A program made the position numbers and the translations under genes. A stretch of 64,000 nt of DNA from a virus. The DNA lies in the IMG/VR virus record IMGVR_UViG_3300042890_000947, positions 1 to 64,000 of that record, one strand, 5' to 3'. Of this stretch, positions 1-64,000 are shown piece by piece (the stretch's first letter is position 1; each line of letters starts with the position of its first letter). Below the pieces are notes generated by a model. It was not told where the DNA came from and ran no database searches. It saw nothing but the letters and a program-made list of their open reading frames with translations.

Positions 1-35
1 CCAACAAAGCGGTTATTTTATTATGGAGTTATTGA

Positions 36-248
36 ATGTCTCAGATTCGTAAGGTTGCTAAGGTTCTCCGTCAGAATACCAAGGGTGCTGGCATCACTGT
101 TGCCCAGATTGCCCGTCTGACTGGTGTACCTAAGGCCAGCGTTTCCAAGCGTGTGTATGACCTACGCACTCTTGAAGGCCATCGCATCTATAGCAACTAC
201 CGTACTGTTAACGGTAAGCGCAAGATGTTTTATCGTTTTGCTGCCTAA
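36..248 (+). CDS. small winged-helix/HTH DNA-binding protein
   Basis: A 70-residue basic protein. Residues about 20-45 read as a helix-turn-helix (TVAQIARLTGVPKASVSKRV) followed by a wing-like segment, as in MarR/Rrf2-type winged helices. This suggests a transcriptional regulator or DNA-binding protein; its target is unknown. ATG at 36 follows a GGAG at about 25. A promoter/terminator composite lies directly downstream, so the gene ends its transcription unit. The fold call is from motif shape only. Confidence 0.6.
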   Translation: MSQIRKVAKVLRQNTKGAGITVAQIARLTGVPKASVSKRVYDLRTLEGHRIYSNYRTVNGKRKMFYRFAA

Positions 249-254
249 TTTTTA

Positions 255-305
255 TTGACATGTCCAAAAAGGGATGCTATATATAAGCGTAGCATCCCTT
301 TTTAT
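255..305 (+). promoter_or_regulatory. sigma70-like promoter embedded in a terminator hairpin
   Basis: TTGACA at 255-260 and TATATA at 278-283, with 17 bp between them, make a strong promoter for the gene starting at 320. The same stretch folds as a hairpin, AAAAAGGGATGCTA pairing with TAGCATCCCTTTTT and followed by a T-rich run. This looks like an intrinsic terminator for the upstream gene. The -10 box sits in the loop/inner stem. Confidence 0.65.
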
Positions 306-319
306 TATGGAGTACCCGC

Positions 320-1213
320 ATGGAATTATCAATCAAAGTTGAAGACCTGAGAAAGAACAAGCTGTTCATAGCAACGCCTATGTACGGTGGTGTTAATAAC
401 GGTCTTTACATGAAGGCTTGTCTAGACCTTCAAGCAATTTGTTTTCAATATGGAATTGAAAATAGATTCTCATTTCTGTTTAACGAATCCCTAATTACTC
501 GCGCAAGAAATTATCTCGTAGATGAATTCTTGCGTTCTGGTTATACTCACTTACTCTTTCTCGATTCCGATATTCATTTCGAGCCGCAAGATATTCTTGC
601 GATGATGGCCCTTGATAAGGACGTAATTGGTGCTCCTTATCCAAAGAAGGCAATTAACTGGAAAAATATAGTTGCTGCTCTAGCTAAAAATCCTGTAATC
701 AATCCAGGAGAACTTGAGGGTCTTGTTGGCGATTATGTCTTTAATCCTGTTCCTGGTACAAAGTCATTTAATGTGAGAGAACCTCTTGAAGTTCTTGAAC
801 TTGGAACTGGTTACATGATGGTCAAGAGAGAAGTTTTTGATAAGTTTAGAGAAGCTTATCCTAAGCAGAACTATAAGCCCGATCATATTGGTCAAGCAAA
901 TTTTGATGGCACTCGTTACATTCACGCATACTTTGATACCGTTATGGATAATGGTTATACATATGATGATTTGTATTCTCTTGTCTTGAAAGCTTCAAAT
1001 GGTGAAGATGTAAGTGGAGCCGCTAAGAAGTTTATGGAAGCAGAGAAGACGGCTTCTCATCGCTATCTCTCAGAAGATTATATGTTCTGTCAGTACTGGA
1101 GAAAGATGGGCGGTCAAATTTGGCTGTGCCCATGGATGAAAACTCAGCACGTTGGCACTTATGCCTTTACTGGAAACATGCAAGCAATCGCTAATCATAC
1201 AGGAAATCTATAA
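320..1213 (+). CDS. GT-A type glycosyltransferase
   Basis: A 297-residue protein with the layout of a GT-A glycosyltransferase: an N-terminal beta strand with FIATPMYGG (17-24), LITRARNYLVDEFL (58-71), and a DxD-like LDSDI metal/nucleotide site at 81-85. Similar proteins are common in T4-like phages of bacteria with complex surfaces. They probably transfer a sugar to a glycan or to modified phage material; the acceptor is unknown. It starts right after the promoter at 255-283, and its stop overlaps the dNMP kinase start. Confidence 0.7.
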   Translation: MELSIKVEDLRKNKLFIATPMYGGVNNGLYMKACLDLQAICFQYGIENRFSFLFNESLITRARNYLVDEFLRSGYTHLLFLDSDIHFEPQDILAMMALDKDVIGAPYPKKAINWKNIVAALAKNPVINPGELEGLVGDYVFNPVPGTKSFNVREPLEVLELGTGYMMVKREVFDKFREAYPKQNYKPDHIGQANFDGTRYIHAYFDTVMDNGYTYDDLYSLVLKASNGEDVSGAAKKFMEAEKTASHRYLSEDYMFCQYWRKMGGQIWLCPWMKTQHVGTYAFTGNMQAIANHTGNL

Positions 1214-1863
1214 TGATCATTGGTGTAATTGGTTTTATCGGTAGCGGTAAAGGAACTGCGGCTGATATTCTAGTTGAGAAACACGGCTTCGTAAAGCTTT
1301 CATTTGCGGATGCTGTTAAGGACGCAACTGCTGCCATCTTCGGATGGCAGCGGTCTCTCCTCGAAGGTGATACGGATGAAAGCCGTAGTTTCCGCGAGAC
1401 TAAGGACGAATGGTGGTCGACAAAGTTTGGCTATGATTTCTCTCCTCGCCTTGCTCTACAGCTAATGGGTACCGAAGCCGGTCGTGATGTATTTCATAAG
1501 GATGTTTGGGTATATGCGCTTGAGCGTAAGATGGAAATGTACAAGAATGTAGTTATCGCAGATGTTCGATTCCCAAATGAGATTGAATGGATGCGGTCAA
1601 AGGGCGGCTTCGCTGTTCGTGTTTGTCGTAATGCTGATCCTGTTTGGTATGATGAAGCAGTGAAAGCAAACGCAAATGATTCTATTGCTCAAGATAGAAT
1701 GGTAGATCATTACAAAGTCCACTATTCCGAATGGGCATGGGCAGGTCAGATTATGGATTATCAGCTTGATAATAATGGAAGCATTTCCATGCTTGAAGCT
1801 GATATTGGTCACATGCTAAAAGTCTTTACAGGCCCACAAAAGCCTGCTATACTAGCAGCCTAA
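1213..1863 (+). CDS. 1: deoxynucleoside monophosphate kinase
   Basis: Phosphorylates dNMPs to dNDPs in the cytoplasm to feed phage DNA synthesis. A P-loop GFIGSGKGT is at residues 7-15, and the sequence LALQLMGTEAGRD plus DVRFPNEIEW match the T4 gene 1 kinase family. Length (216 residues) is close to the T4 enzyme (about 240). ATG 1213 overlaps the preceding TAA. It stands just upstream of the sliding clamp gene, consistent with a nucleotide-supply/replication operon. A very stable C(UUCG)G hairpin lies inside the gene at 1330-1351. Confidence 0.88.
   Translation: MIIGVIGFIGSGKGTAADILVEKHGFVKLSFADAVKDATAAIFGWQRSLLEGDTDESRSFRETKDEWWSTKFGYDFSPRLALQLMGTEAGRDVFHKDVWVYALERKMEMYKNVVIADVRFPNEIEWMRSKGGFAVRVCRNADPVWYDEAVKANANDSIAQDRMVDHYKVHYSEWAWAGQIMDYQLDNNGSISMLEADIGHMLKVFTGPQKPAILAA
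1330..1351 (+). other. intragenic UUCG-tetraloop hairpin
   Basis: GCTGCCATC (1330-1338), loop TTCG, GATGGCAGC (1343-1351): a perfect 9-bp stem closed by C(UUCG)G, inside the dNMP kinase coding sequence. It has no T-run, so a simple terminator is unlikely. It could be an mRNA stability or processing element. Confidence 0.5.
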
Positions 1864-1888
1864 ACTAAAAAACACTGGAGATTATATT

Positions 1889-2554
1889 ATGAAGATTAGT
1901 GAAAACACCCTAAGTGTATTGAAGAACTTTTCTGCGATCAATTCCGGACTTGTCTTGCAGAAGGGAAATGTTCAGAAGACTATTTCCCCTGAGAAGTCCA
2001 TTCTTGTTGAAGTCGAACTTGAAGACGCGATTCCATCTCAGTTCGGCATCTATGATCTAAATCAGTTCCTGGGTAATGTTTCTACTCTTGGAAATCCTGA
2101 TCTAAGCTTTAGCGAAAACTCTGTAATGATGAATGATGGCGATATCGCTTTCAATTATTATTCTTGTTCGCCTAACCTTATCGTATCTCCTCCCGACAAG
2201 GAGTTGAAGCTTAAGCAGGTCGATGTTAGCTTCACTCTCACGAATGCCATTCTGACCAAGCTTCTTCGTTTGGCAGCTATGAACAATCTCACTCATCTTT
2301 CCGTTGTTGGTAAGAATGGTGAAATTCGTTTACAGACCCATGAGAAGGCAAACGACACTTCCAATTCAGCTTCGTTCAAGTTGAATGATTACAAGGGTGC
2401 TGACTTCATCGCATCGTTTAAGGTTGATAACATCAAGCTCGTTCCTGGTGACTATGATGTAGAGATGCAGCTTGGAGCATTTGCCAAGTTTACTTCTACA
2501 AGTGGCGTATTCAAGGACAAGATCAAGTATTTCATCGCATTGGAGACAAAGTAA
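1889..2554 (+). CDS. 45: DNA polymerase sliding clamp
   Basis: 221 residues, close to the T4 gp45 length of 228. The start MKISENTLSVLKNFSAINSG, the FGIYDLNQFLG segment and the two-domain beta pattern match gp45 clamps. The trimeric ring tethers gp43 to DNA and, in T4, activates late transcription at TATAAATA promoters. It is loaded by gp44/gp62, encoded just downstream. ATG 1889 has a CTGGAG ribosome site 10 nt upstream. This assignment is secure by motif and by gene order. Confidence 0.92.
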   Translation: MKISENTLSVLKNFSAINSGLVLQKGNVQKTISPEKSILVEVELEDAIPSQFGIYDLNQFLGNVSTLGNPDLSFSENSVMMNDGDIAFNYYSCSPNLIVSPPDKELKLKQVDVSFTLTNAILTKLLRLAAMNNLTHLSVVGKNGEIRLQTHEKANDTSNSASFKLNDYKGADFIASFKVDNIKLVPGDYDVEMQLGAFAKFTSTSGVFKDKIKYFIALETK

Positions 2555-2555
2555 T

Positions 2556-2840
2556 ATGGCTGGTATCGGACACAATAAGCCTTTCGTGAGTATCAATTCT
2601 CTTACCGAAACTCAGAAGACAGACTTGAAGAATGCTATTCGTGAAATGAACGATAGCATGACGCGCGTGGCTTCCGAGCGAGACTTCCAGAAGAGCGCGT
2701 TGGATGGCGCAGTTGATAAGACTGGTGTGGATAAGAAGATCATTCGCCGCATGGCAAAGGTCTACTACAAGTCCAACTATGCCGAAGAGCAGGAAGAGAA
2801 CCGTCAGTTCGAAGAATTCTATGACGCCGTGATGAAGTGA
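2556..2840 (+). CDS. dsbA: DsbA-like double-stranded DNA-binding protein
   Basis: 94 residues starting at ATG 2556 (MAGIGHNKP). An in-frame start further upstream would overlap the clamp gene. The C-terminal half (TGVDKKIIRRMAKVYYK then EEFYDAVMK) resembles my recollection of T4 DsbA, an 89-residue dsDNA-binding protein that acts near late promoters. The GIGHNKP-type N-terminus is common in small alphaproteobacterial DNA-binding proteins. The position beside the sliding clamp fits a replication/late-transcription accessory role. A GapR/DUF2312-like protein is the alternative. Confidence 0.6.
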   Translation: MAGIGHNKPFVSINSLTETQKTDLKNAIREMNDSMTRVASERDFQKSALDGAVDKTGVDKKIIRRMAKVYYKSNYAEEQEENRQFEEFYDAVMK

Positions 2841-3043
2841 TGGATGATAGAAACAAATATGTTATTGAGGATTCACGGATAACATCTATAGATTTTCCGC
2901 CTAAATCTTCAGACTGGCAATGTCATTTGTTTGGTTCCAAAAGAGGTCTTGTCTACACTCCTTTTGAAGGACAAGAACCTAATTGGTTCCATCGTAAGAT
3001 GCAAGAGTTGATCTTAGGTTTTAAATGGAAAAAGGTAAAGTAA
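2840..3043 (+). CDS. small hypothetical protein
   Basis: 67 residues from ATG 2840, which overlaps the preceding TGA by one base. I do not recognise it. The C-terminus is basic and aromatic (FKWKKVK). It is translationally coupled between the DsbA-like gene and the GIY-YIG gene. AT content is higher than in the clamp gene, as in the next ORF, so both may have arrived together. Confidence 0.6.
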   Translation: MDDRNKYVIEDSRITSIDFPPKSSDWQCHLFGSKRGLVYTPFEGQEPNWFHRKMQELILGFKWKKVK

Positions 3044-3547
3044 ATGGCAATCGATTTGTATGGTGATGTTTATGTTGACAATTGGGACTATGCCAGAAAG
3101 ATAGTCACTCTTGGTTACAGTAAACCTTTTTATCGCATAAATTCATTTATTACACCAAACAGGGAATGCTCAATCTCATTCCATGAAGAAGAATTTAATT
3201 TTATACAGCCAAAATATAGTGAGATAGATTGTCCAGGACTATACGCGATATATGAAAAGACGATCAACGATATGTCTTGTCTATACACTGGAGGAAGTAA
3301 TCATTCTATGAGACAACGAGTATATAGATTTGTGAAGGAACTTCATGGAGTTTCTAGACATGATGAAGATCATCCTGGAGCAAGAAAGGCTCGGCGTGCT
3401 GGTGTAAATCCTAATAATCTTTTGGTAAAGTTTTTTCCAAAAAGTGAATTTCCAAAAGTGGAAAATCTTGTTGTTGAGTATGAAACACTTGATGAAACAG
3501 TAGCAATAATGTTAAAGTCTAGGTTTAATACCAGAAAGAAAGCTTAA
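3044..3547 (+). CDS. GIY-YIG family endonuclease
   Basis: 167 residues. GLYAIY at about 65-70 followed by LYTGGS at about 80-85 form the GIY-YIG signature. The downstream RQRVYRFV supplies the conserved arginine. Such single-domain nucleases in T4-like genomes are often free-standing homing endonucleases (Seg-type), or repair-type nicking enzymes. It splits the usual clamp/clamp-loader gene order and is AT-rich relative to genes 45 and 44, which favours a mobile origin. No intron boundaries are visible. Confidence 0.7.
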   Translation: MAIDLYGDVYVDNWDYARKIVTLGYSKPFYRINSFITPNRECSISFHEEEFNFIQPKYSEIDCPGLYAIYEKTINDMSCLYTGGSNHSMRQRVYRFVKELHGVSRHDEDHPGARKARRAGVNPNNLLVKFFPKSEFPKVENLVVEYETLDETVAIMLKSRFNTRKKA

Positions 3548-3549
3548 TA

Positions 3550-3795
3550 ATGACCAAAGATGTAATAGCACGAATGGACGAACTCATGAAGCCTATTGAC
3601 AGGCAGATCATGATGTGCGATAATGTTGAAGACTTGCTAATGTTGGCTTCCAACATGATGGTTACCGCCAAGATGATCTATGTTCAGCAGCTTGGCGGTG
3701 AAGGTGCAAAACTCCTAATTCAAAAGATGGTGAATGAAATTGACGAACGAATCCTTCCTGTGGGTCGAGAAGTACCGCCCGAAGACTATTGCTGA
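3550..3795 (+). CDS. hypothetical protein overlapping gene 44
   Basis: 81 residues, mostly helical by composition, rich in Met and acidic residues. ATG 3550 follows the previous TAA by two bases. Its last 62 nt overlap the start of clamp-loader gene 44 in another frame, which is long for this genome. I do not recognise a family. The overlap suggests translational coupling to gene 44. Confidence 0.55.
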   Translation: MTKDVIARMDELMKPIDRQIMMCDNVEDLLMLASNMMVTAKMIYVQQLGGEGAKLLIQKMVNEIDERILPVGREVPPEDYC

Positions 3796-4681
3796 TTGTA
3801 TTCTTCCTGATCGCCTGAAAAAGCCATTTCAGGAATATGTAGAGAAGCAAGAAATTCCAAATCTCATGTTGACTGGTTCTGCGGGTGTTGGTAAGACAAC
3901 CGTAGCGAAAGCTATGTGTGATGAGATTGGTATCAATCATCTGTATATCAATGCCTCTGAAAATCGTGGTATTGATATGCTGCGAACTACCATTCGCGGT
4001 TATGCTTCCACTGTGTCTCTGACTGGTGGTAAAAAGGTAATTATCCTAGACGAAGCTGACTATATGACTCCAGATGCACAGGCAGCGATGCGTGGTGCTA
4101 TCGAAGAGTTTTCTGCTAACTGTACATTCATCTTCACTTGTAACTTCAAGTCCAAGCTGATTGATGCTCTTCATTCTCGTTGTTCTGTCATTGACTTTGC
4201 TTTGAAGAATGATGAGAAGTCGAAGATGGCCATGCAGTTGATGAAGCGTATGGAAAACGTACTAACACTGGAAGGTATCACTTATGATAAGGCGGTTCTT
4301 GCGAAGATTATCGAAAAGTACTTCCCTGACTATCGCCGTACTCTTAATGAGCTACAGCGGTATAGTTCTTCTGGCTCTTTGGATGCAGGCATCGTTGCAC
4401 AACTCTCAGATGTTCGTAAAATTTCCGAGCTGGTTAAGTTTCTAAAGGACAAGAACTTTGGTGATATGCGAAAGTGGTGTGTAGCCAATTCTGATATTGA
4501 GCCAGCACGTATCTATCGCAAGGTCTATGATAGTCTGTATGAGTATTTCAAGCCTGAGAGTATTCCACAAGCAGTTGTGATTATCTCAAAGTATCAATAT
4601 CAGGCCGCGTTTGTTGCTGATCAAGAAATCAATCTAGTCGCTTGTTTGACCGAACTAATGGTGGACTGTGAATATGTCTAA
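3734..4681 (+). CDS. 44: clamp loader large subunit (AAA+ ATPase)
   Basis: 315 residues (T4 gp44 is 319). Walker A GSAGVGKTT at 48-56, Walker B IILDEAD at 103-109, and the SRC arginine-finger motif at 148-150 are all present. With gp62 it forms the ATP-driven loader that opens the gp45 ring at primer-template junctions. The start gives MKLTNESFLWVEKYRPK, matching the family N-terminus. The gene for its partner, gp62, does not follow directly but lies two genes downstream. Confidence 0.92.
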   Translation: MKLTNESFLWVEKYRPKTIADCILPDRLKKPFQEYVEKQEIPNLMLTGSAGVGKTTVAKAMCDEIGINHLYINASENRGIDMLRTTIRGYASTVSLTGGKKVIILDEADYMTPDAQAAMRGAIEEFSANCTFIFTCNFKSKLIDALHSRCSVIDFALKNDEKSKMAMQLMKRMENVLTLEGITYDKAVLAKIIEKYFPDYRRTLNELQRYSSSGSLDAGIVAQLSDVRKISELVKFLKDKNFGDMRKWCVANSDIEPARIYRKVYDSLYEYFKPESIPQAVVIISKYQYQAAFVADQEINLVACLTELMVDCEYV

Positions 4682-5570
4682 TTACAAACTGATATGCTCT
4701 AACAATATCGCAGCAATGAAATCAATGGAAGCAAATTCCATTGATGCTTGTATTACTGATCCTCCTTATGGTATGGAAATTGCTGGTGTTGGTTGGGATC
4801 ATAATGTTCCTCCTGTTGATACTTGGAAAGAAATGAATAGGGTATTGAAGCCCGGCGCTTTTGTCTTGTCATTTTGTGCGCCTGAATTTTATCACCGCAT
4901 GGCAGTTAATGTTGAAGATGCTGGCTTCCGTCCTCTTGACATGATTGTTTGGATGATCACGACTAAGATGGCAAAAGCTAATCGTCTTAAGCCTGCTCAT
5001 GAACCAATCTTTGTAGCTCAGAAACCTATTGAGGGTTCTATTGAGAAGAACTTTGAGAAGTGGGGTTGCGGCAAGATTAATATTGATCGTGCGCGTATTC
5101 CTTGGGATGGTAAACCGCCAACTGGATGGATTAAGGGTGGATCAAAGCGTCGAGCATTTGGCAGTGATGTAGCTAAAGCTGCTGATCAAGCTGTGAAGGA
5201 AACAGAAGATGCTAATCCTACTGGACGTTATCCTTCAAATATCATCGGCCATTTTGATGACACTGAACACCAGAAATATTTCTACGCACCTAGAGTAACG
5301 AGAAAGGAACGCGGAGAATATAACGATCACCCGACTCCTAAGCCGATCTCTTTGATGCGATATCTTTGTCGTGTGTATGCGCCTGCTAATGGTCTTGTTA
5401 TTGATCCATTTATGGGATCAGGGTCTACTGGCATCGCAGCAATACAGGAAGGACAGAAGTTTGTTGGTATTGATCTAGACAAACACTATGTTGATATCTC
5501 AGAACGCCGTATTCAGGATCATTGTTTTAATAAGGAAAATACTCTAGAAAAGCTATTCGAGTATGAATGA
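4674..5570 (+). CDS. site-specific DNA methyltransferase (DPPY type)
   Basis: 298 residues from ATG 4674, overlapping the end of gene 44. The catalytic DPPYGM is at 29-34 and the SAM-binding FMGSGSTG is near 246-253. Motif IV precedes motif I, as in beta-class N6-adenine/N4-cytosine methyltransferases. The target site cannot be read from the sequence. It may protect phage DNA from host restriction, or pair with the nuclease-like protein encoded immediately downstream. It is an insertion between the two clamp-loader subunit genes. Confidence 0.85.
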   Translation: MSNYKLICSNNIAAMKSMEANSIDACITDPPYGMEIAGVGWDHNVPPVDTWKEMNRVLKPGAFVLSFCAPEFYHRMAVNVEDAGFRPLDMIVWMITTKMAKANRLKPAHEPIFVAQKPIEGSIEKNFEKWGCGKINIDRARIPWDGKPPTGWIKGGSKRRAFGSDVAKAADQAVKETEDANPTGRYPSNIIGHFDDTEHQKYFYAPRVTRKERGEYNDHPTPKPISLMRYLCRVYAPANGLVIDPFMGSGSTGIAAIQEGQKFVGIDLDKHYVDISERRIQDHCFNKENTLEKLFEYE

Positions 5571-5582
5571 AGTTCGTTGACA

Positions 5583-5590
5583 TATAAATA
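5583..5590 (+). promoter_or_regulatory. T4-type late promoter box
   Basis: A perfect TATAAATA, 5 nt before the ATG at 5596. A transcript starting there would have almost no leader. A TTGACA at 5577-5582 lies just upstream but lacks a properly spaced -10. Confidence 0.5.
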
Positions 5591-5595
5591 GAATT

Positions 5596-6774
5596 ATGCT
5601 AACATACGAAGAATATAAACAGATCAAGCTAACTGAATCTTTCCTATCGAAACTCTTTGGTTCGATAGTAGAAAAGTTTAAGTCTTTGTTGGCGTCACTG
5701 AGTTTTGGAAAACAAGTATCCATGAAAATCGATATACCCGATAGCAATTTGAATGAAGATATAGATTTAAAATCACGATTGGGATATCTTTCGGAATTTG
5801 CCTGTGCTTCAACTCTCTCTAGCGTAATCAAAAATAAAGGTCTGCGCTTAACGAGTAGATCAAATCCTAAGAAGCTTAATGATGAATTTCTAGCTAAAAA
5901 GAAAATAGTCCAAAAACTCGGTGCTTCTCAATCTGAAATTGATAGAATGGTAACAGCAGGTTCTATTATAGCAAAACAAATCTTTGAGGATGTTATCGTT
6001 AAAGACGAAGACCTACTTTTACTTACTTTTGATATTAATCTCACAGGAGATTCTGGCAAAGGTGTTACCAAAGCAGATTTAATATTGACTGTCACAAAGG
6101 ATTCAGAAAAAGTGGTTGTTGATAAGATTGTGGCTTCTTTGAAAGCATATAAGTCGGCATCTATCAATCTTTCAAATTCTACTTTCATTAGCTTAATTAA
6201 GACCTTGTTCTATGATGCCGATGCTGACATTTCAGGTAGTACGGAAAAGTTCATTCTCAAATTTGCCAAAGACTATGGTTCTGAAAAAGATTTGCGTCAA
6301 CTTTATGATTATCAGAATATCATTGGAACTGAAATGAAAAAAGGCAAATCAAAAGAAGATGCCCGTAAGAAAGCTAAGAAAACACATGGAGATGTGATCG
6401 AAATAATTGCCAAAATCTTTCAGAAATATTATCCTAAACACAAGAAAGTGATGAATGAAAGAGTTCTGCGTATGTTAGGTTTCGATGGTGAGGATGATTT
6501 CTACGCTGCTATTGGTGAAGCGGGTAAACAGAAGATCATTTCTTCTCGCAAGAGTGAAGAATTACAAAGGATGATTTCACAACTGTCGAAGAATTTCACT
6601 CTCACAGTAAAGAGAAACGGCAAAACAAATAACGCGAATATTCTGTTCATAGCGCCTAATGGCGAAGTTATTACCAAAGCTAACATCACATTTGCTGATA
6701 CTGGTGGACCTTCGGCACAAGGTAAGACTAATGCCTTTGTGGACTTCAAAAAATTCATCCTCAAGAGAGACTAA
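5596..6774 (+). CDS. putative PD-(D/E)XK-like nuclease / unknown phage protein
   Basis: 392 residues, no family recognised with certainty. The N-terminus (MLTYEEYKQIKLTESFL) is typical of many large-phage proteins. A possible nuclease core is E67 (GYLSEFACA), D161 (TKADLIL) and K183 (ASLKAYKS), which fits the spacing logic of PD-(D/E)XK folds. The protein is Lys-rich. It lies directly after the DNA methyltransferase and before gene 62, and has its own late promoter box. It could be the restriction partner of the methyltransferase or an unrelated virion-associated protein. Confidence 0.5.
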   Translation: MLTYEEYKQIKLTESFLSKLFGSIVEKFKSLLASLSFGKQVSMKIDIPDSNLNEDIDLKSRLGYLSEFACASTLSSVIKNKGLRLTSRSNPKKLNDEFLAKKKIVQKLGASQSEIDRMVTAGSIIAKQIFEDVIVKDEDLLLLTFDINLTGDSGKGVTKADLILTVTKDSEKVVVDKIVASLKAYKSASINLSNSTFISLIKTLFYDADADISGSTEKFILKFAKDYGSEKDLRQLYDYQNIIGTEMKKGKSKEDARKKAKKTHGDVIEIIAKIFQKYYPKHKKVMNERVLRMLGFDGEDDFYAAIGEAGKQKIISSRKSEELQRMISQLSKNFTLTVKRNGKTNNANILFIAPNGEVITKANITFADTGGPSAQGKTNAFVDFKKFILKRD

Positions 6775-6775
6775 T

Positions 6776-7195
6776 ATGACTGACCTTTTCAAAGACATTA
6801 TACCTTCCATTCATGTGACTAAGAAGGTAGTTATCACCACTGAAAACGAACGGGACTATGTCCCGTTCGTCGTTAACCGTTCCATATCCTTCCACCTGGA
6901 TATGGTAATGGCAGCAAACCAGATGAATATGAACCCATCGACCGACAATCTCCTACAATATCACTATCTGCTAAATACTGTAAGAGCCTATAAAAGGCCT
7001 TTCCAGAAATGGCAAAAGCGTGATATTGTAGAGAATTTGGAAGCGGTGAAAGAATTTTATAACTATTCCAACGAGAAGGCTAAGGAAGCCTTGTCCTTAT
7101 TGTCTGACACGCAGATACAAGAGATTAAGAAGTATTTAAATAAAGGTGGTTTGAATGTTAGACATAAACGAACTAGTGGAGGTAACGCTACCTAA
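6776..7195 (+). CDS. 62: clamp loader small subunit
   Basis: 139 residues from ATG 6776; an upstream in-frame start would lie inside the preceding gene. The segments VNRSISFHLDMV, LLQYHYLLNTVRAYKRPF and SDTQIQEIKKYLNKGG are strongly reminiscent of gp62 from T4-like phages (T4 gp62 is 187 residues). It forms a 4:1 complex with gp44. Its 3' end overlaps regA by 41 nt. A perfect 10-bp hairpin at 6847-6869 lies within its early codons. Confidence 0.85.
   Translation: MTDLFKDIIPSIHVTKKVVITTENERDYVPFVVNRSISFHLDMVMAANQMNMNPSTDNLLQYHYLLNTVRAYKRPFQKWQKRDIVENLEAVKEFYNYSNEKAKEALSLLSDTQIQEIKKYLNKGGLNVRHKRTSGGNAT
6847..6869 (+). other. strong hairpin in the early part of gene 62
   Basis: CGAACGGGAC (6847-6856), loop TAT, GTCCCGTTCG (6860-6869): a perfect 10-bp inverted repeat about 70 nt after the gene 62 start codon. 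It may be an mRNA processing or pausing signal; no T-run follows. Confidence 0.45.
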
Positions 7196-7559
7196 CCCAG
7201 ATAATTTTTTAAAGGTTCGTGAGACGCTTTCGCGTATTGGAGTAGCCTCAAAGAAAGATAAAACGCTGTATCAGTCCTGTCACATACTACACAAGCAGGG
7301 TAGATATTACATCGTTCATTTTAAGCAATTATTTCTATTAGACGGGAAGCAGTCAGACTTCGTAGAAGATGACCGCGCCCGTCTTAATACTATTGCCAAC
7401 CTACTGTCCGAGTGGGAACTGGTAAGTTTGGTAGATGAAAACAAAAGTGCAGTGCCTGTAGCCCCACTATCTCAAATCAAAATTATTTCTCATAAAGAAA
7501 AGATTGATTGGAATCTTGTGGCTAAATATAACATAGGTAAAAAGCGCAAGGAAGAATAG
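7155..7559 (+). CDS. regA: RegA translational repressor
   Basis: 134 residues (T4 RegA is 122). The segments LKVRETLSRIGVA, KDKTLYQSCHILHKQGRYY and IVHFKQLFLLDG match RegA closely. RegA binds the start regions of early mRNAs (clamp and loader genes included) and represses their translation. The extra C-terminal residues are basic (KKRKEE). It overlaps gene 62 by 41 nt, and the order 45-44-62-regA is conserved. Polymerase gene 43, which follows regA in T4, is far away at 41.4 kb. Confidence 0.9.
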   Translation: MLDINELVEVTLPNPDNFLKVRETLSRIGVASKKDKTLYQSCHILHKQGRYYIVHFKQLFLLDGKQSDFVEDDRARLNTIANLLSEWELVSLVDENKSAVPVAPLSQIKIISHKEKIDWNLVAKYNIGKKRKEE

Positions 7560-7562
7560 ACT

Positions 7563-8903
7563 ATGGCACAGTTCCGTAAAGATACTAATCAGTATTTAAA
7601 CCAAGAAAAAACAATATTTGAAGTTGTTATGTTGGCTGATCAATATGGAAGTGTTATCGGTCCCGCTAATCCATCAGGCATGGCAGTTGATGCTTTTGGT
7701 AGAGCAAGAGTTTCACAGCCTATGACCCTGTTTGATTCGTTTCATCGATATCAGGATAATGGAAAAGTAGGTACTGCCAATTCTGCAGGCACGACTGTTA
7801 CACATGACGCAAATTCTTCGTCTGTAGTATGTTCTGTAGGAACTGCAAATAACAATTATGTTTATCGTGAATCGAATCGCGTATTTGCTTATCAGCCAGG
7901 CAAATCATTACAAATCTTACAGACATTTGTTATGGCACCAGCACAGACTGGACTAAGACAAAGATATGGATATTTCGATACAGAGAATGGTGTGTTTTTA
8001 GAACAAGACGGACATAACATATATTTTGTTAGACGCTCAAAATCTAGCGGTACAGTCACAGAGACAAGAGTCGCGCAATCCAATTGGAACATAGACAGAG
8101 TTGATGGTTCAAATGTTCCTGGTAGTTCAGAAGGTAATCCTGCAGCAAATAAAAATCCATCTGGATATACTTTAGATTTGTCAAAATCTCAAATTCTATT
8201 TCATGATATTGAGTGGTTAGGCGTAGGTTCAGTAAGAGCAGGGTTTGTTATTGACGGTAAGTTCATACACTGTCATACATGGAATCACGCAAACATTCTT
8301 GATAACACATACATGACTACAGCATGTTTACCTATTCGCTGTGAAATACAAAATACAGCAGATACAGCAAACAACAGTAATCTTCGCATCATATGTACTT
8401 CTGTAATGTCCGAAGGTGGATACGAAATGCGTGGTAGACCAAAGACTATTGGTCAATTACCCAATACATCTTATACATTATCTACTGCTGGACGATTCTA
8501 TCCTGTGGTTGCTATTAGATTGAAATCAGATAGAAAAGATGCTATAGTAGTTCCAAAGAATATTAGTGTCTTGGGACTTACAGGTAATGGAACAAGACTT
8601 GCTTATAGAGTTATAACAGGCGCAGAGATAACTGGCGGCACTTGGGTAGACGCAGGTAGTGATTCCGCTGTACAATATAATATAACAGGAACAGCACTTG
8701 CAAATGGAACATCACATATAAATGGTTATACATATGTGGCTCAGCAAGGCGGTTCTCCTGGCGAATTGAGCGACGGTCAATTCCAATTTCAATTAGAGAG
8801 AAATAATTTTACAGGAACAAATACAACATTTGTTTTAGCAGTTGCAGGATATGGAGCAGGAGATACTTGTGTCGGCTCTATTGATTGGCAAGAAATAACT
8901 TAA
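7563..8903 (+). CDS. virion structural protein
   Basis: 446 residues, Asn/Thr/Ser/Gly-rich, beta-strand pattern, no signal peptide. AVDAFGRARVSQPMTLFDS near the N-terminus and LFHDIEWLGVGSVRAGFVIDG in the middle are the type of sequence seen in structural proteins of large marine T4-like phages. It probably belongs to the head decoration or tail/baseplate. It starts the virion gene block just after regA. The exact role cannot be read from the sequence. Confidence 0.6.
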   Translation: MAQFRKDTNQYLNQEKTIFEVVMLADQYGSVIGPANPSGMAVDAFGRARVSQPMTLFDSFHRYQDNGKVGTANSAGTTVTHDANSSSVVCSVGTANNNYVYRESNRVFAYQPGKSLQILQTFVMAPAQTGLRQRYGYFDTENGVFLEQDGHNIYFVRRSKSSGTVTETRVAQSNWNIDRVDGSNVPGSSEGNPAANKNPSGYTLDLSKSQILFHDIEWLGVGSVRAGFVIDGKFIHCHTWNHANILDNTYMTTACLPIRCEIQNTADTANNSNLRIICTSVMSEGGYEMRGRPKTIGQLPNTSYTLSTAGRFYPVVAIRLKSDRKDAIVVPKNISVLGLTGNGTRLAYRVITGAEITGGTWVDAGSDSAVQYNITGTALANGTSHINGYTYVAQQGGSPGELSDGQFQFQLERNNFTGTNTTFVLAVAGYGAGDTCVGSIDWQEIT

Positions 8904-8920
8904 TAACAACGGAGTATATC

Positions 8921-9529
8921 ATGAATAGATTGAATGTATATAAGACAAATCCAAATATCGTATTGCCGAGATTTGGTACCAAGCAAGCTGCTTGTTTTGA
9001 CATTTCATTTCAAGCGGAAGGCAAAGCAACATATAGTGGATACAATTCTTTTAATGCGCCATTCACAAGAGCTTTGACCAGTTCTGGCGCGATTCGTATT
9101 ATGCCAGGTGATCGTATCCTTGTTCCTACTGGATTGATCTTCGATATTCCAGAGGGCTATTCAGTTCGTATTCATCCACGCTCAGGGCTATCTTATAAGC
9201 AGGGTCTTATTCTTGCTAATCTCGAGGCTGTAATCGATTCTGATTACATCCAAGAAACTTTTATTCTGCTCACTAATCGTTCCGAAGTGGATCAGACGAT
9301 AAATAATGGTGATAGAATTGCACAGGCCGAACTTGTAAAGAAGGAAGAATATGTGCTTTGGGAAATTATGGAAGCGCCAACGCAAAAGACTGATCGAATC
9401 GGTGGTCTTGGCTCAACTGGCGTTGCTGTATTTGTACCAGATGAGATAAAAACTGAACCAGTTGTTCTTAACGAAGAAGTTCAACCAGAAGTCAAGCGCG
9501 GTAGAGGAAGACCAAGAAAGGTAGCATAG
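8921..9529 (+). CDS. dut: dUTP pyrophosphatase
   Basis: 202 residues from ATG 8921, with GGAG 7 nt upstream. The conserved dUTPase motifs appear in order: ACFDIS, RSGLSYKQGL, a D-containing motif III (AVIDSDYIQE), GDRIAQAEL, and the C-terminal P-loop-like RIGGLGSTG. It hydrolyses dUTP to dUMP and limits uracil in DNA. After the motif the protein extends about 35 residues and ends in KRGRGRPRK, an AT-hook-like basic tail unusual for dUTPases. It lies oddly among structural genes. Confidence 0.88.
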   Translation: MNRLNVYKTNPNIVLPRFGTKQAACFDISFQAEGKATYSGYNSFNAPFTRALTSSGAIRIMPGDRILVPTGLIFDIPEGYSVRIHPRSGLSYKQGLILANLEAVIDSDYIQETFILLTNRSEVDQTINNGDRIAQAELVKKEEYVLWEIMEAPTQKTDRIGGLGSTGVAVFVPDEIKTEPVVLNEEVQPEVKRGRGRPRKVA

Positions 9530-9852
9530 TGCCAGGAGCCCATAGAGATACAGACAAAAGATTTTGCGGTGCCAAAACAAATGTAACAGGACAAGATAAG
9601 GTTCTTGTTAACGGATTGTTATGGGCTGTTGAAGGCGATAAAAACGATCATTGTAATCAAGGTGCTTTATCTGCTGTATATGGATCAAAGTGTGTTGAGA
9701 TATCTGGAAAAAAGATCATATGTGCGATGGGAGATGCTGCCGCTGGGGATCTTGAGGATTGTATTTATGAACATCCGGCAGGATCTACTAATCCACTAGG
9801 ACACTCATACCAGGTTCTTGTCTATGGTGGAGCAGCTGGTGGTGGTAAATGA
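9529..9852 (+). CDS. PAAR-like spike-tip protein
   Basis: 107 residues from GTG 9529, overlapping the TAG of dut. The start PGAHRDTDKRFCGA, repeated Gly/Val turns (VNGLLWAVEGD) and the GHSYQVLVYGG end match phage PAAR-repeat proteins, which cap the gp5-like central spike of the baseplate and help puncture the outer membrane. Four cysteines could bind the axial metal ion together with histidines. It fits with the baseplate/fibre genes that follow. Confidence 0.7.
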   Translation: MPGAHRDTDKRFCGAKTNVTGQDKVLVNGLLWAVEGDKNDHCNQGALSAVYGSKCVEISGKKIICAMGDAAAGDLEDCIYEHPAGSTNPLGHSYQVLVYGGAAGGGK

Positions 9853-10187
9853 ATTGGAACTTCAATGAGACCGTAAGATCAGGTAATACTACAGCAAGAG
9901 TAAAGAACTTTTATCCTGATACTGGCTTAGTAGTTCTTTATGATATATACGGTCCTGTATTTGAAGTGGGCGATGTTATTATCGGTGATGAATCAGGAAC
10001 AGAATTGACTGTTTCTGAGTTTAATATTTCTTACGATTACGATATGTATTATGAACCTACATATTGGGAAGTGATATTACCGATTGTTATATATGATGGA
10101 AATGGAAAAATCGTGGCAGAAGACTATCACTTCACTGGTCTACCTAGCCAAGATTATCAAACAACACATTTGGTGGTAGAAGATTAA
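9849..10187 (+). CDS. hypothetical baseplate/structural protein
   Basis: 112 residues, acidic and aromatic (many Tyr/Asp), predicted all-beta from alternating strands. ATG 9849 overlaps the preceding TGA, and the gene ends at the ATG of the next. Not recognised. The position between the spike tip and a large fibre gene makes a baseplate or fibre-attachment role likely. Confidence 0.55.
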   Translation: MNWNFNETVRSGNTTARVKNFYPDTGLVVLYDIYGPVFEVGDVIIGDESGTELTVSEFNISYDYDMYYEPTYWEVILPIVIYDGNGKIVAEDYHFTGLPSQDYQTTHLVVED

Positions 10188-12043
10188 TGGCAGTACCTTT
10201 ATCTAATTTAGGCGCGACATGGATAACATCATCCGTATCTGTAAACAACGCCATAAGAATGAGTGTCAACGATGTTAACTCATCCGCAAATTCTACTCTT
10301 TTAAACTTCGAAGTAAATTCAAATTCAAAGTTTGTAGTATACAAATCAGGTGATCTTCGTGTTGGTAATACAGCCACAAGAAATCCTGCTGCTGTTATTG
10401 AAGCATGGTCAAAGAATCAGGGTATTCTTTTTCCTCGTCTAACAACTCTCGAAAGAGAAAGTGTTCCTAATCCACCAGACGGTCTTGTTATCTATAATGA
10501 AGAGACAGACTTTCTACAAATTCGTCGCGCAGGTGTTTGGGTAAACGTTGGTGATGTTGGTCTACCTGGTGCTCTTCCATCAATCGCAAAAACGATATAT
10601 GTTGCTACATCAGGTAGTGACACAGCAAATGATGGTTCAAGTGAATATGCTCCTTTCCAAACTATAGAAAAAGCCGTTGAAGTTGCTACGCTAAGAAATG
10701 AACTAACAATCATTAAAGTGGGACCTGGCATCTATGAAACACATGGGCATATAGACCTTCCTGACAATTGTATTCTTCAAGGCGTTCATAGAGCAGTATT
10801 TATTCGTCCTAAAGCTGGATCCGAAGTAAAAAATGTATTCCGTATGGGATCAGGTTGTTTCATCGAAGGGTTCATTATTGAAAACTTTAGACTTGATAGT
10901 CTGACAAATCCAACAGAAGGATTTGCTTTTAGTTTTAGACCTGGTGCAGTCATCACGCGCGTACCGTACGCGCACAAGTGTGCTGTTCGTAGCGCACAAC
11001 CTGAAGGGTTTACTGGCGGCACTTTAGATCCATTATCGAATCCTCCTAATCCAGGATTTCCATTAGGCGCAGGCGTTTGTCTTGCTGACGGTATGGTCTG
11101 TTCTCAATATTCAATCTTCCCTAACATCATGACATGGGGTGCTACTCCCGTTTCTTACAACGGTATTGGCTACTGTGCGAAGAACGGTGGTCTGATCAAC
11201 GCTGTTAACGCTATCTCTATGTGGGCACACAAACACTTCTTGGCCATGAGTGGCGGACAAATTATTCTCAGTTCATGTTCTACACAGTTTGGCGACTATT
11301 CATTAGTTGCTGATGGATCAAGAAGAATTGGTATTCCTTATGATACTGTTGTAGATGTCACATCAAACACTACAGCCGCAAATCTAATTTCTACAAATAG
11401 AACAACAATCGTAGATGGATTGTGGAGCAATTTGGTTTCCCAAGGATATATTACTGGTAGTTGGACTTTACCTGACGATGAAAATTACACACGATTTGAT
11501 TCCGATGTGTGGCTTCGCTCAGTAGAATATATGATAAAAGGCGGCTCTACTGATATGATCGACAGATTCCAATCTGTTCTATTTGATGCCACTGGTAATT
11601 TAGTATTTACTGCCGATAAAACAGCAGCCTTCAATCATAGTTATAATTTTATGAGAGATGAACTTAATAAACTCCCACTAAATACTAATGCTAGACAGGC
11701 TATAAATACAGCAACAGCAAGTGTTCAATCAACTATATTGAGTCCTGTAACTAGAGTTGAACCAAGTAGAATTGAAGCTATTGGTCATACTTGGACTGCT
11801 ACAATGATTGGTGTTTGGGCAATCAAGATTCCTCCTGCTGAGGCTAGATTGCCAATTCGAGATAGCATCCTAGAATCGAATGGTGCTATTGTTATTGCGA
11901 CAGGACAAGATAGTGATGGTAATGCTATCTTTGCTGGTGATGTTTTAATTGATGCTAGATTTGGTATGGGCGGAAGAGGTTTTATTGCGCCAACTAAACG
12001 TGAAGCCATTCGTGCGGCTATTACATTCGGAGGATTTGGATGA
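10187..12043 (+). CDS. tail fibre/baseplate protein with a pectate-lyase-like beta-helix
   Basis: 618 residues. The first 140 form an attachment-type domain (LFPRLTTLERESVPNPPDG and VIYNEETDFLQIRRAG are typical of phage fibre proteins). From about 145, YVATSGSDTANDGS introduces a right-handed beta-helix of the DUF1565/pectate-lyase type (FQTIEKAVEVA, IIKVGPGIYE). This architecture occurs in host-receptor fibres and cyanophage structural proteins. Coupled by 1-4 nt overlaps to both neighbours. Binding or hydrolysis of host polysaccharide is possible but not shown. Confidence 0.65.
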   Translation: MAVPLSNLGATWITSSVSVNNAIRMSVNDVNSSANSTLLNFEVNSNSKFVVYKSGDLRVGNTATRNPAAVIEAWSKNQGILFPRLTTLERESVPNPPDGLVIYNEETDFLQIRRAGVWVNVGDVGLPGALPSIAKTIYVATSGSDTANDGSSEYAPFQTIEKAVEVATLRNELTIIKVGPGIYETHGHIDLPDNCILQGVHRAVFIRPKAGSEVKNVFRMGSGCFIEGFIIENFRLDSLTNPTEGFAFSFRPGAVITRVPYAHKCAVRSAQPEGFTGGTLDPLSNPPNPGFPLGAGVCLADGMVCSQYSIFPNIMTWGATPVSYNGIGYCAKNGGLINAVNAISMWAHKHFLAMSGGQIILSSCSTQFGDYSLVADGSRRIGIPYDTVVDVTSNTTAANLISTNRTTIVDGLWSNLVSQGYITGSWTLPDDENYTRFDSDVWLRSVEYMIKGGSTDMIDRFQSVLFDATGNLVFTADKTAAFNHSYNFMRDELNKLPLNTNARQAINTATASVQSTILSPVTRVEPSRIEAIGHTWTATMIGVWAIKIPPAEARLPIRDSILESNGAIVIATGQDSDGNAIFAGDVLIDARFGMGGRGFIAPTKREAIRAAITFGGFG

Positions 12044-12543
12044 CAACAATAAAATGCAGACAACCATCTACAGGTAAACCTATAAGCGTTCAAAACAATA
12101 GTGTAGGTACAGAGTGGATTAACATAGCAGAAGCACCAGATTTTTCAGTTCCTGATCCTTCACGTTCAGCTTATCCGGGTAGTCGTGATCTTGCTGATGG
12201 AACAAGAGGTATTGCAGCAGGAGAATTATTCTTTCTTACTCCATTAGTTGCTAAGAATATTACAGCAGGAACAGATTGGATTGAAGTTAGATTTAGACCT
12301 GAAGGCGGAACTGCTAACAACGATGCTTTTGGAAGAATAACTGTGCCTGCGGGCGAATCTGTTGCTATACCTATCCAAGGACGTTCCCTTGTTAAAAGAA
12401 ATGTATTAAATGCTAATGGTATCACCACTTTTACTACTAACGGTGATATTCTTTACGTTAGAGCAGGCAATACTGCTAGTTTTCAAGTGTGGGCATCAGC
12501 AAATGAACAAGCATCAGCAGAACATGTAGGTGTTATTCCGTGA
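12040..12543 (+). CDS. hypothetical virion protein
   Basis: 167 residues, beta-rich with Gly/Ala/Asn bias (WIEVRFRPEGGTANNDAFG). It reads as a compact beta-sandwich. ATG overlaps the preceding TGA, and its own stop overlaps the GTG of the giant collagen-like fibre gene. The coupling suggests it is a fibre-associated or fibre-hinge protein; no family recognised. Confidence 0.55.
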   Translation: MTTIKCRQPSTGKPISVQNNSVGTEWINIAEAPDFSVPDPSRSAYPGSRDLADGTRGIAAGELFFLTPLVAKNITAGTDWIEVRFRPEGGTANNDAFGRITVPAGESVAIPIQGRSLVKRNVLNANGITTFTTNGDILYVRAGNTASFQVWASANEQASAEHVGVIP

Positions 12544-15500
12544 TTGAAAAGTTCTTATCAGGCCGCAGCTATCCTGCTGACGATGGTCTCTACATCATAC
12601 CTTTGGCGTCTTTGGCAGATTTAGATCCTGCTGCTTATGTTGGTAAGCAGGTTCAAACTGACGATGGCATTCGTTGGCATAGTGATGGTATTATTTGGAG
12701 AAATAGTGGCGGCGCTCAAGGTATCCAAGGTATCCAGGGCATTCAAGGACTTCAAGGCGATCAAGGCATTCAAGGTGTTCAAGGCGATCTAGGTTTTCAA
12801 GGCATTCAAGGTCCACAAGGCACAACTGGTACTCAGGGTCTTCAAGGTACTCAGGGACTTCAAGGCGATTTAGGTATTCAGGGCACTCAGGGTACTCAAG
12901 GACTCCAAGGAATTCAGGGTCTACAAGGTATCCAGGGTGAAACCGGTACTCAAGGTCTACAAGGTATTCAAGGCGATTTAGGTATTCAGGGTCTACAAGG
13001 TATCCAAGGTGAAACTGGTACCCAAGGTATTCAAGGTATTCAAGGTGATTTAGGCATTCAGGGTATTCAAGGTATCCAAGGTGCCAATGGATTCCAGGGT
13101 ATTCAAGGAACTCAAGGCCTACAAGGACTTCAAGGCGATTTAGGTATTCAAGGCATTCAGGGTATACAGGGTATACAGGGTGAAACTGGTACTCAAGGTA
13201 TTCAGGGTATACAGGGTGAAACTGGTACTCAAGGTATTCAGGGCATCCAAGGCATTCAAGGTGTTAATGGTTTTCAAGGCATTCAAGGTACTCAAGGCAC
13301 TCAAGGCATTCAGGGCGATTTGGGTATTCAAGGCATCCAAGGCATTCAGGGTGATTTAGGTATTCAGGGCACTCAAGGTATTCAAGGACTTCAAGGACTT
13401 CAAGGACTTCAAGGTACTCAAGGACTTCAAGGCGCTAATGGTATTCAAGGCATTCAAGGCATTCAAGGCGCTAACGGATTCCAAGGCATACAAGGTACAC
13501 AGGGACTTCAAGGAAGACAAGGTATCCAAGGCGCTAACGGATTCCAAGGTATTCAAGGCACTCAAGGCGCTAATGGTATACAGGGCATTCAAGGTACTCA
13601 AGGTACACAGGGTATTCAAGGACTTCAAGGCGCAAATGGTTTCCAAGGTATTCAGGGAACTCAAGGTATTCAGGGAACTCAAGGTATTCAGGGTGCTAAT
13701 GGTATTCAAGGCATCCAAGGTACTCAGGGTGCCAATGGATTCCAAGGTATTCAGGGAACTCAAGGTATACAGGGAACTCAAGGTATTCAGGGCGCTAATG
13801 GTTTCCAAGGCATACAAGGCACTCAAGGTATACAAGGCACTCAAGGGGCTAATGGTATTCAGGGTATTCAAGGCACTCAAGGAATTCAGGGCGCGAATGG
13901 TATACAGGGTATACAGGGAACTCAGGGTGCAAATGGATTCCAAGGCATACAAGGTATTCAAGGCATACAAGGCATCCAAGGTGCTAATGGATTCCAAGGC
14001 ATACAAGGTACACAGGGTATTCAGGGTCGTCAAGGCACTCAAGGTATTCAAGGCACACAAGGCGCAAATGGATTCCAGGGACTTCAAGGAACTCAGGGTC
14101 TACAAGGAGCAAATGGATTCCAAGGCATTCAAGGCGCAAATGGATTCCAGGGTATTCAAGGCACTCAAGGTGCTAACGGTATTCAGGGTATCCAAGGCGC
14201 CAATGGATTCCAAGGCATTCAGGGTACTCAGGGATTTCAAGGCACACAGGGTACCCAAGGTGCAAACGGATTCCAAGGCATTCAAGGCACTCAAGGTATT
14301 CAAGGTGCTAACGGATTCCAAGGTATTCAAGGTGTACAAGGACTTCAAGGTACTCAAGGTATTCAAGGCATTCAAGGCGCTAACGGATTCCAAGGCATAC
14401 AAGGCACTCAAGGTATACAGGGTCGTCAAGGTACTCAAGGTATTCAAGGCATTCAAGGCGCTAACGGATTCCAAGGCATACAAGGCACTCAAGGTATACA
14501 GGGTCGTCAAGGCATTCAAGGCATTCAAGGCGCTAATGGATTTCAAGGCATCCAAGGAACTCAGGGTATCCAAGGAGCAAATGGTATACAAGGTATCCAA
14601 GGTGCTAATGGATTCCAAGGCATTCAAGGTACTCAGGGCGCAAATGGCATTCAAGGTATTCAAGGTGCTAACGGATTCCAAGGTATTCAAGGTACTAGAG
14701 GCTCTCAGGGTATACAAGGCATTCAAGGTGCTGATGGTCTTCAAGGACCAAAGGGTGAGGCAATAGACGGTGTAAATGGTGTACAGGGCGCCCAAGGTAT
14801 ACAAGGTATACAAGGTCTTCAAGGCGCTAACGGATTCCAAGGTATTCAAGGCACACAAGGCGCAAATGGCACTCAAGGTATTCAAGGTGCTAACGGATTC
14901 CAAGGTATTCAAGGCACACAGGGACTTCAAGGAAGACAAGGTATTCAAGGCGCTAATGGGTTTCAAGGCATTCAAGGAGCCAATGGTTTTCAGGGTATCC
15001 AAGGTGTACAAGGACTTCAAGGTCGTCAAGGTACTCAAGGCGCTAACGGATTCCAAGGTATTCAAGGCACTCAAGGTGCTAATGGCATTCAAGGTACACA
15101 AGGTCTTCAAGGCGCAAATGGATTCCAGGGTATTCAAGGAACTCAAGGCGCTAACGGATTCCAAGGTATTCAAGGTACTCAAGGTGCTAACGGATTCCAA
15201 GGTATTCAAGGCACTCAAGGTGCTAATGGCATTCAAGGTACACAAGGTCTTCAAGGCGCAAATGGATTCCAGGGTATTCAAGGTGTACAAGGACTTCAAG
15301 GTCGTCAAGGCATCCAAGGCTCAAATGGATTCCAAGGTATTCAAGGTACACAAGGTCTTCAAGGCGCAAATGGATTCCAGGGTATTCAAGGTGTACAAGG
15401 ACTTCAAGGTCGTCAAGGCATCCAAGGAACTCAAGGAGCTAATGGCACTCAAGGTATTCAAGGTGCTAACGGATTCCAGGGCATTCAAGGTGTACAAGGA

Positions 15501-18236
15501 CTTCAAGGTCGTCAAGGCATCCAAGGAGCTAACGGGTTCCAGGGTATCCAAGGTACTCAGGGTGCCAATGGTTTCCAAGGTATTCAGGGAACTCAAGGTG
15601 CTAACGGATTCCAAGGTATTCAAGGAACTCAAGGTATTCAAGGTCGTCAAGGCATTCAAGGTGCCAATGGATTCCAGGGTATTCAGGGAACAAGCAATCA
15701 AGGTATTCAAGGCATTCAAGGCATCCAAGGCTCAAATGGATTCCAAGGCACTCAAGGCATTCAAGGCGCTAACGGATTCCAAGGTATTCAAGGAACTCAA
15801 GGTATTCAAGGTCGTCAAGGCATTCAAGGTGCCAATGGATTCCAGGGACTTCAAGGCACTCAAGGCATTCAAGGAGCTAACGGGTTCCAAGGTATTCAGG
15901 GAACAAGCAATCAAGGTATTCAAGGTCGTCAAGGCATCCAAGGCGCTAACGGGTTCCAAGGTATTCAGGGAACAAGCAATCAAGGCATTCAAGGTATTCA
16001 GGGCATCCAGGGCGCTAATGGTATACAAGGTCTTCAAGGCGCTAACGGGTTCCAAGGTATTCAAGGAACTCAAGGTATTCAAGGTCGTCAAGGCATTCAA
16101 GGAGCTAACGGGTTCCAGGGTATTCAAGGAACAAGCAATCAAGGTATCCAAGGTATACAGGGTATTCAAGGCACTCTAGGTATACAAGGTCATCAAGGTA
16201 TACAGGGTATACAGGGTCGTCAGGGCATTCAAGGTACTCAGAGTATTCAGGGTATCCAAGGACCATCTGGTACTTCTCAAGGCATTCAAGGCATTCAGGG
16301 CGCTAATGGCATTCAAGGCATTCAAGGCACTTTAGGTATACAAGGCCATCAAGGTATTCAAGGTATACAGGGTCGTCAAGGCACTCAAGGTATCCAAGGA
16401 ACTCAAGGCGCTAATGGATTCCAGGGTATTCAGGGCACTCAAAGCACTCAGGGTATCCAAGGACCATCTGGCACTTCTCAAGGTATACAGGGTATACAGG
16501 GTCGTCAAGGTATTCAGGGCACTCAAGGCACTCTAGGTATACAAGGTCATCAGGGTATACAGGGTCGTCAAGGTATTCAGGGCACTCAAGGCATTCAAGG
16601 CATTCAAGGCACTCAAGGAACACAAGGACTACAAGGTCGTCAAGGTATTCAAGGCGCAAGTGTTCAAGGAGCATCCGGCACTTCTCAAGGTATACAGGGT
16701 ATTCAAGGTATCCAAGGACTAAGTATTCAAGGTCCCGCTGGCACTTCTCAAGGTATACAGGGTATTCAAGGTATTCAAGGTCTAAGTATTCAAGGATCAT
16801 CTGGCACTTCTCAAGGTATACAGGGTCTTCAAGGTATTCAGGGTATTCAAGGTCCTCAAAGCATTCAAGGTCTTCAGGGCGCATTTGGTACCCCTGGTTG
16901 GACTCCAATTATGACAGGCGGTGTTACACAAACCGGTCCATCAACATTTGTTAAAACTTCAGGTTTCGATAATGTATTTGATGGCCAAGTGTATTCTCAA
17001 CAAGGTTATGCTAGAGGAGTTTATGTTACAGCATCAGCATCGCAAGCCGATTCTGATGTAATTTTTGGACTTAACTCTGATCCGGCCGCAGATGCTGGTT
17101 TCGCAAGTACAGACTATGCTTGGTACCTTCTTGGTGATGGACCAGGTACAGACTATCAATGTGAAATTCGTGAAAGTGGAGTATATGTTAGTGCTCATGG
17201 CAGCCATATTGGTTCAACTTTCACGATCACATACGATGGCGCAAATATTCGTTATTTTAAAGATGGTTCACTTATAAGAACTGTTGCTAGAGCAATAGGT
17301 AGTGCGTTATATCTTGATAGCTCTTTCAGCAATGTAGGAGGCGGTCTTACCTCTCTTAACTTTGGTCCAATGGGCGAGGTTGGCGGGGCAACAACTATTA
17401 CAGCAACAAACGATACAACTACAACAACGCTTTATCCAGTTATGGTTGGTGCTGCGGGTAGTTCTGAGGTTCCTAAAGTTACAACAACAAAACTAAGTTT
17501 CAATGCTGCGACAGGATATGCGTATTCTAATTCATTCAATTGTGGAGACTGGTTCCGTTCAACCGGTGATACTGGTTGGTTTAGCTCAACTCACGGCGGC
17601 GGCATCTATATGAATAATAGTAGTCAAGTCAAAGTTTATAATAATAAAACGTTCTGGGCTGGTGCTTTTGGTGCTAGTACAGCAGGATCAAATGATTCTT
17701 CCGGACAAATTATGATAGAAAATGGTGGCGGTACCGGCGAAGCTGCCGCAGCCGTTCTCGCTTTTCATTGTTCTGGTCAATATGGCGCGAAACTACATCT
17801 TCGTCCTGATGGATATATGGGTATGGGTGGTTGGTCGGCATCTTCATGGAGATGGTATGTATATCTAGCAACTGGTGATATGACAGCGGCAGGTAATATT
17901 ACTGCGTATTCGGATATTCGTCTCAAAGAAAATATTACACCGCTTGAGAATTCTCTATATAAAATTAAGAAGCTCAACGGCGTTCGATTCACGTGGAAAG
18001 ACCTTCCAGATATAGTGGGTTCACCTGGAAAAGCAGACTTTGGTATACTCGCGCATGAAGTAGCATATGTTGCTCCTGAACTTATAAGTGATAGCGTACA
18101 TATATCTCCTGATGGAGATCCATATAAAACAGTTGCTTATGATAAACTTGTGCCCCTGCTTATTGAAGCTATTAAAGAAATGTCAAATAAGATTGATGAT
18201 CTTCAAGAACAAATAGAAGAACTTAGAAATAAATAA
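12540..18236 (+). CDS. giant collagen-like tail fibre with C-terminal S74 chaperone/protease
   Basis: 1898 residues from GTG 12540. Residues 1-57 are an attachment domain. From about 58 to 1450 the protein is almost uninterrupted Gly-X-Y triplets, mostly GIQ, GTQ, GLQ, GFQ and GAN, forming a predicted triple helix of roughly 460 triplets. A globular receptor-type domain follows (about 1455-1780). It ends with an intramolecular chaperone of the peptidase S74 family: SDIRLKEN, with the likely self-cleavage serine at about residue 1791, then LAHEVAYVAPEL and a coiled coil. S74 domains trimerise the fibre and then cut themselves off. Confidence 0.88.
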   Translation: MIEKFLSGRSYPADDGLYIIPLASLADLDPAAYVGKQVQTDDGIRWHSDGIIWRNSGGAQGIQGIQGIQGLQGDQGIQGVQGDLGFQGIQGPQGTTGTQGLQGTQGLQGDLGIQGTQGTQGLQGIQGLQGIQGETGTQGLQGIQGDLGIQGLQGIQGETGTQGIQGIQGDLGIQGIQGIQGANGFQGIQGTQGLQGLQGDLGIQGIQGIQGIQGETGTQGIQGIQGETGTQGIQGIQGIQGVNGFQGIQGTQGTQGIQGDLGIQGIQGIQGDLGIQGTQGIQGLQGLQGLQGTQGLQGANGIQGIQGIQGANGFQGIQGTQGLQGRQGIQGANGFQGIQGTQGANGIQGIQGTQGTQGIQGLQGANGFQGIQGTQGIQGTQGIQGANGIQGIQGTQGANGFQGIQGTQGIQGTQGIQGANGFQGIQGTQGIQGTQGANGIQGIQGTQGIQGANGIQGIQGTQGANGFQGIQGIQGIQGIQGANGFQGIQGTQGIQGRQGTQGIQGTQGANGFQGLQGTQGLQGANGFQGIQGANGFQGIQGTQGANGIQGIQGANGFQGIQGTQGFQGTQGTQGANGFQGIQGTQGIQGANGFQGIQGVQGLQGTQGIQGIQGANGFQGIQGTQGIQGRQGTQGIQGIQGANGFQGIQGTQGIQGRQGIQGIQGANGFQGIQGTQGIQGANGIQGIQGANGFQGIQGTQGANGIQGIQGANGFQGIQGTRGSQGIQGIQGADGLQGPKGEAIDGVNGVQGAQGIQGIQGLQGANGFQGIQGTQGANGTQGIQGANGFQGIQGTQGLQGRQGIQGANGFQGIQGANGFQGIQGVQGLQGRQGTQGANGFQGIQGTQGANGIQGTQGLQGANGFQGIQGTQGANGFQGIQGTQGANGFQGIQGTQGANGIQGTQGLQGANGFQGIQGVQGLQGRQGIQGSNGFQGIQGTQGLQGANGFQGIQGVQGLQGRQGIQGTQGANGTQGIQGANGFQGIQGVQGLQGRQGIQGANGFQGIQGTQGANGFQGIQGTQGANGFQGIQGTQGIQGRQGIQGANGFQGIQGTSNQGIQGIQGIQGSNGFQGTQGIQGANGFQGIQGTQGIQGRQGIQGANGFQGLQGTQGIQGANGFQGIQGTSNQGIQGRQGIQGANGFQGIQGTSNQGIQGIQGIQGANGIQGLQGANGFQGIQGTQGIQGRQGIQGANGFQGIQGTSNQGIQGIQGIQGTLGIQGHQGIQGIQGRQGIQGTQSIQGIQGPSGTSQGIQGIQGANGIQGIQGTLGIQGHQGIQGIQGRQGTQGIQGTQGANGFQGIQGTQSTQGIQGPSGTSQGIQGIQGRQGIQGTQGTLGIQGHQGIQGRQGIQGTQGIQGIQGTQGTQGLQGRQGIQGASVQGASGTSQGIQGIQGIQGLSIQGPAGTSQGIQGIQGIQGLSIQGSSGTSQGIQGLQGIQGIQGPQSIQGLQGAFGTPGWTPIMTGGVTQTGPSTFVKTSGFDNVFDGQVYSQQGYARGVYVTASASQADSDVIFGLNSDPAADAGFASTDYAWYLLGDGPGTDYQCEIRESGVYVSAHGSHIGSTFTITYDGANIRYFKDGSLIRTVARAIGSALYLDSSFSNVGGGLTSLNFGPMGEVGGATTITATNDTTTTTLYPVMVGAAGSSEVPKVTTTKLSFNAATGYAYSNSFNCGDWFRSTGDTGWFSSTHGGGIYMNNSSQVKVYNNKTFWAGAFGASTAGSNDSSGQIMIENGGGTGEAAAAVLAFHCSGQYGAKLHLRPDGYMGMGGWSASSWRWYVYLATGDMTAAGNITAYSDIRLKENITPLENSLYKIKKLNGVRFTWKDLPDIVGSPGKADFGILAHEVAYVAPELISDSVHISPDGDPYKTVAYDKLVPLLIEAIKEMSNKIDDLQEQIEELRNK
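12712..16890 (+). repeat. collagen-like coding repeat region
   Basis: About 4.2 kb of degenerate 9-bp units (GGNATTCAA and variants) coding Gly-X-Gln triplets, with longer repeated blocks coding NGFQGIQGTQG. Long near-identical copies recur, for example around 14380-14480 and 15100-15250. The region can expand or contract by recombination. It also creates spurious long ORFs in the other frames and on the other strand. Confidence 0.9.
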
Positions 18237-18270
18237 CAACTGTCAACGTTTTCATTGAGGAAAAAAATAA

Positions 18271-18570
18271 ATGGCAACTTTTACTATTGAATTTTCTGTA
18301 GCAGATGAACATATGGATAGAATTAGAGCAGCTTTAAGAAAGCACTTTGGTCCTGCCTTTGAAACTATAACAGAAGAAGTAGCAAATCCGTTAACTGGCG
18401 AACTTGAGACGCGACAGATACCAACAACTAGGGAACTTACTCCTGAAGAGTTGCTTGCAAAAGTTCGCCAAATGTCTATCGATAATATTAAAACTATTGT
18501 AATGAATTATGAAGCAAATGAAGCAATTGCTATTGCTAGAGCTTCAGTTAATGCTGTTATTGTTGAATAG
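18271..18570 (+). CDS. hypothetical protein downstream of the fibre
   Basis: 99 residues, helical N- and C-terminal parts (DRIRAALRKHFG, EELLAKVRQMS). Its position between two fibre genes suggests a fibre-assembly or structural role, but I recognise no family. ATG 18271 follows a GAGG at 18256-18259. Confidence 0.6.
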   Translation: MATFTIEFSVADEHMDRIRAALRKHFGPAFETITEEVANPLTGELETRQIPTTRELTPEELLAKVRQMSIDNIKTIVMNYEANEAIAIARASVNAVIVE

Positions 18571-18592
18571 ATTAAGCGTAAGTTGTAAATAA

Positions 18593-19696
18593 ATGGTACT
18601 ACCAACATCACCTAATGCAATTAGCCTCAATAATGTAAACACCGAGTTTGGTCGAGCAAGTCAAACTCCAATTGCTATGAGTGATATTTACCTAAGAACA
18701 TTGTTTAGTGAATGGGTAAATCCTATTTCAATGTCAAGTGGTTGGGGTAAATCATGGCCTCCTGCTTATTCGACAGTATATACTACCGCCGGTCAATCAA
18801 CTCTTGTCGTACCAGCAGGAACATTGTTGGTTGGTATAAAAGCATGGGGTGGCGGAGGTGGTTCAGGAGGCAGAGGTTCTGGTTCTTTAAATGTATCAGG
18901 GCCTGGCGGCGCTGGTGGTTTTGTGTGGGGCATATGTGATGCGGTTGCCGGCGAAACTCTGTCCTTTAATGTTGGTGGTAAAGGAATTCGCGGAGACGCT
19001 GCCGGTGTATCACCATTTGCTGGTGAAGGCGGATCCGGCGGAGGCGCTTCATGGGTAAGAAATAACTCGCGGGCTGGCCAACCCTATATTTGTATTATTG
19101 CCGGCGGTGGCGGCGGTGGCGGCACTGGATCTGCTTCTAACGATAGTGGTGGTCCTGGCGGTGGTGGTAGCTCAAACGGTGTGGCCGGTCAGAATGCAGG
19201 AGCAACCGGTTCTTCGGCTGGAGGTTCTGCGGCATCTGGAGGAACTGCTGGTGCTGGAGGTAGTGGTACTGGAGGTAGTGGTCAAAGCGGCACTGGCGGC
19301 ACCGGCGGATTTTTGGCAGGTGGTATTGCCGCATATGCCAACAATACTGGTCCACTCGGCGGCGCAGGCGGCGGCGGTCGTGGCGGCCAGCGCGGCAATG
19401 AAGGCGGCGGCGGAGGTGGCGGCGGTTCCGGTTGGTACGGTGGAGGTGGCGGCGGTTGGTCTGCCAACCAAGGCGGTGGTGGCGGCGGTGGCGGCTCTAA
19501 TTATTTTGCAGGCTCATATCTCCTATACAGTCTTTCGGGTCAGACGGGCACAGTAGGCCAGACATCTTATACCTATCCAAATTTTGGTGGTCCAGACTGG
19601 AATAATTATGGTATAGGTGGTTATGGAAAAAACACAGTAGGATCAGGTATAGATGGCTTTAATGGAGCCATTGCTTTTCAATTCTACACAACCTGA
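18593..19696 (+). CDS. glycine-rich tail adhesin
   Basis: 367 residues. The N-terminus (LPTSPNAISLNNVNTEFG) is a phage tail-tip/fibre motif. From about 80, VPAGTLLVGIKAWGGGGGSGG starts a glycine-rich domain that fills most of the protein with poly-Gly stretches. Such glycine-rich sheets resemble the Gly-rich adhesins at T-even fibre tips (gp38 type) and the bacterial Gly-rich domain family. A receptor-binding role is likely. The gene is strikingly GC-rich compared with its neighbours because of Gly codons. It closes the virion block. Confidence 0.65.
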   Translation: MVLPTSPNAISLNNVNTEFGRASQTPIAMSDIYLRTLFSEWVNPISMSSGWGKSWPPAYSTVYTTAGQSTLVVPAGTLLVGIKAWGGGGGSGGRGSGSLNVSGPGGAGGFVWGICDAVAGETLSFNVGGKGIRGDAAGVSPFAGEGGSGGGASWVRNNSRAGQPYICIIAGGGGGGGTGSASNDSGGPGGGGSSNGVAGQNAGATGSSAGGSAASGGTAGAGGSGTGGSGQSGTGGTGGFLAGGIAAYANNTGPLGGAGGGGRGGQRGNEGGGGGGGGSGWYGGGGGGWSANQGGGGGGGGSNYFAGSYLLYSLSGQTGTVGQTSYTYPNFGGPDWNNYGIGGYGKNTVGSGIDGFNGAIAFQFYTT

Positions 19697-19720
19697 TAAG
19701 TCATATCTATCATAATTAGC

Positions 19721-19749
19721 TTGCATCTATAAAGTGTTTGCTATATAAT
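19721..19749 (+). promoter_or_regulatory. sigma70-like promoter for the glycan operon
   Basis: TTGCAT (19721-19726), 17 bp, TATAAT (19744-19749, perfect -10). It stands 30 bp before the ATG at 19779 and after the last fibre gene, so it probably starts the sugar/glycosyltransferase transcription unit. Confidence 0.65.
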
Positions 19750-19778
19750 AGTGTGAATTTTTATAATGAAGGTATATT

Positions 19779-20753
19779 ATGATCCACTTTGCGAAGTATG
19801 TTTTGAATAATGGCGGTATTGTCAAACCGCTTCTGTTAGATTCCTCACTTACAAATGGAACAGGTCTGTTTAATCCAAGCGTATATGTTGATGGCGATAA
19901 GATTTTAGTTAATGTTCGACACTGCCAATATACTCTATATCATTCCGAGCTAAATCGTTTTGAACATACTTGGGGTCCTCTAGTCTATCTCAATCCTGAA
20001 AATGATGTAAGTCTTACAACAACAAACTATCTCGGTGAGTTGAACGAAGACTTATCTTTTAAATACTGTCACAAAGTTGATACAAGCGCATTTGATATTA
20101 AACCTGTATGGGAATTTGTTGGATTAGAAGATGCTAGAATAGTTAGATGGAATGATAAGCTATATATTTCTGGTGTTAGAAGAGATGTGAAAACTAATGG
20201 TGAAGGTCGTATGGAACTTTCAGAGATAGAAATTTCTGAGAGTGGTGTCAAAGAGATTTCTCGATTCCGTATTCCTGCACCAAATGGTGATGGTTCTTAC
20301 TGTGAAAAGAACTGGATGCCTATAACAGATATGCCGTATCATTATTTGAAGTGGTGTAATCCAGTAGAAATCGTTAAAGCAGATCCTGAAGATAGGAGTT
20401 GCGTGACAAGTTTCTTAGGAAACAAAATATTCTTTGATAGAGATCAACGCGGCGGCGGTCAAGTTATTCCATTTGAAGACGGATATCTAGCACTCATCCA
20501 TGAAACAAATCTATATGTTAGTGCCCAAGGAAGAAAAGATGGAACATATCGTCATCGATTCATCTACTGGAGTAAGGACTGGGAACCAATACATAGATCG
20601 AAAGAGTTCTCGTTCATGGAAGCAAAGATAGAATTTGCCTGCGGGCTTGCTAAAAGAGATAATGATATCTTCATAACATTTGGCTTTCAAGATAATGTCG
20701 CATATGTATTAAAGACGGATGTGAATGTGATTAAGGAATTTATTTATGCTTGA
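19779..20753 (+). CDS. beta-propeller glycosidase/phosphorylase-like protein
   Basis: 324 residues. NPSVYVDGDKILVNVRH, WEFVGLEDARIVRWNDKLYISGVR and EKNWMPI follow the pattern of five-bladed propeller enzymes of the GH43/GH130 type, in which LEDARI and EKNW line the active site. The gene may therefore cleave or phosphorolyse a sugar linkage, or be a catalytically altered sugar-binding homologue. First gene after the 19721 promoter and coupled to a large glycosyltransferase. Confidence 0.6.
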   Translation: MIHFAKYVLNNGGIVKPLLLDSSLTNGTGLFNPSVYVDGDKILVNVRHCQYTLYHSELNRFEHTWGPLVYLNPENDVSLTTTNYLGELNEDLSFKYCHKVDTSAFDIKPVWEFVGLEDARIVRWNDKLYISGVRRDVKTNGEGRMELSEIEISESGVKEISRFRIPAPNGDGSYCEKNWMPITDMPYHYLKWCNPVEIVKADPEDRSCVTSFLGNKIFFDRDQRGGGQVIPFEDGYLALIHETNLYVSAQGRKDGTYRHRFIYWSKDWEPIHRSKEFSFMEAKIEFACGLAKRDNDIFITFGFQDNVAYVLKTDVNVIKEFIYA

Positions 20754-22908
20754 GTCTTTGCTTATTGAATATATTATGGATACCGAAAACCCAATTCTTA
20801 ACTACAAGATGGGTCTCGAATATGAAAAGATTGGACAGACTGCGGCTGCTGTATCGTATCTACTACGCGCGGCTGAAAGATCAAAAGACAATCTTCTATC
20901 ATATGAATGTTTGTTGAGAGTTGGTAGATGTTTTGAAAAACAGAAAAACAGAAACTATACTGTTAAGTCTATGTATCGAAATGCTATCGATCTTTGCCCT
21001 GATAGACCAGAGGCATATTATCTTCTAGCAAGAAATTATAATTCCGAACAGAACTATGCTGACTCTTTTCTAATGTGTAGTATGGCACAACGCAACTGTA
21101 AAGAAAACTCATATTCAGATATAGGATCAGACTATCCTGGTAGATGGGGATTATATTATCACGAAGCAATCGCATCATGGTGGTATGGTAAAAATGAAAG
21201 GTCTAGAAGACTATTCAAAAGATTGAAAAGATTATATTGGAATGACATGGATAATTCTCATAGAGAAGAGGTTGATAATTATATGAGCACTATTGAATCT
21301 AAACTTGGCCCAGAACAAATCAAAACTGTAGATTGTTTCACATTCTATGCACCAACGATGAAAGAAATTCTTCGACTGAGACTTAATATACTAAAAGACC
21401 ATGTTGATGAGTTTGTTATTTCCGAATGTAATAAGAGTCATAGTGGCGCGCCTATGGAATATCAACTTGAAAACGTTCTAAGAGAAATAGGATGTGATCA
21501 TCTCAATATTAGAATTATTAAGGTGGATATTCCAGAAACAGAAAATCTTGTTATAGAAGATATCGATAGAGTTAATGCTTCCTACAACATCGATAACATC
21601 AATACTCTAAAAGCAAAGGTTAGAGAGCGTATGGGCATTGATTCTCTTGTTTCTGTACTGGACAGTTATAACGACGATACGGTCTTTATCATTAGTGATG
21701 CTGATGAGATTATTAAGCCACAAGCAATAGAATTCATGTCTTCTATTGTTAAGCAAAATCAAAATTGTATCATAAGAATTCCAATGGTATTGCTTGAAGG
21801 TAGAGCTGACTATCGTGTTTACAATAGAGATTCGAATACACCCGCTGAATGGACTGGCGCTGTTATCACAACAAGACAGCATTTGAGAAGAGCCACTCCA
21901 GCACAAATGAGAACCAATGTAAATAATCCTTTCCCTATAAACTATGTAACACAAAACGATCAAATGATACAGGACTTGGGATGGCATTTTAGTTCTATGG
22001 GCGGCAGAGATGTTGTCAAGCACAAGTATAAGACCTTTGTTCACTATGATGATACTTTTACCACATCATCGGTAAACGGTAAAGTTGCTTCCGTAAAGAA
22101 AATGGATTACATCGACAATGTTCTTATCGAAGAAGGATCGATGGGAGTCAGTGCTGAAAAAAATAGAATCCTCAAAAAGTATCCTATTGAAGATTTGCCT
22201 TCTATAATTTTTGAATTACCTACAGTTAAAGAGTTTTTATTTCCAACTTATGAGCCGACATCAAAAAATCAAACGAAACATAAGATTGAAAGAATATATC
22301 CAGAATATGATGCGAAGTATGGCGAATGGGGATGGATTTCACTCGACAAGGCCGGATGTTTAATCGACTATGTAGATGAAATTTGTAGAGATGTTGACAA
22401 TCCTATCTGCGTTGAAATTGGAGTTTATGCGGGTAAGAGTATTTTGCCTGTTGCTTTGGAATTAAAGAGAAATTACAAAGGTCAAATCTATGCCATTGAT
22501 CCTTGGACAAATGAAGAAGCGACCAAAGGATATGAGGGTCCGCACTATGAATATTGGAGTCAAATCAATCTACAAGAAAAATTTCAATTGTTTAAGACGG
22601 TAATTAAGGAATTTGAATTAGACGAATATGTTGTAACACTCAAAGAAACAAGTGATAATGCTCCTGAACTAAAGAATATTAACTTGCTACATATCGATGG
22701 TCAGCATACCGATCAAGCTCTACGCGATGCGAAAAAGTATGCTGTGAATGTTGAACTGAATGGATACTGTATTGTCGATGATGTTGATTGGGGTCAAGTT
22801 GAAAATGTACCTAAGTTCTTAGAAAAGATAGGATTCGTGCCTATTCATTCGGTAGGCTCTACGGCAATCTTTAAGAAACTTTGTTACAGAACAGATGTGG
22901 AAATTTAA
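20746..22908 (+). CDS. TPR / GT17-like glycosyltransferase / SAM methyltransferase fusion
   Basis: 720 residues in three parts. Residues about 1-175 are TPR-like helical repeats (LNYKMGLEYEKIGQTAAAVS). Residues about 195-470 match the glycosyltransferase family 17 pattern (VDCFTFYAPTMKEILRLRL, EFVISECNKSHSG, FIISDADEIIKP, the last holding a DxD). Residues about 530-715 are a class I methyltransferase of the Methyltransf_24 type (VEIGVYAGKS, LLHIDGQHTDQALRDAKKY). The domains probably build and methylate one glycan on a scaffold. The stop precedes the next ATG by 2 nt. Confidence 0.7.
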   Translation: MLESLLIEYIMDTENPILNYKMGLEYEKIGQTAAAVSYLLRAAERSKDNLLSYECLLRVGRCFEKQKNRNYTVKSMYRNAIDLCPDRPEAYYLLARNYNSEQNYADSFLMCSMAQRNCKENSYSDIGSDYPGRWGLYYHEAIASWWYGKNERSRRLFKRLKRLYWNDMDNSHREEVDNYMSTIESKLGPEQIKTVDCFTFYAPTMKEILRLRLNILKDHVDEFVISECNKSHSGAPMEYQLENVLREIGCDHLNIRIIKVDIPETENLVIEDIDRVNASYNIDNINTLKAKVRERMGIDSLVSVLDSYNDDTVFIISDADEIIKPQAIEFMSSIVKQNQNCIIRIPMVLLEGRADYRVYNRDSNTPAEWTGAVITTRQHLRRATPAQMRTNVNNPFPINYVTQNDQMIQDLGWHFSSMGGRDVVKHKYKTFVHYDDTFTTSSVNGKVASVKKMDYIDNVLIEEGSMGVSAEKNRILKKYPIEDLPSIIFELPTVKEFLFPTYEPTSKNQTKHKIERIYPEYDAKYGEWGWISLDKAGCLIDYVDEICRDVDNPICVEIGVYAGKSILPVALELKRNYKGQIYAIDPWTNEEATKGYEGPHYEYWSQINLQEKFQLFKTVIKEFELDEYVVTLKETSDNAPELKNINLLHIDGQHTDQALRDAKKYAVNVELNGYCIVDDVDWGQVENVPKFLEKIGFVPIHSVGSTAIFKKLCYRTDVEI

Positions 22909-22910
22909 TT

Positions 22911-24383
22911 ATGAAGACAGTACTATTTTATCATATCTATTTGGACGATCTGGGTCATTGGTCATCAATTGTTAATGAACAGTTTTCCTGTGCTGTAGAT
23001 TCGGGTCTATTTGATGCTACAGATGAAATGTATATCACATGTGTCAGCAACAGTTATTGGAAAACAAAGTGGTTTAGTGTTCTAGCTAATTCTTATTTTA
23101 AGAAAGCGGTAATCGAGGAAGTACCAGATCCTTTTGTTTCAGATCAAGATATGTTGAACCACTATCCTGATTTTACAAAAAATCAAGGCAATCATGGCGG
23201 AAATAAAAATACTGAATCCTATACCCATAGTAAAATCTATAATATGGCTCAAAAAGAAGACATGAAGATTTTGTATTTTCATGCGCGTGGTATAACTTTC
23301 AGTTTGAGAGGACTGTATGAGGCAAGAGATAACAACAATGTTAAGTGGGCATATGATAATCAATATCAAAAGTCAACATATCTTTCTAGACAATTTTTAA
23401 ATTGGGGAGCAATTGAAAATTGGAAAACATTACATAAAGCTCTTGATACATATGATGTAGCCAGTTTCAATTACCAAACATATCTTATACCACATTTTGC
23501 TGGTAATACTTGGTGGGCAAAATCAAGCTATCTGAGAACTCTCGGTGATCCTTCAAATCTAAATTGGTGGAACAGTTTTCTAGATAATTTAGGAGATGTT
23601 AGATCGATAATAGGATCTAACAGATATAGAGATGAATTCTGGATCAATTCAAATCCAGAGGCCAAGTTGTATAACTTTGTTGATATAAAAGAGAACGAGA
23701 ATCCCCTTAAGAACATAGTTCATAGACCAGTGTATGAGAATAAGGCTCATCATCCTCTTCCAGAACCTGAAAAGCCTAAGCCCACTGAACAAGAATTAAT
23801 GTTCAATGTGAACAAAGGCATGAACAAGAGAGCCTTTATAGTAGACAACTTCTATTCAGATCCTCTTGCTATTCGGGCTTTCGCGCAGCAGCAAGAATAT
23901 GTCGAAGGTGGTTTTGGTCGTGGGTTTATAGGAAAAAGAACAGTTAAGCAGTTTCTTTTTCCTGAAGTCAAGAGATCATTCGAATCTATTTTAAATATGA
24001 AAATTACCAAGTGGGAAGACTATGGTATGAATGGTAGATTCCAACTCAATACCGCAGGAGAACCAGTAGTATATCACTGTGACTTCCAAAAATATGCTGC
24101 TATGATCTTTCTAACACCAGATGCTCCGCCATCGTGTGGAACATCTACTTTCATGCATAAAAAGAGTAGAGTTCATCATAACTCTAGTCCACGCATCAAT
24201 GAAGTTTTCTATGGTAGCAACCACCTTGATGGAACTCCATTTGAAAGAGTTGATAAGTTCGGAAACATATTCAATAGATTGGTCATCTTTGACGGCGGAT
24301 GCATCCATGCTGCCAGCGAATATTTTGGCATAACTATGGATGATGCTAGACTGTGGCATATGTTCTTCTTTGACGCAGAATAA
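22911..24383 (+). CDS. glycosyltransferase-like / 2OG-Fe(II) oxygenase-like fusion
   Basis: 490 residues from ATG 22911. Residues 1-290 resemble the protein encoded at 61680 (shared patterns: YHI(Y/F)L, W..IENWK, YD.AS, WW.KASY.R.L.DP), probably a glycosyltransferase. Residues about 305-490 look like an iron/2-oxoglutarate oxygenase: YHCDFQKYAAMIFLTPD gives an HxD, followed by HHNSSP and RLVIFDGGCIHAAS with the distal His. The second half may hydroxylate a sugar or peptide. Such fusions suggest tailoring of one glycan product. Confidence 0.6.
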   Translation: MKTVLFYHIYLDDLGHWSSIVNEQFSCAVDSGLFDATDEMYITCVSNSYWKTKWFSVLANSYFKKAVIEEVPDPFVSDQDMLNHYPDFTKNQGNHGGNKNTESYTHSKIYNMAQKEDMKILYFHARGITFSLRGLYEARDNNNVKWAYDNQYQKSTYLSRQFLNWGAIENWKTLHKALDTYDVASFNYQTYLIPHFAGNTWWAKSSYLRTLGDPSNLNWWNSFLDNLGDVRSIIGSNRYRDEFWINSNPEAKLYNFVDIKENENPLKNIVHRPVYENKAHHPLPEPEKPKPTEQELMFNVNKGMNKRAFIVDNFYSDPLAIRAFAQQQEYVEGGFGRGFIGKRTVKQFLFPEVKRSFESILNMKITKWEDYGMNGRFQLNTAGEPVVYHCDFQKYAAMIFLTPDAPPSCGTSTFMHKKSRVHHNSSPRINEVFYGSNHLDGTPFERVDKFGNIFNRLVIFDGGCIHAASEYFGITMDDARLWHMFFFDAE

Positions 24384-24396
24384 TTTTTTTAAACAC

Positions 24397-24427
24397 TTGA
24401 CTTGAGACATAGGATGTGATATAAATA
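24397..24427 (+). promoter_or_regulatory. overlapping sigma70-like and T4 late promoters for hsp20
   Basis: TTGACT (24397-24402), 17 bp, TATAAA (24420-24425) preceded by TGA (an extended -10). The same -10 is the start of TATAAATA (24420-24427). The site is 60 bp before hsp20, and the element GGATGTGATATAAATA recurs at 52443-52458. Confidence 0.65.
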
Positions 24428-24488
24428 TGTATGTCTTCGCCTGAATGGGAAGACTTAAACAACTAACTTGCTAAACAGGAGTTAACAC

Positions 24489-25022
24489 ATGACTATCAAT
24501 AAAATCCCCTTTTTCGATCCTATGTCTTTTTCTCTTCCGAAGCAGTTCAATACCACAATTGGATTTGAACCAATCTTGAAGAGACTTTCGGAAATGTCAG
24601 AAACCCTTCCTAAGATTCCTACTTATCCGCCTTACAATATCAGACAGACTGGTGAAAACACCTACGTTATTGAAATCGCTGTTGCTGGTTTTGGCAAGCA
24701 GGATCTGGAACTTGAGCTAGAAGATGGTAAGCTTACCGTCAAGGGCAATATTCATACAAATGACACCGACGACAATTATATCTTCAAGGGAATTGCAGAA
24801 CGTGCTTTCACTCGCCAGTTCGCTCTGGCCGATACAATTGAAATTAAGAATGCTGATTTGATTAACGGTATGCTAAAGATTTGGCTTGAACGCTTCATTC
24901 CTGAAGATAAGAAGCCAAAGAAAATCAACATCGGCGAAAAGACTGAATCCAAGAAAGAACTTCTCAACGAGGATGGCAATACTGCCACCAAAGAGTATCT
25001 ACAAGATAGATCGGAGAAGTAA
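24489..25022 (+). CDS. hsp20: small heat-shock protein (Hsp20)
   Basis: 177 residues with an alpha-crystallin domain from about 50 to 150: YPPYNIRQTGENTYVIEIAVAGF, DLELELEDGKLTVKG, then NGMLKIWLERFIPE containing the beta-9-like strand. IbpA-type ATP-independent chaperone that holds unfolding proteins in the cytoplasm. Hsp20 genes are a regular accessory of T4-like phages of marine bacteria. It has its own early/late promoter and opens a short unit with two tiny genes, ended by a terminator. Confidence 0.88.
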   Translation: MTINKIPFFDPMSFSLPKQFNTTIGFEPILKRLSEMSETLPKIPTYPPYNIRQTGENTYVIEIAVAGFGKQDLELELEDGKLTVKGNIHTNDTDDNYIFKGIAERAFTRQFALADTIEIKNADLINGMLKIWLERFIPEDKKPKKINIGEKTESKKELLNEDGNTATKEYLQDRSEK

Positions 25023-25171
25023 TGATAAGAACACTGAAGAAACTATTCACTCGCAAGAGTGAGCATGATCGTATGTATGATTATCTTTGTCAAGCTACCG
25101 ATCAAGCTCACTTAGAATGGCTTCAGCGTGAATGGGACCGCAAGTCCTATAACGATAGGAGACATTGGTAA
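25022..25171 (+). CDS. DUF3563-like small protein
   Basis: 49 residues, too short for most gene callers. ATG 25022 overlaps the hsp20 stop. The pattern YDYLCQATDQAHLEWLQREWD resembles DUF3563, a short alpha/betaproteobacterial family of unknown function. Its coupling to hsp20 makes translation likely. Confidence 0.55.
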   Translation: MIRTLKKLFTRKSEHDRMYDYLCQATDQAHLEWLQREWDRKSYNDRRHW

Positions 25172-25218
25172 TGGCTCCTTATACTAATGAAGAAGCTGAT
25201 TGGCTATCTGGCCAATGA
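25171..25218 (+). CDS. possible 15-residue peptide
   Basis: ATG 25171 overlaps the stop of the preceding gene and codes MAPYTNEEADWLSGQ before TGA. It lies just before a terminator. The start/stop overlap copies the local operon style, but the peptide is so short that expression is uncertain. Confidence 0.25.
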   Translation: MAPYTNEEADWLSGQ

Positions 25219-25227
25219 CACTACATA

Positions 25228-25259
25228 CTGAGGAGCAATAACGCTCCTCAGTTTTTATT
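25228..25259 (+). terminator. intrinsic terminator after the hsp20 unit
   Basis: Stem CTGAGGAGC (25228-25236), loop AATAAC, GCTCCTCAG (25243-25251), then TTTTTATT. Perfect 9-bp GC-rich stem with a T-run. It separates hsp20 from pstS. Confidence 0.8.
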
Positions 25260-25271
25260 ATGGAGAAATGT

Positions 25272-26243
25272 ATGAATAAGACTATGCTTACTCTTGCTGC
25301 TGTTCTGTTTGCTTTTGGTACCAGTTCAGTTTATGCTACCAGTGATGTTATCCGTATTGTAGGATCATCTACAGTTTATCCCTTCACAACCACTGTCGCA
25401 GAACAGTTCGCTAAGAAGAATGGTGTTTCAGCACCAATCGTTGAAGCAACTGGCACTGGTGGTGGTATCAAGATGTTCTGTGCTGGTAACGGTCCGGATA
25501 CTCCTGATGCTGTGAATGCTTCTCGTAAGATGAAGGATGAAGAGAAGAAGATTTGTGCTGAGAATGGTGTAGAAAACATCACCGAAATGGCAATCGGTAT
25601 TGATGCCATTGTAGTCGCAATGTCTAAGGATCATCCTGGCATCAACCTATCAACAAACGATATCTATCGCGCTCTTGCGAAGTATGTGGTTGTTGATGGT
25701 AAGTTTGTCGAAAATCCAGTAAAGACTTGGAATGAGGTTCGTTCTGATCTTCCTTCTGACAAGATTGAAGTTCTTGGCCCGCCGCCAACTTCAGGTACGC
25801 GCGACTCATTTGTAGAGTTGGTATTTGAGAAGGAATGCAAGGCTGACATTAAGAATAACAACTTGATCGTTTCAGAAGAAGATACAAAGGCATTCTGTCA
25901 ATCAGTTCGTGAAGATGGCGCATACATCGAAGCGGGTGAGAATGATAATCTAATCGTTCAGAAGCTTCAATCGAATCCTGCTGCTCTCGGTATCTTTGGT
26001 TATTCATTCCTTGAAGAGAACCTAAACACTATTCAGGGCGCAACAATCAATGATGTTGCACCAGAATATGATGCTATCGCTGCTGGTAATTATCCAATCG
26101 CTCGTAAGCTCTATGTTTATTTCAAGGGATCACACTTTGAATCAAATCCAGACTTGAAGAAGTTTATGGATGAATATCAGAGCGACGAAGCTATTGGCGA
26201 AGAAGGATATTTGGCTGAGAAGGGTCTTATCCCGCTTAAGTAA
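25272..26243 (+). CDS. pstS: PstS-like periplasmic phosphate-binding protein
   Basis: 323 residues from ATG 25272, with GGAG just upstream; the ATG at 25260 would place that ribosome site inside the gene. A clear signal peptide (MLTLAAVLFAFGTSSVYA) is followed by the phosphate-binding loops GSSTVYPFTT and TGTGGG, and later PTSGTRDSF. It would be exported and captures phosphate for the host Pst transporter. Phage pstS genes are known host-derived accessory genes that support phosphate uptake during infection. No Pho box recognised. It lies just after a terminator, so it must depend on readthrough or an unseen promoter. Confidence 0.88.
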   Translation: MNKTMLTLAAVLFAFGTSSVYATSDVIRIVGSSTVYPFTTTVAEQFAKKNGVSAPIVEATGTGGGIKMFCAGNGPDTPDAVNASRKMKDEEKKICAENGVENITEMAIGIDAIVVAMSKDHPGINLSTNDIYRALAKYVVVDGKFVENPVKTWNEVRSDLPSDKIEVLGPPPTSGTRDSFVELVFEKECKADIKNNNLIVSEEDTKAFCQSVREDGAYIEAGENDNLIVQKLQSNPAALGIFGYSFLEENLNTIQGATINDVAPEYDAIAAGNYPIARKLYVYFKGSHFESNPDLKKFMDEYQSDEAIGEEGYLAEKGLIPLK

Positions 26244-26246
26244 TAC

Positions 26247-26290
26247 TTGACAATCTGGAGAGGATGATATATACTATCATCTTCTCCTTT
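26247..26290 (+). promoter_or_regulatory. sigma70-like promoter embedded in a terminator hairpin
   Basis: TTGACA (26247-26252), 17 bp, TATACT (26270-26275). The same bases fold as GGAGAGGATGATA pairing with TATCATCTTCTCC followed by TTTCTTT. This looks like the pstS terminator. The -10 occupies the loop. Same design as at 255-305. Confidence 0.65.
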
Positions 26291-26305
26291 CTTTATAGGT
26301 ATATT

Positions 26306-27055
26306 ATGAAACTCATTATTGAAAAGTCTGTGGTCGTTGTTACCCCTACAGTAGGTTCAGCAAAACTTGCTGATGCTGTTGAGAGCGTTGCGAATCAGAC
26401 ATATAAAAATCTCACACATCTTTTGGTTCTAGATGGAACTGAACATCTAGAACGTTTTAATAAAAATCTTGTGCACCAAGATAAGGATCATTGGAATCTT
26501 CAATTTATGTTTCTACCTTGGAACACTGGAGGGACTGGTGGCAAATTCTACGGGCATCGCATCTATGCTGGTGTTCCTCATTTTCTCAATGCTGATTATG
26601 TCTTTTTTCTTGATGAAGATAATTGGTATGAACCCGATCATGTGAGAACTCTTGTAGAGGTGCTTGATCGTGGTAACGATTTCGCATACTCATTCCGCAA
26701 AATATACTCCCCCGATAAGACATATATCGCAGACGATAACTGTGAAGCACTAGGCAAATGGCCAATCTATTTCTCTCACAATGATCCGCAGTATCTTGTT
26801 GATACATCTTCGTTTGCCTTCAATACAAAATTCCTACAGAAGACTTGTCATTTATGGCATTCTGGTTGGGGCGGTGATCGCAGATATCTTTACAGTGTAT
26901 TAGCTCAGAATCCTAAGTGGGATACAAGTTATAAACACACTCTCTGTTATAGAACAGACGCAAATCCAAATTCTCCTGATGCTGATTTCTTCATCAAGGG
27001 CAACGAACAACAGCTTGAACATTATAATGGAGCATTACCATGGATTACAAATTAG
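26306..27055 (+). CDS. family 2-like glycosyltransferase
   Basis: 249 residues from ATG 26306. VVVVTPTVGSAKLADAVESVANQTY is the nucleotide-binding N-terminal strand of GT2 enzymes, and VFFLDEDNWYEPDHV carries the DxD-type metal site. It ends with a possible catalytic loop HSGWGGDRRY. First gene of a long coupled run to 38.8 kb. Donor and acceptor are unknown. Confidence 0.78.
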   Translation: MKLIIEKSVVVVTPTVGSAKLADAVESVANQTYKNLTHLLVLDGTEHLERFNKNLVHQDKDHWNLQFMFLPWNTGGTGGKFYGHRIYAGVPHFLNADYVFFLDEDNWYEPDHVRTLVEVLDRGNDFAYSFRKIYSPDKTYIADDNCEALGKWPIYFSHNDPQYLVDTSSFAFNTKFLQKTCHLWHSGWGGDRRYLYSVLAQNPKWDTSYKHTLCYRTDANPNSPDADFFIKGNEQQLEHYNGALPWITN

Positions 27056-27621
27056 TACTACCCGGCCAAGAAGTGATAGAATCAAACAGTCTTTCTCATT
27101 TAACATTAGAATACTTAAAAACGTATGCTTCAGGTGATATTTTTGTTGAAACTGGCACATATCTCGGTGATACTGTAAGACTTGCTCTTGAGCATGGTTT
27201 TAAGAAGATACATTCGATTGAGTTGAACAAGAAGCTTTATGATGATGCTGTAGAAATGTTTAAGGATGAACCAGCCGTGAAGATTTGGCTTGGCGATTCT
27301 GCCGAGATTCTTCCTGTTATCATTAATGAGATTGGAGATAACCGTGCTACTTTCTGGTTAGACGCTCACGCATCTGGACCTCTTGTTGGTGGCAAGAGCG
27401 GAGGTTCTCCTGTGGTAGATGAGTTAGCTATCATTAATGCTAGTGTTTGTAAAGAACACACTATCTTTATTGATGATAAGAGATTATTTGGTTCGGCCGA
27501 ATGGTCTTATGTGAGTTTATCAAGTGCTATGGAAAATCTTTTAAAGATAAATCCAAAATATAGAATTGAATTTCTTGATGGACACATTCCTAATGATGTG
27601 ATTTGCGCGAGAGTAGAATAA
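27040..27621 (+). CDS. class I SAM-dependent methyltransferase-like
   Basis: 193 residues. FVETGTYLGDTVRLALEHG corresponds to SAM motif I, IHSIELNKKLYDDA to motif II, and TFWLDAHASG to the motif IV/V region. Resembles small phage methyltransferases that act on sugars. It overlaps the preceding glycosyltransferase by 16 nt and the next gene by one base, and so is likely cotranslated with them. Confidence 0.65.
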   Translation: MDYKLVLPGQEVIESNSLSHLTLEYLKTYASGDIFVETGTYLGDTVRLALEHGFKKIHSIELNKKLYDDAVEMFKDEPAVKIWLGDSAEILPVIINEIGDNRATFWLDAHASGPLVGGKSGGSPVVDELAIINASVCKEHTIFIDDKRLFGSAEWSYVSLSSAMENLLKINPKYRIEFLDGHIPNDVICARVE

Positions 27622-28526
27622 TGGGTAAAGACTTAATTATTGGTGGCGCTTCTGGCTACACCTGGGATCAATTGAAGTACTGGGTCAATTCAATTCAGCT
27701 TTCTGGTTTTGCTGGTGATGTTGTTCTAGTCGCAACAAACATCACTAAAGAGACAATTGATAAGCTCACAAGCAAGGGTGTTATTCTTGAATTGTATGGC
27801 AATAAGGATGCTGAAGGCAACTTTACAGCACACACAAATGGTGCGCCTCATGTAGAACGCTTCTTCTATATCTGGAACTACATCAGACAAAATCTAGATT
27901 TATATGATTTCGTGATCACGACGGACACGCGCGATGTTGTGTTTCAGCAGAATCCCTCTGCTTGGCTTGATGAGATGATTTTCTCTGGTCGTGAAACTAT
28001 TGTTGTAGCTTCTGAGGGAATGAAATATGAAGACGAGCCTTGGAGCAATAACAATTTATTAGAATCTTTCGGACCATATTTCCATAGCATATATAAGTCG
28101 AATCCAATTTTCAACGTTGGTACTATTGCGGGCGAAGCTGCGTACATTGCTGACTTACTATTTTTGATCTTCCAGTTGTCTATCAACAGACCTATTCCGA
28201 TTGTTGATCAAGCTGTATTCAATATCATTCTTCAACAGAAGCCGTATAAGGATATTGTTAAGTTCTCATACAACTCTGATGGGTGGGCAATTCAGCTTGG
28301 CACAACAATTGAGGCGGTAAAGTCTGGCGCTGGTGATATTGGCATGAGCGTAGCACAGAATCCATCAAACATGATTCTATATCAAGCTAAGTATTTTGAT
28401 GAGCAACCGCGACTAACTGCTGATGGTTATGTTGAGAACGAAAAAGGCAATAGATTTGTAATTGTTCACCAATATGATCGCACTAATTCTTGGAAAAATA
28501 AGATTATGGAGAAGTATAATGACTAA
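27621..28526 (+). CDS. glycosyltransferase-like protein
   Basis: 301 residues from ATG 27621, overlapping the previous TAA. It has GT-A-like features: DVVLVATN, then DFVITTDTRDVVFQ with a DxR/DxD-type site, then IFNVGTIAGEAAYIADL and the D-containing PIVDQAVFN. Similar to putative glycosyltransferases in phage and nodulation-type loci. The substrate is unknown. Confidence 0.6.
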   Translation: MGKDLIIGGASGYTWDQLKYWVNSIQLSGFAGDVVLVATNITKETIDKLTSKGVILELYGNKDAEGNFTAHTNGAPHVERFFYIWNYIRQNLDLYDFVITTDTRDVVFQQNPSAWLDEMIFSGRETIVVASEGMKYEDEPWSNNNLLESFGPYFHSIYKSNPIFNVGTIAGEAAYIADLLFLIFQLSINRPIPIVDQAVFNIILQQKPYKDIVKFSYNSDGWAIQLGTTIEAVKSGAGDIGMSVAQNPSNMILYQAKYFDEQPRLTADGYVENEKGNRFVIVHQYDRTNSWKNKIMEKYND

Positions 28527-29544
28527 GACTGTATTGATTACTGGCGGCGCTGGCTTTATCGCACACCATGTTGTGGGACATTTATTGGATAATACAGACT
28601 GGAATATTATCACATTAGATAGACTTGATTATTCTGGCAATTTGAATAGATTATATGAAGTCACTCATGATCGTCCTTCCGATCAAACAAAGAGAGTTCG
28701 TACTGTTTTTCATGATTTGAAGGCTGAACTTAATCCTCTCGTACAGAATTTTGTTGGTAAGCCAGATATCATTCTTCATTTGGCAGCAGCTTCACATGTG
28801 GATCGTTCTATTTCACATCCTATAGAATGTATTACAGATAATGTCATGGGCACAGCTAACTTGCTTGAGTACGCGCGTAGACTTGATAATCTTGAAATGT
28901 TCCTTTATTTTAGTACTGATGAAATCTTTGGTGTAGCACCTCCCGGTGTTGCGTACAAGGAACGTGATCGTTACAACTCGACCAATCCTTACTCAGCATC
29001 TAAGGCAGGCGCAGAAGAACTGTGTGTTGCGTATGAGAACACATACAAGATGCCAATGATGGTCACTCACACAATGAACGTGTTTGGCGAACGTCAGACT
29101 CCAGAGAAGTTTATTCCTCTGTCTATTAAGAAGGTACTACACGATGAAGTAGTGACTATTCATGCTGATCCCACAAAGACAAGAGCAGGATCTCGTTTCT
29201 ATGTTCATGCTAAGGATGTGGCTGACGCACTGTTATTCTTATTACAGAATAATCCACAGATTGAACCAGATTTTGGTATGGCAAAGTGTCGCAAATTTAA
29301 TATTGTTGGTAAAGAAGAAGTGGACAATCTTTCTCTTGCTAAGATGATTGCTGCCGCTCAGAATAAGGAACTAAAATATGAGATGGTTGATTTTCATACT
29401 TCTAGACCAGGTCACGATCTTAGGTATGCTCTCTCTGGTGATCTTATGCGGTCACTTGGTTGGGAACCTAGACTTGCTTTAAGTGAGCGCATCAAGGAAG
29501 TATCTGATTGGTATATGAATAATACCAAATGGTTAGGAATGTAA
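28519..29544 (+). CDS. dTDP-glucose 4,6-dehydratase-like enzyme
   Basis: 341 residues from ATG 28519, overlapping the upstream gene by 8 nt. An SDR fold with the NAD motif GGAGFIAHH near the N-terminus, LHLAAASHVDRSI, YFSTDEIFG and the catalytic YSASKAGAE (YxxxK). The Ser/Thr-Asp-Glu triad STDEIFG fits RmlB-type 4,6-dehydratases rather than plain epimerases. It would make a 4-keto-6-deoxy nucleotide sugar, the usual precursor for deoxysugars. The next gene, a sugar C-methyltransferase, acts on such intermediates. Confidence 0.8.
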   Translation: MTKTVLITGGAGFIAHHVVGHLLDNTDWNIITLDRLDYSGNLNRLYEVTHDRPSDQTKRVRTVFHDLKAELNPLVQNFVGKPDIILHLAAASHVDRSISHPIECITDNVMGTANLLEYARRLDNLEMFLYFSTDEIFGVAPPGVAYKERDRYNSTNPYSASKAGAEELCVAYENTYKMPMMVTHTMNVFGERQTPEKFIPLSIKKVLHDEVVTIHADPTKTRAGSRFYVHAKDVADALLFLLQNNPQIEPDFGMAKCRKFNIVGKEEVDNLSLAKMIAAAQNKELKYEMVDFHTSRPGHDLRYALSGDLMRSLGWEPRLALSERIKEVSDWYMNNTKWLGM

Positions 29545-29545
29545 T

Positions 29546-30739
29546 ATGGAAAACTGCGTAGAAATTAAAGAATGTATTGCGTGTGGAGGCAATCATTTAA
29601 AGTCTCTACTTGATCTTGGAATACAGCCTCTAGCTAATTCGTTTGTTAAGACAGACAATGAACCAGAGGCTGTGTATCCTCTCGCTACCAATTATTGCGA
29701 AGAATGCTTTCATGTACAATTGACACATAAAGTTAATCCTGATCTTTTGTTCAAGAACTATCTCTATGTGTCTGGTACTACAAAGACTCAGTTAGAATAC
29801 TTTGATTGGTTTGCTCAGTTTGTTATGGAAAACCATAAAGCGGATCGTGTTTTAGATATCGGCTGCAATGACGGCTCACAACTTGACGCATTCAAGAAGT
29901 ATGGCGCATTGACTTTCGGTGTTGATCCTGCAGAAAATCTATATCAGATCAGTTCCAAGAATCATCATGTACATTGTGGCTATTTTGATAGCACTTATCC
30001 TAGAATTGGATGTGGTGCTGTTATCTGCCAAAATGCTTTTGCTCACAACTATGACCAGCTTACATTCTTAAAGAATATGGCTAACGTTGTGTCAGATGAA
30101 GGGTACATCTATATTACTACATCACAGGCCGACATGGTCTTGAACTGTGAGTTTGATACTATCTATCACGAACATCTTTCTTTCTATAACGTTCGTTCTA
30201 TGAATGAACTGTGTAAAAGGGCTGGACTAAATCTAGTAGAAGTATTAAAGCATCCGATTCATGGCACTAGCTTTATCTTTGTTATATCAAAGTCAAAAGC
30301 TAGACCTTCATATATCAATCTTCTTATTAAGAATGAAGAAACATATCATCTTTATGATGAGAACACCTATGAAGCTTACGTTGAGGAATGTAAGAATATT
30401 ATAGAAGCGTTTGGTATTGAAGTTAGAAACCACAAGGCAGCGGGTAAGACTGTTATTGGCTATGGTGCTCCAGCTAAGGGCAACACTCTACTAAACGCAG
30501 CAAACATCATACTTGATTTCATCATTGATGATAATCCTATGAAGCAAGGATTGTTTACTCCTGGTATGCGCGTTCCTATCTTCTCTTCGGAAAAGATGAA
30601 TGAATATGCCAATGAAGATGTTGTATTCGTGCCTCTTGCTTGGAACTTCTTTGAAGAGATTCAAGCTAAGATTAAAAAGCTTCGTCCTGACAAGAAGGAT
30701 TCTTTTGTAAGATATTTTCCATACGTGTTTACGGAATAA
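29546..30739 (+). CDS. sugar C-methyltransferase (zinc-binding, TylCIII/NovU type)
   Basis: 397 residues. N-terminal zinc-binding cysteines (CIACGG and YCEECFHVQL) precede a Rossmann SAM domain (VLDIGCNDGSQLDAFKKYG). IYHEHLSFYNV contains the YHEHLSY-type catalytic tract of this family. A C-terminal domain (TVIGYGAPAKGNTLLN) completes the standard architecture, and the length is normal for the family. It adds a branch methyl to a 4-keto deoxysugar, consistent with the dehydratase gene upstream. Confidence 0.82.
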   Translation: MENCVEIKECIACGGNHLKSLLDLGIQPLANSFVKTDNEPEAVYPLATNYCEECFHVQLTHKVNPDLLFKNYLYVSGTTKTQLEYFDWFAQFVMENHKADRVLDIGCNDGSQLDAFKKYGALTFGVDPAENLYQISSKNHHVHCGYFDSTYPRIGCGAVICQNAFAHNYDQLTFLKNMANVVSDEGYIYITTSQADMVLNCEFDTIYHEHLSFYNVRSMNELCKRAGLNLVEVLKHPIHGTSFIFVISKSKARPSYINLLIKNEETYHLYDENTYEAYVEECKNIIEAFGIEVRNHKAAGKTVIGYGAPAKGNTLLNAANIILDFIIDDNPMKQGLFTPGMRVPIFSSEKMNEYANEDVVFVPLAWNFFEEIQAKIKKLRPDKKDSFVRYFPYVFTE

Positions 30740-30751
30740 GTGAGGTATAAT

Positions 30752-31630
30752 ATGAAGAAAAAACTTAAATTAGGTTTTACCGATGCGTATGATAATGCTA
30801 AGAAAACTCTAACCGATATTCTCGGTAGATACTACGAAATTATTCGAGATGATACCAATCCAGATTATCTTATCTTTTGTGATCCTACATTTGGTACCAA
30901 CAACTACACATATAAAAACTGCAAGAAGATTTTATTTACAGGCGAAAATTATCGTCCAACATATTTCACATATGATTATGCTATCACATTTGATCATGAG
31001 AGTAGTCCAAAGCACTATCGTTTACCGCTATATGTTGCTGAAATGTTGTCGGCAACATATGATACAGACTACAAGGACTTCTATCATGTACTGAATAGAA
31101 AAGTTGATATTGAATATGAATGGGACAGAAAAACAGAATTTTGTTCTTTCGTTCAAAGTAATCCCAACTGTGAAACTCGCAATATTTTCTTTGATCTTCT
31201 CTCAGAATATAAGAAAGTGAATTCGGCAGGGCCGCACAAGAACAACATAGGATATACTATTCCTAAAAAGCTTCAAGCAAAAATTGATTTTGTTTCTAAA
31301 CACAAGTTTAACATTGCTTTTGAGAACGGTAGTTATCCTGGGTATGTAACCGAAAAGATATTGAATACTTTCTATTCGAATACAATACCTATATACTGGG
31401 GGAGTCTAACTGTTGTGCGTGATTTTAATCCAAAAGCATTTATCAATAGTCATGAGTATGTAAATTTGGGTGAGGTCGTTGATCGTGTTAGAGAACTGGA
31501 CAATAACAAGAACCTGTATCTTGATATGCTTTCACAATCTGCTGTCAAAGATAACAGACCAAATGAATGGATGAACTTTGATGAATTTTATAAGTGGTTC
31601 GATACTTTTGTTTATGAGGATAAATTGTAA
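30752..31630 (+). CDS. GT10-like (fucosyltransferase family) glycosyltransferase
   Basis: 292 residues from ATG 30752. The C-terminal half has the GT10 signature: FNIAFENGSYPGYVTEKIL, then NTIPIYWGSLTVVRDFNPKAFIN. These match the alpha-1,3/4-fucosyltransferase donor-binding region. The N-terminus is diverged. It probably transfers fucose or a related deoxysugar to a glycan. Confidence 0.75.
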   Translation: MKKKLKLGFTDAYDNAKKTLTDILGRYYEIIRDDTNPDYLIFCDPTFGTNNYTYKNCKKILFTGENYRPTYFTYDYAITFDHESSPKHYRLPLYVAEMLSATYDTDYKDFYHVLNRKVDIEYEWDRKTEFCSFVQSNPNCETRNIFFDLLSEYKKVNSAGPHKNNIGYTIPKKLQAKIDFVSKHKFNIAFENGSYPGYVTEKILNTFYSNTIPIYWGSLTVVRDFNPKAFINSHEYVNLGEVVDRVRELDNNKNLYLDMLSQSAVKDNRPNEWMNFDEFYKWFDTFVYEDKL

Positions 31631-32577
31631 TGAGTAACGCTCGTATTATGTTTGTGGTACATCGATATGCTCCATTTCCTGGTGGCTCTGAGTATTATGT
31701 GAGAGATATGGCAGAAGAATGTGTGAGACGTGGCTATGATGTTACCGTACTTGCTCATGAGCATCAGGGCGACTTAAACGGCGTTAAAGTTACAAACGAT
31801 TATAACATTCTTAATCAGCGATGGAATCTCATAGTTGTTCATGGCGGCGATGTTATCTCTCAGAATATTGTTCATGCGAATGCCTATGCTTTAAGAAAAA
31901 CACCTGTTGTCTATATGATTATCAAACCGAGCGAAAGCGAAATTTGTTACAATGGATTAAAGCATCATCGATTCATAGCATATTCAACTTCTGTCGATAT
32001 CAATCATATCAAGAAATTTGGATATCTTAATAAAGCTCGGCGCATTCGTCATGGAATGAATGTTGGGCAAACCATAAAACCAAAATTGAAATATCCTAAG
32101 ACAACTTTCGTTTCTGCTGGTGGTTTTTGGCCAAATAAGGCAATGGTGCCTCTTGCTCAAGAATTCATACATGCGAACATACCAAATACAGAACTCCATC
32201 TATACGGATATCATCCTGGAGAAATGCCACCGAATACAAGTAATGTTAAGGTATTTCTTGGCAAACCAAAAGATGAAGTTGCTCAAGCTATCGCAAGTGC
32301 GGATGCTTATATTATGAATAGCTATGATGAAGGATTCGGTCTTGTTCTTTTGGAAGCAATGATGAATAAGACACCTTGGTATGCTCGTAACATTGCTGGA
32401 GCTAAAGATATGTCATCATATGGTAAAATCTATGATAACGAATCAGAACTTATGTTGATGCTGATGAGATTTAAAAGAGTTGACAAAGAGATTGAAGATA
32501 GCTATAATTACGTCATGGCAAATCACACAATCGAACAAACGGTAAATGATATCGAAGATATTCTATGGGAAATTTAG
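31630..32577 (+). CDS. GT-B fold glycosyltransferase (family 4)
   Basis: 315 residues. RYAPFPGGSEYYVRDMAEE is the N-terminal acceptor-side loop of GT4 enzymes. The donor domain has FVSAGGFWPNKA and the E-x7-E motif in DEGFGLVLLEAM. Retaining sugar transferase, probably extending the same glycan as its neighbours. ATG overlaps the preceding TAA. Confidence 0.8.
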   Translation: MSNARIMFVVHRYAPFPGGSEYYVRDMAEECVRRGYDVTVLAHEHQGDLNGVKVTNDYNILNQRWNLIVVHGGDVISQNIVHANAYALRKTPVVYMIIKPSESEICYNGLKHHRFIAYSTSVDINHIKKFGYLNKARRIRHGMNVGQTIKPKLKYPKTTFVSAGGFWPNKAMVPLAQEFIHANIPNTELHLYGYHPGEMPPNTSNVKVFLGKPKDEVAQAIASADAYIMNSYDEGFGLVLLEAMMNKTPWYARNIAGAKDMSSYGKIYDNESELMLMLMRFKRVDKEIEDSYNYVMANHTIEQTVNDIEDILWEI

Positions 32578-33344
32578 AAGTTTCATTTGGCATCTGCCTT
32601 TCTCCAGAGTATGATGTTAATCAATTACAAAATCTCGTAGACAGTATTGGAAAACAATCTGATGCTGTCTACGAAGTTAATCTTATTGGAAAATTTAGAA
32701 ACGATGTGAATCTTCCTAAAAATTCAAACATTATTGATTTTGATGAAACACAGAAAAAGGGTTGGATCACAAAGAAGAAGAATATACTCGTCAATAATTC
32801 AAAGTATGATATTGTCTGTCTCATACACGATTACTATATATTACATCTCAATTGGCATGAAGGCATGAGACGTTATAATGATGAGAATCCTAATTGGAAT
32901 ATTCTTATGAATAGGGTGCATCGATATGAGGGTGATCGTCATAGTGACTGGCTTGTAAATCAAAAATATATGGATAAGCTTTTAGAAAAATATCCTAGTC
33001 TACATAATGAATTATACTCTGTTGCTCCCGATAACTGGAATGGCGCGAGATGGGTTTGCGGTCTGCCTTACTCCGAACAAGGTCTCACGCATCTACAATA
33101 TATAAGTGGTGGATACATTCTAGCAAAGAAGAAGGTACTCACAGATGTTGTGCTAGATGAATCGTTTGTTTGGGGTCAAGCAGAAGATTTGGCATGGAGT
33201 GAAAGTGTTATTGATGCTGGTTACAAATTTCAATTTAATCCTTATTCAGACGTTTCTATACAGAAGCCTAATAAGTGGAAAGTTGGACAGATGACCGACG
33301 AATGTGTTAAAAGGCTTAAGGAGATATTTGATAATGGCCACTGA
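32565..33344 (+). CDS. GT-A type glycosyltransferase-like protein
   Basis: 259 residues, overlapping the GT4 gene by 13 nt. FGICLSPEYDVNQLQNLVDSI begins a GT2-like fold. CLIHDYYILHLNWHEGM replaces the usual DxD (H-D-Y), and SGGYILAKKKV with VWGQAEDLAWSESV resembles the acceptor/catalytic region of the family. The altered metal motif makes the activity less certain. Confidence 0.6.
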   Translation: MGNLEVSFGICLSPEYDVNQLQNLVDSIGKQSDAVYEVNLIGKFRNDVNLPKNSNIIDFDETQKKGWITKKKNILVNNSKYDIVCLIHDYYILHLNWHEGMRRYNDENPNWNILMNRVHRYEGDRHSDWLVNQKYMDKLLEKYPSLHNELYSVAPDNWNGARWVCGLPYSEQGLTHLQYISGGYILAKKKVLTDVVLDESFVWGQAEDLAWSESVIDAGYKFQFNPYSDVSIQKPNKWKVGQMTDECVKRLKEIFDNGH

Positions 33345-34716
33345 ATATAATAAACTAATGATATTTGATCTTGATGGTGTTTTGATCGAAAGCCGAGAAC
33401 TTCATTATGAAACTCTCAATGATGCTCTGAATGCGATTGATCCAAAATATATCATTACCCGTGAAGAACATCTTTCAACTTATGATGGATTATCAACAAC
33501 AACTAAGTTGAAAATTCTTGCTGCTAACAAGGGTCTACCTTCTTCCTATTTCGATCAGATTTGGCAAGATAAGCAGAAGCACACTTTTGAACGATTGAAG
33601 TCTATTTCAAAGTCATCTAAACTTATTGAAATTTGCGAATGGCTTAAAAGCAAAAACTATCGAATAGCTGTAGCATCAAACAGTATCCGAGAAACAATTA
33701 AGATTAGTCTCATGTCTCTTGGTATAATGGAATACGTTGAATACATCATGAGCAATGAAGATGTTCGACGTACAAAGCCTTATCCTGAGATGTATTGGAA
33801 TTGTATGAATGCTCTTAATGCGATTCCTCGAACTACGATTATCGCAGAAGATAGTCATATTGGTAGACAGGGCGCAATAGATAGTGGTGCTGTTTTGCTT
33901 CCTATAGAAAACAGTTATGATCTAACATTAGAAAGAATACAGGATATTGTAATGAAGTTAGAAAGTGGTAGTAAGAAGTCTATTCCATGGCGTGATCAAA
34001 AACTCAATGTTCTTATTCCAATGGCAGGAGCAGGATCACGCTTCGCGGCTGCTGGATATACTTTCCCTAAGCCTCTTATCGAGGTACGTGATAAGACTAT
34101 GATCCAGACAGTGGTTGATAACCTAAACATGGAAGCAAATTATATCTTTATCGTACAGAAGGATCACTACGAGAAGTATAATCTTAAGTCTCTTCTATCT
34201 GCCATCAAGCCCGGTTGTAAAATTGTACAAGTTGAAGGCATGACAGAAGGTGCGGCTTGTACTACTCTTCTTGCGAGAGAATTGATCGACAATGATCATC
34301 CTCTTATTATGGCAAACTCCGATCAATTTGTTGAATGGAATACTAACGAAGTCATGTACGCTTTCAATGCGGATTCGATTGATGGTGGTATCCTAACATT
34401 TAAGGCAAATCATCCAAAGTGGAGCTACGCAAAACTGGATGATAATGGTTTTGTTAGTGAAGTGGCAGAGAAGAATGTGATCAGTGAAAATGCTACTGTT
34501 GGTATATATTTCTGGAAGAAGGGATCCGATTACGTAAAATATGCCGACCAAATGATTGCGGCAAATGATAGAACAAACAACGAGTTCTATGTGTGTCCAG
34601 TATTCAACTACGCAATCAAAGACAATAAGAAAATTCGTATCAAGCAGATTGAGCGTATGTGGGGCATCGGCACTCCTGAAGACCTCAAGTATTTCTTGGA
34701 AAATCATAAAGAATGA
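33334..34716 (+). CDS. HAD phosphatase / sugar-1-phosphate nucleotidyltransferase fusion
   Basis: 460 residues from ATG 33334. Residues 1-215 form a HAD hydrolase (IFDLDGVLIES, VASNSI, KPYPEMYW, AEDSHIG), close to beta-phosphoglucomutase-type phosphatases. From about 225, LNVLIPMAGAGSRFAAAGYTFPKPLI starts a nucleotidyltransferase of the NTP_transferase family. The two activities in one chain would remove or move a phosphate and then activate a sugar-1-phosphate to a nucleotide sugar for the local transferases. Confidence 0.78.
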   Translation: MATEYNKLMIFDLDGVLIESRELHYETLNDALNAIDPKYIITREEHLSTYDGLSTTTKLKILAANKGLPSSYFDQIWQDKQKHTFERLKSISKSSKLIEICEWLKSKNYRIAVASNSIRETIKISLMSLGIMEYVEYIMSNEDVRRTKPYPEMYWNCMNALNAIPRTTIIAEDSHIGRQGAIDSGAVLLPIENSYDLTLERIQDIVMKLESGSKKSIPWRDQKLNVLIPMAGAGSRFAAAGYTFPKPLIEVRDKTMIQTVVDNLNMEANYIFIVQKDHYEKYNLKSLLSAIKPGCKIVQVEGMTEGAACTTLLARELIDNDHPLIMANSDQFVEWNTNEVMYAFNADSIDGGILTFKANHPKWSYAKLDDNGFVSEVAEKNVISENATVGIYFWKKGSDYVKYADQMIAANDRTNNEFYVCPVFNYAIKDNKKIRIKQIERMWGIGTPEDLKYFLENHKE

Positions 34717-35429
34717 CAAACATCGCTGTAGTTCTAACTGGACATATGAGATGTTGGAAACAAGTGTTTCCAAACTTTCAAGAGAGGATTATACAGCCTT
34801 ATCAGCCCGATATTTTCATTCATACATGGAATGAAGAGGGTTGGTGGATTCCTGGCGATAAGACCAATGTAAAAGGATTTCATGAAAATACTCCTGATGT
34901 AAATCATCAAGAGGTTTTTGATACATATCTTCCTAAGAGTATGGTCACAGAAGACTGGGAAGATTACAACGAGCATTTTGAAAAGTTAGGGGACACCTTT
35001 CCTAACTTTGCCCATCGCCGAAAGAATATTCTAAGCATGTTTTATAAGATACAGCGAGGCATGTCTTTAGTTGAAGAGTATTCTGCGCGAACTGGAAAAA
35101 CATACGATTTCGTAATTCGCATAAGGCCGGATATGATCTTACATCAACCGTTGCCGAGTTTTGATCCTAAAAAATTCTATACAGCAGTACATAGAAATCA
35201 TTTGGGTCAAGGCACAGGAGATATGTTTCAAGCAGGGAACATGTTGAATATGGTCTTGTTTTCAAAACTATCATGTTATATTAATCACATATATAAGCAG
35301 ACAGATACTCTTTGTCCACATCTTCTTTCAGAAGCATGGATTAAGATGCTTAATCTTAATTGGCAAGAAATACCTCTCAATAAAACAATACAACATACTC
35401 CACTAGGTGAATATAAGGAAATAGCATGA
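34713..35429 (+). CDS. glycosyltransferase-like protein
   Basis: 238 residues. IAVVLTGHMRCW at the start and FVIRIRPDMIL in the middle are the pattern of a poorly characterised glycosyltransferase-like family found in capsule and phage loci. The RPDM stretch takes the place of a DxD-type site. Its coupling to both neighbours supports a role in the same glycan. Confidence 0.5.
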   Translation: MTNIAVVLTGHMRCWKQVFPNFQERIIQPYQPDIFIHTWNEEGWWIPGDKTNVKGFHENTPDVNHQEVFDTYLPKSMVTEDWEDYNEHFEKLGDTFPNFAHRRKNILSMFYKIQRGMSLVEEYSARTGKTYDFVIRIRPDMILHQPLPSFDPKKFYTAVHRNHLGQGTGDMFQAGNMLNMVLFSKLSCYINHIYKQTDTLCPHLLSEAWIKMLNLNWQEIPLNKTIQHTPLGEYKEIA

Positions 35430-36109
35430 GCAATTACTTTGAACAAATTTTAGCATTAAATGACGGCCCTGTTTCTTATGAGTCCGTAAGTGGTGGAAAT
35501 CTTAAGATGAAGAATCACCAGTATCCATATTCAATTAAGCAAAGCGAATTTGACTTCTTAACTGATCTAGTGACGAAGTATAATCTCCAACGCGGATATG
35601 AATGTGCCACAGCATTTGGTATCAGCAGTCTTGCTATCGGCCTAGGATTTAAAAATACTGGTGGCAGATGTGTTACAATGGATGCCTATGTCGAAGAGGT
35701 ATTAGATAATCCAGGCGCATACGAAAATATTGACCCTCTTGTGTATGAAAAGTCTGATGGATATAAGTCTGTTAACTATCTTATCGATAAGTTTGGATTG
35801 AGAGATATTTTGTATCCAGAAATTGGATGGAGTCCATATGATACAGAAAAATCTATTCGTAAGTGGATTAAAGAACCTCTTGATTTTGTATTCATTGACG
35901 CGGGCCACTTTGAGCATCAAATGATTAAAGACATTAGTTCGTTTGTTCCTTTACTTGGAGAAAAATATGTAATCGCATTTCATGATGTGTATCCATGGAG
36001 TTTCACAGACAAAGTACATGAACACCTTTACAATCTAATAGGTAAGAGAGTTGAAATTATGTTGCCTCAGCCACACGGTGAAAATCTAGGAGTCGTGATT
36101 AACGTATGA
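35426..36109 (+). CDS. class I SAM-dependent methyltransferase-like
   Basis: 227 residues. GYECATAFGISSLAIGLG matches motif I of the Methyltransf_24 family in diverged form, and FVFIDAGHFEHQMIKDISSFVPLL is the typical motif IV region (D-A-G-H). FHDVYPW follows. It probably O-methylates a sugar. It overlaps both neighbours by 4 nt. Confidence 0.6.
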   Translation: MSNYFEQILALNDGPVSYESVSGGNLKMKNHQYPYSIKQSEFDFLTDLVTKYNLQRGYECATAFGISSLAIGLGFKNTGGRCVTMDAYVEEVLDNPGAYENIDPLVYEKSDGYKSVNYLIDKFGLRDILYPEIGWSPYDTEKSIRKWIKEPLDFVFIDAGHFEHQMIKDISSFVPLLGEKYVIAFHDVYPWSFTDKVHEHLYNLIGKRVEIMLPQPHGENLGVVINV

Positions 36110-36606
36110 GAATTGTATCGCACAGAGGCAATCTTACTGGCCCAGATAAAGAAAAAGAAAATACCGAATCGTATCTAATCGAAGCCCTCGAAAGGGGCTT
36201 CGATATTGAATTTGATATTTGGTATATGGGCAGCAAGTTTTGGTTAGGACATGATAATCCTGTCAAATCATTTTCAATCGATACTCTTTTACACTGGTCT
36301 ACTGTTTACATGAATCAGAATTTTTATGTTCATTGTAAAAATATGTGGGCATTAGAAGAGATGGTAAAGATTAGTAAGAGAAATATAATTCCATTCTTTC
36401 ATGATATTGATCAGTGTATTCTTCTAAAAGATAATACTATCTGGGTTCATCCAAATGCTGTTAATTCCGCATCAGTAAGAGAAAATTGTATTGCTGTATT
36501 TCCTGCTTGCAAAACAATCAAATATGATATAAACTATGATGTAGATTTTGAAAGATTTCATGGAATCTGTACAGACTATCCACTCACTTTAAGGAATAAT
36601 TTGTAA
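36106..36606 (+). CDS. glycerophosphodiester phosphodiesterase-like protein
   Basis: 166 residues. Starts RIVSHRGN and has ENTESYLIEALERGFDIEFDIW, the HRG...EN...E.D signature of GDPD/PI-PLC-like enzymes, then WLGHD for the second catalytic His. Short for the family (usually 230-250), so the barrel may be incomplete. It may act on a phosphodiester in a surface glycan or lipid. A perfect 10-bp hairpin sits within it at 36178-36204. Confidence 0.6.
   Translation: MRIVSHRGNLTGPDKEKENTESYLIEALERGFDIEFDIWYMGSKFWLGHDNPVKSFSIDTLLHWSTVYMNQNFYVHCKNMWALEEMVKISKRNIIPFFHDIDQCILLKDNTIWVHPNAVNSASVRENCIAVFPACKTIKYDINYDVDFERFHGICTDYPLTLRNNL
36178..36204 (+). other. intragenic 10-bp hairpin
   Basis: ATCGAAGCCC (36178-36187), loop TCGAAAG, GGGCTTCGAT (36195-36204): a perfect inverted repeat within the GDPD-like gene, without a T-run. 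Confidence 0.4.
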
Positions 36607-37826
36607 TGAAGGTAGCTGTTATTGGTGCAGCAGGACATGTTGGATTTCCTTTCTCACTTGTTCTAGCGGATGCTGGACATGATGTTATAGGCATTGATTG
36701 TAATCCAGCAGCATGTGTACAACTATTAGGCGGTTTTGTTCCTCATAAAGAAGAGGGAGCAAAAGAATTATTAATGAGTTTACTTAATACCAATCGCTTG
36801 ACATACACAACAGATACCGAGCGATTAGAAGAATGTGATGCTGTCGCAATCATGATCGGCACTCCGGTTGATGGCGAAAGTAATCCTCGAGTTGATGATA
36901 TCTTAGACTTTGTAAGATATTCTCTTGCTCCAAGCATTCGTGATAATACTCTTGTGGTTCTTCGTAGTACAGTTGCTCCTGGTACTACAGAACTTATTGA
37001 GAAAATCTTGAAAGAGGAATCATCTGTTTCTACACATGTCGTATTTGCTCCAGAACGTGTAGCGCAGGGCGTTGGCATATTGGAAAGTAAAAAGTTCCCA
37101 CAACTTATTGGTGCTAGTACAGAAGACGCATATAATCGCGCGTGTGAGCTATTTAATTTCGTGCCAGAATGTATGTGGCTAACGCAACGCGAAGCTGAGT
37201 TTGGTAAGCTCATTACTAATATGTATCGTTATGTGACATTTGCTCTTGCTAATGAATTTTACATGATCGGTACAGATCAGGGCTTAGATGTTCATAAGGT
37301 AATCGATGCTGCGAATAAAGGATACTCGCGCATGGCATTACCTAAGCCTGGACCAAACGTGGGCGGCCCATGTTTATTCAAAGATGGCAAGTTTTTACTT
37401 GAAGATGTACACTATCCAGAATTGATTCAGTCTTCATTTTTGATCAATGAAGGTATGCCACAATATATGTTTAAGATGATGATGAAGGAAAATCCTAATA
37501 TCAGTAAGATTGGTATTCTTGGTGCGACATTCAAGGCTGATTGTGATGATGCTAGAAATAGTTTAAGTTTTAAATTCGCAAAGATTTGTAAAAGAAATGG
37601 TATTGAATATGCTTTTTTTGATCCATATCTCCGTCATCCAGATAATTGGTGGCCATTAGATCACCTATTAGAAGAATTTGATGCGTTCATTGTCATGACA
37701 CCTCACACAGTATTTCAGAAATTCTTTGATAAACATATCGCTAAGAATCGCGGCACTGTGATTGCTGATGCTTGGAAATTCTTAAATCAAAGTAAAGAGA
37801 CAACAGACGGAGTTTATACATTATGA
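36606..37826 (+). CDS. UDP-sugar dehydrogenase (WecC/UDP-glucose dehydrogenase family)
   Basis: 406 residues. The NAD-binding start VAVIGAAGHVGFPFSLVLADAGHDVIGID is followed by LRSTVAPGTTE and FAPERVAQG. The catalytic cysteine lies in NVGGPCLFKDG, and the C-terminal UDP-binding domain has GILGATFKADCDDARNS. Oxidises a UDP-hexose or UDP-HexNAc to the uronic acid. ER(V)AQG is closest to the UDP-ManNAc dehydrogenase branch. It supplies acidic sugars to the adjacent transferases. Confidence 0.82.
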   Translation: MKVAVIGAAGHVGFPFSLVLADAGHDVIGIDCNPAACVQLLGGFVPHKEEGAKELLMSLLNTNRLTYTTDTERLEECDAVAIMIGTPVDGESNPRVDDILDFVRYSLAPSIRDNTLVVLRSTVAPGTTELIEKILKEESSVSTHVVFAPERVAQGVGILESKKFPQLIGASTEDAYNRACELFNFVPECMWLTQREAEFGKLITNMYRYVTFALANEFYMIGTDQGLDVHKVIDAANKGYSRMALPKPGPNVGGPCLFKDGKFLLEDVHYPELIQSSFLINEGMPQYMFKMMMKENPNISKIGILGATFKADCDDARNSLSFKFAKICKRNGIEYAFFDPYLRHPDNWWPLDHLLEEFDAFIVMTPHTVFQKFFDKHIAKNRGTVIADAWKFLNQSKETTDGVYTL

Positions 37827-38809
37827 AAATTTTAGTTACTGGATCCGAAGGCAGTTTGATGCAGGCTGTTATTCCCTATTTGATTGCTAACGGTCATGAA
37901 GTTGTTGGTGCTGATAGTCTATTTCGTTATAATGAAAGAATGAATTTAGCAAAGGGTTATGACTTTGAGAAGATCGACCTTACAAATCCATTCGATGTTG
38001 ACACTCTTATTGGTAGAATAAGACCCGACTATATCATTCAAGCTGCTGCTCGAATCTTTGGCGTTGGTGGATTCAACAAGTACTGTGCGGACATTCTATA
38101 CAATGATCCTATGCTACATGGTAATATTCTCCAATCTGCTGTTAATTGGAACGTAAAGCGCGTTGTCTATATATCATCAAGTATGGTGTATGAGAACTGT
38201 CCACAAAGTGTCGATGTTCCTGTATACGAAGATATGGTAGACAAGTATCCTGCTCCTTATACCGAATATGGAATGTCCAAGTATGTTGGTGAACGTATGT
38301 CTATCGCATACAAAAAGCAATATGATTTGGATTATACAATCTGGCGTCCATTCAATATCATTACGCCTTATGAAAAGTCTGAAGGTGATATTGGCACTTC
38401 GCATGTGTTTGCGGATTACATCAAGCATATTGTAATTGAAAAAAAGAATCCTCTACCAATCATCGGTGATGGATCGCAGATAAGATGCTTCACTTGGATT
38501 GATGATGTAGCCCGAATGATTGGCACGGAATCTTTTAATGTTAGATCACTTAATGAAACGTTCAATATAGGTAATCCTGAACCTTTAACCATGAAGCAGT
38601 TAGCATATACCATTCATGATGAAGCAGTAGAGCGCGGTCTTATTCCGCCGAGTGATCTTTCTTTCGAAACTGTTGCGGATTATTATGCTGACGTTAAAGT
38701 TCGTATTCCAGATATAAGCAAGGCGGAAAAAATGCTAAATTTCAAGTCAACAAAGAAACTTCAAGAGAGCATCAAGTACTGTCTGGATAATTTGAAAAAC
38801 AATGAATAA
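37823..38809 (+). CDS. NAD-dependent nucleotide-sugar epimerase
   Basis: 328 residues. Extended SDR: ILVTGSEGSLMQAVIPYL (the last Gly of GxxGxxG is replaced), IIQAAARIFGVGG, YISSSMVYEN and the catalytic YGMSKYVGE. WRPFNIITP and RCFTWIDDVARMI fit UDP-glucose/GDP-mannose epimerases. The changed GxxGxxG (GSEGSLM) is unusual and may alter cofactor binding. End of the coupled sugar gene run. Confidence 0.75.
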   Translation: MKILVTGSEGSLMQAVIPYLIANGHEVVGADSLFRYNERMNLAKGYDFEKIDLTNPFDVDTLIGRIRPDYIIQAAARIFGVGGFNKYCADILYNDPMLHGNILQSAVNWNVKRVVYISSSMVYENCPQSVDVPVYEDMVDKYPAPYTEYGMSKYVGERMSIAYKKQYDLDYTIWRPFNIITPYEKSEGDIGTSHVFADYIKHIVIEKKNPLPIIGDGSQIRCFTWIDDVARMIGTESFNVRSLNETFNIGNPEPLTMKQLAYTIHDEAVERGLIPPSDLSFETVADYYADVKVRIPDISKAEKMLNFKSTKKLQESIKYCLDNLKNNE

Positions 38810-39011
38810 TTCCATTTGTAGAAAGGTATGTGAATATGAAGACGATCAAAGAATATGCCGAGGGTGCGGCCGCACGGCTGAGGAGATCACCGAGTGGTTC
38901 TATGCCACCAAAGAACGGAAAGTTGAAATCGCAAAAGCCGCAAGGAAACGTTCCAAAGCCACCAAGAAAGCCAACGAGCAGAGGCAGATGATTTCACTTG
39001 ACTTAGTTTAA
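38802..39011 (+). CDS. DUF1289-family cysteine-rich protein
   Basis: 69 residues. CRKVCEYEDDQRICRGCGRTAEEITEW is the DUF1289 signature, a small proteobacterial family thought to bind Fe-S or zinc through four cysteines. The C-terminus is basic and helical (KAARKRSKATKKANEQR), suggesting nucleic-acid contact. It overlaps the epimerase by 8 nt. Its last codons overlap a promoter for the next gene. Confidence 0.75.
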   Translation: MNNSICRKVCEYEDDQRICRGCGRTAEEITEWFYATKERKVEIAKAARKRSKATKKANEQRQMISLDLV

Positions 39012-39026
39012 TTCCTATGGTATAGT
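38998..39026 (+). promoter_or_regulatory. sigma70-like promoter
   Basis: TTGACT (38998-39003), 17 bp, TATAGT (39021-39026). It drives the small gene at 39059 and probably the tRNA-Gly that follows. The -35 lies in the end of the DUF1289 gene. Confidence 0.6.
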
Positions 39027-39058
39027 ATACAAACTGACAAACACACAGAGGAAATGAG

Positions 39059-39286
39059 ATGGCTAGAGTTATTACCGAAGTTGAAGTTGAAGTTGACCTT
39101 GACGAGTTTGATGATCAGGAATTGATTGAGGAAGTTGAAGCTCGAGGTTTCTATGTTAGCGATGCTGATCATAACGATATCATAGCAATTGAGTACCACT
39201 GGAATCGTGGTGATAAGAAGGAAGCACTTATTCTTCTTGAAAGAAAATTTCGTGAGTTGCGTGGCATTTCACAGTTAGCAGACTAA
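39059..39286 (+). CDS. acidic small phage protein
   Basis: 75 residues, N-terminal half strongly acidic (EVEVEVDLDEFDDQEL), then EEVEARGFYV and an amphipathic helix (EALILLERKFREL). GAGG at 39048-39051 sets the start at 39059. Not recognised as a named family. It is followed 11 nt later by tRNA-Gly. Confidence 0.6.
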   Translation: MARVITEVEVEVDLDEFDDQELIEEVEARGFYVSDADHNDIIAIEYHWNRGDKKEALILLERKFRELRGISQLAD

Positions 39287-39297
39287 ATACAAATATC

Positions 39298-39371
39298 GCG
39301 GGGTTGGTATATGGGTTGTGCCCTAGCCTTCCAAGCTAGAGAAACGAGTTCGAATCTCGTACTCCGCTCCA
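39298..39371 (+). tRNA. tRNA-Gly (TCC)
   Basis: Acceptor GCGGGGT pairs with ACTCCGC, anticodon arm CTAGC-CTTCCAA-GCTAG, T-arm ACGAG-TTCGAAT-CTCGT, encoded CCA at 39369-39371. It is the only tRNA outside the 51-60 kb cluster. Confidence 0.9.
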
Positions 39372-39390
39372 TTCATTATGAGGTGACATT

Positions 39391-39633
39391 ATGTCCATTT
39401 GGTATATCATTCTTTTTACAGTTCTGGCTGACGGTAAGGCTACCGTTGATACCAGATATCCTAACACTCCCGAATACAACAACGAGAAGACTTGTAATGA
39501 TGTAGGCAACTATCTCATGGAACAAGAACAGGCCAAGATCGGCACTGATGCTGGTTCTGTCTATTACATTTGTAAGGAAATTACTGGCGAAGAAATCAAC
39601 AAGGCAATTGGCAAGACTGGAAGCGGCACCTAA
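39391..39633 (+). CDS. small hypothetical protein
   Basis: 80 residues. Hydrophobic N-terminus (IWYIILFTVLADG), possibly a weak signal or membrane segment, with two cysteines later. Ribosome site GAGG at 39380-39383 supports ATG 39391. Not recognised. Confidence 0.55.
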   Translation: MSIWYIILFTVLADGKATVDTRYPNTPEYNNEKTCNDVGNYLMEQEQAKIGTDAGSVYYICKEITGEEINKAIGKTGSGT

Positions 39634-39800
39634 TGAATAACTTTACTCTAGATGAGTTCATTGAGAATGAAGATGGCAGTGCGACTATTGCCGTGACTAT
39701 GGATTACGATACTCTTTTAGTGTTCGCGCGAAAGGGTATTTTAGCCACTCTGATTGAATCTGCTAATAAGATTATTGAAGAACAGGAAACTAAAGAGTGA
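39633..39800 (+). CDS. small hypothetical protein
   Basis: 55 residues from ATG 39633, overlapping the previous TAA: an acidic N-terminus (FTLDEFIENEDGSATIAVTM), then a helix (LLVFARKGILATLIESANKI). The start/stop overlaps at both ends support it as a real coupled gene. Confidence 0.55.
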   Translation: MNNFTLDEFIENEDGSATIAVTMDYDTLLVFARKGILATLIESANKIIEEQETKE

Positions 39801-40393
39801 AGGTTTATATCGGCCCATATTGTAACTGGATTGGTCCATACCAGATCGCAGAAAAGATCCTGTTCTGGATGGACAAAGAGAAAGACGAGCGTGTTCATAA
39901 TTTTGGCTCTTGGCTCGCTGATACATGGGTTGGCAATTTTTGTGATTGGATACACAGTAAGAAGGAACGCAATGTCAAGGTTCGTATTGATAAGTATGAT
40001 ACTTGGAATATGGATCATACTCTCGCTCTTATCGTTCTTCCTATGTTAAAGCAACTCAAAGCTACCAAGCACGGTTCTCCTTATACTGACGATGAAGATG
40101 TGCCTGAGCATCTTCGGTCTAACGCAGATCGTATTAAGATGGGTGATCCTGATATTCGTGAGACTGAAATCTGGGATCCTGATGACACTATTCATGTTCG
40201 TTGGAATTGGGTTATGGATGAAATGATCTATGCTTTTGAAATGGAACTTGATGAAGATTGGGATTTGCGAATCTATGAAAAGCATGGCAAAGATTGGCCA
40301 CCCGAAGCATTAGCAGAACGCAAAGTAATCAATGATCGTATCGCAAACGGCTTTCGTCTCTTTGGCAAATATTATCAAGGACTATGGGACTGA
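39797..40393 (+). CDS. conserved phage hypothetical protein
   Basis: 198 residues from GTG 39797. VYIGPYCNWIGPYQIAEKILFW and HNFGSWLADTWVG are a pattern I know from uncharacterised proteins of many large phages; the function is unknown. Trp-rich (about a dozen Trp) and acidic. Overlaps both neighbours by 1-4 nt. Confidence 0.65.
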   Translation: MKVYIGPYCNWIGPYQIAEKILFWMDKEKDERVHNFGSWLADTWVGNFCDWIHSKKERNVKVRIDKYDTWNMDHTLALIVLPMLKQLKATKHGSPYTDDEDVPEHLRSNADRIKMGDPDIRETEIWDPDDTIHVRWNWVMDEMIYAFEMELDEDWDLRIYEKHGKDWPPEALAERKVINDRIANGFRLFGKYYQGLWD

Positions 40394-40647
40394 TGAAGTG
40401 TAATACCTGTGAACAAGAGTTCTATTCTTCAACAAAACAAAACATGGAACATAGTCATGGGTGTGCCGCAACTCTCTATTTGATGAATGGAGACTTTTAT
40501 ATTATCGCTCAGTATGGCTCTTTCTATGATATGCAAAAATTTGCCTTGAAGAAAGATAAATATAAGACAGGTAATGTTTGTGATGATTGTATTGGTAAAC
40601 TTATAGAGAATGGTCGCGCGTGGGTAATAGAAGACGGAGTATGGTAA
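40393..40647 (+). CDS. zinc-ribbon-type small protein
   Basis: 84 residues starting at ATG 40393, which overlaps the preceding TGA (an ATG 9 nt upstream is possible). Two CxxC pairs (CNTC near the start and CDDC near residue 65) could hold one zinc ion. No other feature identifies it. Confidence 0.55.
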   Translation: MKCNTCEQEFYSSTKQNMEHSHGCAATLYLMNGDFYIIAQYGSFYDMQKFALKKDKYKTGNVCDDCIGKLIENGRAWVIEDGVW

Positions 40648-40668
40648 CCCTTTAGAAGGAATAGAACT

Positions 40669-40869
40669 ATGACTTATCAAACTATTTCCGAAGAAATTAT
40701 TAAACAAGCAGCAGAACTATCCGGCCCCGACAGCAACTTCCATATAGCAATAAAATACGCAGAAGACTATAGACAAGCAGGGTTAAACCCTGTATACTAT
40801 ACTGATGACAGCGAACGAATGATATTCGTTACCACCGAAGAAAAAATGAACGGCACAATATTTAATTAA
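40669..40869 (+). CDS. small hypothetical protein
   Basis: 66 residues, AAGGA ribosome site 9 nt upstream. The N-terminus is helical (SEEIIKQAAELSG) and a beta pair follows. Not recognised. Confidence 0.5.
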   Translation: MTYQTISEEIIKQAAELSGPDSNFHIAIKYAEDYRQAGLNPVYYTDDSERMIFVTTEEKMNGTIFN

Positions 40870-40885
40870 TTTGGAGAAGTATATA

Positions 40886-41068
40886 ATGAATATTCTTGAA
40901 ACTCAGTTCGTACAACGCGCTTATGATGGTAAGTGGGAGAAGCTTGCTAAGGTTATGGACTATGATAACAAGTGTGTCTATAAGACCGAGAGTGGTAATC
41001 GGATGACATATGTCCCTGAAAAGTGGATGACAGTTGGAGTGTTTGATTACATGATGGAGTTGGAATAA
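40886..41068 (+). CDS. small hypothetical protein
   Basis: 60 residues from ATG 40886 (GGAG at 40872-40875). Compact alpha/beta composition with YDGKWEKLAKVMDYDNK. Coupled to the next gene through a TAATG overlap. Not recognised. Confidence 0.5.
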   Translation: MNILETQFVQRAYDGKWEKLAKVMDYDNKCVYKTESGNRMTYVPEKWMTVGVFDYMMELE

Positions 41069-41388
41069 TGGCCGCTAATGTAAAGATTCTAAGACTTGTT
41101 ACAGGTGAAGAGTTACTTGGTGAAGTTACGGAATCATCACCTATTCCAACAAGTGTGATAATCAAGAATCCTGTTCGTATCGTTGTAATGCCTAACAAGG
41201 TTGATCCTAAGACTCCAAATGTAGGCTTTGCTCCATGGGCAGAATTTAGTGATGACAAGACATTTACTATTGACAAGTCTCATATTCTTGCTATAATCAA
41301 TCCTATCAAAGAGTTTATCAATCAATATAATTCCATGTTTGGTGGACTTGTTGTACCTTCCAGTAATCTTATCATGCCAGGAGCTTAA
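41068..41388 (+). CDS. Sm-like beta-barrel phage protein
   Basis: 106 residues. VKILRLVTGEELLGEVTE followed by strands (VIIKNPVRIVVMP) has the look of an Sm/LSM fold. Proteins of this kind precede DNA polymerase in several T4-like phages, by my recollection. It may bind RNA or act as an oligomeric adaptor. The TAA abuts the ATG of gene 43, so the two are coexpressed. Confidence 0.5.
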   Translation: MAANVKILRLVTGEELLGEVTESSPIPTSVIIKNPVRIVVMPNKVDPKTPNVGFAPWAEFSDDKTFTIDKSHILAIINPIKEFINQYNSMFGGLVVPSSNLIMPGA

Positions 41389-43944
41389 ATGAAATCTTTC
41401 TATACTAATGTTCAGGTCTACGGTTCTCGTATCCTGTATCGCGGTGTAGAAGACGGAAGAAAAGTCAAGCGAAAGATTGATTATTTCCCAACCCTGTATG
41501 TTCCAGCAAAAGAGCATACAGGGTTTTCTTCCGTTTCTGGTGAAGCTATGGCTGAAATGAAGCCAGGCAACATCCGCGAAACAAGGGACTTTGTTGAAAC
41601 ATACAAAGATGTACAGAACTTCAAAATTTATGGCAATCAAAAGTATGAGTATGCTTTTATCGCAGATCATTTCAGTGATGATGTGGACTGGGATCTAAGT
41701 CATATCAATGTTACCAATATCGATATCGAGGTTGGATCCGAGAATGGATTTCCTGAGCCTGGTCAGGCCAGTGAGCCTATCACTGCTATCACATTCAAGA
41801 ACAATCAAGGCAAGTTTATTGTATTGGGTTGTGGCAAGTTTGATAACAAGCGCGATGATGTTTGGTATATTCAGTGCCGTGATGAAATCGATCTAATCAA
41901 GCGATTCATTGATGAGTGGGCTGACAACTATCCAGATATCATTACTGGTTGGAATGTTGAGCGTTTCGATATTCCCTATCTTGTCAATCGTATTCGTAAT
42001 GTCCTTGGTGAAGACGCAACGAAGCGTCTGTCTCCTTGGATGATTGTGAATGAGCGTAAGATTCGTGGATATAATGGTGCAGAAGAACAAGCCTATGATC
42101 TAATGGGTATTGCTGTTCTGGACTATCTCGCAATGTATAAGAAGTTTGCTCCAGGTGGTCAGTCTCAGGAATCATATAAGCTTGATGCTATCGCTAATGT
42201 AGAAGTTGGTGAGCGTAAGCTTTCGTATGAAGAGTACGGTAATCTTCATACTCTCTACAAGGACAACTATCAGTTATTCATTGAGTATAACATTAAAGAC
42301 GTTGAACTGGTAGAAAAGATTGACGATAAGATCAAACTGATTGAACTTGTTCTAACTCTTGCGTATGATTCCAAGACAAACTACATGGACGCATTCTCTC
42401 AGGTGCGTATGTGGGATGCTATCGTTTATAATCATCTCCGTAAGAAGAATATTGTTGTTGATCCTATCATCAAGCACCATAAGGATGAAGCATATGTTGG
42501 CGCATTCGTCAAGGATCCAATCCTTGGCATTCACAAGTGGGTTGCTTCATTCGACTTGAACAGTCTGTATCCGCATTTGATTATGCAGTACAATATCAGC
42601 CCAGACACTATTATTGAACCGGAAAAATATAATGATGCTCAAAGAAATATTTTGCGTAATCGCGTGGATGTTGACAGCCTATTATCTCGCAATGTTGAGC
42701 TTGGCAGCTTGGCAACATCTAATTGCACCTTAACTCCCAATGGGCAGTTCTTTACAAAAGAACGCCATGGGTTCTTGCCCGAAATTATGGAGACAATGTA
42801 CAATGACCGCTCTGCGTACAAGAAGAAGGCTATTACGGCTAAGAAAGAACTTGAGAAAGAGACCGACTCATCAAAACGCTATGAGATTGAAAAACGCATT
42901 GCACGATATAACAATCTCCAACTTGCGAAGAAGGTTTCGCTCAATTCTGCTTACGGCGCTCTTGGCAACCAATATTTCAGGTACTTTGACGTTCGACAGG
43001 CCTCGGGTATTACCACGGCCGGTCAACTTTCTATTCGATGGATAGAAAACAAGATAAACGAGTATCTGAACAAGTTACTCAAGACAAAGGATCACGATTA
43101 TGTCATTGCGTCAGATACGGACTCGATTTACCTATCGCTTGATAAATTGGTCAGCGAGACTATTGTTAAGCAGAAGCCGAATGCTACTACAAGAGAAATC
43201 ATCACCTTCATGGACAAGGCGTGTGAAGATCGGATTCAACCGTTTATTGACAAGGCTTATTCTGAGCTTGCTGAGTATGTAAACGCCTACGAACAGAAGA
43301 TGCAGATGAAACGCGAAGCTTTGGCCGACAAGGGTATCTGGACAGCCAAGAAGCGTTACATTCTGAATGTGTATAACAACGAAGGTGTTGAGTATACGCA
43401 TCCTAAGATAAAGATCATGGGTCTTGAAATGATCAAGTCTTCGACTCCAGCCTATTGTCGTAAGATTCTTTGGGAAGCAATTGATATTGTTCTCAACAAG
43501 ACTGAGGATGATATGATCAGTATGGTCGAAACATGGCGTCAAGAGTTCCGTCATCAAAATATTGCTGACATTTCATTCCCTCGCGGCGTGAATGGTCTTG
43601 CAAAGTTTTCTGATGTGAACATGGTGTATGGTAAAGGTTGTCCAATTCATGTGAGAGGTTCATTGCTGTATAACGCATTTGTCGTTGTCAACAATCTTGA
43701 TAAGAAGTTGCCTCTTATCAAAGAAGGCGAGAAGATCAAGTTTCTTTTCCTGAAAGAACCGAATCATCTTCATTCGAATGTAATTGCTTTCCCGCAATCG
43801 CTGCCAGATGAATTTGAATTGAAATCGTATATCGACCATGATACACAATTCGAGAAGTCTTTTGTGGAACCATTGAAGATCATCCTTGATAGTATTGGTT
43901 GGAAGACAGAACAAGTTAGTTCACTAGAGGATTTCTTTTCATGA
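41389..43944 (+). CDS. 43: family B DNA polymerase
   Basis: 851 residues (T4 gp43 is 898). The proofreading exonuclease has NIDIEVGS (D112/E114), TGWNVERFDIPYLVNR and YNIKDVELVEKIDD. The polymerase domain has motif A SFDLNSLYPHLI, motif B KKVSLNSAYGALGNQYF and motif C ASDTDSIYLS. The C-terminus (SLEDFFS) is a plausible clamp-binding tail, as in T4. Replicative enzyme working with gp45 and gp41. Unlike T4, it is 34 kb from regA. A terminator-like hairpin lies in its early codons (41490-41525). Confidence 0.95.
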   Translation: MKSFYTNVQVYGSRILYRGVEDGRKVKRKIDYFPTLYVPAKEHTGFSSVSGEAMAEMKPGNIRETRDFVETYKDVQNFKIYGNQKYEYAFIADHFSDDVDWDLSHINVTNIDIEVGSENGFPEPGQASEPITAITFKNNQGKFIVLGCGKFDNKRDDVWYIQCRDEIDLIKRFIDEWADNYPDIITGWNVERFDIPYLVNRIRNVLGEDATKRLSPWMIVNERKIRGYNGAEEQAYDLMGIAVLDYLAMYKKFAPGGQSQESYKLDAIANVEVGERKLSYEEYGNLHTLYKDNYQLFIEYNIKDVELVEKIDDKIKLIELVLTLAYDSKTNYMDAFSQVRMWDAIVYNHLRKKNIVVDPIIKHHKDEAYVGAFVKDPILGIHKWVASFDLNSLYPHLIMQYNISPDTIIEPEKYNDAQRNILRNRVDVDSLLSRNVELGSLATSNCTLTPNGQFFTKERHGFLPEIMETMYNDRSAYKKKAITAKKELEKETDSSKRYEIEKRIARYNNLQLAKKVSLNSAYGALGNQYFRYFDVRQASGITTAGQLSIRWIENKINEYLNKLLKTKDHDYVIASDTDSIYLSLDKLVSETIVKQKPNATTREIITFMDKACEDRIQPFIDKAYSELAEYVNAYEQKMQMKREALADKGIWTAKKRYILNVYNNEGVEYTHPKIKIMGLEMIKSSTPAYCRKILWEAIDIVLNKTEDDMISMVETWRQEFRHQNIADISFPRGVNGLAKFSDVNMVYGKGCPIHVRGSLLYNAFVVVNNLDKKLPLIKEGEKIKFLFLKEPNHLHSNVIAFPQSLPDEFELKSYIDHDTQFEKSFVEPLKIILDSIGWKTEQVSSLEDFFS
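41490..41528 (+). other. terminator-like hairpin inside gene 43
   Basis: AACCCTGTATG (41490-41500) pairs perfectly with CATACAGGGTT (41515-41525) across a 14-nt loop and runs into TTTTC. It is placed about 100 nt after the polymerase start codon and could attenuate polymerase transcription. Confidence 0.45.
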
Positions 43945-44399
43945 AGTTAGATTTTTGTGCGGTATGTGGTACAACAAACGATTTACATCAACATCATATT
44001 GAGCCTGTTGTTTACAGTAGAATAAACAGAAAAGCAAAAAATAAGAATTATGATTCTAACAAAAAATTAAAGGATTGTACTTCAATAGAAGTCTTTGCGT
44101 GGCTTTTTGACAAAGGGATTATTACGGAAGATGAAACAATTACTGTATGTTCATATCATCATAATTTGATGCATGGTCTCATAAGATTTCAAAAATATGA
44201 ACATAGTAATATGATCAAAGAAGGACAAAAGACTGCCAAAGAGAAGGGCATTAAAATAGGCAGACCGACGAAATTAACAGAAGAATTAAAATCTAAAATT
44301 AGTATCATGAGAAATTCCGGAATAGGTATAAAGAAGATCGCAAAAGATTGTTGTGTTGGCGTAGGAACTGTGTATGAGGTATTAAGAACTTCTAAATAA
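43941..44399 (+). CDS. HNH endonuclease with helix-turn-helix tail
   Basis: 152 residues. An N-terminal zinc/HNH core (CAVCGTTNDLHQHHIEPV and TVCSYHHNLMHG) is followed by GRPTKLTEELKSKISIMRNSG and IKKIAKDCCVGVGTVYEVL, a resolvase-type HTH. This is the layout of free-standing homing endonucleases. Its position directly behind gene 43, overlapping it by 4 nt, and its AT-rich codons support a mobile origin. No intron visible. Confidence 0.75.
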   Translation: MKLDFCAVCGTTNDLHQHHIEPVVYSRINRKAKNKNYDSNKKLKDCTSIEVFAWLFDKGIITEDETITVCSYHHNLMHGLIRFQKYEHSNMIKEGQKTAKEKGIKIGRPTKLTEELKSKISIMRNSGIGIKKIAKDCCVGVGTVYEVLRTSK

Positions 44400-44402
44400 G
44401 AG

Positions 44403-45188
44403 ATGAAACAACATTTCTTAAACTATCTGGTCTTTCTAACAGGACTAATCATATCAGGCGTTGCTGCTTACTACTCAATCATAGGTCTTACTGCTATCTT
44501 TGCAGGAGCATTTTGGCCTGTGGTCATTATGGGCACTTCACTTGAGTTTGGCAAACTCGTCGCAGTATCATGGCTATACAATAACTGGAAACAAACGCCG
44601 TTTCTAATCAAGTCATATCTCACAATATCAATAGTGGTTCTCATGCTGATAACAAGCATGGGAATCTTTGGCTTTTTATCAAGAGCGCACATAGAACAGA
44701 CACTAACAATGAACACTGGTGTTAGTGATCAAATTGAAATTGTTGATAACGATATAAAGTTTCAAGAGGAACGTATCGCAGATTTGGATAAACAGATAAA
44801 AGTCATCGATGATTCCATTTCAAAGATGATTGAAAAGGGGCAAACTAAATCTTCCTTACAGGCTGCAAAGCAACAAAAGGAAACTAGACAAACTCTTGTG
44901 GATGAAAAAAGAGCAGAGATTGATAAGATCGGCAAATTAAAGACAGATAAAATCAAATTACAATCCAATCAAAAAAAGATTGAAGCGGAAGTCGGCCCAC
45001 TAAAATATGTGGCCGAACTTATCTATGGGTCAGATGATCAACAATTACTTGACAAAGCCGTTAGATTTGTTATAATAGTTCTCATATTTGTATTTGATCC
45101 TTTAGCGGTATTGCTCCTATTAGCATTCAATATATCGATGAGCAGATCAAGACGAATGGAATACTTAACAATGGATGAGTTGGAATAA
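44403..45188 (+). CDS. membrane protein with long coiled coil
   Basis: 261 residues. Three predicted N-terminal transmembrane helices (about 8-28, 33-50, 68-92), a long charged coiled coil (about 105-200), and one more helix near 218-242 (FVIIVLIFVFDPLAVLLLLAF). Proteins with this layout recur in T4-like marine phages, where their function is unknown. It sits between polymerase and uvsX. It could anchor replication or affect the host envelope. Confidence 0.65.
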   Translation: MKQHFLNYLVFLTGLIISGVAAYYSIIGLTAIFAGAFWPVVIMGTSLEFGKLVAVSWLYNNWKQTPFLIKSYLTISIVVLMLITSMGIFGFLSRAHIEQTLTMNTGVSDQIEIVDNDIKFQEERIADLDKQIKVIDDSISKMIEKGQTKSSLQAAKQQKETRQTLVDEKRAEIDKIGKLKTDKIKLQSNQKKIEAEVGPLKYVAELIYGSDDQQLLDKAVRFVIIVLIFVFDPLAVLLLLAFNISMSRSRRMEYLTMDELE

Positions 45189-45556
45189 TGGATAGTTATG
45201 ATGATTTGAATGATAGGAATCAACCGATGTTACATGAATCGATGAAGCGCCCATGGGGTGAATGGCATGTACTTGATGTAGATCAGGGATATAAGGTAAA
45301 GCGCCTACACATTCTACCTGATCAGGCTATTTCACTACAGTATCACAATCATCGTTCGGAACATTGGACGATTGTGCAGGGTGAAGGCAAGGTCATCGTT
45401 GATGGTAATATCTTTACTGTTAGTAAGGGCGAATCATTTCATGTGCCTCGCATGTCTTTACACAAGATTACGAATACTCACCTACATGAAACTTTGATTG
45501 CTATTGAGGTTCAGATGGGGGAGATATGTAGCGAAGAAGATATCGTTCGCTGCTAA
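45188..45556 (+). CDS. cupin-type mannose-6-phosphate isomerase-like protein
   Basis: 122 residues. RPWGEWHVLDVDQGYKVKRL, LQYHNHRSEHW and the GEGKVIVDG and ESFHVPRMSLHKI segments match the C-terminal cupin of type II phosphomannose isomerase, with the metal-binding HxH...E...H set. It would interconvert fructose-6-P and mannose-6-P to supply GDP-mannose/fucose-type sugars. Isolated here from the glycan operon at 20-39 kb. Confidence 0.78.
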   Translation: MDSYDDLNDRNQPMLHESMKRPWGEWHVLDVDQGYKVKRLHILPDQAISLQYHNHRSEHWTIVQGEGKVIVDGNIFTVSKGESFHVPRMSLHKITNTHLHETLIAIEVQMGEICSEEDIVRC

Positions 45557-45563
45557 ATACGGC

Positions 45564-45581
45564 GTCACGGAGATTCGTGAC
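45564..45581 (+). promoter_or_regulatory. leader hairpin before uvsX
   Basis: GTCACG (45564-45569), loop GAGATT, CGTGAC (45576-45581), between the cupin gene and uvsX. A CTAAATAC tract just upstream (45553-45560) is a weak late-promoter-like sequence also seen at 39283 and 57902. Confidence 0.35.
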
Positions 45582-45607
45582 TTAACACATAATATTGGAG
45601 AATCAAT

Positions 45608-46660
45608 ATGAGTAATATGTTTAACTCCCTATTAAAGGAGATTGATAATGAGTATGCGGGTATCGCAGAAGACGGCGTTGAAGCTGGTGATGTTACTGGG
45701 TTCATTGGTACCGGCAGCTATAGCCTCAATGCTTTGCTTTCTGGTAGTATATACGGCGGCCTCCCTGCTAACAAGGTTACCGCACTTGCAGGTGAACCTT
45801 CAACCGGAAAGACCTTTTATGCGATTAACATCGTTCGACAGTTCCTCAGGGACAACGAAACAGGGTTCGTCTTCTACTTCGAATCCGAATCCGCTATATC
45901 TAAGCAAATGCTGGCAGATAGAGAGATTGACACAAAGCGAGTTGCTGTTGTGCCGGTCGCAACTATCCAAGAGTTCCGCACTCAAGCCGTAAAAATCCTC
46001 GACAAGTATATTGAAAGCAAGAATGAAAAGGATCGTCCTCAGATGCTTTTTGTTCTCGACTCACTTGGCAATCTTTCTACTACGAAAGAGATGGAGGATA
46101 TTGCTGATGGTAAAGACACACGCGATATGACACGCGCACAACTTGTTCGTGGTGCTTTCCGTGTTCTCACTCTAAAGCTTGGCAAGGCCAAAGTTCCTCT
46201 CATCGTGACAAATCACGTTTATGATGTTGTTGGTGCTTATGTCCCAACTAAGAAGATGGGTGGTGGTTCTGGTCTTGAATATGCTGCGTCTACTATTCTC
46301 TTCCTGTCTAAGAAGAAGGATAAGGACAAGTCCGATAACTCCATTACTGGTGCTATCATCACCGCAAATCTCAAGAAGGCGCGTTTGACAATCGAGAATA
46401 AGAAGGTCGAAACTCTTCTTGACTATGCAACTGGTCTTGATCCATACTATGGTCTTCTGGACTTGGCAGAGAAGTTTGGTATCTTCAAGAAGGTAACAAC
46501 TCGTTACGAACTTCCTAATGGAACTAAAGTCTTTGAATCAGCCATCGAAAAGAATCCTGAGAAGTATTTCACTAAGGATATTCTCGACCAGATTGATGAA
46601 AAGTGTAAGGATGAATTCCTCTACGGCAAGTCTAATGTTGCAGCAGTGGAGGAAGAATAA
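45608..46660 (+). CDS. uvsX: UvsX/RecA-like recombinase
   Basis: 350 residues (T4 UvsX is 390). P-loop GEPSTGKT at 62-69, Walker [12 protein letters not shown] near 146-155, and the L1/L2 region before [19 protein letters not shown]. Forms filaments on single-stranded DNA for recombination-dependent replication and repair. The acidic C-terminus is typical. Coupled to the next gene by a TAATG overlap and close upstream of gene 41. Confidence 0.93.
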
Positions 46661-46851
46661 TGAGTTTCCTTGAAAAAGCTAATGACAAATACGGCGCCAT
46701 CTTCATAGTTTGTGCCGCAGTAACTCTAATACTACTTCTATTAGTCTGTGTTGGCATTGCAATTCTGACGAATGGTTTATTCCTTTTGTTGTTTCCATTA
46801 GGATTCATCTACATGCTGTATAAGACCTATCGTGAGGGAGATAATCAATGA
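46660..46851 (+). CDS. small membrane protein
   Basis: 63 residues: a short polar start, then two closely spaced hydrophobic helices (FIVCAAVTLILLLLVCVGIA and LFLLLFPLGFIYML), with a basic/acidic tail. Holin-like in size, but it lies in a replication operon. Not recognised. Confidence 0.55.
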   Translation: MSFLEKANDKYGAIFIVCAAVTLILLLLVCVGIAILTNGLFLLLFPLGFIYMLYKTYREGDNQ

Positions 46852-47171
46852 TCATCGGTAAAGACTATCTCCTAAGAGATGATTTGTACGAAGAAGATAA
46901 GACGATGCCCATTCAGTTATTGACTGGGCCGTATAAAGATGTTATACTTCGCTATACAACCGTGTCCATCAAAGAGATGGAGAATGATCAAGCCAAGATG
47001 TTGTTTGATTATGATCTACTTGAGATGGGCGATCACACCGAAACATCGCTTCGGAAAGATGTGAAGTTCACACAACATGTTGGACTTGTATTGAATACGA
47101 TGATTCTGGAAACTTTGGAGGAAAAGTATGCAACTGGAGAAAACGATCCTACGGAATTTGTTGAGGAATGA
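46848..47171 (+). CDS. hypothetical replication-operon protein
   Basis: 107 residues, acidic. PIQLLTGPYKDVILRYTTVSI suggests a small beta domain, followed by a helix (HVGLVLNTMILETLEE). A gene of this kind stands between uvsX and gene 41 in related phages, by my recollection. It overlaps gene 41 by 44 nt. The function is unknown. Confidence 0.55.
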   Translation: MIIGKDYLLRDDLYEEDKTMPIQLLTGPYKDVILRYTTVSIKEMENDQAKMLFDYDLLEMGDHTETSLRKDVKFTQHVGLVLNTMILETLEEKYATGENDPTEFVEE

Positions 47172-48519
47172 TGACTATACCCGCAAGGTATTGCCATTCA
47201 TTAAGAACGAATATTTCTCGTCGGAAGAAGATCGGGTTCTCTACAAGGAGATAAAGGACTTTGTTATCAAGTATAACAAGGCTCCTACCTATGATGCTTT
47301 ACAGATTGAAGTTGATTCCCTTCCATCTTTGAAAGAAGATCAGGTCAAGAGTATCAATACCACAATCAATGACTTTCGTTCTAACACAGACGATACAAAC
47401 ATTGATTGGCTTGTTGATAGCACTGAAAAGTTCTGCCAAGAAAAGGCTCTGTATCATGCTATCATGTCCTCAATCGAAATCATGAACAACAAGAATGGCT
47501 CCCTTACAACGGGGGCCATTCCCTCTATTCTTTCGGATGCTTTGGCTGTATCGTTTGATCCAAATGTTGGTCACGATTATCTTGAAGATTTCGATAAGCG
47601 ATATGATTATTACCATCGTGTGCTTGAGAAGATTCCATTTGACCTTGAATTCTTCAACAAGATCACCAAAGATGGTCTACCAAAGAAGACTTTGAATATC
47701 GCACTGGCTGGTACTGGTGTCGGTAAGTCTTTGTTCATGTGTCATGTTGCTGCTTCGTGTTTGAACCAAGGCAAGAATGTATTGTATATCACTCTTGAGT
47801 TGGCCGAAGAAGAGGTAGCAAAGCGTATTGATGCCAATCTTATGAACATTACCTTTGAAGACCTAATGGCTCTATCGAAGGATATGTATGAGAAGAAAGC
47901 CAATATGATCAAGTCTAAGACAAATGGCAAGTTGATCGTTAAGGAATATCCAACAGCTGGCGCATCCTCGATGCATTTCAAGGCATTGTTGAATGAGTTG
48001 AATTTGAAGAAGTCATTCAAGCCAGATATTATCTTTATCGATTATCTCAACATTTGTATGTCCTCGCGCGTGAAGCCTGGTTCCAATATCAATTCATATA
48101 CCTACATTAAGTCTATCGCAGAAGAGTTGCGTGGTCTTGCTGTAGAGTTTGAAGTGCCAGTTGTTTCAGCCACACAGACAACCAGAAGCGGCTTCACATC
48201 TTCCGATGTTGGTCTTGAAGATACTTCCGAATCATTTGGTTTGCCAGCAACGGCTGACTTCATGTTTGCCTTGATATCTACCGAAGAACTACAAGCACTC
48301 GGTCAGATTATGGTAAAGCAGTTGAAGAACCGATACAATGATCCTACAATGAACAAGAGATTTATGTTGGGTATTGACAGATCAAAGATGAAGTTGTATG
48401 ATGTAGAGAACACCGCACAGATGGATATCATCGATAGCGGGCAGACTTCTAATACACCTAAGATTCCACAGAAACAGTTTGGCAACAATAAAGATAAGTT
48501 CAAAGGATTCAAAGTATGA
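47128..48519 (+). CDS. 41: DnaB-type replicative helicase
   Basis: 463 residues (T4 gp41 is 475). Walker A AGTGVGKS at 194-201, LYITLELAEEEVAKRID (H1a-like), IIFIDYLNICMSS (Walker B) and SATQTTRSGF are all in order. Hexameric 5'-3' helicase that unwinds the fork and binds the gp61-type primase. ATG 47128 is preceded by GGAGG. A strong internal hairpin is found at 47493-47519. Confidence 0.9.
   Translation: MQLEKTILRNLLRNDDYTRKVLPFIKNEYFSSEEDRVLYKEIKDFVIKYNKAPTYDALQIEVDSLPSLKEDQVKSINTTINDFRSNTDDTNIDWLVDSTEKFCQEKALYHAIMSSIEIMNNKNGSLTTGAIPSILSDALAVSFDPNVGHDYLEDFDKRYDYYHRVLEKIPFDLEFFNKITKDGLPKKTLNIALAGTGVGKSLFMCHVAASCLNQGKNVLYITLELAEEEVAKRIDANLMNITFEDLMALSKDMYEKKANMIKSKTNGKLIVKEYPTAGASSMHFKALLNELNLKKSFKPDIIFIDYLNICMSSRVKPGSNINSYTYIKSIAEELRGLAVEFEVPVVSATQTTRSGFTSSDVGLEDTSESFGLPATADFMFALISTEELQALGQIMVKQLKNRYNDPTMNKRFMLGIDRSKMKLYDVENTAQMDIIDSGQTSNTPKIPQKQFGNNKDKFKGFKV
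47493..47519 (+). other. intragenic hairpin in gene 41
   Basis: AATGGCTCCC pairs with GGGGGCCATT (one T-G pair) across loop TTACAAC. One of several 9-11 bp hairpins that occur inside coding sequence in this window. Confidence 0.35.
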
Positions 48520-48761
48520 AAATGACCAAGTATGATGTAGTACCGTTCAAGGAAAATGATGATTACATGTGGGGAGTTTTTGAACTTGCTACCGAACAAG
48601 TGATTGAAACTTTTTTCTTTGAGGAAGATGCCATGAGAATGGCAAAGCATTTAGACCGCGGTGCTGGATTCTCTGGCTGGACTCCAGGCTTTCTTCTAAC
48701 AAAGGTTGTAGTCAAGGAAGATATCAACCAGAAGTTTAGTGAGCTGGTTTTGAGCAAGTAG
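48516..48761 (+). CDS. small hypothetical protein
   Basis: 81 residues, compact alpha/beta (YDVVPFKENDDYMWGVFEL, then EEDAMRMAKHLDRG). Coupled to gene 41 by a 4-nt overlap and ends the replication operon. Not recognised. Confidence 0.55.
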   Translation: MKMTKYDVVPFKENDDYMWGVFELATEQVIETFFFEEDAMRMAKHLDRGAGFSGWTPGFLLTKVVVKEDINQKFSELVLSK

Positions 48762-49012
48762 CAGCACCCCAGAACCGCTCAGATTTGACAGATTTGGAAG
48801 CGGCTGGAGACGGGTCTGGAGAGCGGTTGGTACGATTACGCCAAGCCTCAAACCACCCGTTCCAGCCGCTTCCTATTGCGTCTGGATTCGACCCAATGAT
48901 ATCAATGACTTAGCCGGACGAGAAATCAATGACTTAGCCCATGCGGCCAGAGCATAGCAGGTATGCGGAATGAACCCTTGAAAATCGGGGTTGCCATCCC
49001 CATCTATAGTAT
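48762..49012 (+). other. gene-free, GC-rich structured spacer
   Basis: About 250 bp without a plausible ORF. It holds a perfect 13-bp inverted repeat, GGAAGCGGCTGGA (48796-48808) and TCCAGCCGCTTCC (48861-48873). An adjacent ACGGGT/ACCCGT pairing extends the stem. It also has a 15-bp direct repeat ATCAATGACTTAGCC at 48901-48915 and 48925-48939. It is clearly more GC-rich than its surroundings. It may be a structured RNA or a long terminator after the replication operon. Confidence 0.45.
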
Positions 49013-49018
49013 ATGATG
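48991..49018 (+). promoter_or_regulatory. candidate promoter element with conserved CTATAGTAT core
   Basis: TTGCCA at 48991 and ATCTATAGTATATGA at 49003-49017 lie just upstream of the gene at 49031. A closely similar arrangement (TTGCAG, then ATCTATAGTATGTGA) precedes the gene at 52740. The 8-bp gap is too short for a normal sigma70 promoter. Confidence 0.4.
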
Positions 49019-49030
49019 ACGGAGACTACC

Positions 49031-49456
49031 ATGACCCTCGCTGAACACCTCGCTGCCCTCAATGCTGAGAAGCTGGCTTGGATCGCCGAAGATCCCGATA
49101 ATCGCTGGACTGGTCTTTATGTCGAGGAACTCGATTTCTGGGCTGAGATGGGCGTCACGACCGTGGCTCAGTTCAAGCGATACGAAAACGAAAGTTTCTT
49201 CTGGGAGATGTACAAGGACGTTACGGGTTGTCGCCCGCGCCACATCAACCTAAAGGACATGTCCGACGAGGAACTGGAACATGAGATTAACCTTCTCAGC
49301 CGCATGATGGAAGACGAAATCAAGCGCGAGGAAGAATGGCGCGCTCAGGAGATGATCTACATTCAGGAAGACGCTGAGGAAGAAAACATCAAGCGCGATG
49401 AAGCTCCGCTTCCGATTGACTATGTGGCTCACAACTATCAGGATGGATGGCTCTAA
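49031..49456 (+). CDS. acidic hypothetical protein
   Basis: 141 residues from ATG 49031 with GGAG 6 nt upstream. Very acidic, helical (DEELEHEINLLSRMMEDEIKR), with several Trp. The GC content is higher than average here. First of a coupled run of small unknown genes to 50.3 kb. No family recognised. Confidence 0.6.
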   Translation: MTLAEHLAALNAEKLAWIAEDPDNRWTGLYVEELDFWAEMGVTTVAQFKRYENESFFWEMYKDVTGCRPRHINLKDMSDEELEHEINLLSRMMEDEIKREEEWRAQEMIYIQEDAEEENIKRDEAPLPIDYVAHNYQDGWL

Positions 49457-49551
49457 TGGCCCTTGAAATTTTTGTTCGCGTTTCGCTCTTTATTGCGCTA
49501 ATCGCATATCTTGTCTGGTTCTGGTCAACGGTTTATTCGTGGGTGCTCTAA
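49456..49551 (+). CDS. 31-residue single-span membrane peptide
   Basis: ATG 49456 overlaps the previous TAA, and its own TAA overlaps the next ATG. Almost entirely one transmembrane helix (FIALIAYLVWFWSTVYSWVL). Translationally coupled on both sides, which argues it is real despite its size. Confidence 0.5.
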   Translation: MALEIFVRVSLFIALIAYLVWFWSTVYSWVL

Positions 49552-49691
49552 TGCTTAGATTTCTACTCGGTATGGTTCTGGGCGCTTCGGCCACGACTGG
49601 TCTTGGCTTACAGATTGTGATGGGTACCATCGGCTTCGGCTTCATGGCTTGGGGCTTCTATTCAATGCTTATGCATGGAGAATTGGAATGA
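49551..49691 (+). CDS. 46-residue membrane peptide
   Basis: Starts at ATG 49551 in the stop of the preceding peptide. Hydrophobic, with two glycine-rich segments (LLGMVLGASATTGLGLQIVM and IGFGFMAWGFYSML). A possible small holin-like or envelope-modulating peptide; the role is unknown. Confidence 0.5.
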   Translation: MLRFLLGMVLGASATTGLGLQIVMGTIGFGFMAWGFYSMLMHGELE

Positions 49692-49876
49692 CCGTTTCTG
49701 AAAAGATTAAAGCGCGAATTGCGTTTCTGAAAACTCGGATTTCTAATCTCTCGGAAGATTATGAAGATTATTCCGATGGTAAGATTGCAGCGTTTGAGGA
49801 AGATATCAACTTTCTCATAGAAATGCTGGATGAAATTGAGTGTAAGGCTCTGAAGGAAGAGGGTTACAATGTTTAG
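49688..49876 (+). CDS. small coiled-coil protein
   Basis: 62 residues from ATG 49688, overlapping the previous stop. Two amphipathic helices (KIKARIAFLKTRISNL and FEEDINFLIEMLDEI) suggest a helical hairpin dimer. Not recognised. Confidence 0.5.
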   Translation: MTVSEKIKARIAFLKTRISNLSEDYEDYSDGKIAAFEEDINFLIEMLDEIECKALKEEGYNV

Positions 49877-50126
49877 CACCGATAAAAATGCCTATATGAA
49901 CGGCTTTCATATGACTTTCGCAAACGGTTGGACTGTCTCGGTTCAATTCGGCAAGGGTAACTATATCTCGGATCGTGGTCATCACGGCCAGAGTGTAGAT
50001 GCCGAGATTGCCGCTTGGGACAAGGATGGCGCTTGGTATCGTTTTGCCGATCAGGGCGATAATGTCAAGGGTTGGGTTAAGGCCGACGAGGTCGCGGACT
50101 TCATGGCGATGATAAAGGCAAAGTAA
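49869..50126 (+). CDS. hypothetical phage protein
   Basis: 85 residues; GWTVSVQFGKGNYISDRGHHG and AAWDKDGAWYRF form a beta-rich core with repeated Trp/Gly. Reminiscent of uncharacterised proteins that occur widely in phages of alphaproteobacteria. Coupled to the upstream gene by an 8-nt overlap. Confidence 0.55.
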   Translation: MFSTDKNAYMNGFHMTFANGWTVSVQFGKGNYISDRGHHGQSVDAEIAAWDKDGAWYRFADQGDNVKGWVKADEVADFMAMIKAK

Positions 50127-50315
50127 ATGAAAGTTTATGCTGCGGTTGGTCTAACGGCTCGAATTGATTGGGCTTCTAGATCCGATATCAAAATTCTCGG
50201 CTACTACAAAACGAGAGAAGGCGCCGAGAGAAAAATTACAAAGATGAAAGAAAGTAATTCGTGGTACATGGACTGGGAAGAGTTCGGTATTGATGCAATT
50301 ACAATTGAGGACTAA
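50127..50315 (+). CDS. small hypothetical protein
   Basis: 62 residues, basic. ILGYYKTREGAERKITKMKES is an SPOR-like or small alpha/beta motif by eye. Starts immediately after the preceding stop. Not recognised. Confidence 0.5.
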   Translation: MKVYAAVGLTARIDWASRSDIKILGYYKTREGAERKITKMKESNSWYMDWEEFGIDAITIED

Positions 50316-50320
50316 AACTA

Positions 50321-50830
50321 ATGGACATTAAGATCATCGGCAAGGCCAAGCACATGTGTAAGGCCGAAATCAAGTTCGCTACCGCCTTCTTTGCCAACTA
50401 TGTGATGGGTGAGCGTCTAGCCAAAAACCTTGACTTTGAAATCCGTTTCGAGGATCAGGGTAAGATGGCCGAAGGGCATTGTAATCCTATTGATGCTGAA
50501 CGGCGTCCTCGTTCGTTTGAGATTGGTATCAATCCAAGACTCCAGCGTTATAAGATGCTCCAGTGTCTCGCGCATGAGATGGTTCATGTGAAGCAGTATG
50601 CCCGTGGTGAGTTGTCTTCCGAATTGATCACCGCGAAGTGGCAGGGTAAGGTCTACAAGATTACCAATTCGTTTGAGGACTATCTCAACTATCCTTGGGA
50701 AGTGGAAGCTTATGGGCGTGACCGTTCGCTCTACCTGTTCTATCAGGTGATGTTGAAGTCGGAAAAGGTCAAGTTCAAGAACGGAAAACTTTACATCGGC
50801 GGTAAGCTGATGCGTTTCAACAAGACTTGA
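50321..50830 (+). CDS. SprT-like zinc metalloprotease
   Basis: 169 residues. The zinc-binding helix CLAHEMVHVKQ has HEMVH at 85-89, and the third ligand may be in YPWEVEAYGRD, as in SprT-like proteins. Such domains cleave DNA-protein crosslinks or other substrates. In phages they occur as uncharacterised conserved genes. Cytoplasmic (no signal peptide). Followed by a promoter for the next unit. Confidence 0.7.
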   Translation: MDIKIIGKAKHMCKAEIKFATAFFANYVMGERLAKNLDFEIRFEDQGKMAEGHCNPIDAERRPRSFEIGINPRLQRYKMLQCLAHEMVHVKQYARGELSSELITAKWQGKVYKITNSFEDYLNYPWEVEAYGRDRSLYLFYQVMLKSEKVKFKNGKLYIGGKLMRFNKT

Positions 50831-50855
50831 CAAACCGATTGGATAGTGCTAATAT
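50827..50855 (+). promoter_or_regulatory. sigma70-like promoter, possibly leaderless
   Basis: TTGACA (50827-50832), 17 bp, TAATAT (50850-50855). The expected transcription start, about 7 nt downstream, coincides with the ATG at 50862/50865 and leaves no room for a ribosome site. Confidence 0.6.
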
Positions 50856-50861
50856 ATAAAC

Positions 50862-51089
50862 ATGATGACAAAGCAACGGAATATTCAAGTCGGTGATCTG
50901 GTTCATGTTCGTACGGAATACAAGTACGGCGCACGACACAGTGTCTCTATCAAGTCTGGAAGGGTTATTAAAAGTGAGCGACATGATCATAAAGATACTT
51001 TTCGTTTATACACTGGCAATCCTCAGTACCCCGTTTCTGTTATCGCATTTGAACGGGTCACTGGTATTAAGCTTCGCGAGGTCGCGTAA
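50862..51089 (+). CDS. small basic hypothetical protein
   Basis: 75 residues. Begins MMTKQRNIQVGDLVHVRTEY, an SH3-like or KOW-like small beta barrel by appearance, with many Arg/Lys/His. The start may be 50862 or 50865. The mRNA appears leaderless. The TAA overlaps the next ATG. Confidence 0.55.
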   Translation: MMTKQRNIQVGDLVHVRTEYKYGARHSVSIKSGRVIKSERHDHKDTFRLYTGNPQYPVSVIAFERVTGIKLREVA

Positions 51090-51277
51090 TGGTTAGGTCT
51101 TATGATGTAGATTTTTATGTTCTTGACAATCGTGCTGGATTCATGCTATACTGTTTTGAAGAAGATGATTGTGTCCATGAGCAGTTCTACCGCAATTCGG
51201 ATGATGCTCACTATGTTGGCCATAAGTTTCTTGATGGATGTTATGTCAAGGGTTATATTCTTGAGGATGTAGCATAA
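51089..51277 (+). CDS. small acidic hypothetical protein
   Basis: 62 residues, aromatic and acidic, with three Cys. Coupled to the preceding gene. It is the last protein gene before the main tRNA cluster, and a CATAAATA late-box variant lies over its stop codon (51273-51280). Not recognised. Confidence 0.5.
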   Translation: MVRSYDVDFYVLDNRAGFMLYCFEEDDCVHEQFYRNSDDAHYVGHKFLDGCYVKGYILEDVA

Positions 51278-51287
51278 ATAAAAAACT

Positions 51288-51364
51288 GGTTCCGTAGTTC
51301 AACTGGATAGAGCAGTCGCCTTCTAAGCGACGAGTTGGGGGTTCGAATCCCTCCGGAACCGCCA
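51288..51364 (+). tRNA. tRNA-Arg (TCT)
   Basis: Acceptor GGTTCCG/CGGAACC, anticodon loop CTTCTAA, T-loop TTCGAAT, encoded CCA. It reads AGA. First tRNA of the cluster, and the next tRNA follows after one base. Confidence 0.9.
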
Positions 51365-51365
51365 T

Positions 51366-51448
51366 GTCCCCTTGGTGTAATCGGTAGCCACGGCAGACTT
51401 AAAATCTGCTTCTTCGGAGTGCCAGTTCGAGTCTGGCAGGGGACACCA
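51366..51448 (+). tRNA. tRNA-Leu (TAA)
   Basis: Acceptor GTCCCCT/AGGGGAC, anticodon arm CAGA-CTTAAAA-TCTG, long variable arm (TTCTTCGGAG), T-loop TTCGAGT, encoded CCA. Class II body as expected for leucine. Confidence 0.88.
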
Positions 51449-51453
51449 ATCAA

Positions 51454-51529
51454 GCGCCTATAGCTCAATGGTTAGAGCTGACGGCTCATAACCGTCTGGT
51501 TCCGGGTTCGAATCCTGGTGGGCGCACCA
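51454..51529 (+). tRNA. tRNA with CAT anticodon (Met or Ile2)
   Basis: Acceptor GCGCCTA/TGGGCGC, anticodon arm GACGG-CTCATAA-CCGTC, T-loop TTCGAAT, CCA. Whether it is elongator Met or lysidine-modified Ile cannot be read from the gene. Two other CAT tRNAs follow at 55740 and 57824. Confidence 0.88.
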
Positions 51530-51545
51530 AATAATGAGGAAAGTA

Positions 51546-51761
51546 ATGAGAGTCCAAATGTCTGTTTTTCGTTCCGATGATATGGATCTCAAAGCTATTG
51601 TATATTACAATCCTCATAATGATCAGTATGAAATCGATTATTGTAAAAATGGATTCTTAGTAACGACCGAATCATATCAAGATCGAGGTCTTATTCATCA
51701 TGAAGATGCGGCCGAGAACTATGTATATGGAATCAAAAAGATTGAAGGTAAAATGTCCTAA
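51546..51761 (+). CDS. small hypothetical protein
   Basis: 71 residues from ATG 51546, with AGGAA 4 nt upstream (ATG 51534 would include that ribosome site). A beta-rich start (MSVFRSDDMDLKAIVYYN) and acidic/aromatic composition. Lies between tRNA genes. Not recognised. Confidence 0.5.
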   Translation: MRVQMSVFRSDDMDLKAIVYYNPHNDQYEIDYCKNGFLVTTESYQDRGLIHHEDAAENYVYGIKKIEGKMS

Positions 51762-51960
51762 ATGTAAGAAGACTTTCAAAGGAGATGATTATATCGATGC
51801 TCTTTTGAATTGTCCGTACTATACATGTGGACTGAAACAATCTACAGTGAATAATGGCGTGGGTGTTGGTACACAAGAGGGCCTTATAAACCCTTTAGCA
51901 GTAGATGACTGTTCTCGACTAGGATCGAAACCTAGCACGCCAACCAAATTAGGAAGATGA
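51727..51960 (+). CDS. zinc-ribbon small protein overlapping a tRNA gene
   Basis: About 77 residues; the start is uncertain (51700-51727). KVKCPKCKKTFKGDDYIDAL and NCPYYTCG give two cysteine pairs for a zinc ribbon. The reading frame then runs through the whole of the tRNA gene at 51855-51946 before stopping. Either the tRNA lies inside the coding 3' end, or the true gene was once shorter and now reads through. Confidence 0.45.
   Translation: MESKRLKVKCPKCKKTFKGDDYIDALLNCPYYTCGLKQSTVNNGVGVGTQEGLINPLAVDDCSRLGSKPSTPTKLGR
51855..51946 (+). tRNA. unusual class II tRNA with TAT anticodon (Ile?)
   Basis: Acceptor TGGCGTG/CACGCCA, T-arm CTAGG-ATCGAAA-CCTAG and encoded CCA are canonical. The D-arm is very short (TGT-TGGT-ACA). 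The anticodon arm AGGGC-CTTATAA-ACCCT has a C-A mismatch at the loop. A long variable arm (CAGT-AGATG-ACTG) is present. TAT reads AUA (Ile), yet the long variable arm is a Leu/Ser/Tyr feature. Confidence 0.6.
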
Positions 51961-51962
51961 AG

Positions 51963-52163
51963 ATGATTACGAAGATGGAAATGAATATCGGTGAGATTTT
52001 GGATCTTGCTGCTTGGCTTGAAAAGCACGGCCTAAAGCGAACACACCGAGTTGTAATCGAACAGGAATGTGGCAACGGTATTGGTACCGCGACACAGGCC
52101 AGAGTTAAGACTACTGAATCGGAAGGCATCTTTATCGATATCACCGATTATGATGTATGGTGA
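51963..52163 (+). CDS. small hypothetical protein
   Basis: 66 residues from ATG 51963, 8 nt after AGGA (ATG 51957 is possible). Helical N-terminus (GEILDLAAWLEKHGLKR) and a beta C-terminus (EGIFIDITDYDVW). Not recognised. Confidence 0.5.
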   Translation: MITKMEMNIGEILDLAAWLEKHGLKRTHRVVIEQECGNGIGTATQARVKTTESEGIFIDITDYDVW

Positions 52164-52167
52164 TGAT

Positions 52168-52347
52168 ATGAACGAATGGCTTGATAAAGGACTTTTCTGT
52201 ATTGGTTGGGTCAGCTTTATGTGGATTGCTGATTTGCTTTTGAGTAATACTGGCGTTACGAGTTATGGCGCTCTAATGATTGGTGCTCTATCTATTACAG
52301 CGGTAGGACTTATTAAACAATATCGGGCGAGTGTGGTGAAACGGTAG
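52168..52347 (+). CDS. small membrane protein overlapping tRNA-Leu
   Basis: 59 residues from ATG 52168 (an alternative ATG is at 52156). Two hydrophobic segments (LFCIGWVSFMWIADLLL and ALMIGALSITAVGLI). Its last seven codons lie inside the 5' part of tRNA-Leu(CAA), and the stop codon falls in the D-loop. Processing of the tRNA would cut this mRNA. Confidence 0.5.
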   Translation: MNEWLDKGLFCIGWVSFMWIADLLLSNTGVTSYGALMIGALSITAVGLIKQYRASVVKR

Positions 52348-52408
52348 ACACAGTGGTCTCAAAATCCACCGCGTAAGCATGGGGGTTCAAGTCCCTCCAC
52401 TCGCACCA
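52327..52408 (+). tRNA. tRNA-Leu (CAA)
   Basis: Acceptor GCGAGTG/CACTCGC, anticodon arm GTGGT-CTCAAAA-TCCAC, long variable arm, T-loop TTCAAGT, encoded CCA. It reads UUG. Its first 21 nt are shared with the preceding coding sequence. Confidence 0.88.
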
Positions 52409-52427
52409 AAAATAAATTTTATAATAC

Positions 52428-52458
52428 TTGACAATCCAGATTGGATGTGATATAAATA
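52428..52458 (+). promoter_or_regulatory. overlapping sigma70-like and late promoters
   Basis: TTGACA (52428-52433), 17 bp, TATAAA (52451-52456) with an extended TGA, and TATAAATA at 52451-52458. GGATGTGATATAAATA is identical to the hsp20 promoter element. It transcribes the leader and tRNA section that follows. Confidence 0.7.
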
Positions 52459-52495
52459 AGAATACAAGTTAATAAGAGAATCGTTCCAACAAAAA

Positions 52496-52579
52496 ATGAA
52501 ACACCATTATTGCCCCATTGCGAATAATCAACCAAAAGGTCGTCCATCATGGGCAGGCAACGGGGGTTCTATGATTTGA
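52496..52579 (+). CDS. possible 27-residue leader peptide
   Basis: ATG 52496, with no good ribosome site, codes MKHHYCPIANNQPK and ends GNGGSMI. It stops inside the antiterminator arm, so ribosomes would affect the fold. The peptide has two adjacent His codons, Tyr and Cys early on. Translation is unproven. Confidence 0.3.
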   Translation: MKHHYCPIANNQPKGRPSWAGNGGSMI

Positions 52580-52607
52580 GTCTTGTTACAGACTTAGATT
52601 CTTAAAG

Positions 52608-52639
52608 AACCCCGATGAGGAAACTCTCGGGGTTTTTAG
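52608..52639 (+). terminator. intrinsic terminator with GAAA tetraloop
   Basis: AACCCCGA (52608-52615) pairs with TCGGGGTT (52627-52634). An inner GAG-GAAA-CTC extends the stem, and TTT follows. It can be blocked by the upstream GGGGTTCT arm. Confidence 0.75.
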
Positions 52640-52691
52640 TTATGCGAAATAAACATAGCTGCCATGCAAAACAAAACATTGAAAAACAGAC

Positions 52692-52717
52692 TTGCAGGCA
52701 TTATCTATAGTATGTGA
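52692..52717 (+). promoter_or_regulatory. candidate promoter element with conserved CTATAGTAT core
   Basis: TTGCAG (52692-52697), then ATCTATAGTATGTGA (52704-52718), 22 nt before the ATG at 52740. Near-identical to the element at 48991-49017, including the spacing. Confidence 0.4.
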
Positions 52718-52739
52718 GAGATTGAGAGAAGGAGGGGCG

Positions 52740-52934
52740 ATGCTTCACTTCGTAGGGTTTAAAGGCGACGAATACCTTCGGGCTTGTCGCGTGTTTGGTT
52801 TACCAGATTTCATCCATCCGGGATGGGATCTTCGTGCTCGACGGGAGATAACTCCCGATGATACCGTTGTCTTTGCTACTGGCTCTTTTAATCAGGAGCC
52901 GCGTAGTCGATCCTTTAGTGATCTCAAAGAATAA
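52740..52934 (+). CDS. conserved phage hypothetical protein
   Basis: 64 residues from ATG 52740, with a perfect AAGGAGG ribosome site. MLHFVGFKGDEYLRACRVFG, then FIHPGWDLRARREITPDDTVVFA, is a pattern I recall from uncharacterised proteins in many phages. Preceded by the CTATAGTAT-type promoter element at 52692-52717. Confidence 0.6.
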   Translation: MLHFVGFKGDEYLRACRVFGLPDFIHPGWDLRARREITPDDTVVFATGSFNQEPRSRSFSDLKE

Positions 52935-52965
52935 CGGCTTGCTGATTTACATTGTTAAGTTCCTA

Positions 52966-53080
52966 GAGATAACGAAAGTTATCTCTTCCGAGACACACCA
53001 GACAGGACGACAGGTTGGTTCGAAACGTCTGCGTCCGATACTAGCTTATCGAACTAAACTAGCTGGTGTGTCGCGGAAGT
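52966..53080 (+). ncRNA. structured RNA of unknown class
   Basis: A perfect 9-bp hairpin with GAAA tetraloop (AGAGATAAC-GAAA-GTTATCTCT, 52966-52987) is followed by a domain. That domain is closed by CTTCCG/CGGAAG plus GACACACCA/TGGTGTGTC (52986-53001 with 53065-53080). The two share bases 52986-52987. The interior has GGACG...CGTCC pairing. No ORF with a good start fits here. Confidence 0.45.
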
Positions 53081-53093
53081 GATAAGTTTTATT

Positions 53094-53170
53094 CCCTTGG
53101 AGCCGGGTTGGTACCGGCACCTGACTGTTAATCAGGCCGTTATAGGTTCGAATCCTATTAAGGGAGCCAA
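53094..53170 (+). tRNA. tRNA-Asn (GTT)
   Basis: Acceptor TCCCTTG/TAAGGGA, anticodon arm CCTGA-CTGTTAA-TCAGG, T-arm ATAGG-TTCGAAT-CCTAT, CCA. Confidence 0.9.
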
Positions 53171-53174
53171 TATG

Positions 53175-53249
53175 CGGGTATAGCTCAGAGGTAGAGCGTC
53201 ACGTTGCCAACGTGAATGTCGTGGGTTCGATCCCCATTTCCCGCTCCAA
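53175..53249 (+). tRNA. tRNA-Gly (GCC)
   Basis: Acceptor GCGGGTA/TTCCCGC, anticodon arm TCACG-TTGCCAA-CGTGA, T-loop TTCGATC, encoded CCA. Confidence 0.9.
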
Positions 53250-53253
53250 TACG

Positions 53254-53328
53254 CGCCAGTAGCTCAGTGGTAGAGCAGCGGTCTCTTAAACCGACGGTCA
53301 AGAGTTCAATTCTCTTCTGGCACACCAA
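53254..53328 (+). tRNA. tRNA-Lys (CTT)
   Basis: Acceptor GCGCCAG/CTGGCAC with one C-A mismatch, anticodon loop CTCTTAA, T-arm AGAG-TTCAATT-CTCT, CCA. It reads AAG. Confidence 0.85.
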
Positions 53329-53334
53329 TCCATG

Positions 53335-53408
53335 GTCTTGTAGTGAATGGATATCACACCTCTCTGTCTAAGAGGAGTAACGAGTTTGAGCCTCGTCAAG
53401 ATCGCCAA
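53335..53408 (+). tRNA. tRNA-Asp (GTC)
   Basis: Acceptor GGTCTTG/CAAGATC, anticodon arm CCTCT-CTGTCTA-AGAGG, T-loop TTTGAGC, CCA. Confidence 0.88.
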
Positions 53409-53600
53409 TAACAGCCCACCTCTTGACAATGTGGGTGCCTGACATACGGGCTTGGGGAGAGATATAAAGTATTAAGATATGAAACTCCTCCACCATTTAG
53501 TACGCCGAGCATCCTTCGGGATACGCTGGGTAGGGTTGACGGCACCCTCGCAGTACGAAAGCCGTTATTCTATTAGCGACACAGTGTAACGCTACAGTTT
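53409..53600 (+). other. gene-free spacer with hairpins
   Basis: About 190 bp between tRNA-Asp and the late box at 53601. It contains ATCC-TTCG-GGAT (with AGC/GCT flanks), ACGGC...GCCGT and AGCG-ACAC-A-GTGT-AA-CGCT. No tRNA or ORF with a ribosome site found. Possibly a stable RNA. Confidence 0.35.
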
Positions 53601-53608
53601 TATAAATA
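53601..53608 (+). promoter_or_regulatory. T4-type late promoter box
   Basis: Perfect TATAAATA, 20 nt before the endonuclease gene at 53628; AAAGGAG follows as ribosome site. Confidence 0.6.
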
Positions 53609-53627
53609 CTCTCAAAAGGAGTATTCT

Positions 53628-53948
53628 ATGAAAATCTGTAAACACTGTGGAGAAGAACACAACATGCGCGGCCTATCGTGTAGAGTTTGTAAGGACAATC
53701 TGTATAACTATAACATGAACAGAAATGATGTTCTTACTCTACATGAGAGTCAAAATGGCAAATGTGCTTTGTGTGATAAAGAAGTTAAGATGTTTAATGG
53801 TGGTAGTTACAAAAGCGGTAACGTTGACCATTGCCATAAAAATGGAACAGTAAGAGGCATACTTTGCCATCAATGTAACACTTTCGTTGGTTACATGGAA
53901 AATAAAGTTCCGTTCTATAAGTTAAAAAGTTATCTGGGTGTAGCGTAA
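53628..53948 (+). CDS. endonuclease VII-like HNH nuclease
   Basis: 106 residues. NGKCALCDKEV, NVDHCHKNGTVRGILCHQCN and FVGYMENK match the recombination endonuclease VII family (T4 gp49 type), with zinc CxxC pairs and the DHCH catalytic core. Gp49 itself is longer (157) and resolves branched DNA before packaging. This short form may be a resolvase or a homing-type HNH nuclease living in the tRNA cluster. A late box precedes it. Its last 15 nt belong to tRNA-Pro. Confidence 0.75.
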   Translation: MKICKHCGEEHNMRGLSCRVCKDNLYNYNMNRNDVLTLHESQNGKCALCDKEVKMFNGGSYKSGNVDHCHKNGTVRGILCHQCNTFVGYMENKVPFYKLKSYLGVA

Positions 53949-54011
53949 TCTGGTTATCGCGTCTGCTTTGGGAGCAGAAGACTGAGGGTTCAAATCCTTC
54001 CACCCAGACCA
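53934..54011 (+). tRNA. tRNA-Pro (TGG)
   Basis: Acceptor CTGGGTG/CACCCAG, anticodon arm TCTGC-TTTGGGA-GCAGA with the G37 expected for proline, T-loop TTCAAAT, CCA. The first 15 nt overlap the endonuclease gene. Confidence 0.88.
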
Positions 54012-54085
54012 ATTTAGTAAGCCCCTAAAGGGAACGCCGGGTCACTCCCGAGCCGAAGCGAAGGAAACTTCGCCGAGTTTTAAAA
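54012..54085 (+). other. structured spacer
   Basis: Contains GCGAAG-GAAA-CTTCGC (perfect, GNRA loop) followed by TTTTAAAA, plus CGGG...CCCG. Could be a terminator or a processing spacer between two tRNAs with TGG anticodons. Confidence 0.35.
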
Positions 54086-54164
54086 CAGTGTGTAGGGGAG
54101 TCTGGCCGTCCCCACTACCCTTGGAAGGTAGGGATCGGTGGTTCAAATCCACCTACACTGACCA
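54086..54164 (+). tRNA. second tRNA with TGG anticodon (Pro?)
   Basis: Acceptor CAGTGTG/TACACTG, D-arm GGGG...CCCC, anticodon arm CTACC-CTTGGAA-GGTAG, T-arm GGTGG-TTCAAAT-CCACC, CCA. It has A37 instead of the G37 typical of tRNA-Pro, so its charging is less certain. Confidence 0.75.
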
Positions 54165-54167
54165 ATC

Positions 54168-54256
54168 GCTGGATTACTATAGAGATGGTAGGTGCACTCT
54201 GTCTCTTGTGCGTACCAGTAGAGGACAGGCTGACACCTCTATAAAAACGCGCCAGC
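54168..54256 (+). ncRNA. structured RNA of unknown class
   Basis: Closed by GCTGG (54168-54172)/CCAGC (54252-54256) and TATAGAG (54178-54184)/CTCTATA (54237-54243). Inside, GGTA..TACC and GCAC..GTGC form a second arm. Shares the multi-arm layout of the spacer RNA at 52986-53080. No start codon with ribosome site. Confidence 0.4.
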
Positions 54257-54262
54257 AATTCT

Positions 54263-54337
54263 ATCAGTGTGGTGTAGCGGTAACATGCCGGTCTCCAAAA
54301 CCGTGCGTCTAGGGTTCAAATCCTTACACTGATGCCA
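54263..54337 (+). tRNA. tRNA-Trp (CCA)
   Basis: Acceptor ATCAGTG/CACTGAT, anticodon arm CCGGT-CTCCAAA-ACCGT (one outer mismatch), T-loop TTCAAAT, encoded CCA. Confidence 0.88.
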
Positions 54338-54342
54338 ATAAT

Positions 54343-54417
54343 GGGGTGCTGATGATAACGGGAGCATGCCGCCCTTGCAAGGCGGACGACAGGGTTCGAT
54401 TCCCTGGCATTCCACCA
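54343..54417 (+). tRNA. tRNA-Ala (TGC)
   Basis: Acceptor GGGGTGC/GCATTCC (two G-U pairs), anticodon arm CCGCC-CTTGCAA-GGCGG, T-arm CAGGG-TTCGATT-CCCTG, CCA. Confidence 0.88.
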
Positions 54418-54535
54418 GTTTGACTTGATTACTTACGCTTGAGACACCATCCGCTTGAGGTTGGAATAATGTTATCAAGATAAGTCGCCAAATATCAAGC
54501 ACATTCGTACCGACCGCGTGAGGTACAGCAGTTTT
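54418..54535 (+). other. gene-free spacer with pairing segments
   Basis: CTTGAT...ATCAAG and GTACC-GACCGCGTGA-GGTAC can pair. No tRNA body or ORF seen. Confidence 0.3.
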
Positions 54536-54621
54536 GGGTGAGCGGCAACGACGGCGAGTTGCGGCGGACTGTAAATCCCCTGTCTAGTACTTAGTTGGTT
54601 CGAATCCAACCTCACCCACCA
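54536..54621 (+). tRNA. tRNA-Tyr (GTA)
   Basis: Acceptor GGGTGAG/CTCACCC, anticodon loop CTGTAAA in a GGA/TCC stem, long variable arm, T-arm GTTGG-TTCGAAT-CCAAC, CCA. Class II body, as normal for bacterial tRNA-Tyr. Confidence 0.9.
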
Positions 54622-54849
54622 AATTATCCAGTATTCTAGACATGCTGGAGAGACCTCGCAAGACTATCAGAGGGGAATGCTTGCTAATATCGGATTGCTT
54701 ACCTCAATAAGCGCAATGGGCTGAACCGATAGGGTGTAAAGAATAAGAACTTGCCGAAAGGCATACGAAGCAGGCCTAGTGGTCGGTAGAAATGGCAGGG
54801 CATGAGCCCGTGCGCTCTGGGTGTAGAAATACCCGACCAATTAATTTAC
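54622..54849 (+). ncRNA. candidate structured RNA (about 225 nt spacer)
   Basis: No ORF or tRNA. Several strong pairings: TCCAG...CTGGA, TATCGG/CCGATA enclosing ATTGC/GCAAT, TGCC-GAAA-GGCA (GNRA loop), GGGC-ATGA-GCCC, and GGTCGG/CCGACC closing the 3' part. This density of nested helices is unlike ordinary intergenic sequence. Confidence 0.45.
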
Positions 54850-54924
54850 TGGCGCATAGCTCAGAGGTAGAGCACTGTCCTGATAAGACAGGGGTGGAAG
54901 GATCGTTACCTTCTGTGCCAACCA
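54850..54924 (+). tRNA. tRNA-Ile (GAT)
   Basis: Acceptor TGGCGCA/TGTGCCA, anticodon arm CTGTC-CTGATAA-GACAG, encoded CCA. The T-arm GAAGG-ATCGTTA-CCTTC departs from the TTCRA consensus. Confidence 0.82.
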
Positions 54925-54925
54925 A

Positions 54926-55315
54926 TTACTGCTGACTTGGAGCAATGTCGTATGGAATACGCTTCTTCTTTTTCTTCGGTGGCGGTGTAGGCTTAGGCAC
55001 AGGCATTACAACAGGCTTCTGCTTTGCTGCCTTAAGTTCCTTGTTGAGTTGATTGATAACAAGTCTTTGATCCTCAACCTTTGTATTAAGATAATCAACA
55101 TCTTCCGTTAGAGTTGTGATCTGACCTTCAAGATCAGTCTTCTCTTTGATAACAACTTCAAGGTTATGTTGTGCTATTGATGCTTGTTCCTGATATTGCT
55201 TAGCCGAGGCATAATAGTTTCTGGCTTCAAATAAAAGATAGAACGTTGTGAAAACTGAAATGGCACAAAGCAAAAGTAATAACAGTGTTGGCATAGTTCT
55301 AAGTCCTTTTTTCAT
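54926..55315 (-). CDS. membrane-anchored coiled-coil protein (only minus-strand gene)
   Basis: 129 residues. Basic start, one transmembrane helix (about 9-29), a coiled coil (about 35-95), then a Pro/Lys tail (PKPTPPPKKKKKR). This i-spanin/TonB-like layout points to an inner-membrane protein reaching into the periplasm. ATG at 55315 has AGGA upstream on the minus strand. It is the only gene on this strand in 64 kb and lies between two tRNAs, its 3' end adjoining tRNA-Ile. Convergent expression would produce antisense RNA to the tRNA region. Confidence 0.65.
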   Translation of the reverse strand: MKKGLRTMPTLLLLLLCAISVFTTFYLLFEARNYYASAKQYQEQASIAQHNLEVVIKEKTDLEGQITTLTEDVDYLNTKVEDQRLVINQLNKELKAAKQKPVVMPVPKPTPPPKKKKKRIPYDIAPSQQ

Positions 55316-55358
55316 AGTGCTAATCCTGTAGTAGACATTTAAAGTATATAGTTAATAT

Positions 55359-55432
55359 TGGGAGATCGTCTAAAGGTAGGACGCAGGATTTTGATTCCTG
55401 CTATCTAGGTTCGAATCCTAGTCTCCCAGCCA
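55359..55432 (+). tRNA. tRNA-Gln (TTG)
   Basis: Acceptor TGGGAGA/TCTCCCA, anticodon arm CAGGA-TTTTGAT-TCCTG, T-arm CTAGG-TTCGAAT-CCTAG, CCA. Confidence 0.9.
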
Positions 55433-55435
55433 ATT

Positions 55436-55510
55436 GAACCCTTAACTCAGTGGTAGAGTAGCGGGCTTTTAATCCGTCTGTCCTGGGTTCGAATCCCAGA
55501 GGGTTCTCCA
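55436..55510 (+). tRNA. tRNA-Lys (TTT)
   Basis: Acceptor GAACCCT/AGGGTTC, anticodon loop CTTTTAA in a CGGG/TCCG stem, T-loop TTCGAAT, CCA. Confidence 0.9.
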
Positions 55511-55515
55511 AATAT

Positions 55516-55590
55516 GGTTCCATCGACTATCGGTTAGGTCAGGTCCCTTTCAAGGATCAGAGGCGGGTTCGACTCCCGCTGGAACTACCA
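55516..55590 (+). tRNA. tRNA-Glu (TTC)
   Basis: Acceptor GGTTCCA/TGGAACT, anticodon loop CTTTCAA in a GTCC/GGAT stem, T-arm GCGGG-TTCGACT-CCCGC, CCA. Confidence 0.88.
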
Positions 55591-55601
55591 ATCAAGGAGT
55601 T

Positions 55602-55736
55602 ATGATGTTCAAACTCACTTCATTATCTGCTATCGGAGCTAAGTCGTTGGCCAAGCAGTATGTGAGATTCGGTTACAAACTGGTCTCACAAATTTATGAC
55701 AAGAAGAAAGAGATATACATTAGTACATTTAAGTAA
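55602..55736 (+). CDS. 44-residue basic peptide
   Basis: ATG 55602 (or 55605) behind AAGGAG. Codes MMFKLTSLSAIGAKSLAKQY, then VRFGYKLVSQIYDKKK. Amphipathic and basic. The strong ribosome site supports translation. Lies between tRNA-Glu and a CAT tRNA. Not recognised. Confidence 0.5.
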   Translation: MMFKLTSLSAIGAKSLAKQYVRFGYKLVSQIYDKKKEIYISTFK

Positions 55737-55739
55737 TAA

Positions 55740-55815
55740 GGCGGATAGGACAAAGAAGGTAAGTCGTCGGTCTCATAAGCCGAAGGAGTTGGGGCAGATC
55801 CAACATCCGCAACCA
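55740..55815 (+). tRNA. tRNA with CAT anticodon, mismatch at 1:72
   Basis: GGCGGAT pairs with ATCCGCA except for a first-position G-A mismatch. Anticodon arm TCGGT-CTCATAA-GCCGA, T-arm GTTGG-GGCAGAT-CCAAC (T-loop without TTC), CCA. The open 1:72 pair recalls initiator tRNA, but the three G-C pairs of the initiator anticodon stem are missing. Confidence 0.7.
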
Positions 55816-55816
55816 A

Positions 55817-55891
55817 CCCGTTTTAGTTCAATGGTTAGAACGCATGTCTGTGGAACATGATACGGTGGTTCGATTCCACCACTCGGGACCA
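55817..55891 (+). tRNA. tRNA-His (GTG)
   Basis: Anticodon arm CATGT-CTGTGGA-ACATG, T-arm GGTGG-TTCGATT-CCACC, CCA. The acceptor CCCGTTT/ACTCGGG has two mismatches. Confidence 0.82.
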
Positions 55892-55944
55892 CTTTGTTCA
55901 TTCATTTGTACATATAGACGCTTCGCGTACAAACGAATAGACAT

Positions 55945-56018
55945 TGCCGGGTCGTCTAACGGTAGGACGCATGACTCTGACTCATGCTATCGTGGTTCGA
56001 ATCCATGCCTGGCAGCCA
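55945..56018 (+). tRNA. tRNA-Gln (CTG)
   Basis: Acceptor TGCCGGG/CCTGGCA, anticodon arm CATGA-CTCTGAC-TCATG, T-arm CGTGG-TTCGAAT-CCATG, CCA. Second Gln tRNA, reading CAG. Confidence 0.88.
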
Positions 56019-56034
56019 GAATAAATAAGTTAAT

Positions 56035-56110
56035 GGAGCCGTAGCAAAACGATTAATGCGCGGGACTGCAAATCCTTGAGGTATCAGTTTGAATCTGATC
56101 GGCTCCTCCA
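56035..56110 (+). tRNA. tRNA-Cys (GCA)
   Basis: Acceptor GGAGCCG/CGGCTCC, anticodon loop CTGCAAA in a GGGA/TCCT stem, T-arm ATCAG-TTTGAAT-CTGAT, CCA. Confidence 0.88.
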
Positions 56111-56115
56111 ATAAT

Positions 56116-56207
56116 GCATTCGTATCCCCCTCCGCTACGAACGGAGAGAAAGGTAACTGGAAATGGTATAACAACTAATGCAGGTTCGAATCCTGTCGAA
56201 TGCTCCA
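56116..56207 (+). tRNA. tRNA-like gene with misplaced arms (ACG, Arg?)
   Basis: Acceptor GCATTCG/CGAATGC, T-arm GCAGG-TTCGAAT-CCTGT and CCA are perfect. The only good anticodon arm, CTCCG-CTACGAA-CGGAG (anticodon ACG), starts 7 nt after the acceptor, where the D-arm should be. A D-loop-like stretch (TAACTGGAAATGGTA) lies after it. Either a rearranged tRNA or a pseudogene. Confidence 0.5.
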
Positions 56208-56223
56208 TTAAAGGAAAAAATTA

Positions 56224-56571
56224 ATGAAGCTTATTAAAACTTTAATTGCTACATCATTTTTATTTGTGGCAATGCCTTCTGCTCATGCTACCGTTGCTTC
56301 CTGGTATGATTGTGTGAAACCGGGTGAATGTAGTAAGAGCAAGATTACTGCTAACGGGGAAAGATTTAACCCCAATGCGTTGACAGCGGCGCATAAGACT
56401 CTTCCTTTCGGTACAAAAGTTCGTATTACCTATAAGGGAAGGTCAGTTGTCGTGAGAATAAATGATCGCGGCCCATTTATTAAGGGTCGTCATATTGATC
56501 TTTCCAGGGCTGCTGCTCGGAAGATTGGATGTCATGGAGTTTGTAAAGTACAAATAGCTGTGATAAAATAA
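56224..56571 (+). CDS. RlpA-like secreted double-psi barrel protein
   Basis: 115 residues. Signal peptide ([20 protein letters not shown]), then [30 protein letters not shown] and [23 protein letters not shown], the full RlpA/expansin-like barrel with the catalytic Asp in RINDRGPF. RlpA enzymes cut naked glycan strands at septa. In a phage it may weaken peptidoglycan late in infection or remodel the wall. No SPOR domain. It stands alone between tRNAs. Confidence 0.82.
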
Positions 56572-56670
56572 TATGTGTTAGAGGTTTGTGAGTGGACTGT
56601 AATTGACTGGAAACTCTCGTTAATCATAAAAGTGGAGGGCGTAACCACTATAAGAAATCGCATCGAATTT
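56572..56670 (+). other. gene-free spacer before tRNA-Ser
   Basis: About 100 bp holding AGTGG-AGGGCGTAA-CCACT and a GAGT...ACTC pairing. No tRNA body or ORF found. Confidence 0.3.
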
Positions 56671-56758
56671 GGATAGATGGCCGAGCGGCTGAAGGCGCCA
56701 GTCTTGAAAACTGGAGAACAGAAATGTTTCGTGGGTTCGAATCCTACTCTATCCGCCA
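56671..56758 (+). tRNA. tRNA-Ser (TGA)
   Basis: Acceptor GGATAGA/TCTATCC, D-arm GCCGAGCGGCTGAAGGC, anticodon arm CCAGT-CTTGAAA-ACTGG, long variable arm, T-loop TTCGAAT, CCA. A textbook class II serine tRNA. Confidence 0.92.
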
Positions 56759-56763
56759 CTTTC

Positions 56764-56869
56764 GGGACGCAGCCAGAGTAACTGAGACAACTGGCTTAAT
56801 GAGTAACTGCTGGCAAAGCCGCTAAATGACTTTCTCAGGTCGTGCAGAGGCTCACGTACCCGATCCAAT
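56764..56869 (+). ncRNA. tRNA-like RNA with NCCA end
   Basis: TCGGG (56764-) pairs with CCCGA directly before TCCA. Interior helices: GCCAG/CTGGC, CTGAG/CTCAG, and CGTG-CAGAGGCT-CACG in the T-arm position. There is no TTCRA T-loop and no clear anticodon arm. It may be a tRNA remnant or a stable RNA borrowing tRNA 3' processing. Confidence 0.35.
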
Positions 56870-56884
56870 TAAAAGGAAAACAAT

Positions 56885-57031
56885 ATGAGTAAAGACTGTG
56901 GTTGCGGAAGAAGTCCAACTGGAAAATGTATTGGTTGGCATGGGTTGACAAACGAAGATTATTCTGCTAAACTTAAAGAATACGAAAAGAAGCAGTTAAT
57001 GGAATCTGCCCCACAACTACTAAAGGAATAA
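56885..57031 (+). CDS. CDGSH-like 48-residue protein
   Basis: ATG 56885, with AAAAGGAAAA upstream. The N-terminus DCGCGRSPTGKCIGWHGL has the C-x-C-x2-S...C-x-G-x-H order of CDGSH iron-sulfur proteins, but one residue shorter between Ser and the third Cys and with Ile in place of Asp. It may bind a 2Fe-2S cluster or zinc. A helical tail follows. The stop is 3 nt before tRNA-Phe. Confidence 0.5.
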   Translation: MSKDCGCGRSPTGKCIGWHGLTNEDYSAKLKEYEKKQLMESAPQLLKE

Positions 57032-57033
57032 AT

Positions 57034-57109
57034 GTGTTCTTGGTGAAGCTGGTGCTCACGTTCGCCTGAAGAGCGAAAGAACTCTGTTCGATCCAGAGAG
57101 AACACACCA
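57034..57109 (+). tRNA. tRNA-Phe (GAA)
   Basis: Acceptor GTGTTCT/AGAACAC, anticodon arm TTCGC-CTGAAGA-GCGAA, T-arm CTCTG-TTCGATC-CAGAG, CCA. Confidence 0.9.
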
Positions 57110-57121
57110 AATCGCATATAT

Positions 57122-57129
57122 TATAAATA
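57122..57129 (+). promoter_or_regulatory. T4-type late promoter box
   Basis: Perfect TATAAATA between tRNA-Phe and the secreted protein gene at 57188. Confidence 0.6.
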
Positions 57130-57187
57130 AGTATATACACTATGTTGTATGTTACTAATACGTAATCGTGAAAAGAGGAATACAAAA

Positions 57188-57814
57188 ATGAAGTTTATTG
57201 TTTTAATCGGCGCAGTAGCACTGGCCGCAACTACTTTCACTCCACTCGCTCATGCCAGTGCCGCTCTTGGCGGCCTTGACAAGCAATGTTATAATGCTCT
57301 TCGCAAGGAATGGTCTGGTTGTAATAAGGGATCAGGCGCAGATAATAAGAATCTTCCAGACTTTAAGTTTAATCCGAAGTCTCACGGCAAGCCAGGAAAG
57401 CCAGGCGGTAACGGTGGCAATGGTAATGGCAACGGCGGTACCGATAACGGCGGTGATGGCAACAACGGCGGTGGCGATAATGGCAACGGAGGCGACAACG
57501 GTAACGGAGGCGACAATGGAGGCGATAACGGTAACGGTGGTGATAACGGTAATGGCGGTGACAATGGCAACGGTGGCAATAATGGCGGCGATGGTGGTTG
57601 CCAAGGAGCTGGCGGCGGTAACTGCGGCATAGGAAACGGTGGCGGTGGTGGTAATGGAACCGGCAACGAAGGTAATGGCAACGGCCCTGGAGATAATAGC
57701 AATCAGCCCGACAATAACAACGGCGGTGGTAATAACTCAAACTCTCCTCAACTCAACAGCAATGACATAAAGGGTTTTGATCCTTCCACCGGTCTATACG
57801 GCCCTGGTACCTAA
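57188..57814 (+). CDS. secreted Gly/Asn-rich repeat protein
   Basis: 208 residues from ATG 57188 (GAGGAA 9 nt upstream). Signal peptide (IVLIGAVALAATTFTPLAHA), a short cysteine-containing domain (QCYNALRKEWSGC), then about 130 residues of Gly/Asn/Asp repeats (GDNGNGG units). The export signal indicates a periplasmic or extracellular location. The repeat may form a flexible or Ca-binding sheet, as in bacterial Gly-rich adhesins. A late promoter fits expression with virion genes. Function unknown. Confidence 0.65.
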   Translation: MKFIVLIGAVALAATTFTPLAHASAALGGLDKQCYNALRKEWSGCNKGSGADNKNLPDFKFNPKSHGKPGKPGGNGGNGNGNGGTDNGGDGNNGGGDNGNGGDNGNGGDNGGDNGNGGDNGNGGDNGNGGNNGGDGGCQGAGGGNCGIGNGGGGGNGTGNEGNGNGPGDNSNQPDNNNGGGNNSNSPQLNSNDIKGFDPSTGLYGPGT

Positions 57815-57823
57815 TCACACAAA

Positions 57824-57899
57824 GCGTCTTGGGAGGTGTTGGCAATCTCATCGGTCTCATAAGCCGAACAACCCAGTTCGAAACTTGGAAGACGCACCA
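57824..57899 (+). tRNA. third tRNA with CAT anticodon
   Basis: Acceptor GCGTCTT/AAGACGC, anticodon arm TCGGT-CTCATAA-GCCGA (identical to the one at 55740), T-loop TTCGAAA, CCA. It is Met or Ile2. Confidence 0.82.
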
Positions 57900-57945
57900 A
57901 ACTAAATACTTCACGGTCAATCAAGGCCAATAATGAGGTATTAAC

Positions 57946-58119
57946 ATGCTAAACACACTCGTTGTATTAGTTCTAGTCGCTGCCGTTCTCTGGGTTCTCT
58001 GGGAAATGTGGCAGAATGGTTGGGATCTTAAGAAGGGTGGCGCTGCTATCGTAGCCGCTGCTGCTGCTTGGTGGGTCTGGGTTCACGATTCAGTATCTTC
58101 ACTAATTTCTGGAATGTAA
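57946..58119 (+). CDS. small two-span membrane protein
   Basis: 57 residues from ATG 57946. Two hydrophobic helices (LVVLVLVAAVLWVLWEMW and AAIVAAAAAWWVWV) with many Trp. Holin-like in size and topology. A weak GAGG lies upstream. Not recognised. Confidence 0.5.
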   Translation: MLNTLVVLVLVAAVLWVLWEMWQNGWDLKKGGAAIVAAAAAWWVWVHDSVSSLISGM

Positions 58120-58135
58120 ATAAAGAACCGTCGTT

Positions 58136-58230
58136 GGCCCGTGACGGTATATAAATCCTCGGGGTGTAAGTTCCTGCCTTGACCCTTCCATAAGGAATCA
58201 CTGATCGCAGTAACCGCTAACGGGCCTCCA
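58136..58230 (+). ncRNA. tRNA-like RNA with acceptor stem and TCCA end
   Basis: GGCCCGT (58136-58142) pairs perfectly with ACGGGCC (58220-58226), followed by T-CCA. The interior shows GGGT...ACCC, CCTT-CCAT-AAGG and ACTG-ATCG-CAGT helices, but no 5+7 anticodon arm and no TTCRA T-loop. Confidence 0.45.
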
Positions 58231-58457
58231 ATTTAAATGCCGATTCCGACGGGAATCGGTCGAGTGCAAGGAAATGGCTGGACGCAAAGACCGGCTAACT
58301 TGGCTAGATGGTGTGGTGCCCGCGCGTGATCTACGAGAGTAGAAGACGTGTCGTTTCCGACCAAGAAAATCTAGGCTGTCGCGTTGAACAGGTATCTGGG
58401 CCGTGACTTGTGGGTGTACCCGAATCCCACCTCACCTTATTAACTATAGGAGCATTA
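58231..58457 (+). other. gene-free structured spacer
   Basis: About 225 bp with CCGATTCC-GACG-GGAATCGG (perfect 8-bp hairpin, about 58242-58261). Towards the 3' end it has GTGGG...CCCAC followed by CTCACC, resembling a tRNA 3' half without CCA. No ORF with a ribosome site before the gene at 58458. Confidence 0.35.
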
Positions 58458-58955
58458 ATGCCTGGACCATTATGGGAAGCGACTAGAGACTTACACCATG
58501 CTTGTGAAGCGCATCCTGTTGGTGCTGCTATGGCAAGTGGTAGTCCACCTATGAAATGGTATGCTGACTGGCTTTCCGCTCTTTACACTATACACTGGGA
58601 AGTTGATCAACATATTCCGAAAGTCATCCATAGAACGGAAAGAGTTCAAAATGACTTGACAGCCACAAACTGTCCTGCTAATATAATACGTGCTGCTAAC
58701 AAATATACCAATTCCTTGATAACGGAAAAAGATATTGCAGGCGCTGCTTATGTTCTTACTGGAGCGCACCTGATGGGCGGCGAGATTATGCGTAGGCGTC
58801 TTGTTGGTTATCCTACTACACATCTGGAATGGGATGATCGTAAAGCTGCACTTGTGGAACTAAACAAGTTTAGAGAGCGTGAAGAGATTGCAGAGGAATC
58901 TAAAAACTGTTTTCATGCTCTTCTAAAGATTATGGACGAAATTAAGGCCGATTAG
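58458..58955 (+). CDS. heme-oxygenase-like protein
   Basis: 165 residues from ATG 58458 (AGGAG upstream). LWEATRDLHHACEAHPVG with a candidate proximal His (13/14), WLSALYTIHWEVDQHIP and AAYVLTGAHLMGGEIMRRRL follow the helical pattern of heme oxygenases. Known heme oxygenases open heme to biliverdin, releasing iron. The G-x-x-x-G-G of the distal helix is only partly kept, so it may be a diverged HO-fold protein. Its last 10 nt lie inside tRNA-Val. Confidence 0.55.
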   Translation: MPGPLWEATRDLHHACEAHPVGAAMASGSPPMKWYADWLSALYTIHWEVDQHIPKVIHRTERVQNDLTATNCPANIIRAANKYTNSLITEKDIAGAAYVLTGAHLMGGEIMRRRLVGYPTTHLEWDDRKAALVELNKFREREEIAEESKNCFHALLKIMDEIKAD

Positions 58956-59021
58956 CTCAGTGGTAGTAGCGTCTCGTTTACACCGAGAATGTCGGGAGTT
59001 CGAATCTCTCATCGGCTACCA
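58946..59021 (+). tRNA. tRNA-Val (TAC)
   Basis: Acceptor GGCCGAT/ATCGGCT, anticodon arm TCTCG-TTTACAC-CGAGA, T-arm GGGAG-TTCGAAT-CTCTC, CCA. Positions 8-10 (TAG) are the stop codon of the upstream gene. Confidence 0.88.
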
Positions 59022-59026
59022 ATAAC

Positions 59027-59108
59027 GCGGATATGGTGAAATGGCAGACACGCTAGTCTTAGGAACTAGTGCTTCGGCGTGGGGGTTCAAGTCCCTCTAT
59101 CCGCACCA
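59027..59108 (+). tRNA. tRNA-Leu (TAG)
   Basis: Acceptor GCGGATA/TATCCGC, anticodon arm CTAGT-CTTAGGA-ACTAG, variable arm GCTTCGGCG, T-loop TTCAAGT, CCA. Third leucine tRNA. Confidence 0.9.
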
Positions 59109-59113
59109 ACTAC

Positions 59114-59187
59114 GCCTCTATAGTATAAAGGTAGTACACGGCTTTGGTAAAGCCGAGACACAGGATCGATACCTGTTAGAGGCACCA
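59114..59187 (+). tRNA. tRNA-Thr (GGT)
   Basis: Acceptor GCCTCTA/TAGAGGC, anticodon arm CGGCT-TTGGTAA-AGCCG, T-arm ACAGG-ATCGATA-CCTGT, CCA. A TATAAATA box starts at the next base. Confidence 0.87.
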
Positions 59188-59195
59188 TATAAATA
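59188..59195 (+). promoter_or_regulatory. T4-type late promoter box abutting a tRNA
   Basis: Perfect TATAAATA immediately after the CCA of tRNA-Thr and 8 nt before the next tRNA. Confidence 0.55.
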
Positions 59196-59202
59196 GTTAC
59201 AT

Positions 59203-59289
59203 GCTGGCTTGGCTGAACGGCTGAAGGCAACGGTTTTGTAATCCGTCGGAGTAATCCCATTGCAGGTTCGAATCCTGTGGCCAGCACCA
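59203..59289 (+). tRNA. class II (Ser-like) tRNA with Thr anticodon TGT
   Basis: Acceptor GCTGGCT/GGCCAGC, D-arm GCTGAACGGCTGAAGGC (nearly that of the tRNA-Ser at 56671), anticodon arm ACGGT-TTTGTAA-TCCGT with a T-T mismatch, long variable arm with a GGA/TCC stem, T-loop TTCGAAT, CCA. The body is serine-type, but the anticodon reads ACA (Thr). Confidence 0.75.
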
Positions 59290-59308
59290 TTTTTTTAGGA
59301 ACTTAATA

Positions 59309-59803
59309 ATGATTAGAAAGCATCTCGACCTAGACGCCGTTCGTGCGTTTATTCAATCACAATCTCCAGAAACAAAGGTATATCTTGGTGGCGACTCCGA
59401 ACGCTTTCAAATCGATGGCGTGTGGTATGCTGACTACATCAATGTGGTAGTTGTTCATAAGAACGGCAAGAACGGTTGTAAGGTATTTGGTGGTATCGTG
59501 CGTGAGCGCGACTATGACCAGAACAAGGACAAGCCACGGATGCGTTTGATGAATGAAGTAATGAAGACTGCTTCGCTATATCTGGAACTATACGATGTGC
59601 TTGAGGATCGTGAAACAGAAATCCACTTGGACATTAATCCAGACATGAAGCATGGTTCTTCATGCGTTATCAACGAAGCTGTTGGCTACATTCGTGGTAT
59701 GTGTAACATCATACCTCTGGTTAAGCCAAATGCTTGGGCCGCATCTTACTGTGCGGATCGATATAAGGACGCTATTCAACACGCACATAAGGCGGTAGCA
59801 TAA
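59309..59803 (+). CDS. RNase H-like (DUF458/YkuK-type) protein
   Basis: 164 residues. VYLGGDSERF, VVVVHKNGKNGCKVFGG, RMRLMNEVMK and IHLDINPDMKHGSSCVINEA reproduce the acidic residues of the DUF458 RNase H-like fold. Related genes occur in other large phages and in Bacillus (YkuK); the substrate is unknown. The TAA overlaps the next ATG. Confidence 0.7.
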   Translation: MIRKHLDLDAVRAFIQSQSPETKVYLGGDSERFQIDGVWYADYINVVVVHKNGKNGCKVFGGIVRERDYDQNKDKPRMRLMNEVMKTASLYLELYDVLEDRETEIHLDINPDMKHGSSCVINEAVGYIRGMCNIIPLVKPNAWAASYCADRYKDAIQHAHKAVA

Positions 59804-60000
59804 TGTTTATCAAGTTAACGAATATGGTTCCTGAACGAAAAGGTGATCCTCTATACCTCAATGTAAATCATATCAAGGTGGTATATGAGGATCACGTTGA
59901 AGGAGGCAGTCTTTTGACTCAAGTCCATGCAGAGAATGTTACATGGTCTGTCGAAGAAAGTCTTGGTGAAGTAATGAAGTTGATTGGAGAAGCAGTTTAA
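59803..60000 (+). CDS. FlbD-like small protein
   Basis: 65 residues. FIKLTNM...LYLNVNHIKVVYED...VTWSVEESLGEVMKLI follows the FlbD-type pattern: an I-K-L-T start, L-N-x2-I, and a V-E-S-x2-E-V end. FlbD proteins are small flagellar-operon proteins of unknown activity. Phage copies are also uncharacterised. Confidence 0.55.
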   Translation: MFIKLTNMVPERKGDPLYLNVNHIKVVYEDHVEGGSLLTQVHAENVTWSVEESLGEVMKLIGEAV

Positions 60001-60001
60001 A

Positions 60002-60427
60002 ATGGCAAGATTTTTCGTTATGATTTGTGTTGTTATCTTCGCAATCTTTACGTTGGTTGTCGGAGCTAAAGCGGAAGTATTCATTACGATTGATAAGTCG
60101 GATCAAACAATGTATGTTGAAACTTTGACCGATACATATGAATGGCCAATTTCTACGGGTCGAGAAGGATACAATACACCGTCTGGAGAATATCGTCCGT
60201 ATCTACTTAAGAAACTTCACTATAGCAAGAAGTATGATAATGCGCCGATGCCTTGGTCAATCTTCTTTCACGAAGGATACGCAATTCATGCGACTGGCGA
60301 AGTAGAGCGTCTTGGATCTCCAGCATCTCACGGTTGTGTTAGACTTGAACTGAGAAATGCTCGTTGGTTATATCGCCTAATAGATGAAAGTGGCAAAGAG
60401 AATACATATATACGTGTAATAGAATAA
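60002..60427 (+). CDS. secreted L,D-transpeptidase (YkuD domain)
   Basis: 141 residues from ATG 60002. N-terminal signal/anchor (MICVVIFAIFTLVVGAKA), then a YkuD domain ending in the catalytic SPASHGCVRL (C112, H110). L,D-transpeptidases make 3-3 peptidoglycan crosslinks or attach proteins to the wall, and are dominant in Rhizobiales-type hosts. A phage copy could strengthen or remodel the wall during infection. Ends 1 nt before tRNA-Ser. Confidence 0.88.
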   Translation: MARFFVMICVVIFAIFTLVVGAKAEVFITIDKSDQTMYVETLTDTYEWPISTGREGYNTPSGEYRPYLLKKLHYSKKYDNAPMPWSIFFHEGYAIHATGEVERLGSPASHGCVRLELRNARWLYRLIDESGKENTYIRVIE

Positions 60428-60428
60428 T

Positions 60429-60518
60429 GGAAGGTTGGCCGAGTGGTCTAAGGCACCTCACTGCTAACGAGACGTACCTTAATCGGTACCGAGGGTTCGA
60501 ATCCCTCACCTTCCGCCA
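60429..60518 (+). tRNA. tRNA-Ser (GCT)
   Basis: Acceptor GGAAGGT/ACCTTCC, anticodon loop CTGCTAA, long variable arm, T-arm GAGGG-TTCGAAT-CCCTC, CCA. Last tRNA of the cluster. Confidence 0.9.
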
Positions 60519-60526
60519 TATAAATA
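60519..60526 (+). promoter_or_regulatory. T4-type late promoter box abutting a tRNA
   Basis: Perfect TATAAATA starting at the base after the tRNA-Ser CCA, 25 nt before the Dps gene. Same arrangement as at 59188. Confidence 0.6.
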
Positions 60527-60550
60527 GTGATATAATTTAGAGGAAATAAA

Positions 60551-60994
60551 ATGGAAGAATTAGTAGAAAAGATGAAGGCGGTATTAGCAAGTACCTTTGC
60601 TGCTGGACTTAAAGCTCAGTCGTATCACTGGAATGTAATTGGTTCCGATTTCCCACAACTACATGATTTCTTCGCAACTATCTATGAGGACTATCAGGGT
60701 GCAGTAGATCCACTAGCGGAACACATTCGTCAGTTGGACGCTTTTGCACCTCAGACATTGACAAGGATGAAAGAATTGTCTATAATAATGGAGGATGAGA
60801 AAATTCCTACTGCGGAAAAGATGATTGCCAATCTTCAGACCTGTAACGAGAATCTTTCTAACTTAGTTATTGAAGCGTATGAAATGGCAGAAGCACAGAA
60901 GATGTATGGTCTTTCCAACTATCTTCAGGATCGTATTACTGCTCAAATGAAACTTAACTGGATGATCAAGGCAACAATGGGCAAGAAGTCCTAA
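60551..60994 (+). CDS. Dps-like ferritin-fold protein
   Basis: 147 residues. KAQSYHWNVIGSDFPQLHDFFATIYEDYQGAVDPLAEHIRQL holds the inter-subunit ferroxidase ligands H26, H38, D53 and E57, with the same spacing as Listeria Dps. Dodecamers store iron and protect DNA from peroxide. Likely expressed late, to shield phage DNA or to sequester iron, possibly linked with the heme-oxygenase-like gene. Normal length for Dps. Confidence 0.85.
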   Translation: MEELVEKMKAVLASTFAAGLKAQSYHWNVIGSDFPQLHDFFATIYEDYQGAVDPLAEHIRQLDAFAPQTLTRMKELSIIMEDEKIPTAEKMIANLQTCNENLSNLVIEAYEMAEAQKMYGLSNYLQDRITAQMKLNWMIKATMGKKS

Positions 60995-61008
60995 AAAGGA
61001 TATTTATT

Positions 61009-61677
61009 ATGAACGAACTTATGCAGATACACCAAAATGTAGATCATCCATCAGACAAGTGGAGCAACTACTTTGACATTTACGAAAAGCACCTTAAAGA
61101 TTATCGAGGTAAAAACGTTACACTAGTTGAAGTTGGTGTACAAAAAGGTGGATCATTGGATATGTGGCACACATACTTTGGGCCACATAGTAAAATTATT
61201 GGTATTGATGTGGATCCCGAGTGTGCCAAGTTAATATATCCAAATAAAAATATTAGTGTGACTATAGGCAATCAAGAAAGTCCTGCTTTTTGGGATGAGT
61301 TTTTGAGCAACAATACTGATATTGACATATTCATTGATGACGGCGGTCATACGATGGGTCAGCAGATTGTGACTTTTGAAAAAGTTTTTCCTAAGCTGAA
61401 AACAGGAAGCATCTTTATATGCGAAGACACTCACACATCTTATTGGCCTGAATTGGGCGGTGGTCTTAGAAGAGAATCATCATTCTTAGAATATGCTAAA
61501 GACTTTGTTGACGTTCTTCACAACAATTGGAAAAGAGAAACAACCGAATCTTTAGAAAAGAAAAGCGCCATGGCGTTTGATGGCTTATCTGGTCTATATT
61601 TCTACGATAGTGTGGTTGTTTTTGAAAAGTTTGGCAAACAACCTATGAATAGAATACTGATACCTGGCAAACAATAA
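61009..61677 (+). CDS. class I SAM-dependent methyltransferase (macrocin O-methyltransferase-like)
   Basis: 222 residues. LVEVGVQKGGSLDMWHTYFG is motif I, IIGIDVDPECAKLIYP motif II, and DIFIDDGGHTMGQQIVTFEKVFP motif IV, typical of sugar O-methyltransferases of the TylF/CmcI group. It is paired with a glycosyltransferase-like gene downstream, so it may methylate the same glycan. Confidence 0.7.
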   Translation: MNELMQIHQNVDHPSDKWSNYFDIYEKHLKDYRGKNVTLVEVGVQKGGSLDMWHTYFGPHSKIIGIDVDPECAKLIYPNKNISVTIGNQESPAFWDEFLSNNTDIDIFIDDGGHTMGQQIVTFEKVFPKLKTGSIFICEDTHTSYWPELGGGLRRESSFLEYAKDFVDVLHNNWKRETTESLEKKSAMAFDGLSGLYFYDSVVVFEKFGKQPMNRILIPGKQ

Positions 61678-61679
61678 TT

Positions 61680-62492
61680 GTGAAAAACAAATTATATTAT
61701 CATATATTTTTGTCTGATGATTATGGTACGTGGTCTTCCATTTTTATGGAACAAGTTAAACTAATGGAAGACCACAATCTAATTGACGCTCTAGATGAAA
61801 TCAATATAGGTTGCGTATACACATCAGATCACGCTAAGGAAACTTTTGAGCTTTTAGCGACCTCCATATTTAAAAATCCAAATATAACTTACTATCCTAA
61901 TACTATAGGATCTAGTGAAGATGTATATTTCGATTCGAAACTAAATTCTTACTATCATTCGGCTGTTACTGAAAACGTAACTATGAAAAAGATATTTGAT
62001 GATAGTCAGAAAGAAGACTTTAACATTTTATATCTTCATAGTAAAGGTGTAACGTCAGTCGCAAGACATTTAAAAACACACAACATATTTGCTTATCTGT
62101 TATATTTCAATTGGAGACAATATTTACAATGGGCAGTTATTGAAAATTGGAAAAAATGTGTCAGGGCTTTAGATAAAGGCTATGACATAGCATCCGCAAA
62201 TTTTATGACTGATCCAGCTCCACATGTAAGCGGCGATATTTGGTGGTCAAAAGCATCATATATAAGAAATTTAGATGACCCTACTGAACTTGATTGGTAT
62301 TTTAATATGAGAGAAAGGTCTCATAATCAGGATTTTAAATATAACGGATCTTTGAGACATAGAGATGAAATGTGGATTTGCTGTCGAAACAATTTCAAGT
62401 TTTATCATATACATCTTCTAGATGAGAAAGATAATCCCGCTTATAATATTCTGCCTAGAAAAAACTACACAACAACAGGAGAAAAGTCATGA
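61680..62492 (+). CDS. glycosyltransferase-like protein, paralogue of the 22911 N-domain
   Basis: 270 residues from GTG 61680. It aligns by eye with the first 290 residues of the protein at 22911: shared LYYHIFL, GTWSSIF, KEDFNILYLHSKGVTS, WRQYLQWAVIENWKK, HVSGDIWWSKASYIRNLDDP and RHRDEMWI. Lacks the oxygenase-like half. Probably a sugar transferase; the substrate is unknown. It overlaps the next gene by 4 nt. Confidence 0.6.
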   Translation: MKNKLYYHIFLSDDYGTWSSIFMEQVKLMEDHNLIDALDEINIGCVYTSDHAKETFELLATSIFKNPNITYYPNTIGSSEDVYFDSKLNSYYHSAVTENVTMKKIFDDSQKEDFNILYLHSKGVTSVARHLKTHNIFAYLLYFNWRQYLQWAVIENWKKCVRALDKGYDIASANFMTDPAPHVSGDIWWSKASYIRNLDDPTELDWYFNMRERSHNQDFKYNGSLRHRDEMWICCRNNFKFYHIHLLDEKDNPAYNILPRKNYTTTGEKS

Positions 62493-62800
62493 GAAAGTTT
62501 ATAGTCGCGGGAGTAGTTCTTTTGACTATGCTTGCAGGATCCGTACCAGCCTATGCGGATAATTCCGAAGAAGTGATTATTGGAATTTTAGGCGGTGCTC
62601 TTGGCGGTTTAATTATCGGTGAGGCTATCGGTAATGGTAATCGTGTTTACGCTGCGCCACAATACTACCTACCGCCTCCTATTGTGTATGAAGAATATGT
62701 AGAACCAGCGCCAGTGCGTTGTGTATACAAAAAGAAGCGAGTATATAATCCGGAAGCGGATGAGTATGCTGTTGTAAAAAAGCGCGTATGTTATAGATAA
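62489..62800 (+). CDS. secreted glycine-zipper protein
   Basis: 103 residues. Signal peptide (VAGVVLLTMLAGSVPAYA), a glycine-zipper-like membrane segment (IIGILGGALGGLIIGEAIG), a proline-rich linker, and a Cys-containing basic end. It resembles envelope proteins of alphaproteobacteria. It probably inserts in a host membrane. Ended by a strong terminator. Confidence 0.65.
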   Translation: MRKFIVAGVVLLTMLAGSVPAYADNSEEVIIGILGGALGGLIIGEAIGNGNRVYAAPQYYLPPPIVYEEYVEPAPVRCVYKKKRVYNPEADEYAVVKKRVCYR

Positions 62801-62805
62801 GAGAC

Positions 62806-62827
62806 GGGCACCTTCGGGTGCCCTTTT
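62806..62827 (+). terminator. intrinsic terminator with UUCG loop
   Basis: GGGCACC (62806-62812), TTCG, GGTGCCC (62817-62823), TTTT. Perfect 7-bp GC-rich stem. Confidence 0.88.
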
Positions 62828-62832
62828 GTATT

Positions 62833-63021
62833 ATGAACCCATTCGAACAAAGAAGAGTAATCAAAGAAAAACGATTAGAAATCTGTAACTCCTGCGAACG
62901 CTATGATAAGGATCAGAAGCGTTGCAGGGAGTGCGGATGCTTTATGGAATACAAGGCTTTCATGCCATACACTTCTTGTCCTTTAGATAAGTGGAAAATA
63001 TTGAATCTGGAAAAGACATAA
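62833..63021 (+). CDS. four-cysteine zinc-binding small protein
   Basis: 62 residues from ATG 62833. CNSCERYDKDQKRCRECGCFM and CPLDKW form a zinc knuckle pattern seen in many uncharacterised phage proteins (R..IC..C...C..CGC.M..K...CP..KW). No ribosome site is obvious beyond the terminator T-run. The function is unknown. Confidence 0.65.
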   Translation: MNPFEQRRVIKEKRLEICNSCERYDKDQKRCRECGCFMEYKAFMPYTSCPLDKWKILNLEKT

Positions 63022-63051
63022 ATAAGTAGAACCCTAATTTTGGATTGAAAT

Positions 63052-64000
63052 ATGTCTAGTACTGGCGCAAATAAATGGCAAAAATACTTTTCTAAAGGCG
63101 ATGTGGCCACAGCTATCATTAAAGGTCCCGCAAAAATATATGATAGCACGAACAGCATAATTGATACTTTAGCTGACGGTACGTCTATAACTGTCCTAAA
63201 GATGAAAACTTTTTCTTCGAAATATGCCATATCTTACACTAAAAGATCAAAAGCGGTTGAGGGTTTTGTTTCAGATAAAAACGTAGGCAAACCTATCGCT
63301 AAGAAAGGCGCTACAGAAAATTTAGGTGTTAGAGCGGAAACTCTTACCAAATTAGGAGTAAGAAAGCAGATTAGTTTTGGTGGTAAAAAAGTTGAATGTA
63401 TGACATTCAATAGTCATGTAACGCTTATGCGCTCACTCATTAGTGGACTAAAAACTAATCCAAAAGTATCAGAAAGTATCGTTGAGGTTTTTGAAGATTT
63501 TGCAAAAACCAATTACACTACATTAAAGTGGCAAAAACAGATACCAGATTCTGATATCAATGAACTTGGCAAATACGCAGGCGAAATCATAATCGGGCTC
63601 TTAGGACTTAAAGGAAACAAAACTCCATTTAATACCAACTTCTATAAAGGAAAAGTTTTTAGTTTTTGTATTCCTACTGATCCTTCTTTTTCAGGCGTTG
63701 ATAGTTTTTTTATTCTTGGAGATAAAACAATTGTCCCTATCAGTTCAAAATATGGTGTTGGTGCTAAAGCATCTTTCTTTTCAAATCTACTGAACAAAGC
63801 AATAGACGCGGGTGTGCCTCCTAGAACAGTGATAGGTGAAGTTGTAGATTCTGCCAAAAGAGCAGGAGTATCATCATCATCATTAACATCAAAGCAAGGT
63901 TCAAAAGAAGTTTTGTATGAATATGGAGTTAGAAAAGTTTTGAACATGTCTAGAAATGCTGTTAAAGATCCGTATGCTGTATATACAAATGTAAAAACAA
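63052..64000 (+). CDS. putative PD-(D/E)XK-like nuclease, 3' end outside the window
   Basis: At least 316 residues, open at the window end. An SH3-like N-terminal part (about 25-80) is followed by a region with E178 (YAGEIIIG), D217 (SGVDSFFIL) and K233 (VPISSKYGVG), a plausible PD-(D/E)XK set. The downstream SSK-x5-A-x-F spacing recalls the SLK-x4-A pattern of the protein at 5596. A CATAAATA late-box variant lies at 63017-63024. The function is unproven. Confidence 0.5.
   Translation, partial: MSSTGANKWQKYFSKGDVATAIIKGPAKIYDSTNSIIDTLADGTSITVLKMKTFSSKYAISYTKRSKAVEGFVSDKNVGKPIAKKGATENLGVRAETLTKLGVRKQISFGGKKVECMTFNSHVTLMRSLISGLKTNPKVSESIVEVFEDFAKTNYTTLKWQKQIPDSDINELGKYAGEIIIGLLGLKGNKTPFNTNFYKGKVFSFCIPTDPSFSGVDSFFILGDKTIVPISSKYGVGAKASFFSNLLNKAIDAGVPPRTVIGEVVDSAKRAGVSSSSLTSKQGSKEVLYEYGVRKVLNMSRNAVKDPYAVYTNVKT

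What the first reader, a model, noticed from the sequence alone, without database searches (positions are those of the whole stretch)
4674..6774. Methyltransferase plus nuclease-like gene inserted between clamp-loader subunits
Genes 44 and 62 encode one complex and are normally adjacent. Here a DPPY methyltransferase and a 392-residue protein with a possible PD-(D/E)XK core (E67, D161, K183) separate them, the second with its own late promoter. It could be a phage-borne restriction-modification-like pair that attacks competitors or host DNA while protecting the phage.
Basis: partly seen in the sequence, partly recalled or inferred. Interest (0 to 1): 0.65.

Follow-up and report, generated by a model that had tools for sequence, protein, structure and literature searches.

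The report
Phage methylase with capsid-tagged restriction-type nuclease
A T4-like phage carries a DNA-methylating enzyme next to a protein predicted to fold like a restriction enzyme and to bear the tag that sends proteins into the virus head, so the phage may mark its own DNA and inject a DNA cutter with it; relatives in dozens of uncultured phages share the design.

Summary
Genes 44 and 62 are separated by a DPPY methyltransferase (4674-5570) and a 392-aa ORF (5596-6774) whose start lies 5 nt after a T4 late-promoter box. The 392-aa protein matches no Pfam, PHROG or PDB sequence and none of 50,697 phage records. IMG/VR scans gave about 80 loci of a new family (43 aligned, down to 32% identity) in which E67, D161 and K183 never vary. 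AlphaFold2 on that alignment (pLDDT 84) gives a fold whose best PDB matches are the restriction enzymes HinP1I (E 5e-4) and MspI. In phage S-CREM2, enzymes that published mass spectrometry found in virions begin the same way. Methyltransferases of several types flank the family; the only four in 18 scanned contigs sit next to it, but most clades have none. Best reading: a modification gene plus a virion-packaged, probably injected restriction-type nuclease, as in chloroviruses but new for phages. No cleavage, packaging or shared specificity is shown.

The parts
3734..4681 (+). gene 44 homologue, clamp-loader large subunit (AAA+ ATPase)
   Evidence: phrog_168 E 7e-120, Gp44_lid
4674..5570 (+). 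DNA methyltransferase of the N6_N4_Mtase family (DPPY), 298 aa; overlaps the end of gene 44 by 8 nt, hence probably co-expressed with replication genes
   Evidence: PF01555 E 3.5e-35, PADLOC MTase_II E 4e-40; sequence
5583..5590 (+). T4-type late promoter box TATAAATA, 5 nt before the ATG; no Shine-Dalgarno-like sequence seen, so the late mRNA may be leaderless
   Evidence: exact match; the same 5-nt spacing in other clusters: L020, L042, L048, L050
5596..5637 (+). residues 1-14, MLTYEEYKQIKLTE: capsid-targeting-like leader (aromatic residues at 4 and 7) ending in prohead-protease motif L-x-E
   Evidence: pattern in 17/21 clusters, shuffle maximum 3; compare T4 IPI and S-CREM2 virion enzymes
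5638..5757 (+). residues 15-54: variable, partly helical propeptide or linker ending in a second conserved [LIVM]-x-E site (LNE|D)
   Evidence: E54 in 41/41 filled rows, hydrophobic residue at 52 in 40; pLDDT below 50 at 48-54
5758..6771 (+). residues 55-392: predicted restriction-endonuclease-like domain; E67 on the first helix, D161 at a strand, S181-L-K183 on the next strand, then a helical and a beta-rich C-terminal part
   Evidence: AlphaFold2 pLDDT 84, pTM 0.76; Foldseek HinP1I and MspI; invariant residues
6776..7195 (+). gene 62 homologue, clamp-loader small subunit
   Evidence: phrog_225 E 8e-35, PF16790

Best explanation
The pair is a phage modification gene plus a virion-packaged restriction-type endonuclease. 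The methyltransferase, read with the replication genes, marks phage DNA as it is copied (inferred). The nuclease is made late from its own late promoter (box shown; activity inferred), carried into the prohead by a capsid-targeting leader, cut by the gp21-type protease after LTE-14 and probably after LNE-54 (motifs shown; cleavage inferred), and stored in the head. It enters the next host with the DNA and cuts DNA lacking the mark: the host chromosome, and perhaps a competitor phage, while the incoming methylated genome is spared (inferred). The propeptide between the two sites may keep the enzyme inactive until head maturation (speculative). Rough step probabilities: nuclease fold 0.93; packaged in the virion 0.8; active nuclease 0.8; the neighbouring methyltransferase blocks its site 0.55.
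For: Fold: best of 350,542 PDB chains is HinP1I (E 5e-4, prob 1.00), second MspI; model pLDDT 84; E67, D161 and SLK183 invariant in 43 sequences to 32% identity. Packaging: leader in 17/21 clusters against a shuffle mean of 0.5 and maximum of 3; two [LI(VM)]xE sites conserved in 40/40 and 40/41 filled rows; T4 IPI begins MKTFKEF and has ITE|A at 17-20; T4 targeting depends on residues 4 and 7 and gp21 cuts after L/I-x-E (PMC9026906); in S-CREM2 the SAM hydrolase, APH kinase and cytidylyltransferase reported in virions by mass spectrometry (PMC10665884) begin MKDFDSFLEE, VKRFDAFLTE and MKNFSSFLTE; gp21 protease present in seven long contigs of the family, including a sister of this phage, where gp23 has a like site and an ADP-ribosyltransferase bears MKKFGEYLDE. 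Methylase link: 7 of 21 clusters have a methyltransferase directly adjacent, of the N6_N4, D12 and probably permuted types; the only four methyltransferases over cut-off in 18 contigs (about 934 kb) all adjoin the nuclease; the labels need 7 changes on the tree; a probable fold-level relative in cultured phage ACG-2014f adjoins a D12 methyltransferase. Late promoter box.
Against: 14 of 21 clusters have no directly adjacent methyltransferase, and the contigs tested from them (including 149.5 kb, 120 kb and 89 kb) have none of three families. Two of those (L034, L030) avoid no 4-base palindrome strongly, so their nuclease cannot freely cut a short palindrome in unmodified phage DNA. The window nuclease allele has dS 1.12 against 0.32-0.53 for neighbours including the methyltransferase, so the two genes have not moved as one unit. 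Homologues of this methyltransferase in S-SKS1 and S-CAM4 stand without the nuclease. Foldseek TM-scores are modest (0.31/0.45). Four of 21 clusters miss the strict leader pattern. No mass spectrometry exists for a family member.
Confidence: 0.5

Rival explanations
1. Virion-packaged nuclease whose safety does not depend on the methyltransferase: it acts as an injected host-DNA degrading or counter-defence nuclease, self-DNA being protected by other means (base modification, inactive precursor, long or rare site). The methyltransferase is an anti-restriction orphan that settled beside it.
For: 14 of 21 clusters without a directly adjacent methyltransferase; methyltransferase homologues without the nuclease; unequal divergence; no palindrome avoidance in L034 and L030.
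Against: Methyltransferases are rare in these contigs and, where found, directly adjoin the nuclease in both orders and of several types; the best structural match is a site-specific restriction enzyme.
Confidence: 0.3
2. Ordinary intracellular restriction-modification pair used late in infection to exclude competitor phages; the leader is accidental or serves another purpose.
For: Nuclease fold and methyltransferase adjacency; S-CREM2 carries annotated Dam and EcoRI-like genes near each other.
Against: The leader and both protease sites are conserved across the family and match leaders of enzymes reported in virions; a late promoter suits a virion component.
Confidence: 0.1
3. Internal head protein with a nuclease-derived fold but no cleavage activity, acting as an anti-restriction decoy like T4 IPI.
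For: T4 internal proteins with such leaders include the restriction inhibitor IPI (PMC3012670).
Against: Catalytic-type residues E67, D161, K183 and surrounding T150, G151, K155, G156, K159, Y185, N191, N194 are invariant.
Confidence: 0.07
4. Replication or repair nuclease working with the clamp loader, as its place between genes 44 and 62 might suggest.
For: Position in the clamp-loader operon; some relatives also lie near gp45, UvsX-like or DnaB-like genes.
Against: Other clades carry it beside DUF6267, NMNAT-like and HAD genes, many with similar leaders; own late promoter; narrow distribution for a core function.
Confidence: 0.03

Closest known systems
Chlorovirus (PBCV-1) virion-packaged restriction endonucleases with genome-encoded methyltransferases (PMC7019647, citing Agarkova et al. 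2006)
   Same: A virus encodes adjacent methyltransferase and restriction-type nuclease; the nuclease, not the methyltransferase, is (here: predicted to be) packaged and would meet unmethylated host DNA first.
   Different: Eukaryotic algal virus with proven enzymes; here a tailed bacteriophage, packaging by a T4-type leader, an unrelated sequence family, no biochemistry.
Type II restriction endonucleases HinP1I and MspI
   Same: Best two Foldseek matches; catalytic-type residues with a conserved x-x-K strand.
   Different: No detectable sequence similarity; longer protein with leader and extra C-terminal part; target site unknown.
T4 internal proteins IPI, IPII, IPIII and Alt (capsid-targeting sequence, gp21 cleavage)
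   Same: N-terminal leader with aromatic residues at 4 and 7 and L/I-x-E; late promoter box; predicted ejection with DNA.
   Different: T4 cargos inhibit restriction or modify RNA polymerase; none of them is a restriction-type nuclease. Here a second protease-like site is conserved.
Virion-associated enzymes of cyanophage S-CREM2 (SAM hydrolase, APH kinase, cytidylyltransferase, Cas9-like nuclease; PMC10665884)
   Same: Enzymes reported in virions that start with the same kind of leader (in the Cas9-like protein it lies further in).
   Different: Different enzyme families; the S-CREM2 record has no match to this nuclease family.

Membership tests
PD-(D/E)XK / restriction-endonuclease-like fold | Conserved core fold shared with restriction enzymes | tested here: met
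   AlphaFold2 pLDDT 84; Foldseek top hits HinP1I (E 5e-4) and MspI (E 0.036). Fold-level only, modest TM-score.
PD-(D/E)XK / restriction-endonuclease-like fold | Conserved acidic residues and x-K on core strands | tested here: met
   E67, D161, K183 invariant in 43 sequences; the residue two before K is S, not D/E. Overlay on HinP1I catalytic residues could not be done.
PD-(D/E)XK / restriction-endonuclease-like fold | Metal-dependent DNA cleavage | not testable with these tools
   needs purified protein
Type II restriction-modification system | Restriction and modification genes adjacent | tested here: met
   adjacent in the window and in 7 of 21 family clusters, not in the other 14
Type II restriction-modification system | Both enzymes recognise the same sequence; methylation blocks cleavage | not testable with these tools
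   specificities unknown; palindrome avoidance test gave no clear site
T4-type capsid-targeted internal proteins | N-terminal targeting leader ending in L/I-x-E | tested here: met
   MLTYEEYKQIKLTE; 17/21 clusters strict pattern
T4-type capsid-targeted internal proteins | gp21-family prohead protease in the same phage | tested here: met
   PF03420 not found in the window's own 86-kb fragment, but present in a sister contig with an identical nuclease gene and in six other long contigs
T4-type capsid-targeted internal proteins | Presence in the mature virion in processed form | not testable with these tools
   no proteomics for a family member
N6/N4 DNA methyltransferase (PF01555) | AdoMet motif and DPPY catalytic motif over the curated cut-off | tested here: met
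   122 bits against cut-off 26.7

The most novel reading that the evidence does not exclude
A bacteriophage restriction-modification arrangement split between genome and particle: the methyltransferase marks progeny DNA in the cell, while the restriction-type nuclease travels inside the head as a double-cleaved precursor and is delivered with the methylated genome to destroy unmarked DNA in the next host. It would be the prokaryotic counterpart of the chlorovirus strategy and a widespread, so far unseen family of injected nucleases in T4-like phages.
Probability: 0.42. Interest if true: 0.88.

Novelty: new variant of a known kind. Interest (0 to 1): 0.78.

Why it matters
Few injected phage effectors have a predicted enzymatic function, and in the papers searched I found no restriction-type nuclease known to be carried in a phage head. 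A large unnamed family in T4-like phages, with a predicted catalytic core, a packaging tag with two protease sites and recurrent methyltransferase neighbours, makes the early degradation of host or competitor DNA directly testable. The leader pattern also offers a simple way to predict virion cargo enzymes in the many uncultured T4-like phages; in the 89 kb of S-CREM2 examined here, three of its four hits are in the published virion proteome.

Tried and rejected
Pfam, PHROGs, PADLOC and PDB sequence searches of the 392-aa protein and its family gave nothing credible. tblastn of four divergent members against 50,697 phage records gave none, and a profile search of seven phage records gave none; the bacterial and archaeal genome scan gave none. 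AlphaFold2 with five near-identical sequences gave a useless model (pLDDT 52), so the alignment was deepened first. Site avoidance as a clue to specificity was inconclusive. The gp21 family was not found in the window's own record, only in sister contigs. Fold-level viral relatives were traced, by length and profile rank only, to probable proteins in ACG-2014f and S-CAM1; both lack the leader and the ACG-2014f protein is not supported by profile comparison, so they are not counted as members. Literature searches for a known phage virion restriction enzyme found none, but the library is partial.

Full report
What is there. The window is the first 64 kb of an 86-kb IMG/VR fragment of a T4-like phage. 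The order is gp44 (3734-4681), a PF01555 DNA methyltransferase (4674-5570), a 392-aa ORF (5596-6774), gp62 (6776-7195), regA (7155-7559). The methyltransferase overlaps gp44 by 8 nt. The ORF has an exact T4 late-promoter box TATAAATA at 5583-5590, 5 nt before its ATG. Six other IMG/VR contigs carry the same block. The ORF evolves under purifying selection, dN/dS 0.058. A methyltransferase between genes 44 and 62 is not unique: S-RIM8 has an unrelated one there.

A new family. The ORF has no Pfam, PHROG or PDB relative and no relative in 50,697 phage records. The way in was the methyltransferase: three contigs with a 52-54% identical methyltransferase carry beside it an ORF 43-45% identical to the 392-aa protein. 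Alignment-based scans then gave about 80 loci, 32 clusters at 90% and 21 at 70% identity. In 43 aligned members, E67, D161, S181-L182-K183 and about 30 residues in all are invariant.

Fold. With five near-identical sequences AlphaFold2 failed (pLDDT 52). With 43 it gave pLDDT 84 and pTM 0.76, and a helix (with E67), strand, strand (D161 at its edge), strand (K183), strand, helix order. Foldseek against the PDB returned one match below 1e-3, restriction endonuclease HinP1I, and second MspI, a structural relative of HinP1I (Yang et al. 2005, title seen in the reference list of PMC4081073); everything below was noise. This supports a restriction-type nuclease at fold level; TM-scores are modest, and activity and site are unknown.

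The leader. Family members start M-x-x-[FY]-... and reach L/I-x-E within about 10-25 residues. The strict pattern holds in 17 of 21 clusters against a shuffle mean of 0.52 and maximum of 3 in 500. E14 is present in 40 of 40 filled rows with L or I two residues before; a second [LIVM]-x-E lies at 52-54 in 40 of 41 filled rows, just before the folded core, and the stretch between is variable. T4 IPI starts MKTFKEF and has ITE|A at 17-20. T4 work assigns targeting to residues 4 and 7 and protease cutting to L/I-x-E (PMC9026906). A sister contig with an identical nuclease gene encodes a gp21-family protease, a gp23 with MLNE|AAP, and an ADP-ribosyltransferase with leader MKKFGEYLDE. In the window only this ORF, of 75 ORFs of at least 100 aa, has the strictest form.

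External check. The published virion proteome of cyanophage S-CREM2 lists a SAM hydrolase, an APH-like kinase, a cytidylyltransferase and a Cas9-like nuclease (PMC10665884; the authors note that co-purification is not excluded). Their N-termini in OR473000 are MKDFDSFLEE, VKRFDAFLTE, MKNFSSFLTE and, further in, FASFMAEA. In the 89 kb examined, three of four strict-pattern ORFs are in the published proteome. Cytidylyltransferase-like genes with this leader flank several family members.

The methyltransferase link. A methyltransferase is directly adjacent in 7 of 21 clusters: the window type (window clade, L019-021), another N6_N4 lineage (L035), D12 (L042 and L079 clades, L067) and a probable permuted type (L036, weak matches only), upstream, downstream or convergent. 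In 18 contigs (about 934 kb) only four methyltransferases pass the PF01555 or PF02086 cut-off and all four adjoin the nuclease (one contig's second PF02086 match is the same gene); no PF00145 was found in the 16 searched. Labels need 7 changes on the tree. In the L058 clade the neighbouring slot instead holds a type II restriction-enzyme-like gene in some members (L061 E 3.5e-8, L065 E 1.1e-11) and a D12 methyltransferase two genes away in L066; other clades have neighbours with PD-(D/E)XK-like motifs by eye. On the other side, 14 clusters have no directly adjacent methyltransferase, and the nuclease allele diverges faster than its neighbours (dS 1.12 against 0.32-0.53), so it is exchanged on its own.

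Self-protection. If the nuclease were a free cutter of a short palindrome, phages without a methyltransferase should avoid that site. L034 and L030 avoid none strongly; L092/L094 and L064 avoid CGCG and also CCGG and GGCC, but host effects cannot be separated. The test does not settle specificity and argues against a simple 4-base cutter in L034 and L030.

Mechanism and comparison. The combination works like the chlorovirus system, where restriction enzymes but not methyltransferases are packaged and host DNA is degraded within minutes (PMC7019647). T4 heads tolerate packaged staphylococcal nuclease fused to the targeting sequence (PMC3012670), so a packaged nuclease is physically plausible. 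Shown here: gene order, family, invariant residues, predicted fold, leader statistics, protease presence in sister contigs, methyltransferase adjacency. Inferred: late expression, packaging, cleavage at the two sites, injection, DNA cutting, protection by methylation. Membership in a type II restriction-modification system is therefore not claimed; it has the anatomy of one with the nuclease redirected into the virion.

Noticed in passing
window 5596-6774 versus L005 8001-9179: Synonymous divergence of the nuclease gene (dS 1.12) is two to three times that of the genes around it, which suggests allele replacement by recombination.
   Followed up: partly
window 5583-5598: Late promoter box ends 5 nt before the ATG with no Shine-Dalgarno sequence, so the mRNA may be leaderless; the same spacing occurs in L020, L042, L048 and L050.
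   Followed up: partly
L101 9309-10295 (-), sister contig of the window phage: ADP-ribosyltransferase (ADPrib_exo_Tox, E 2e-24) beside the portal gene with TTG start and leader MKKFGEYLDE|S: a likely Alt-like injected protein.
   Followed up: partly
L065 3453-4235 and L061 2525-3586: Genes next to the nuclease match type II restriction enzymes (PADLOC REase_II); the slot beside the nuclease is hypervariable.
   Followed up: partly
L161 2390-3691 and 3727-4626 (phage ACG-2014f, NC_026927): An uncharacterised 433-aa protein, probably the fold-level match of the nuclease, sits directly upstream of a D12 DNA methyltransferase in a cultured phage, without the leader.
   Followed up: partly
L134 3837-13331 (S-CREM2): Virion-reported SAM hydrolase and Cas9-like genes lie beside annotated Dam and EcoRI-like genes: a possible restriction and counter-restriction island in a cyanophage.
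   Followed up: no
window 20746-22908: 720-aa ORF whose C-terminal part matches phrog_2675 (annotated DNA methyltransferase, E 1e-9), near Hsp20 and sugar genes.
   Followed up: no
window 25260-36109: Block of glycosyltransferase-like, nucleotide-sugar epimerase and HAD-type genes inside the phage genome.
   Followed up: no
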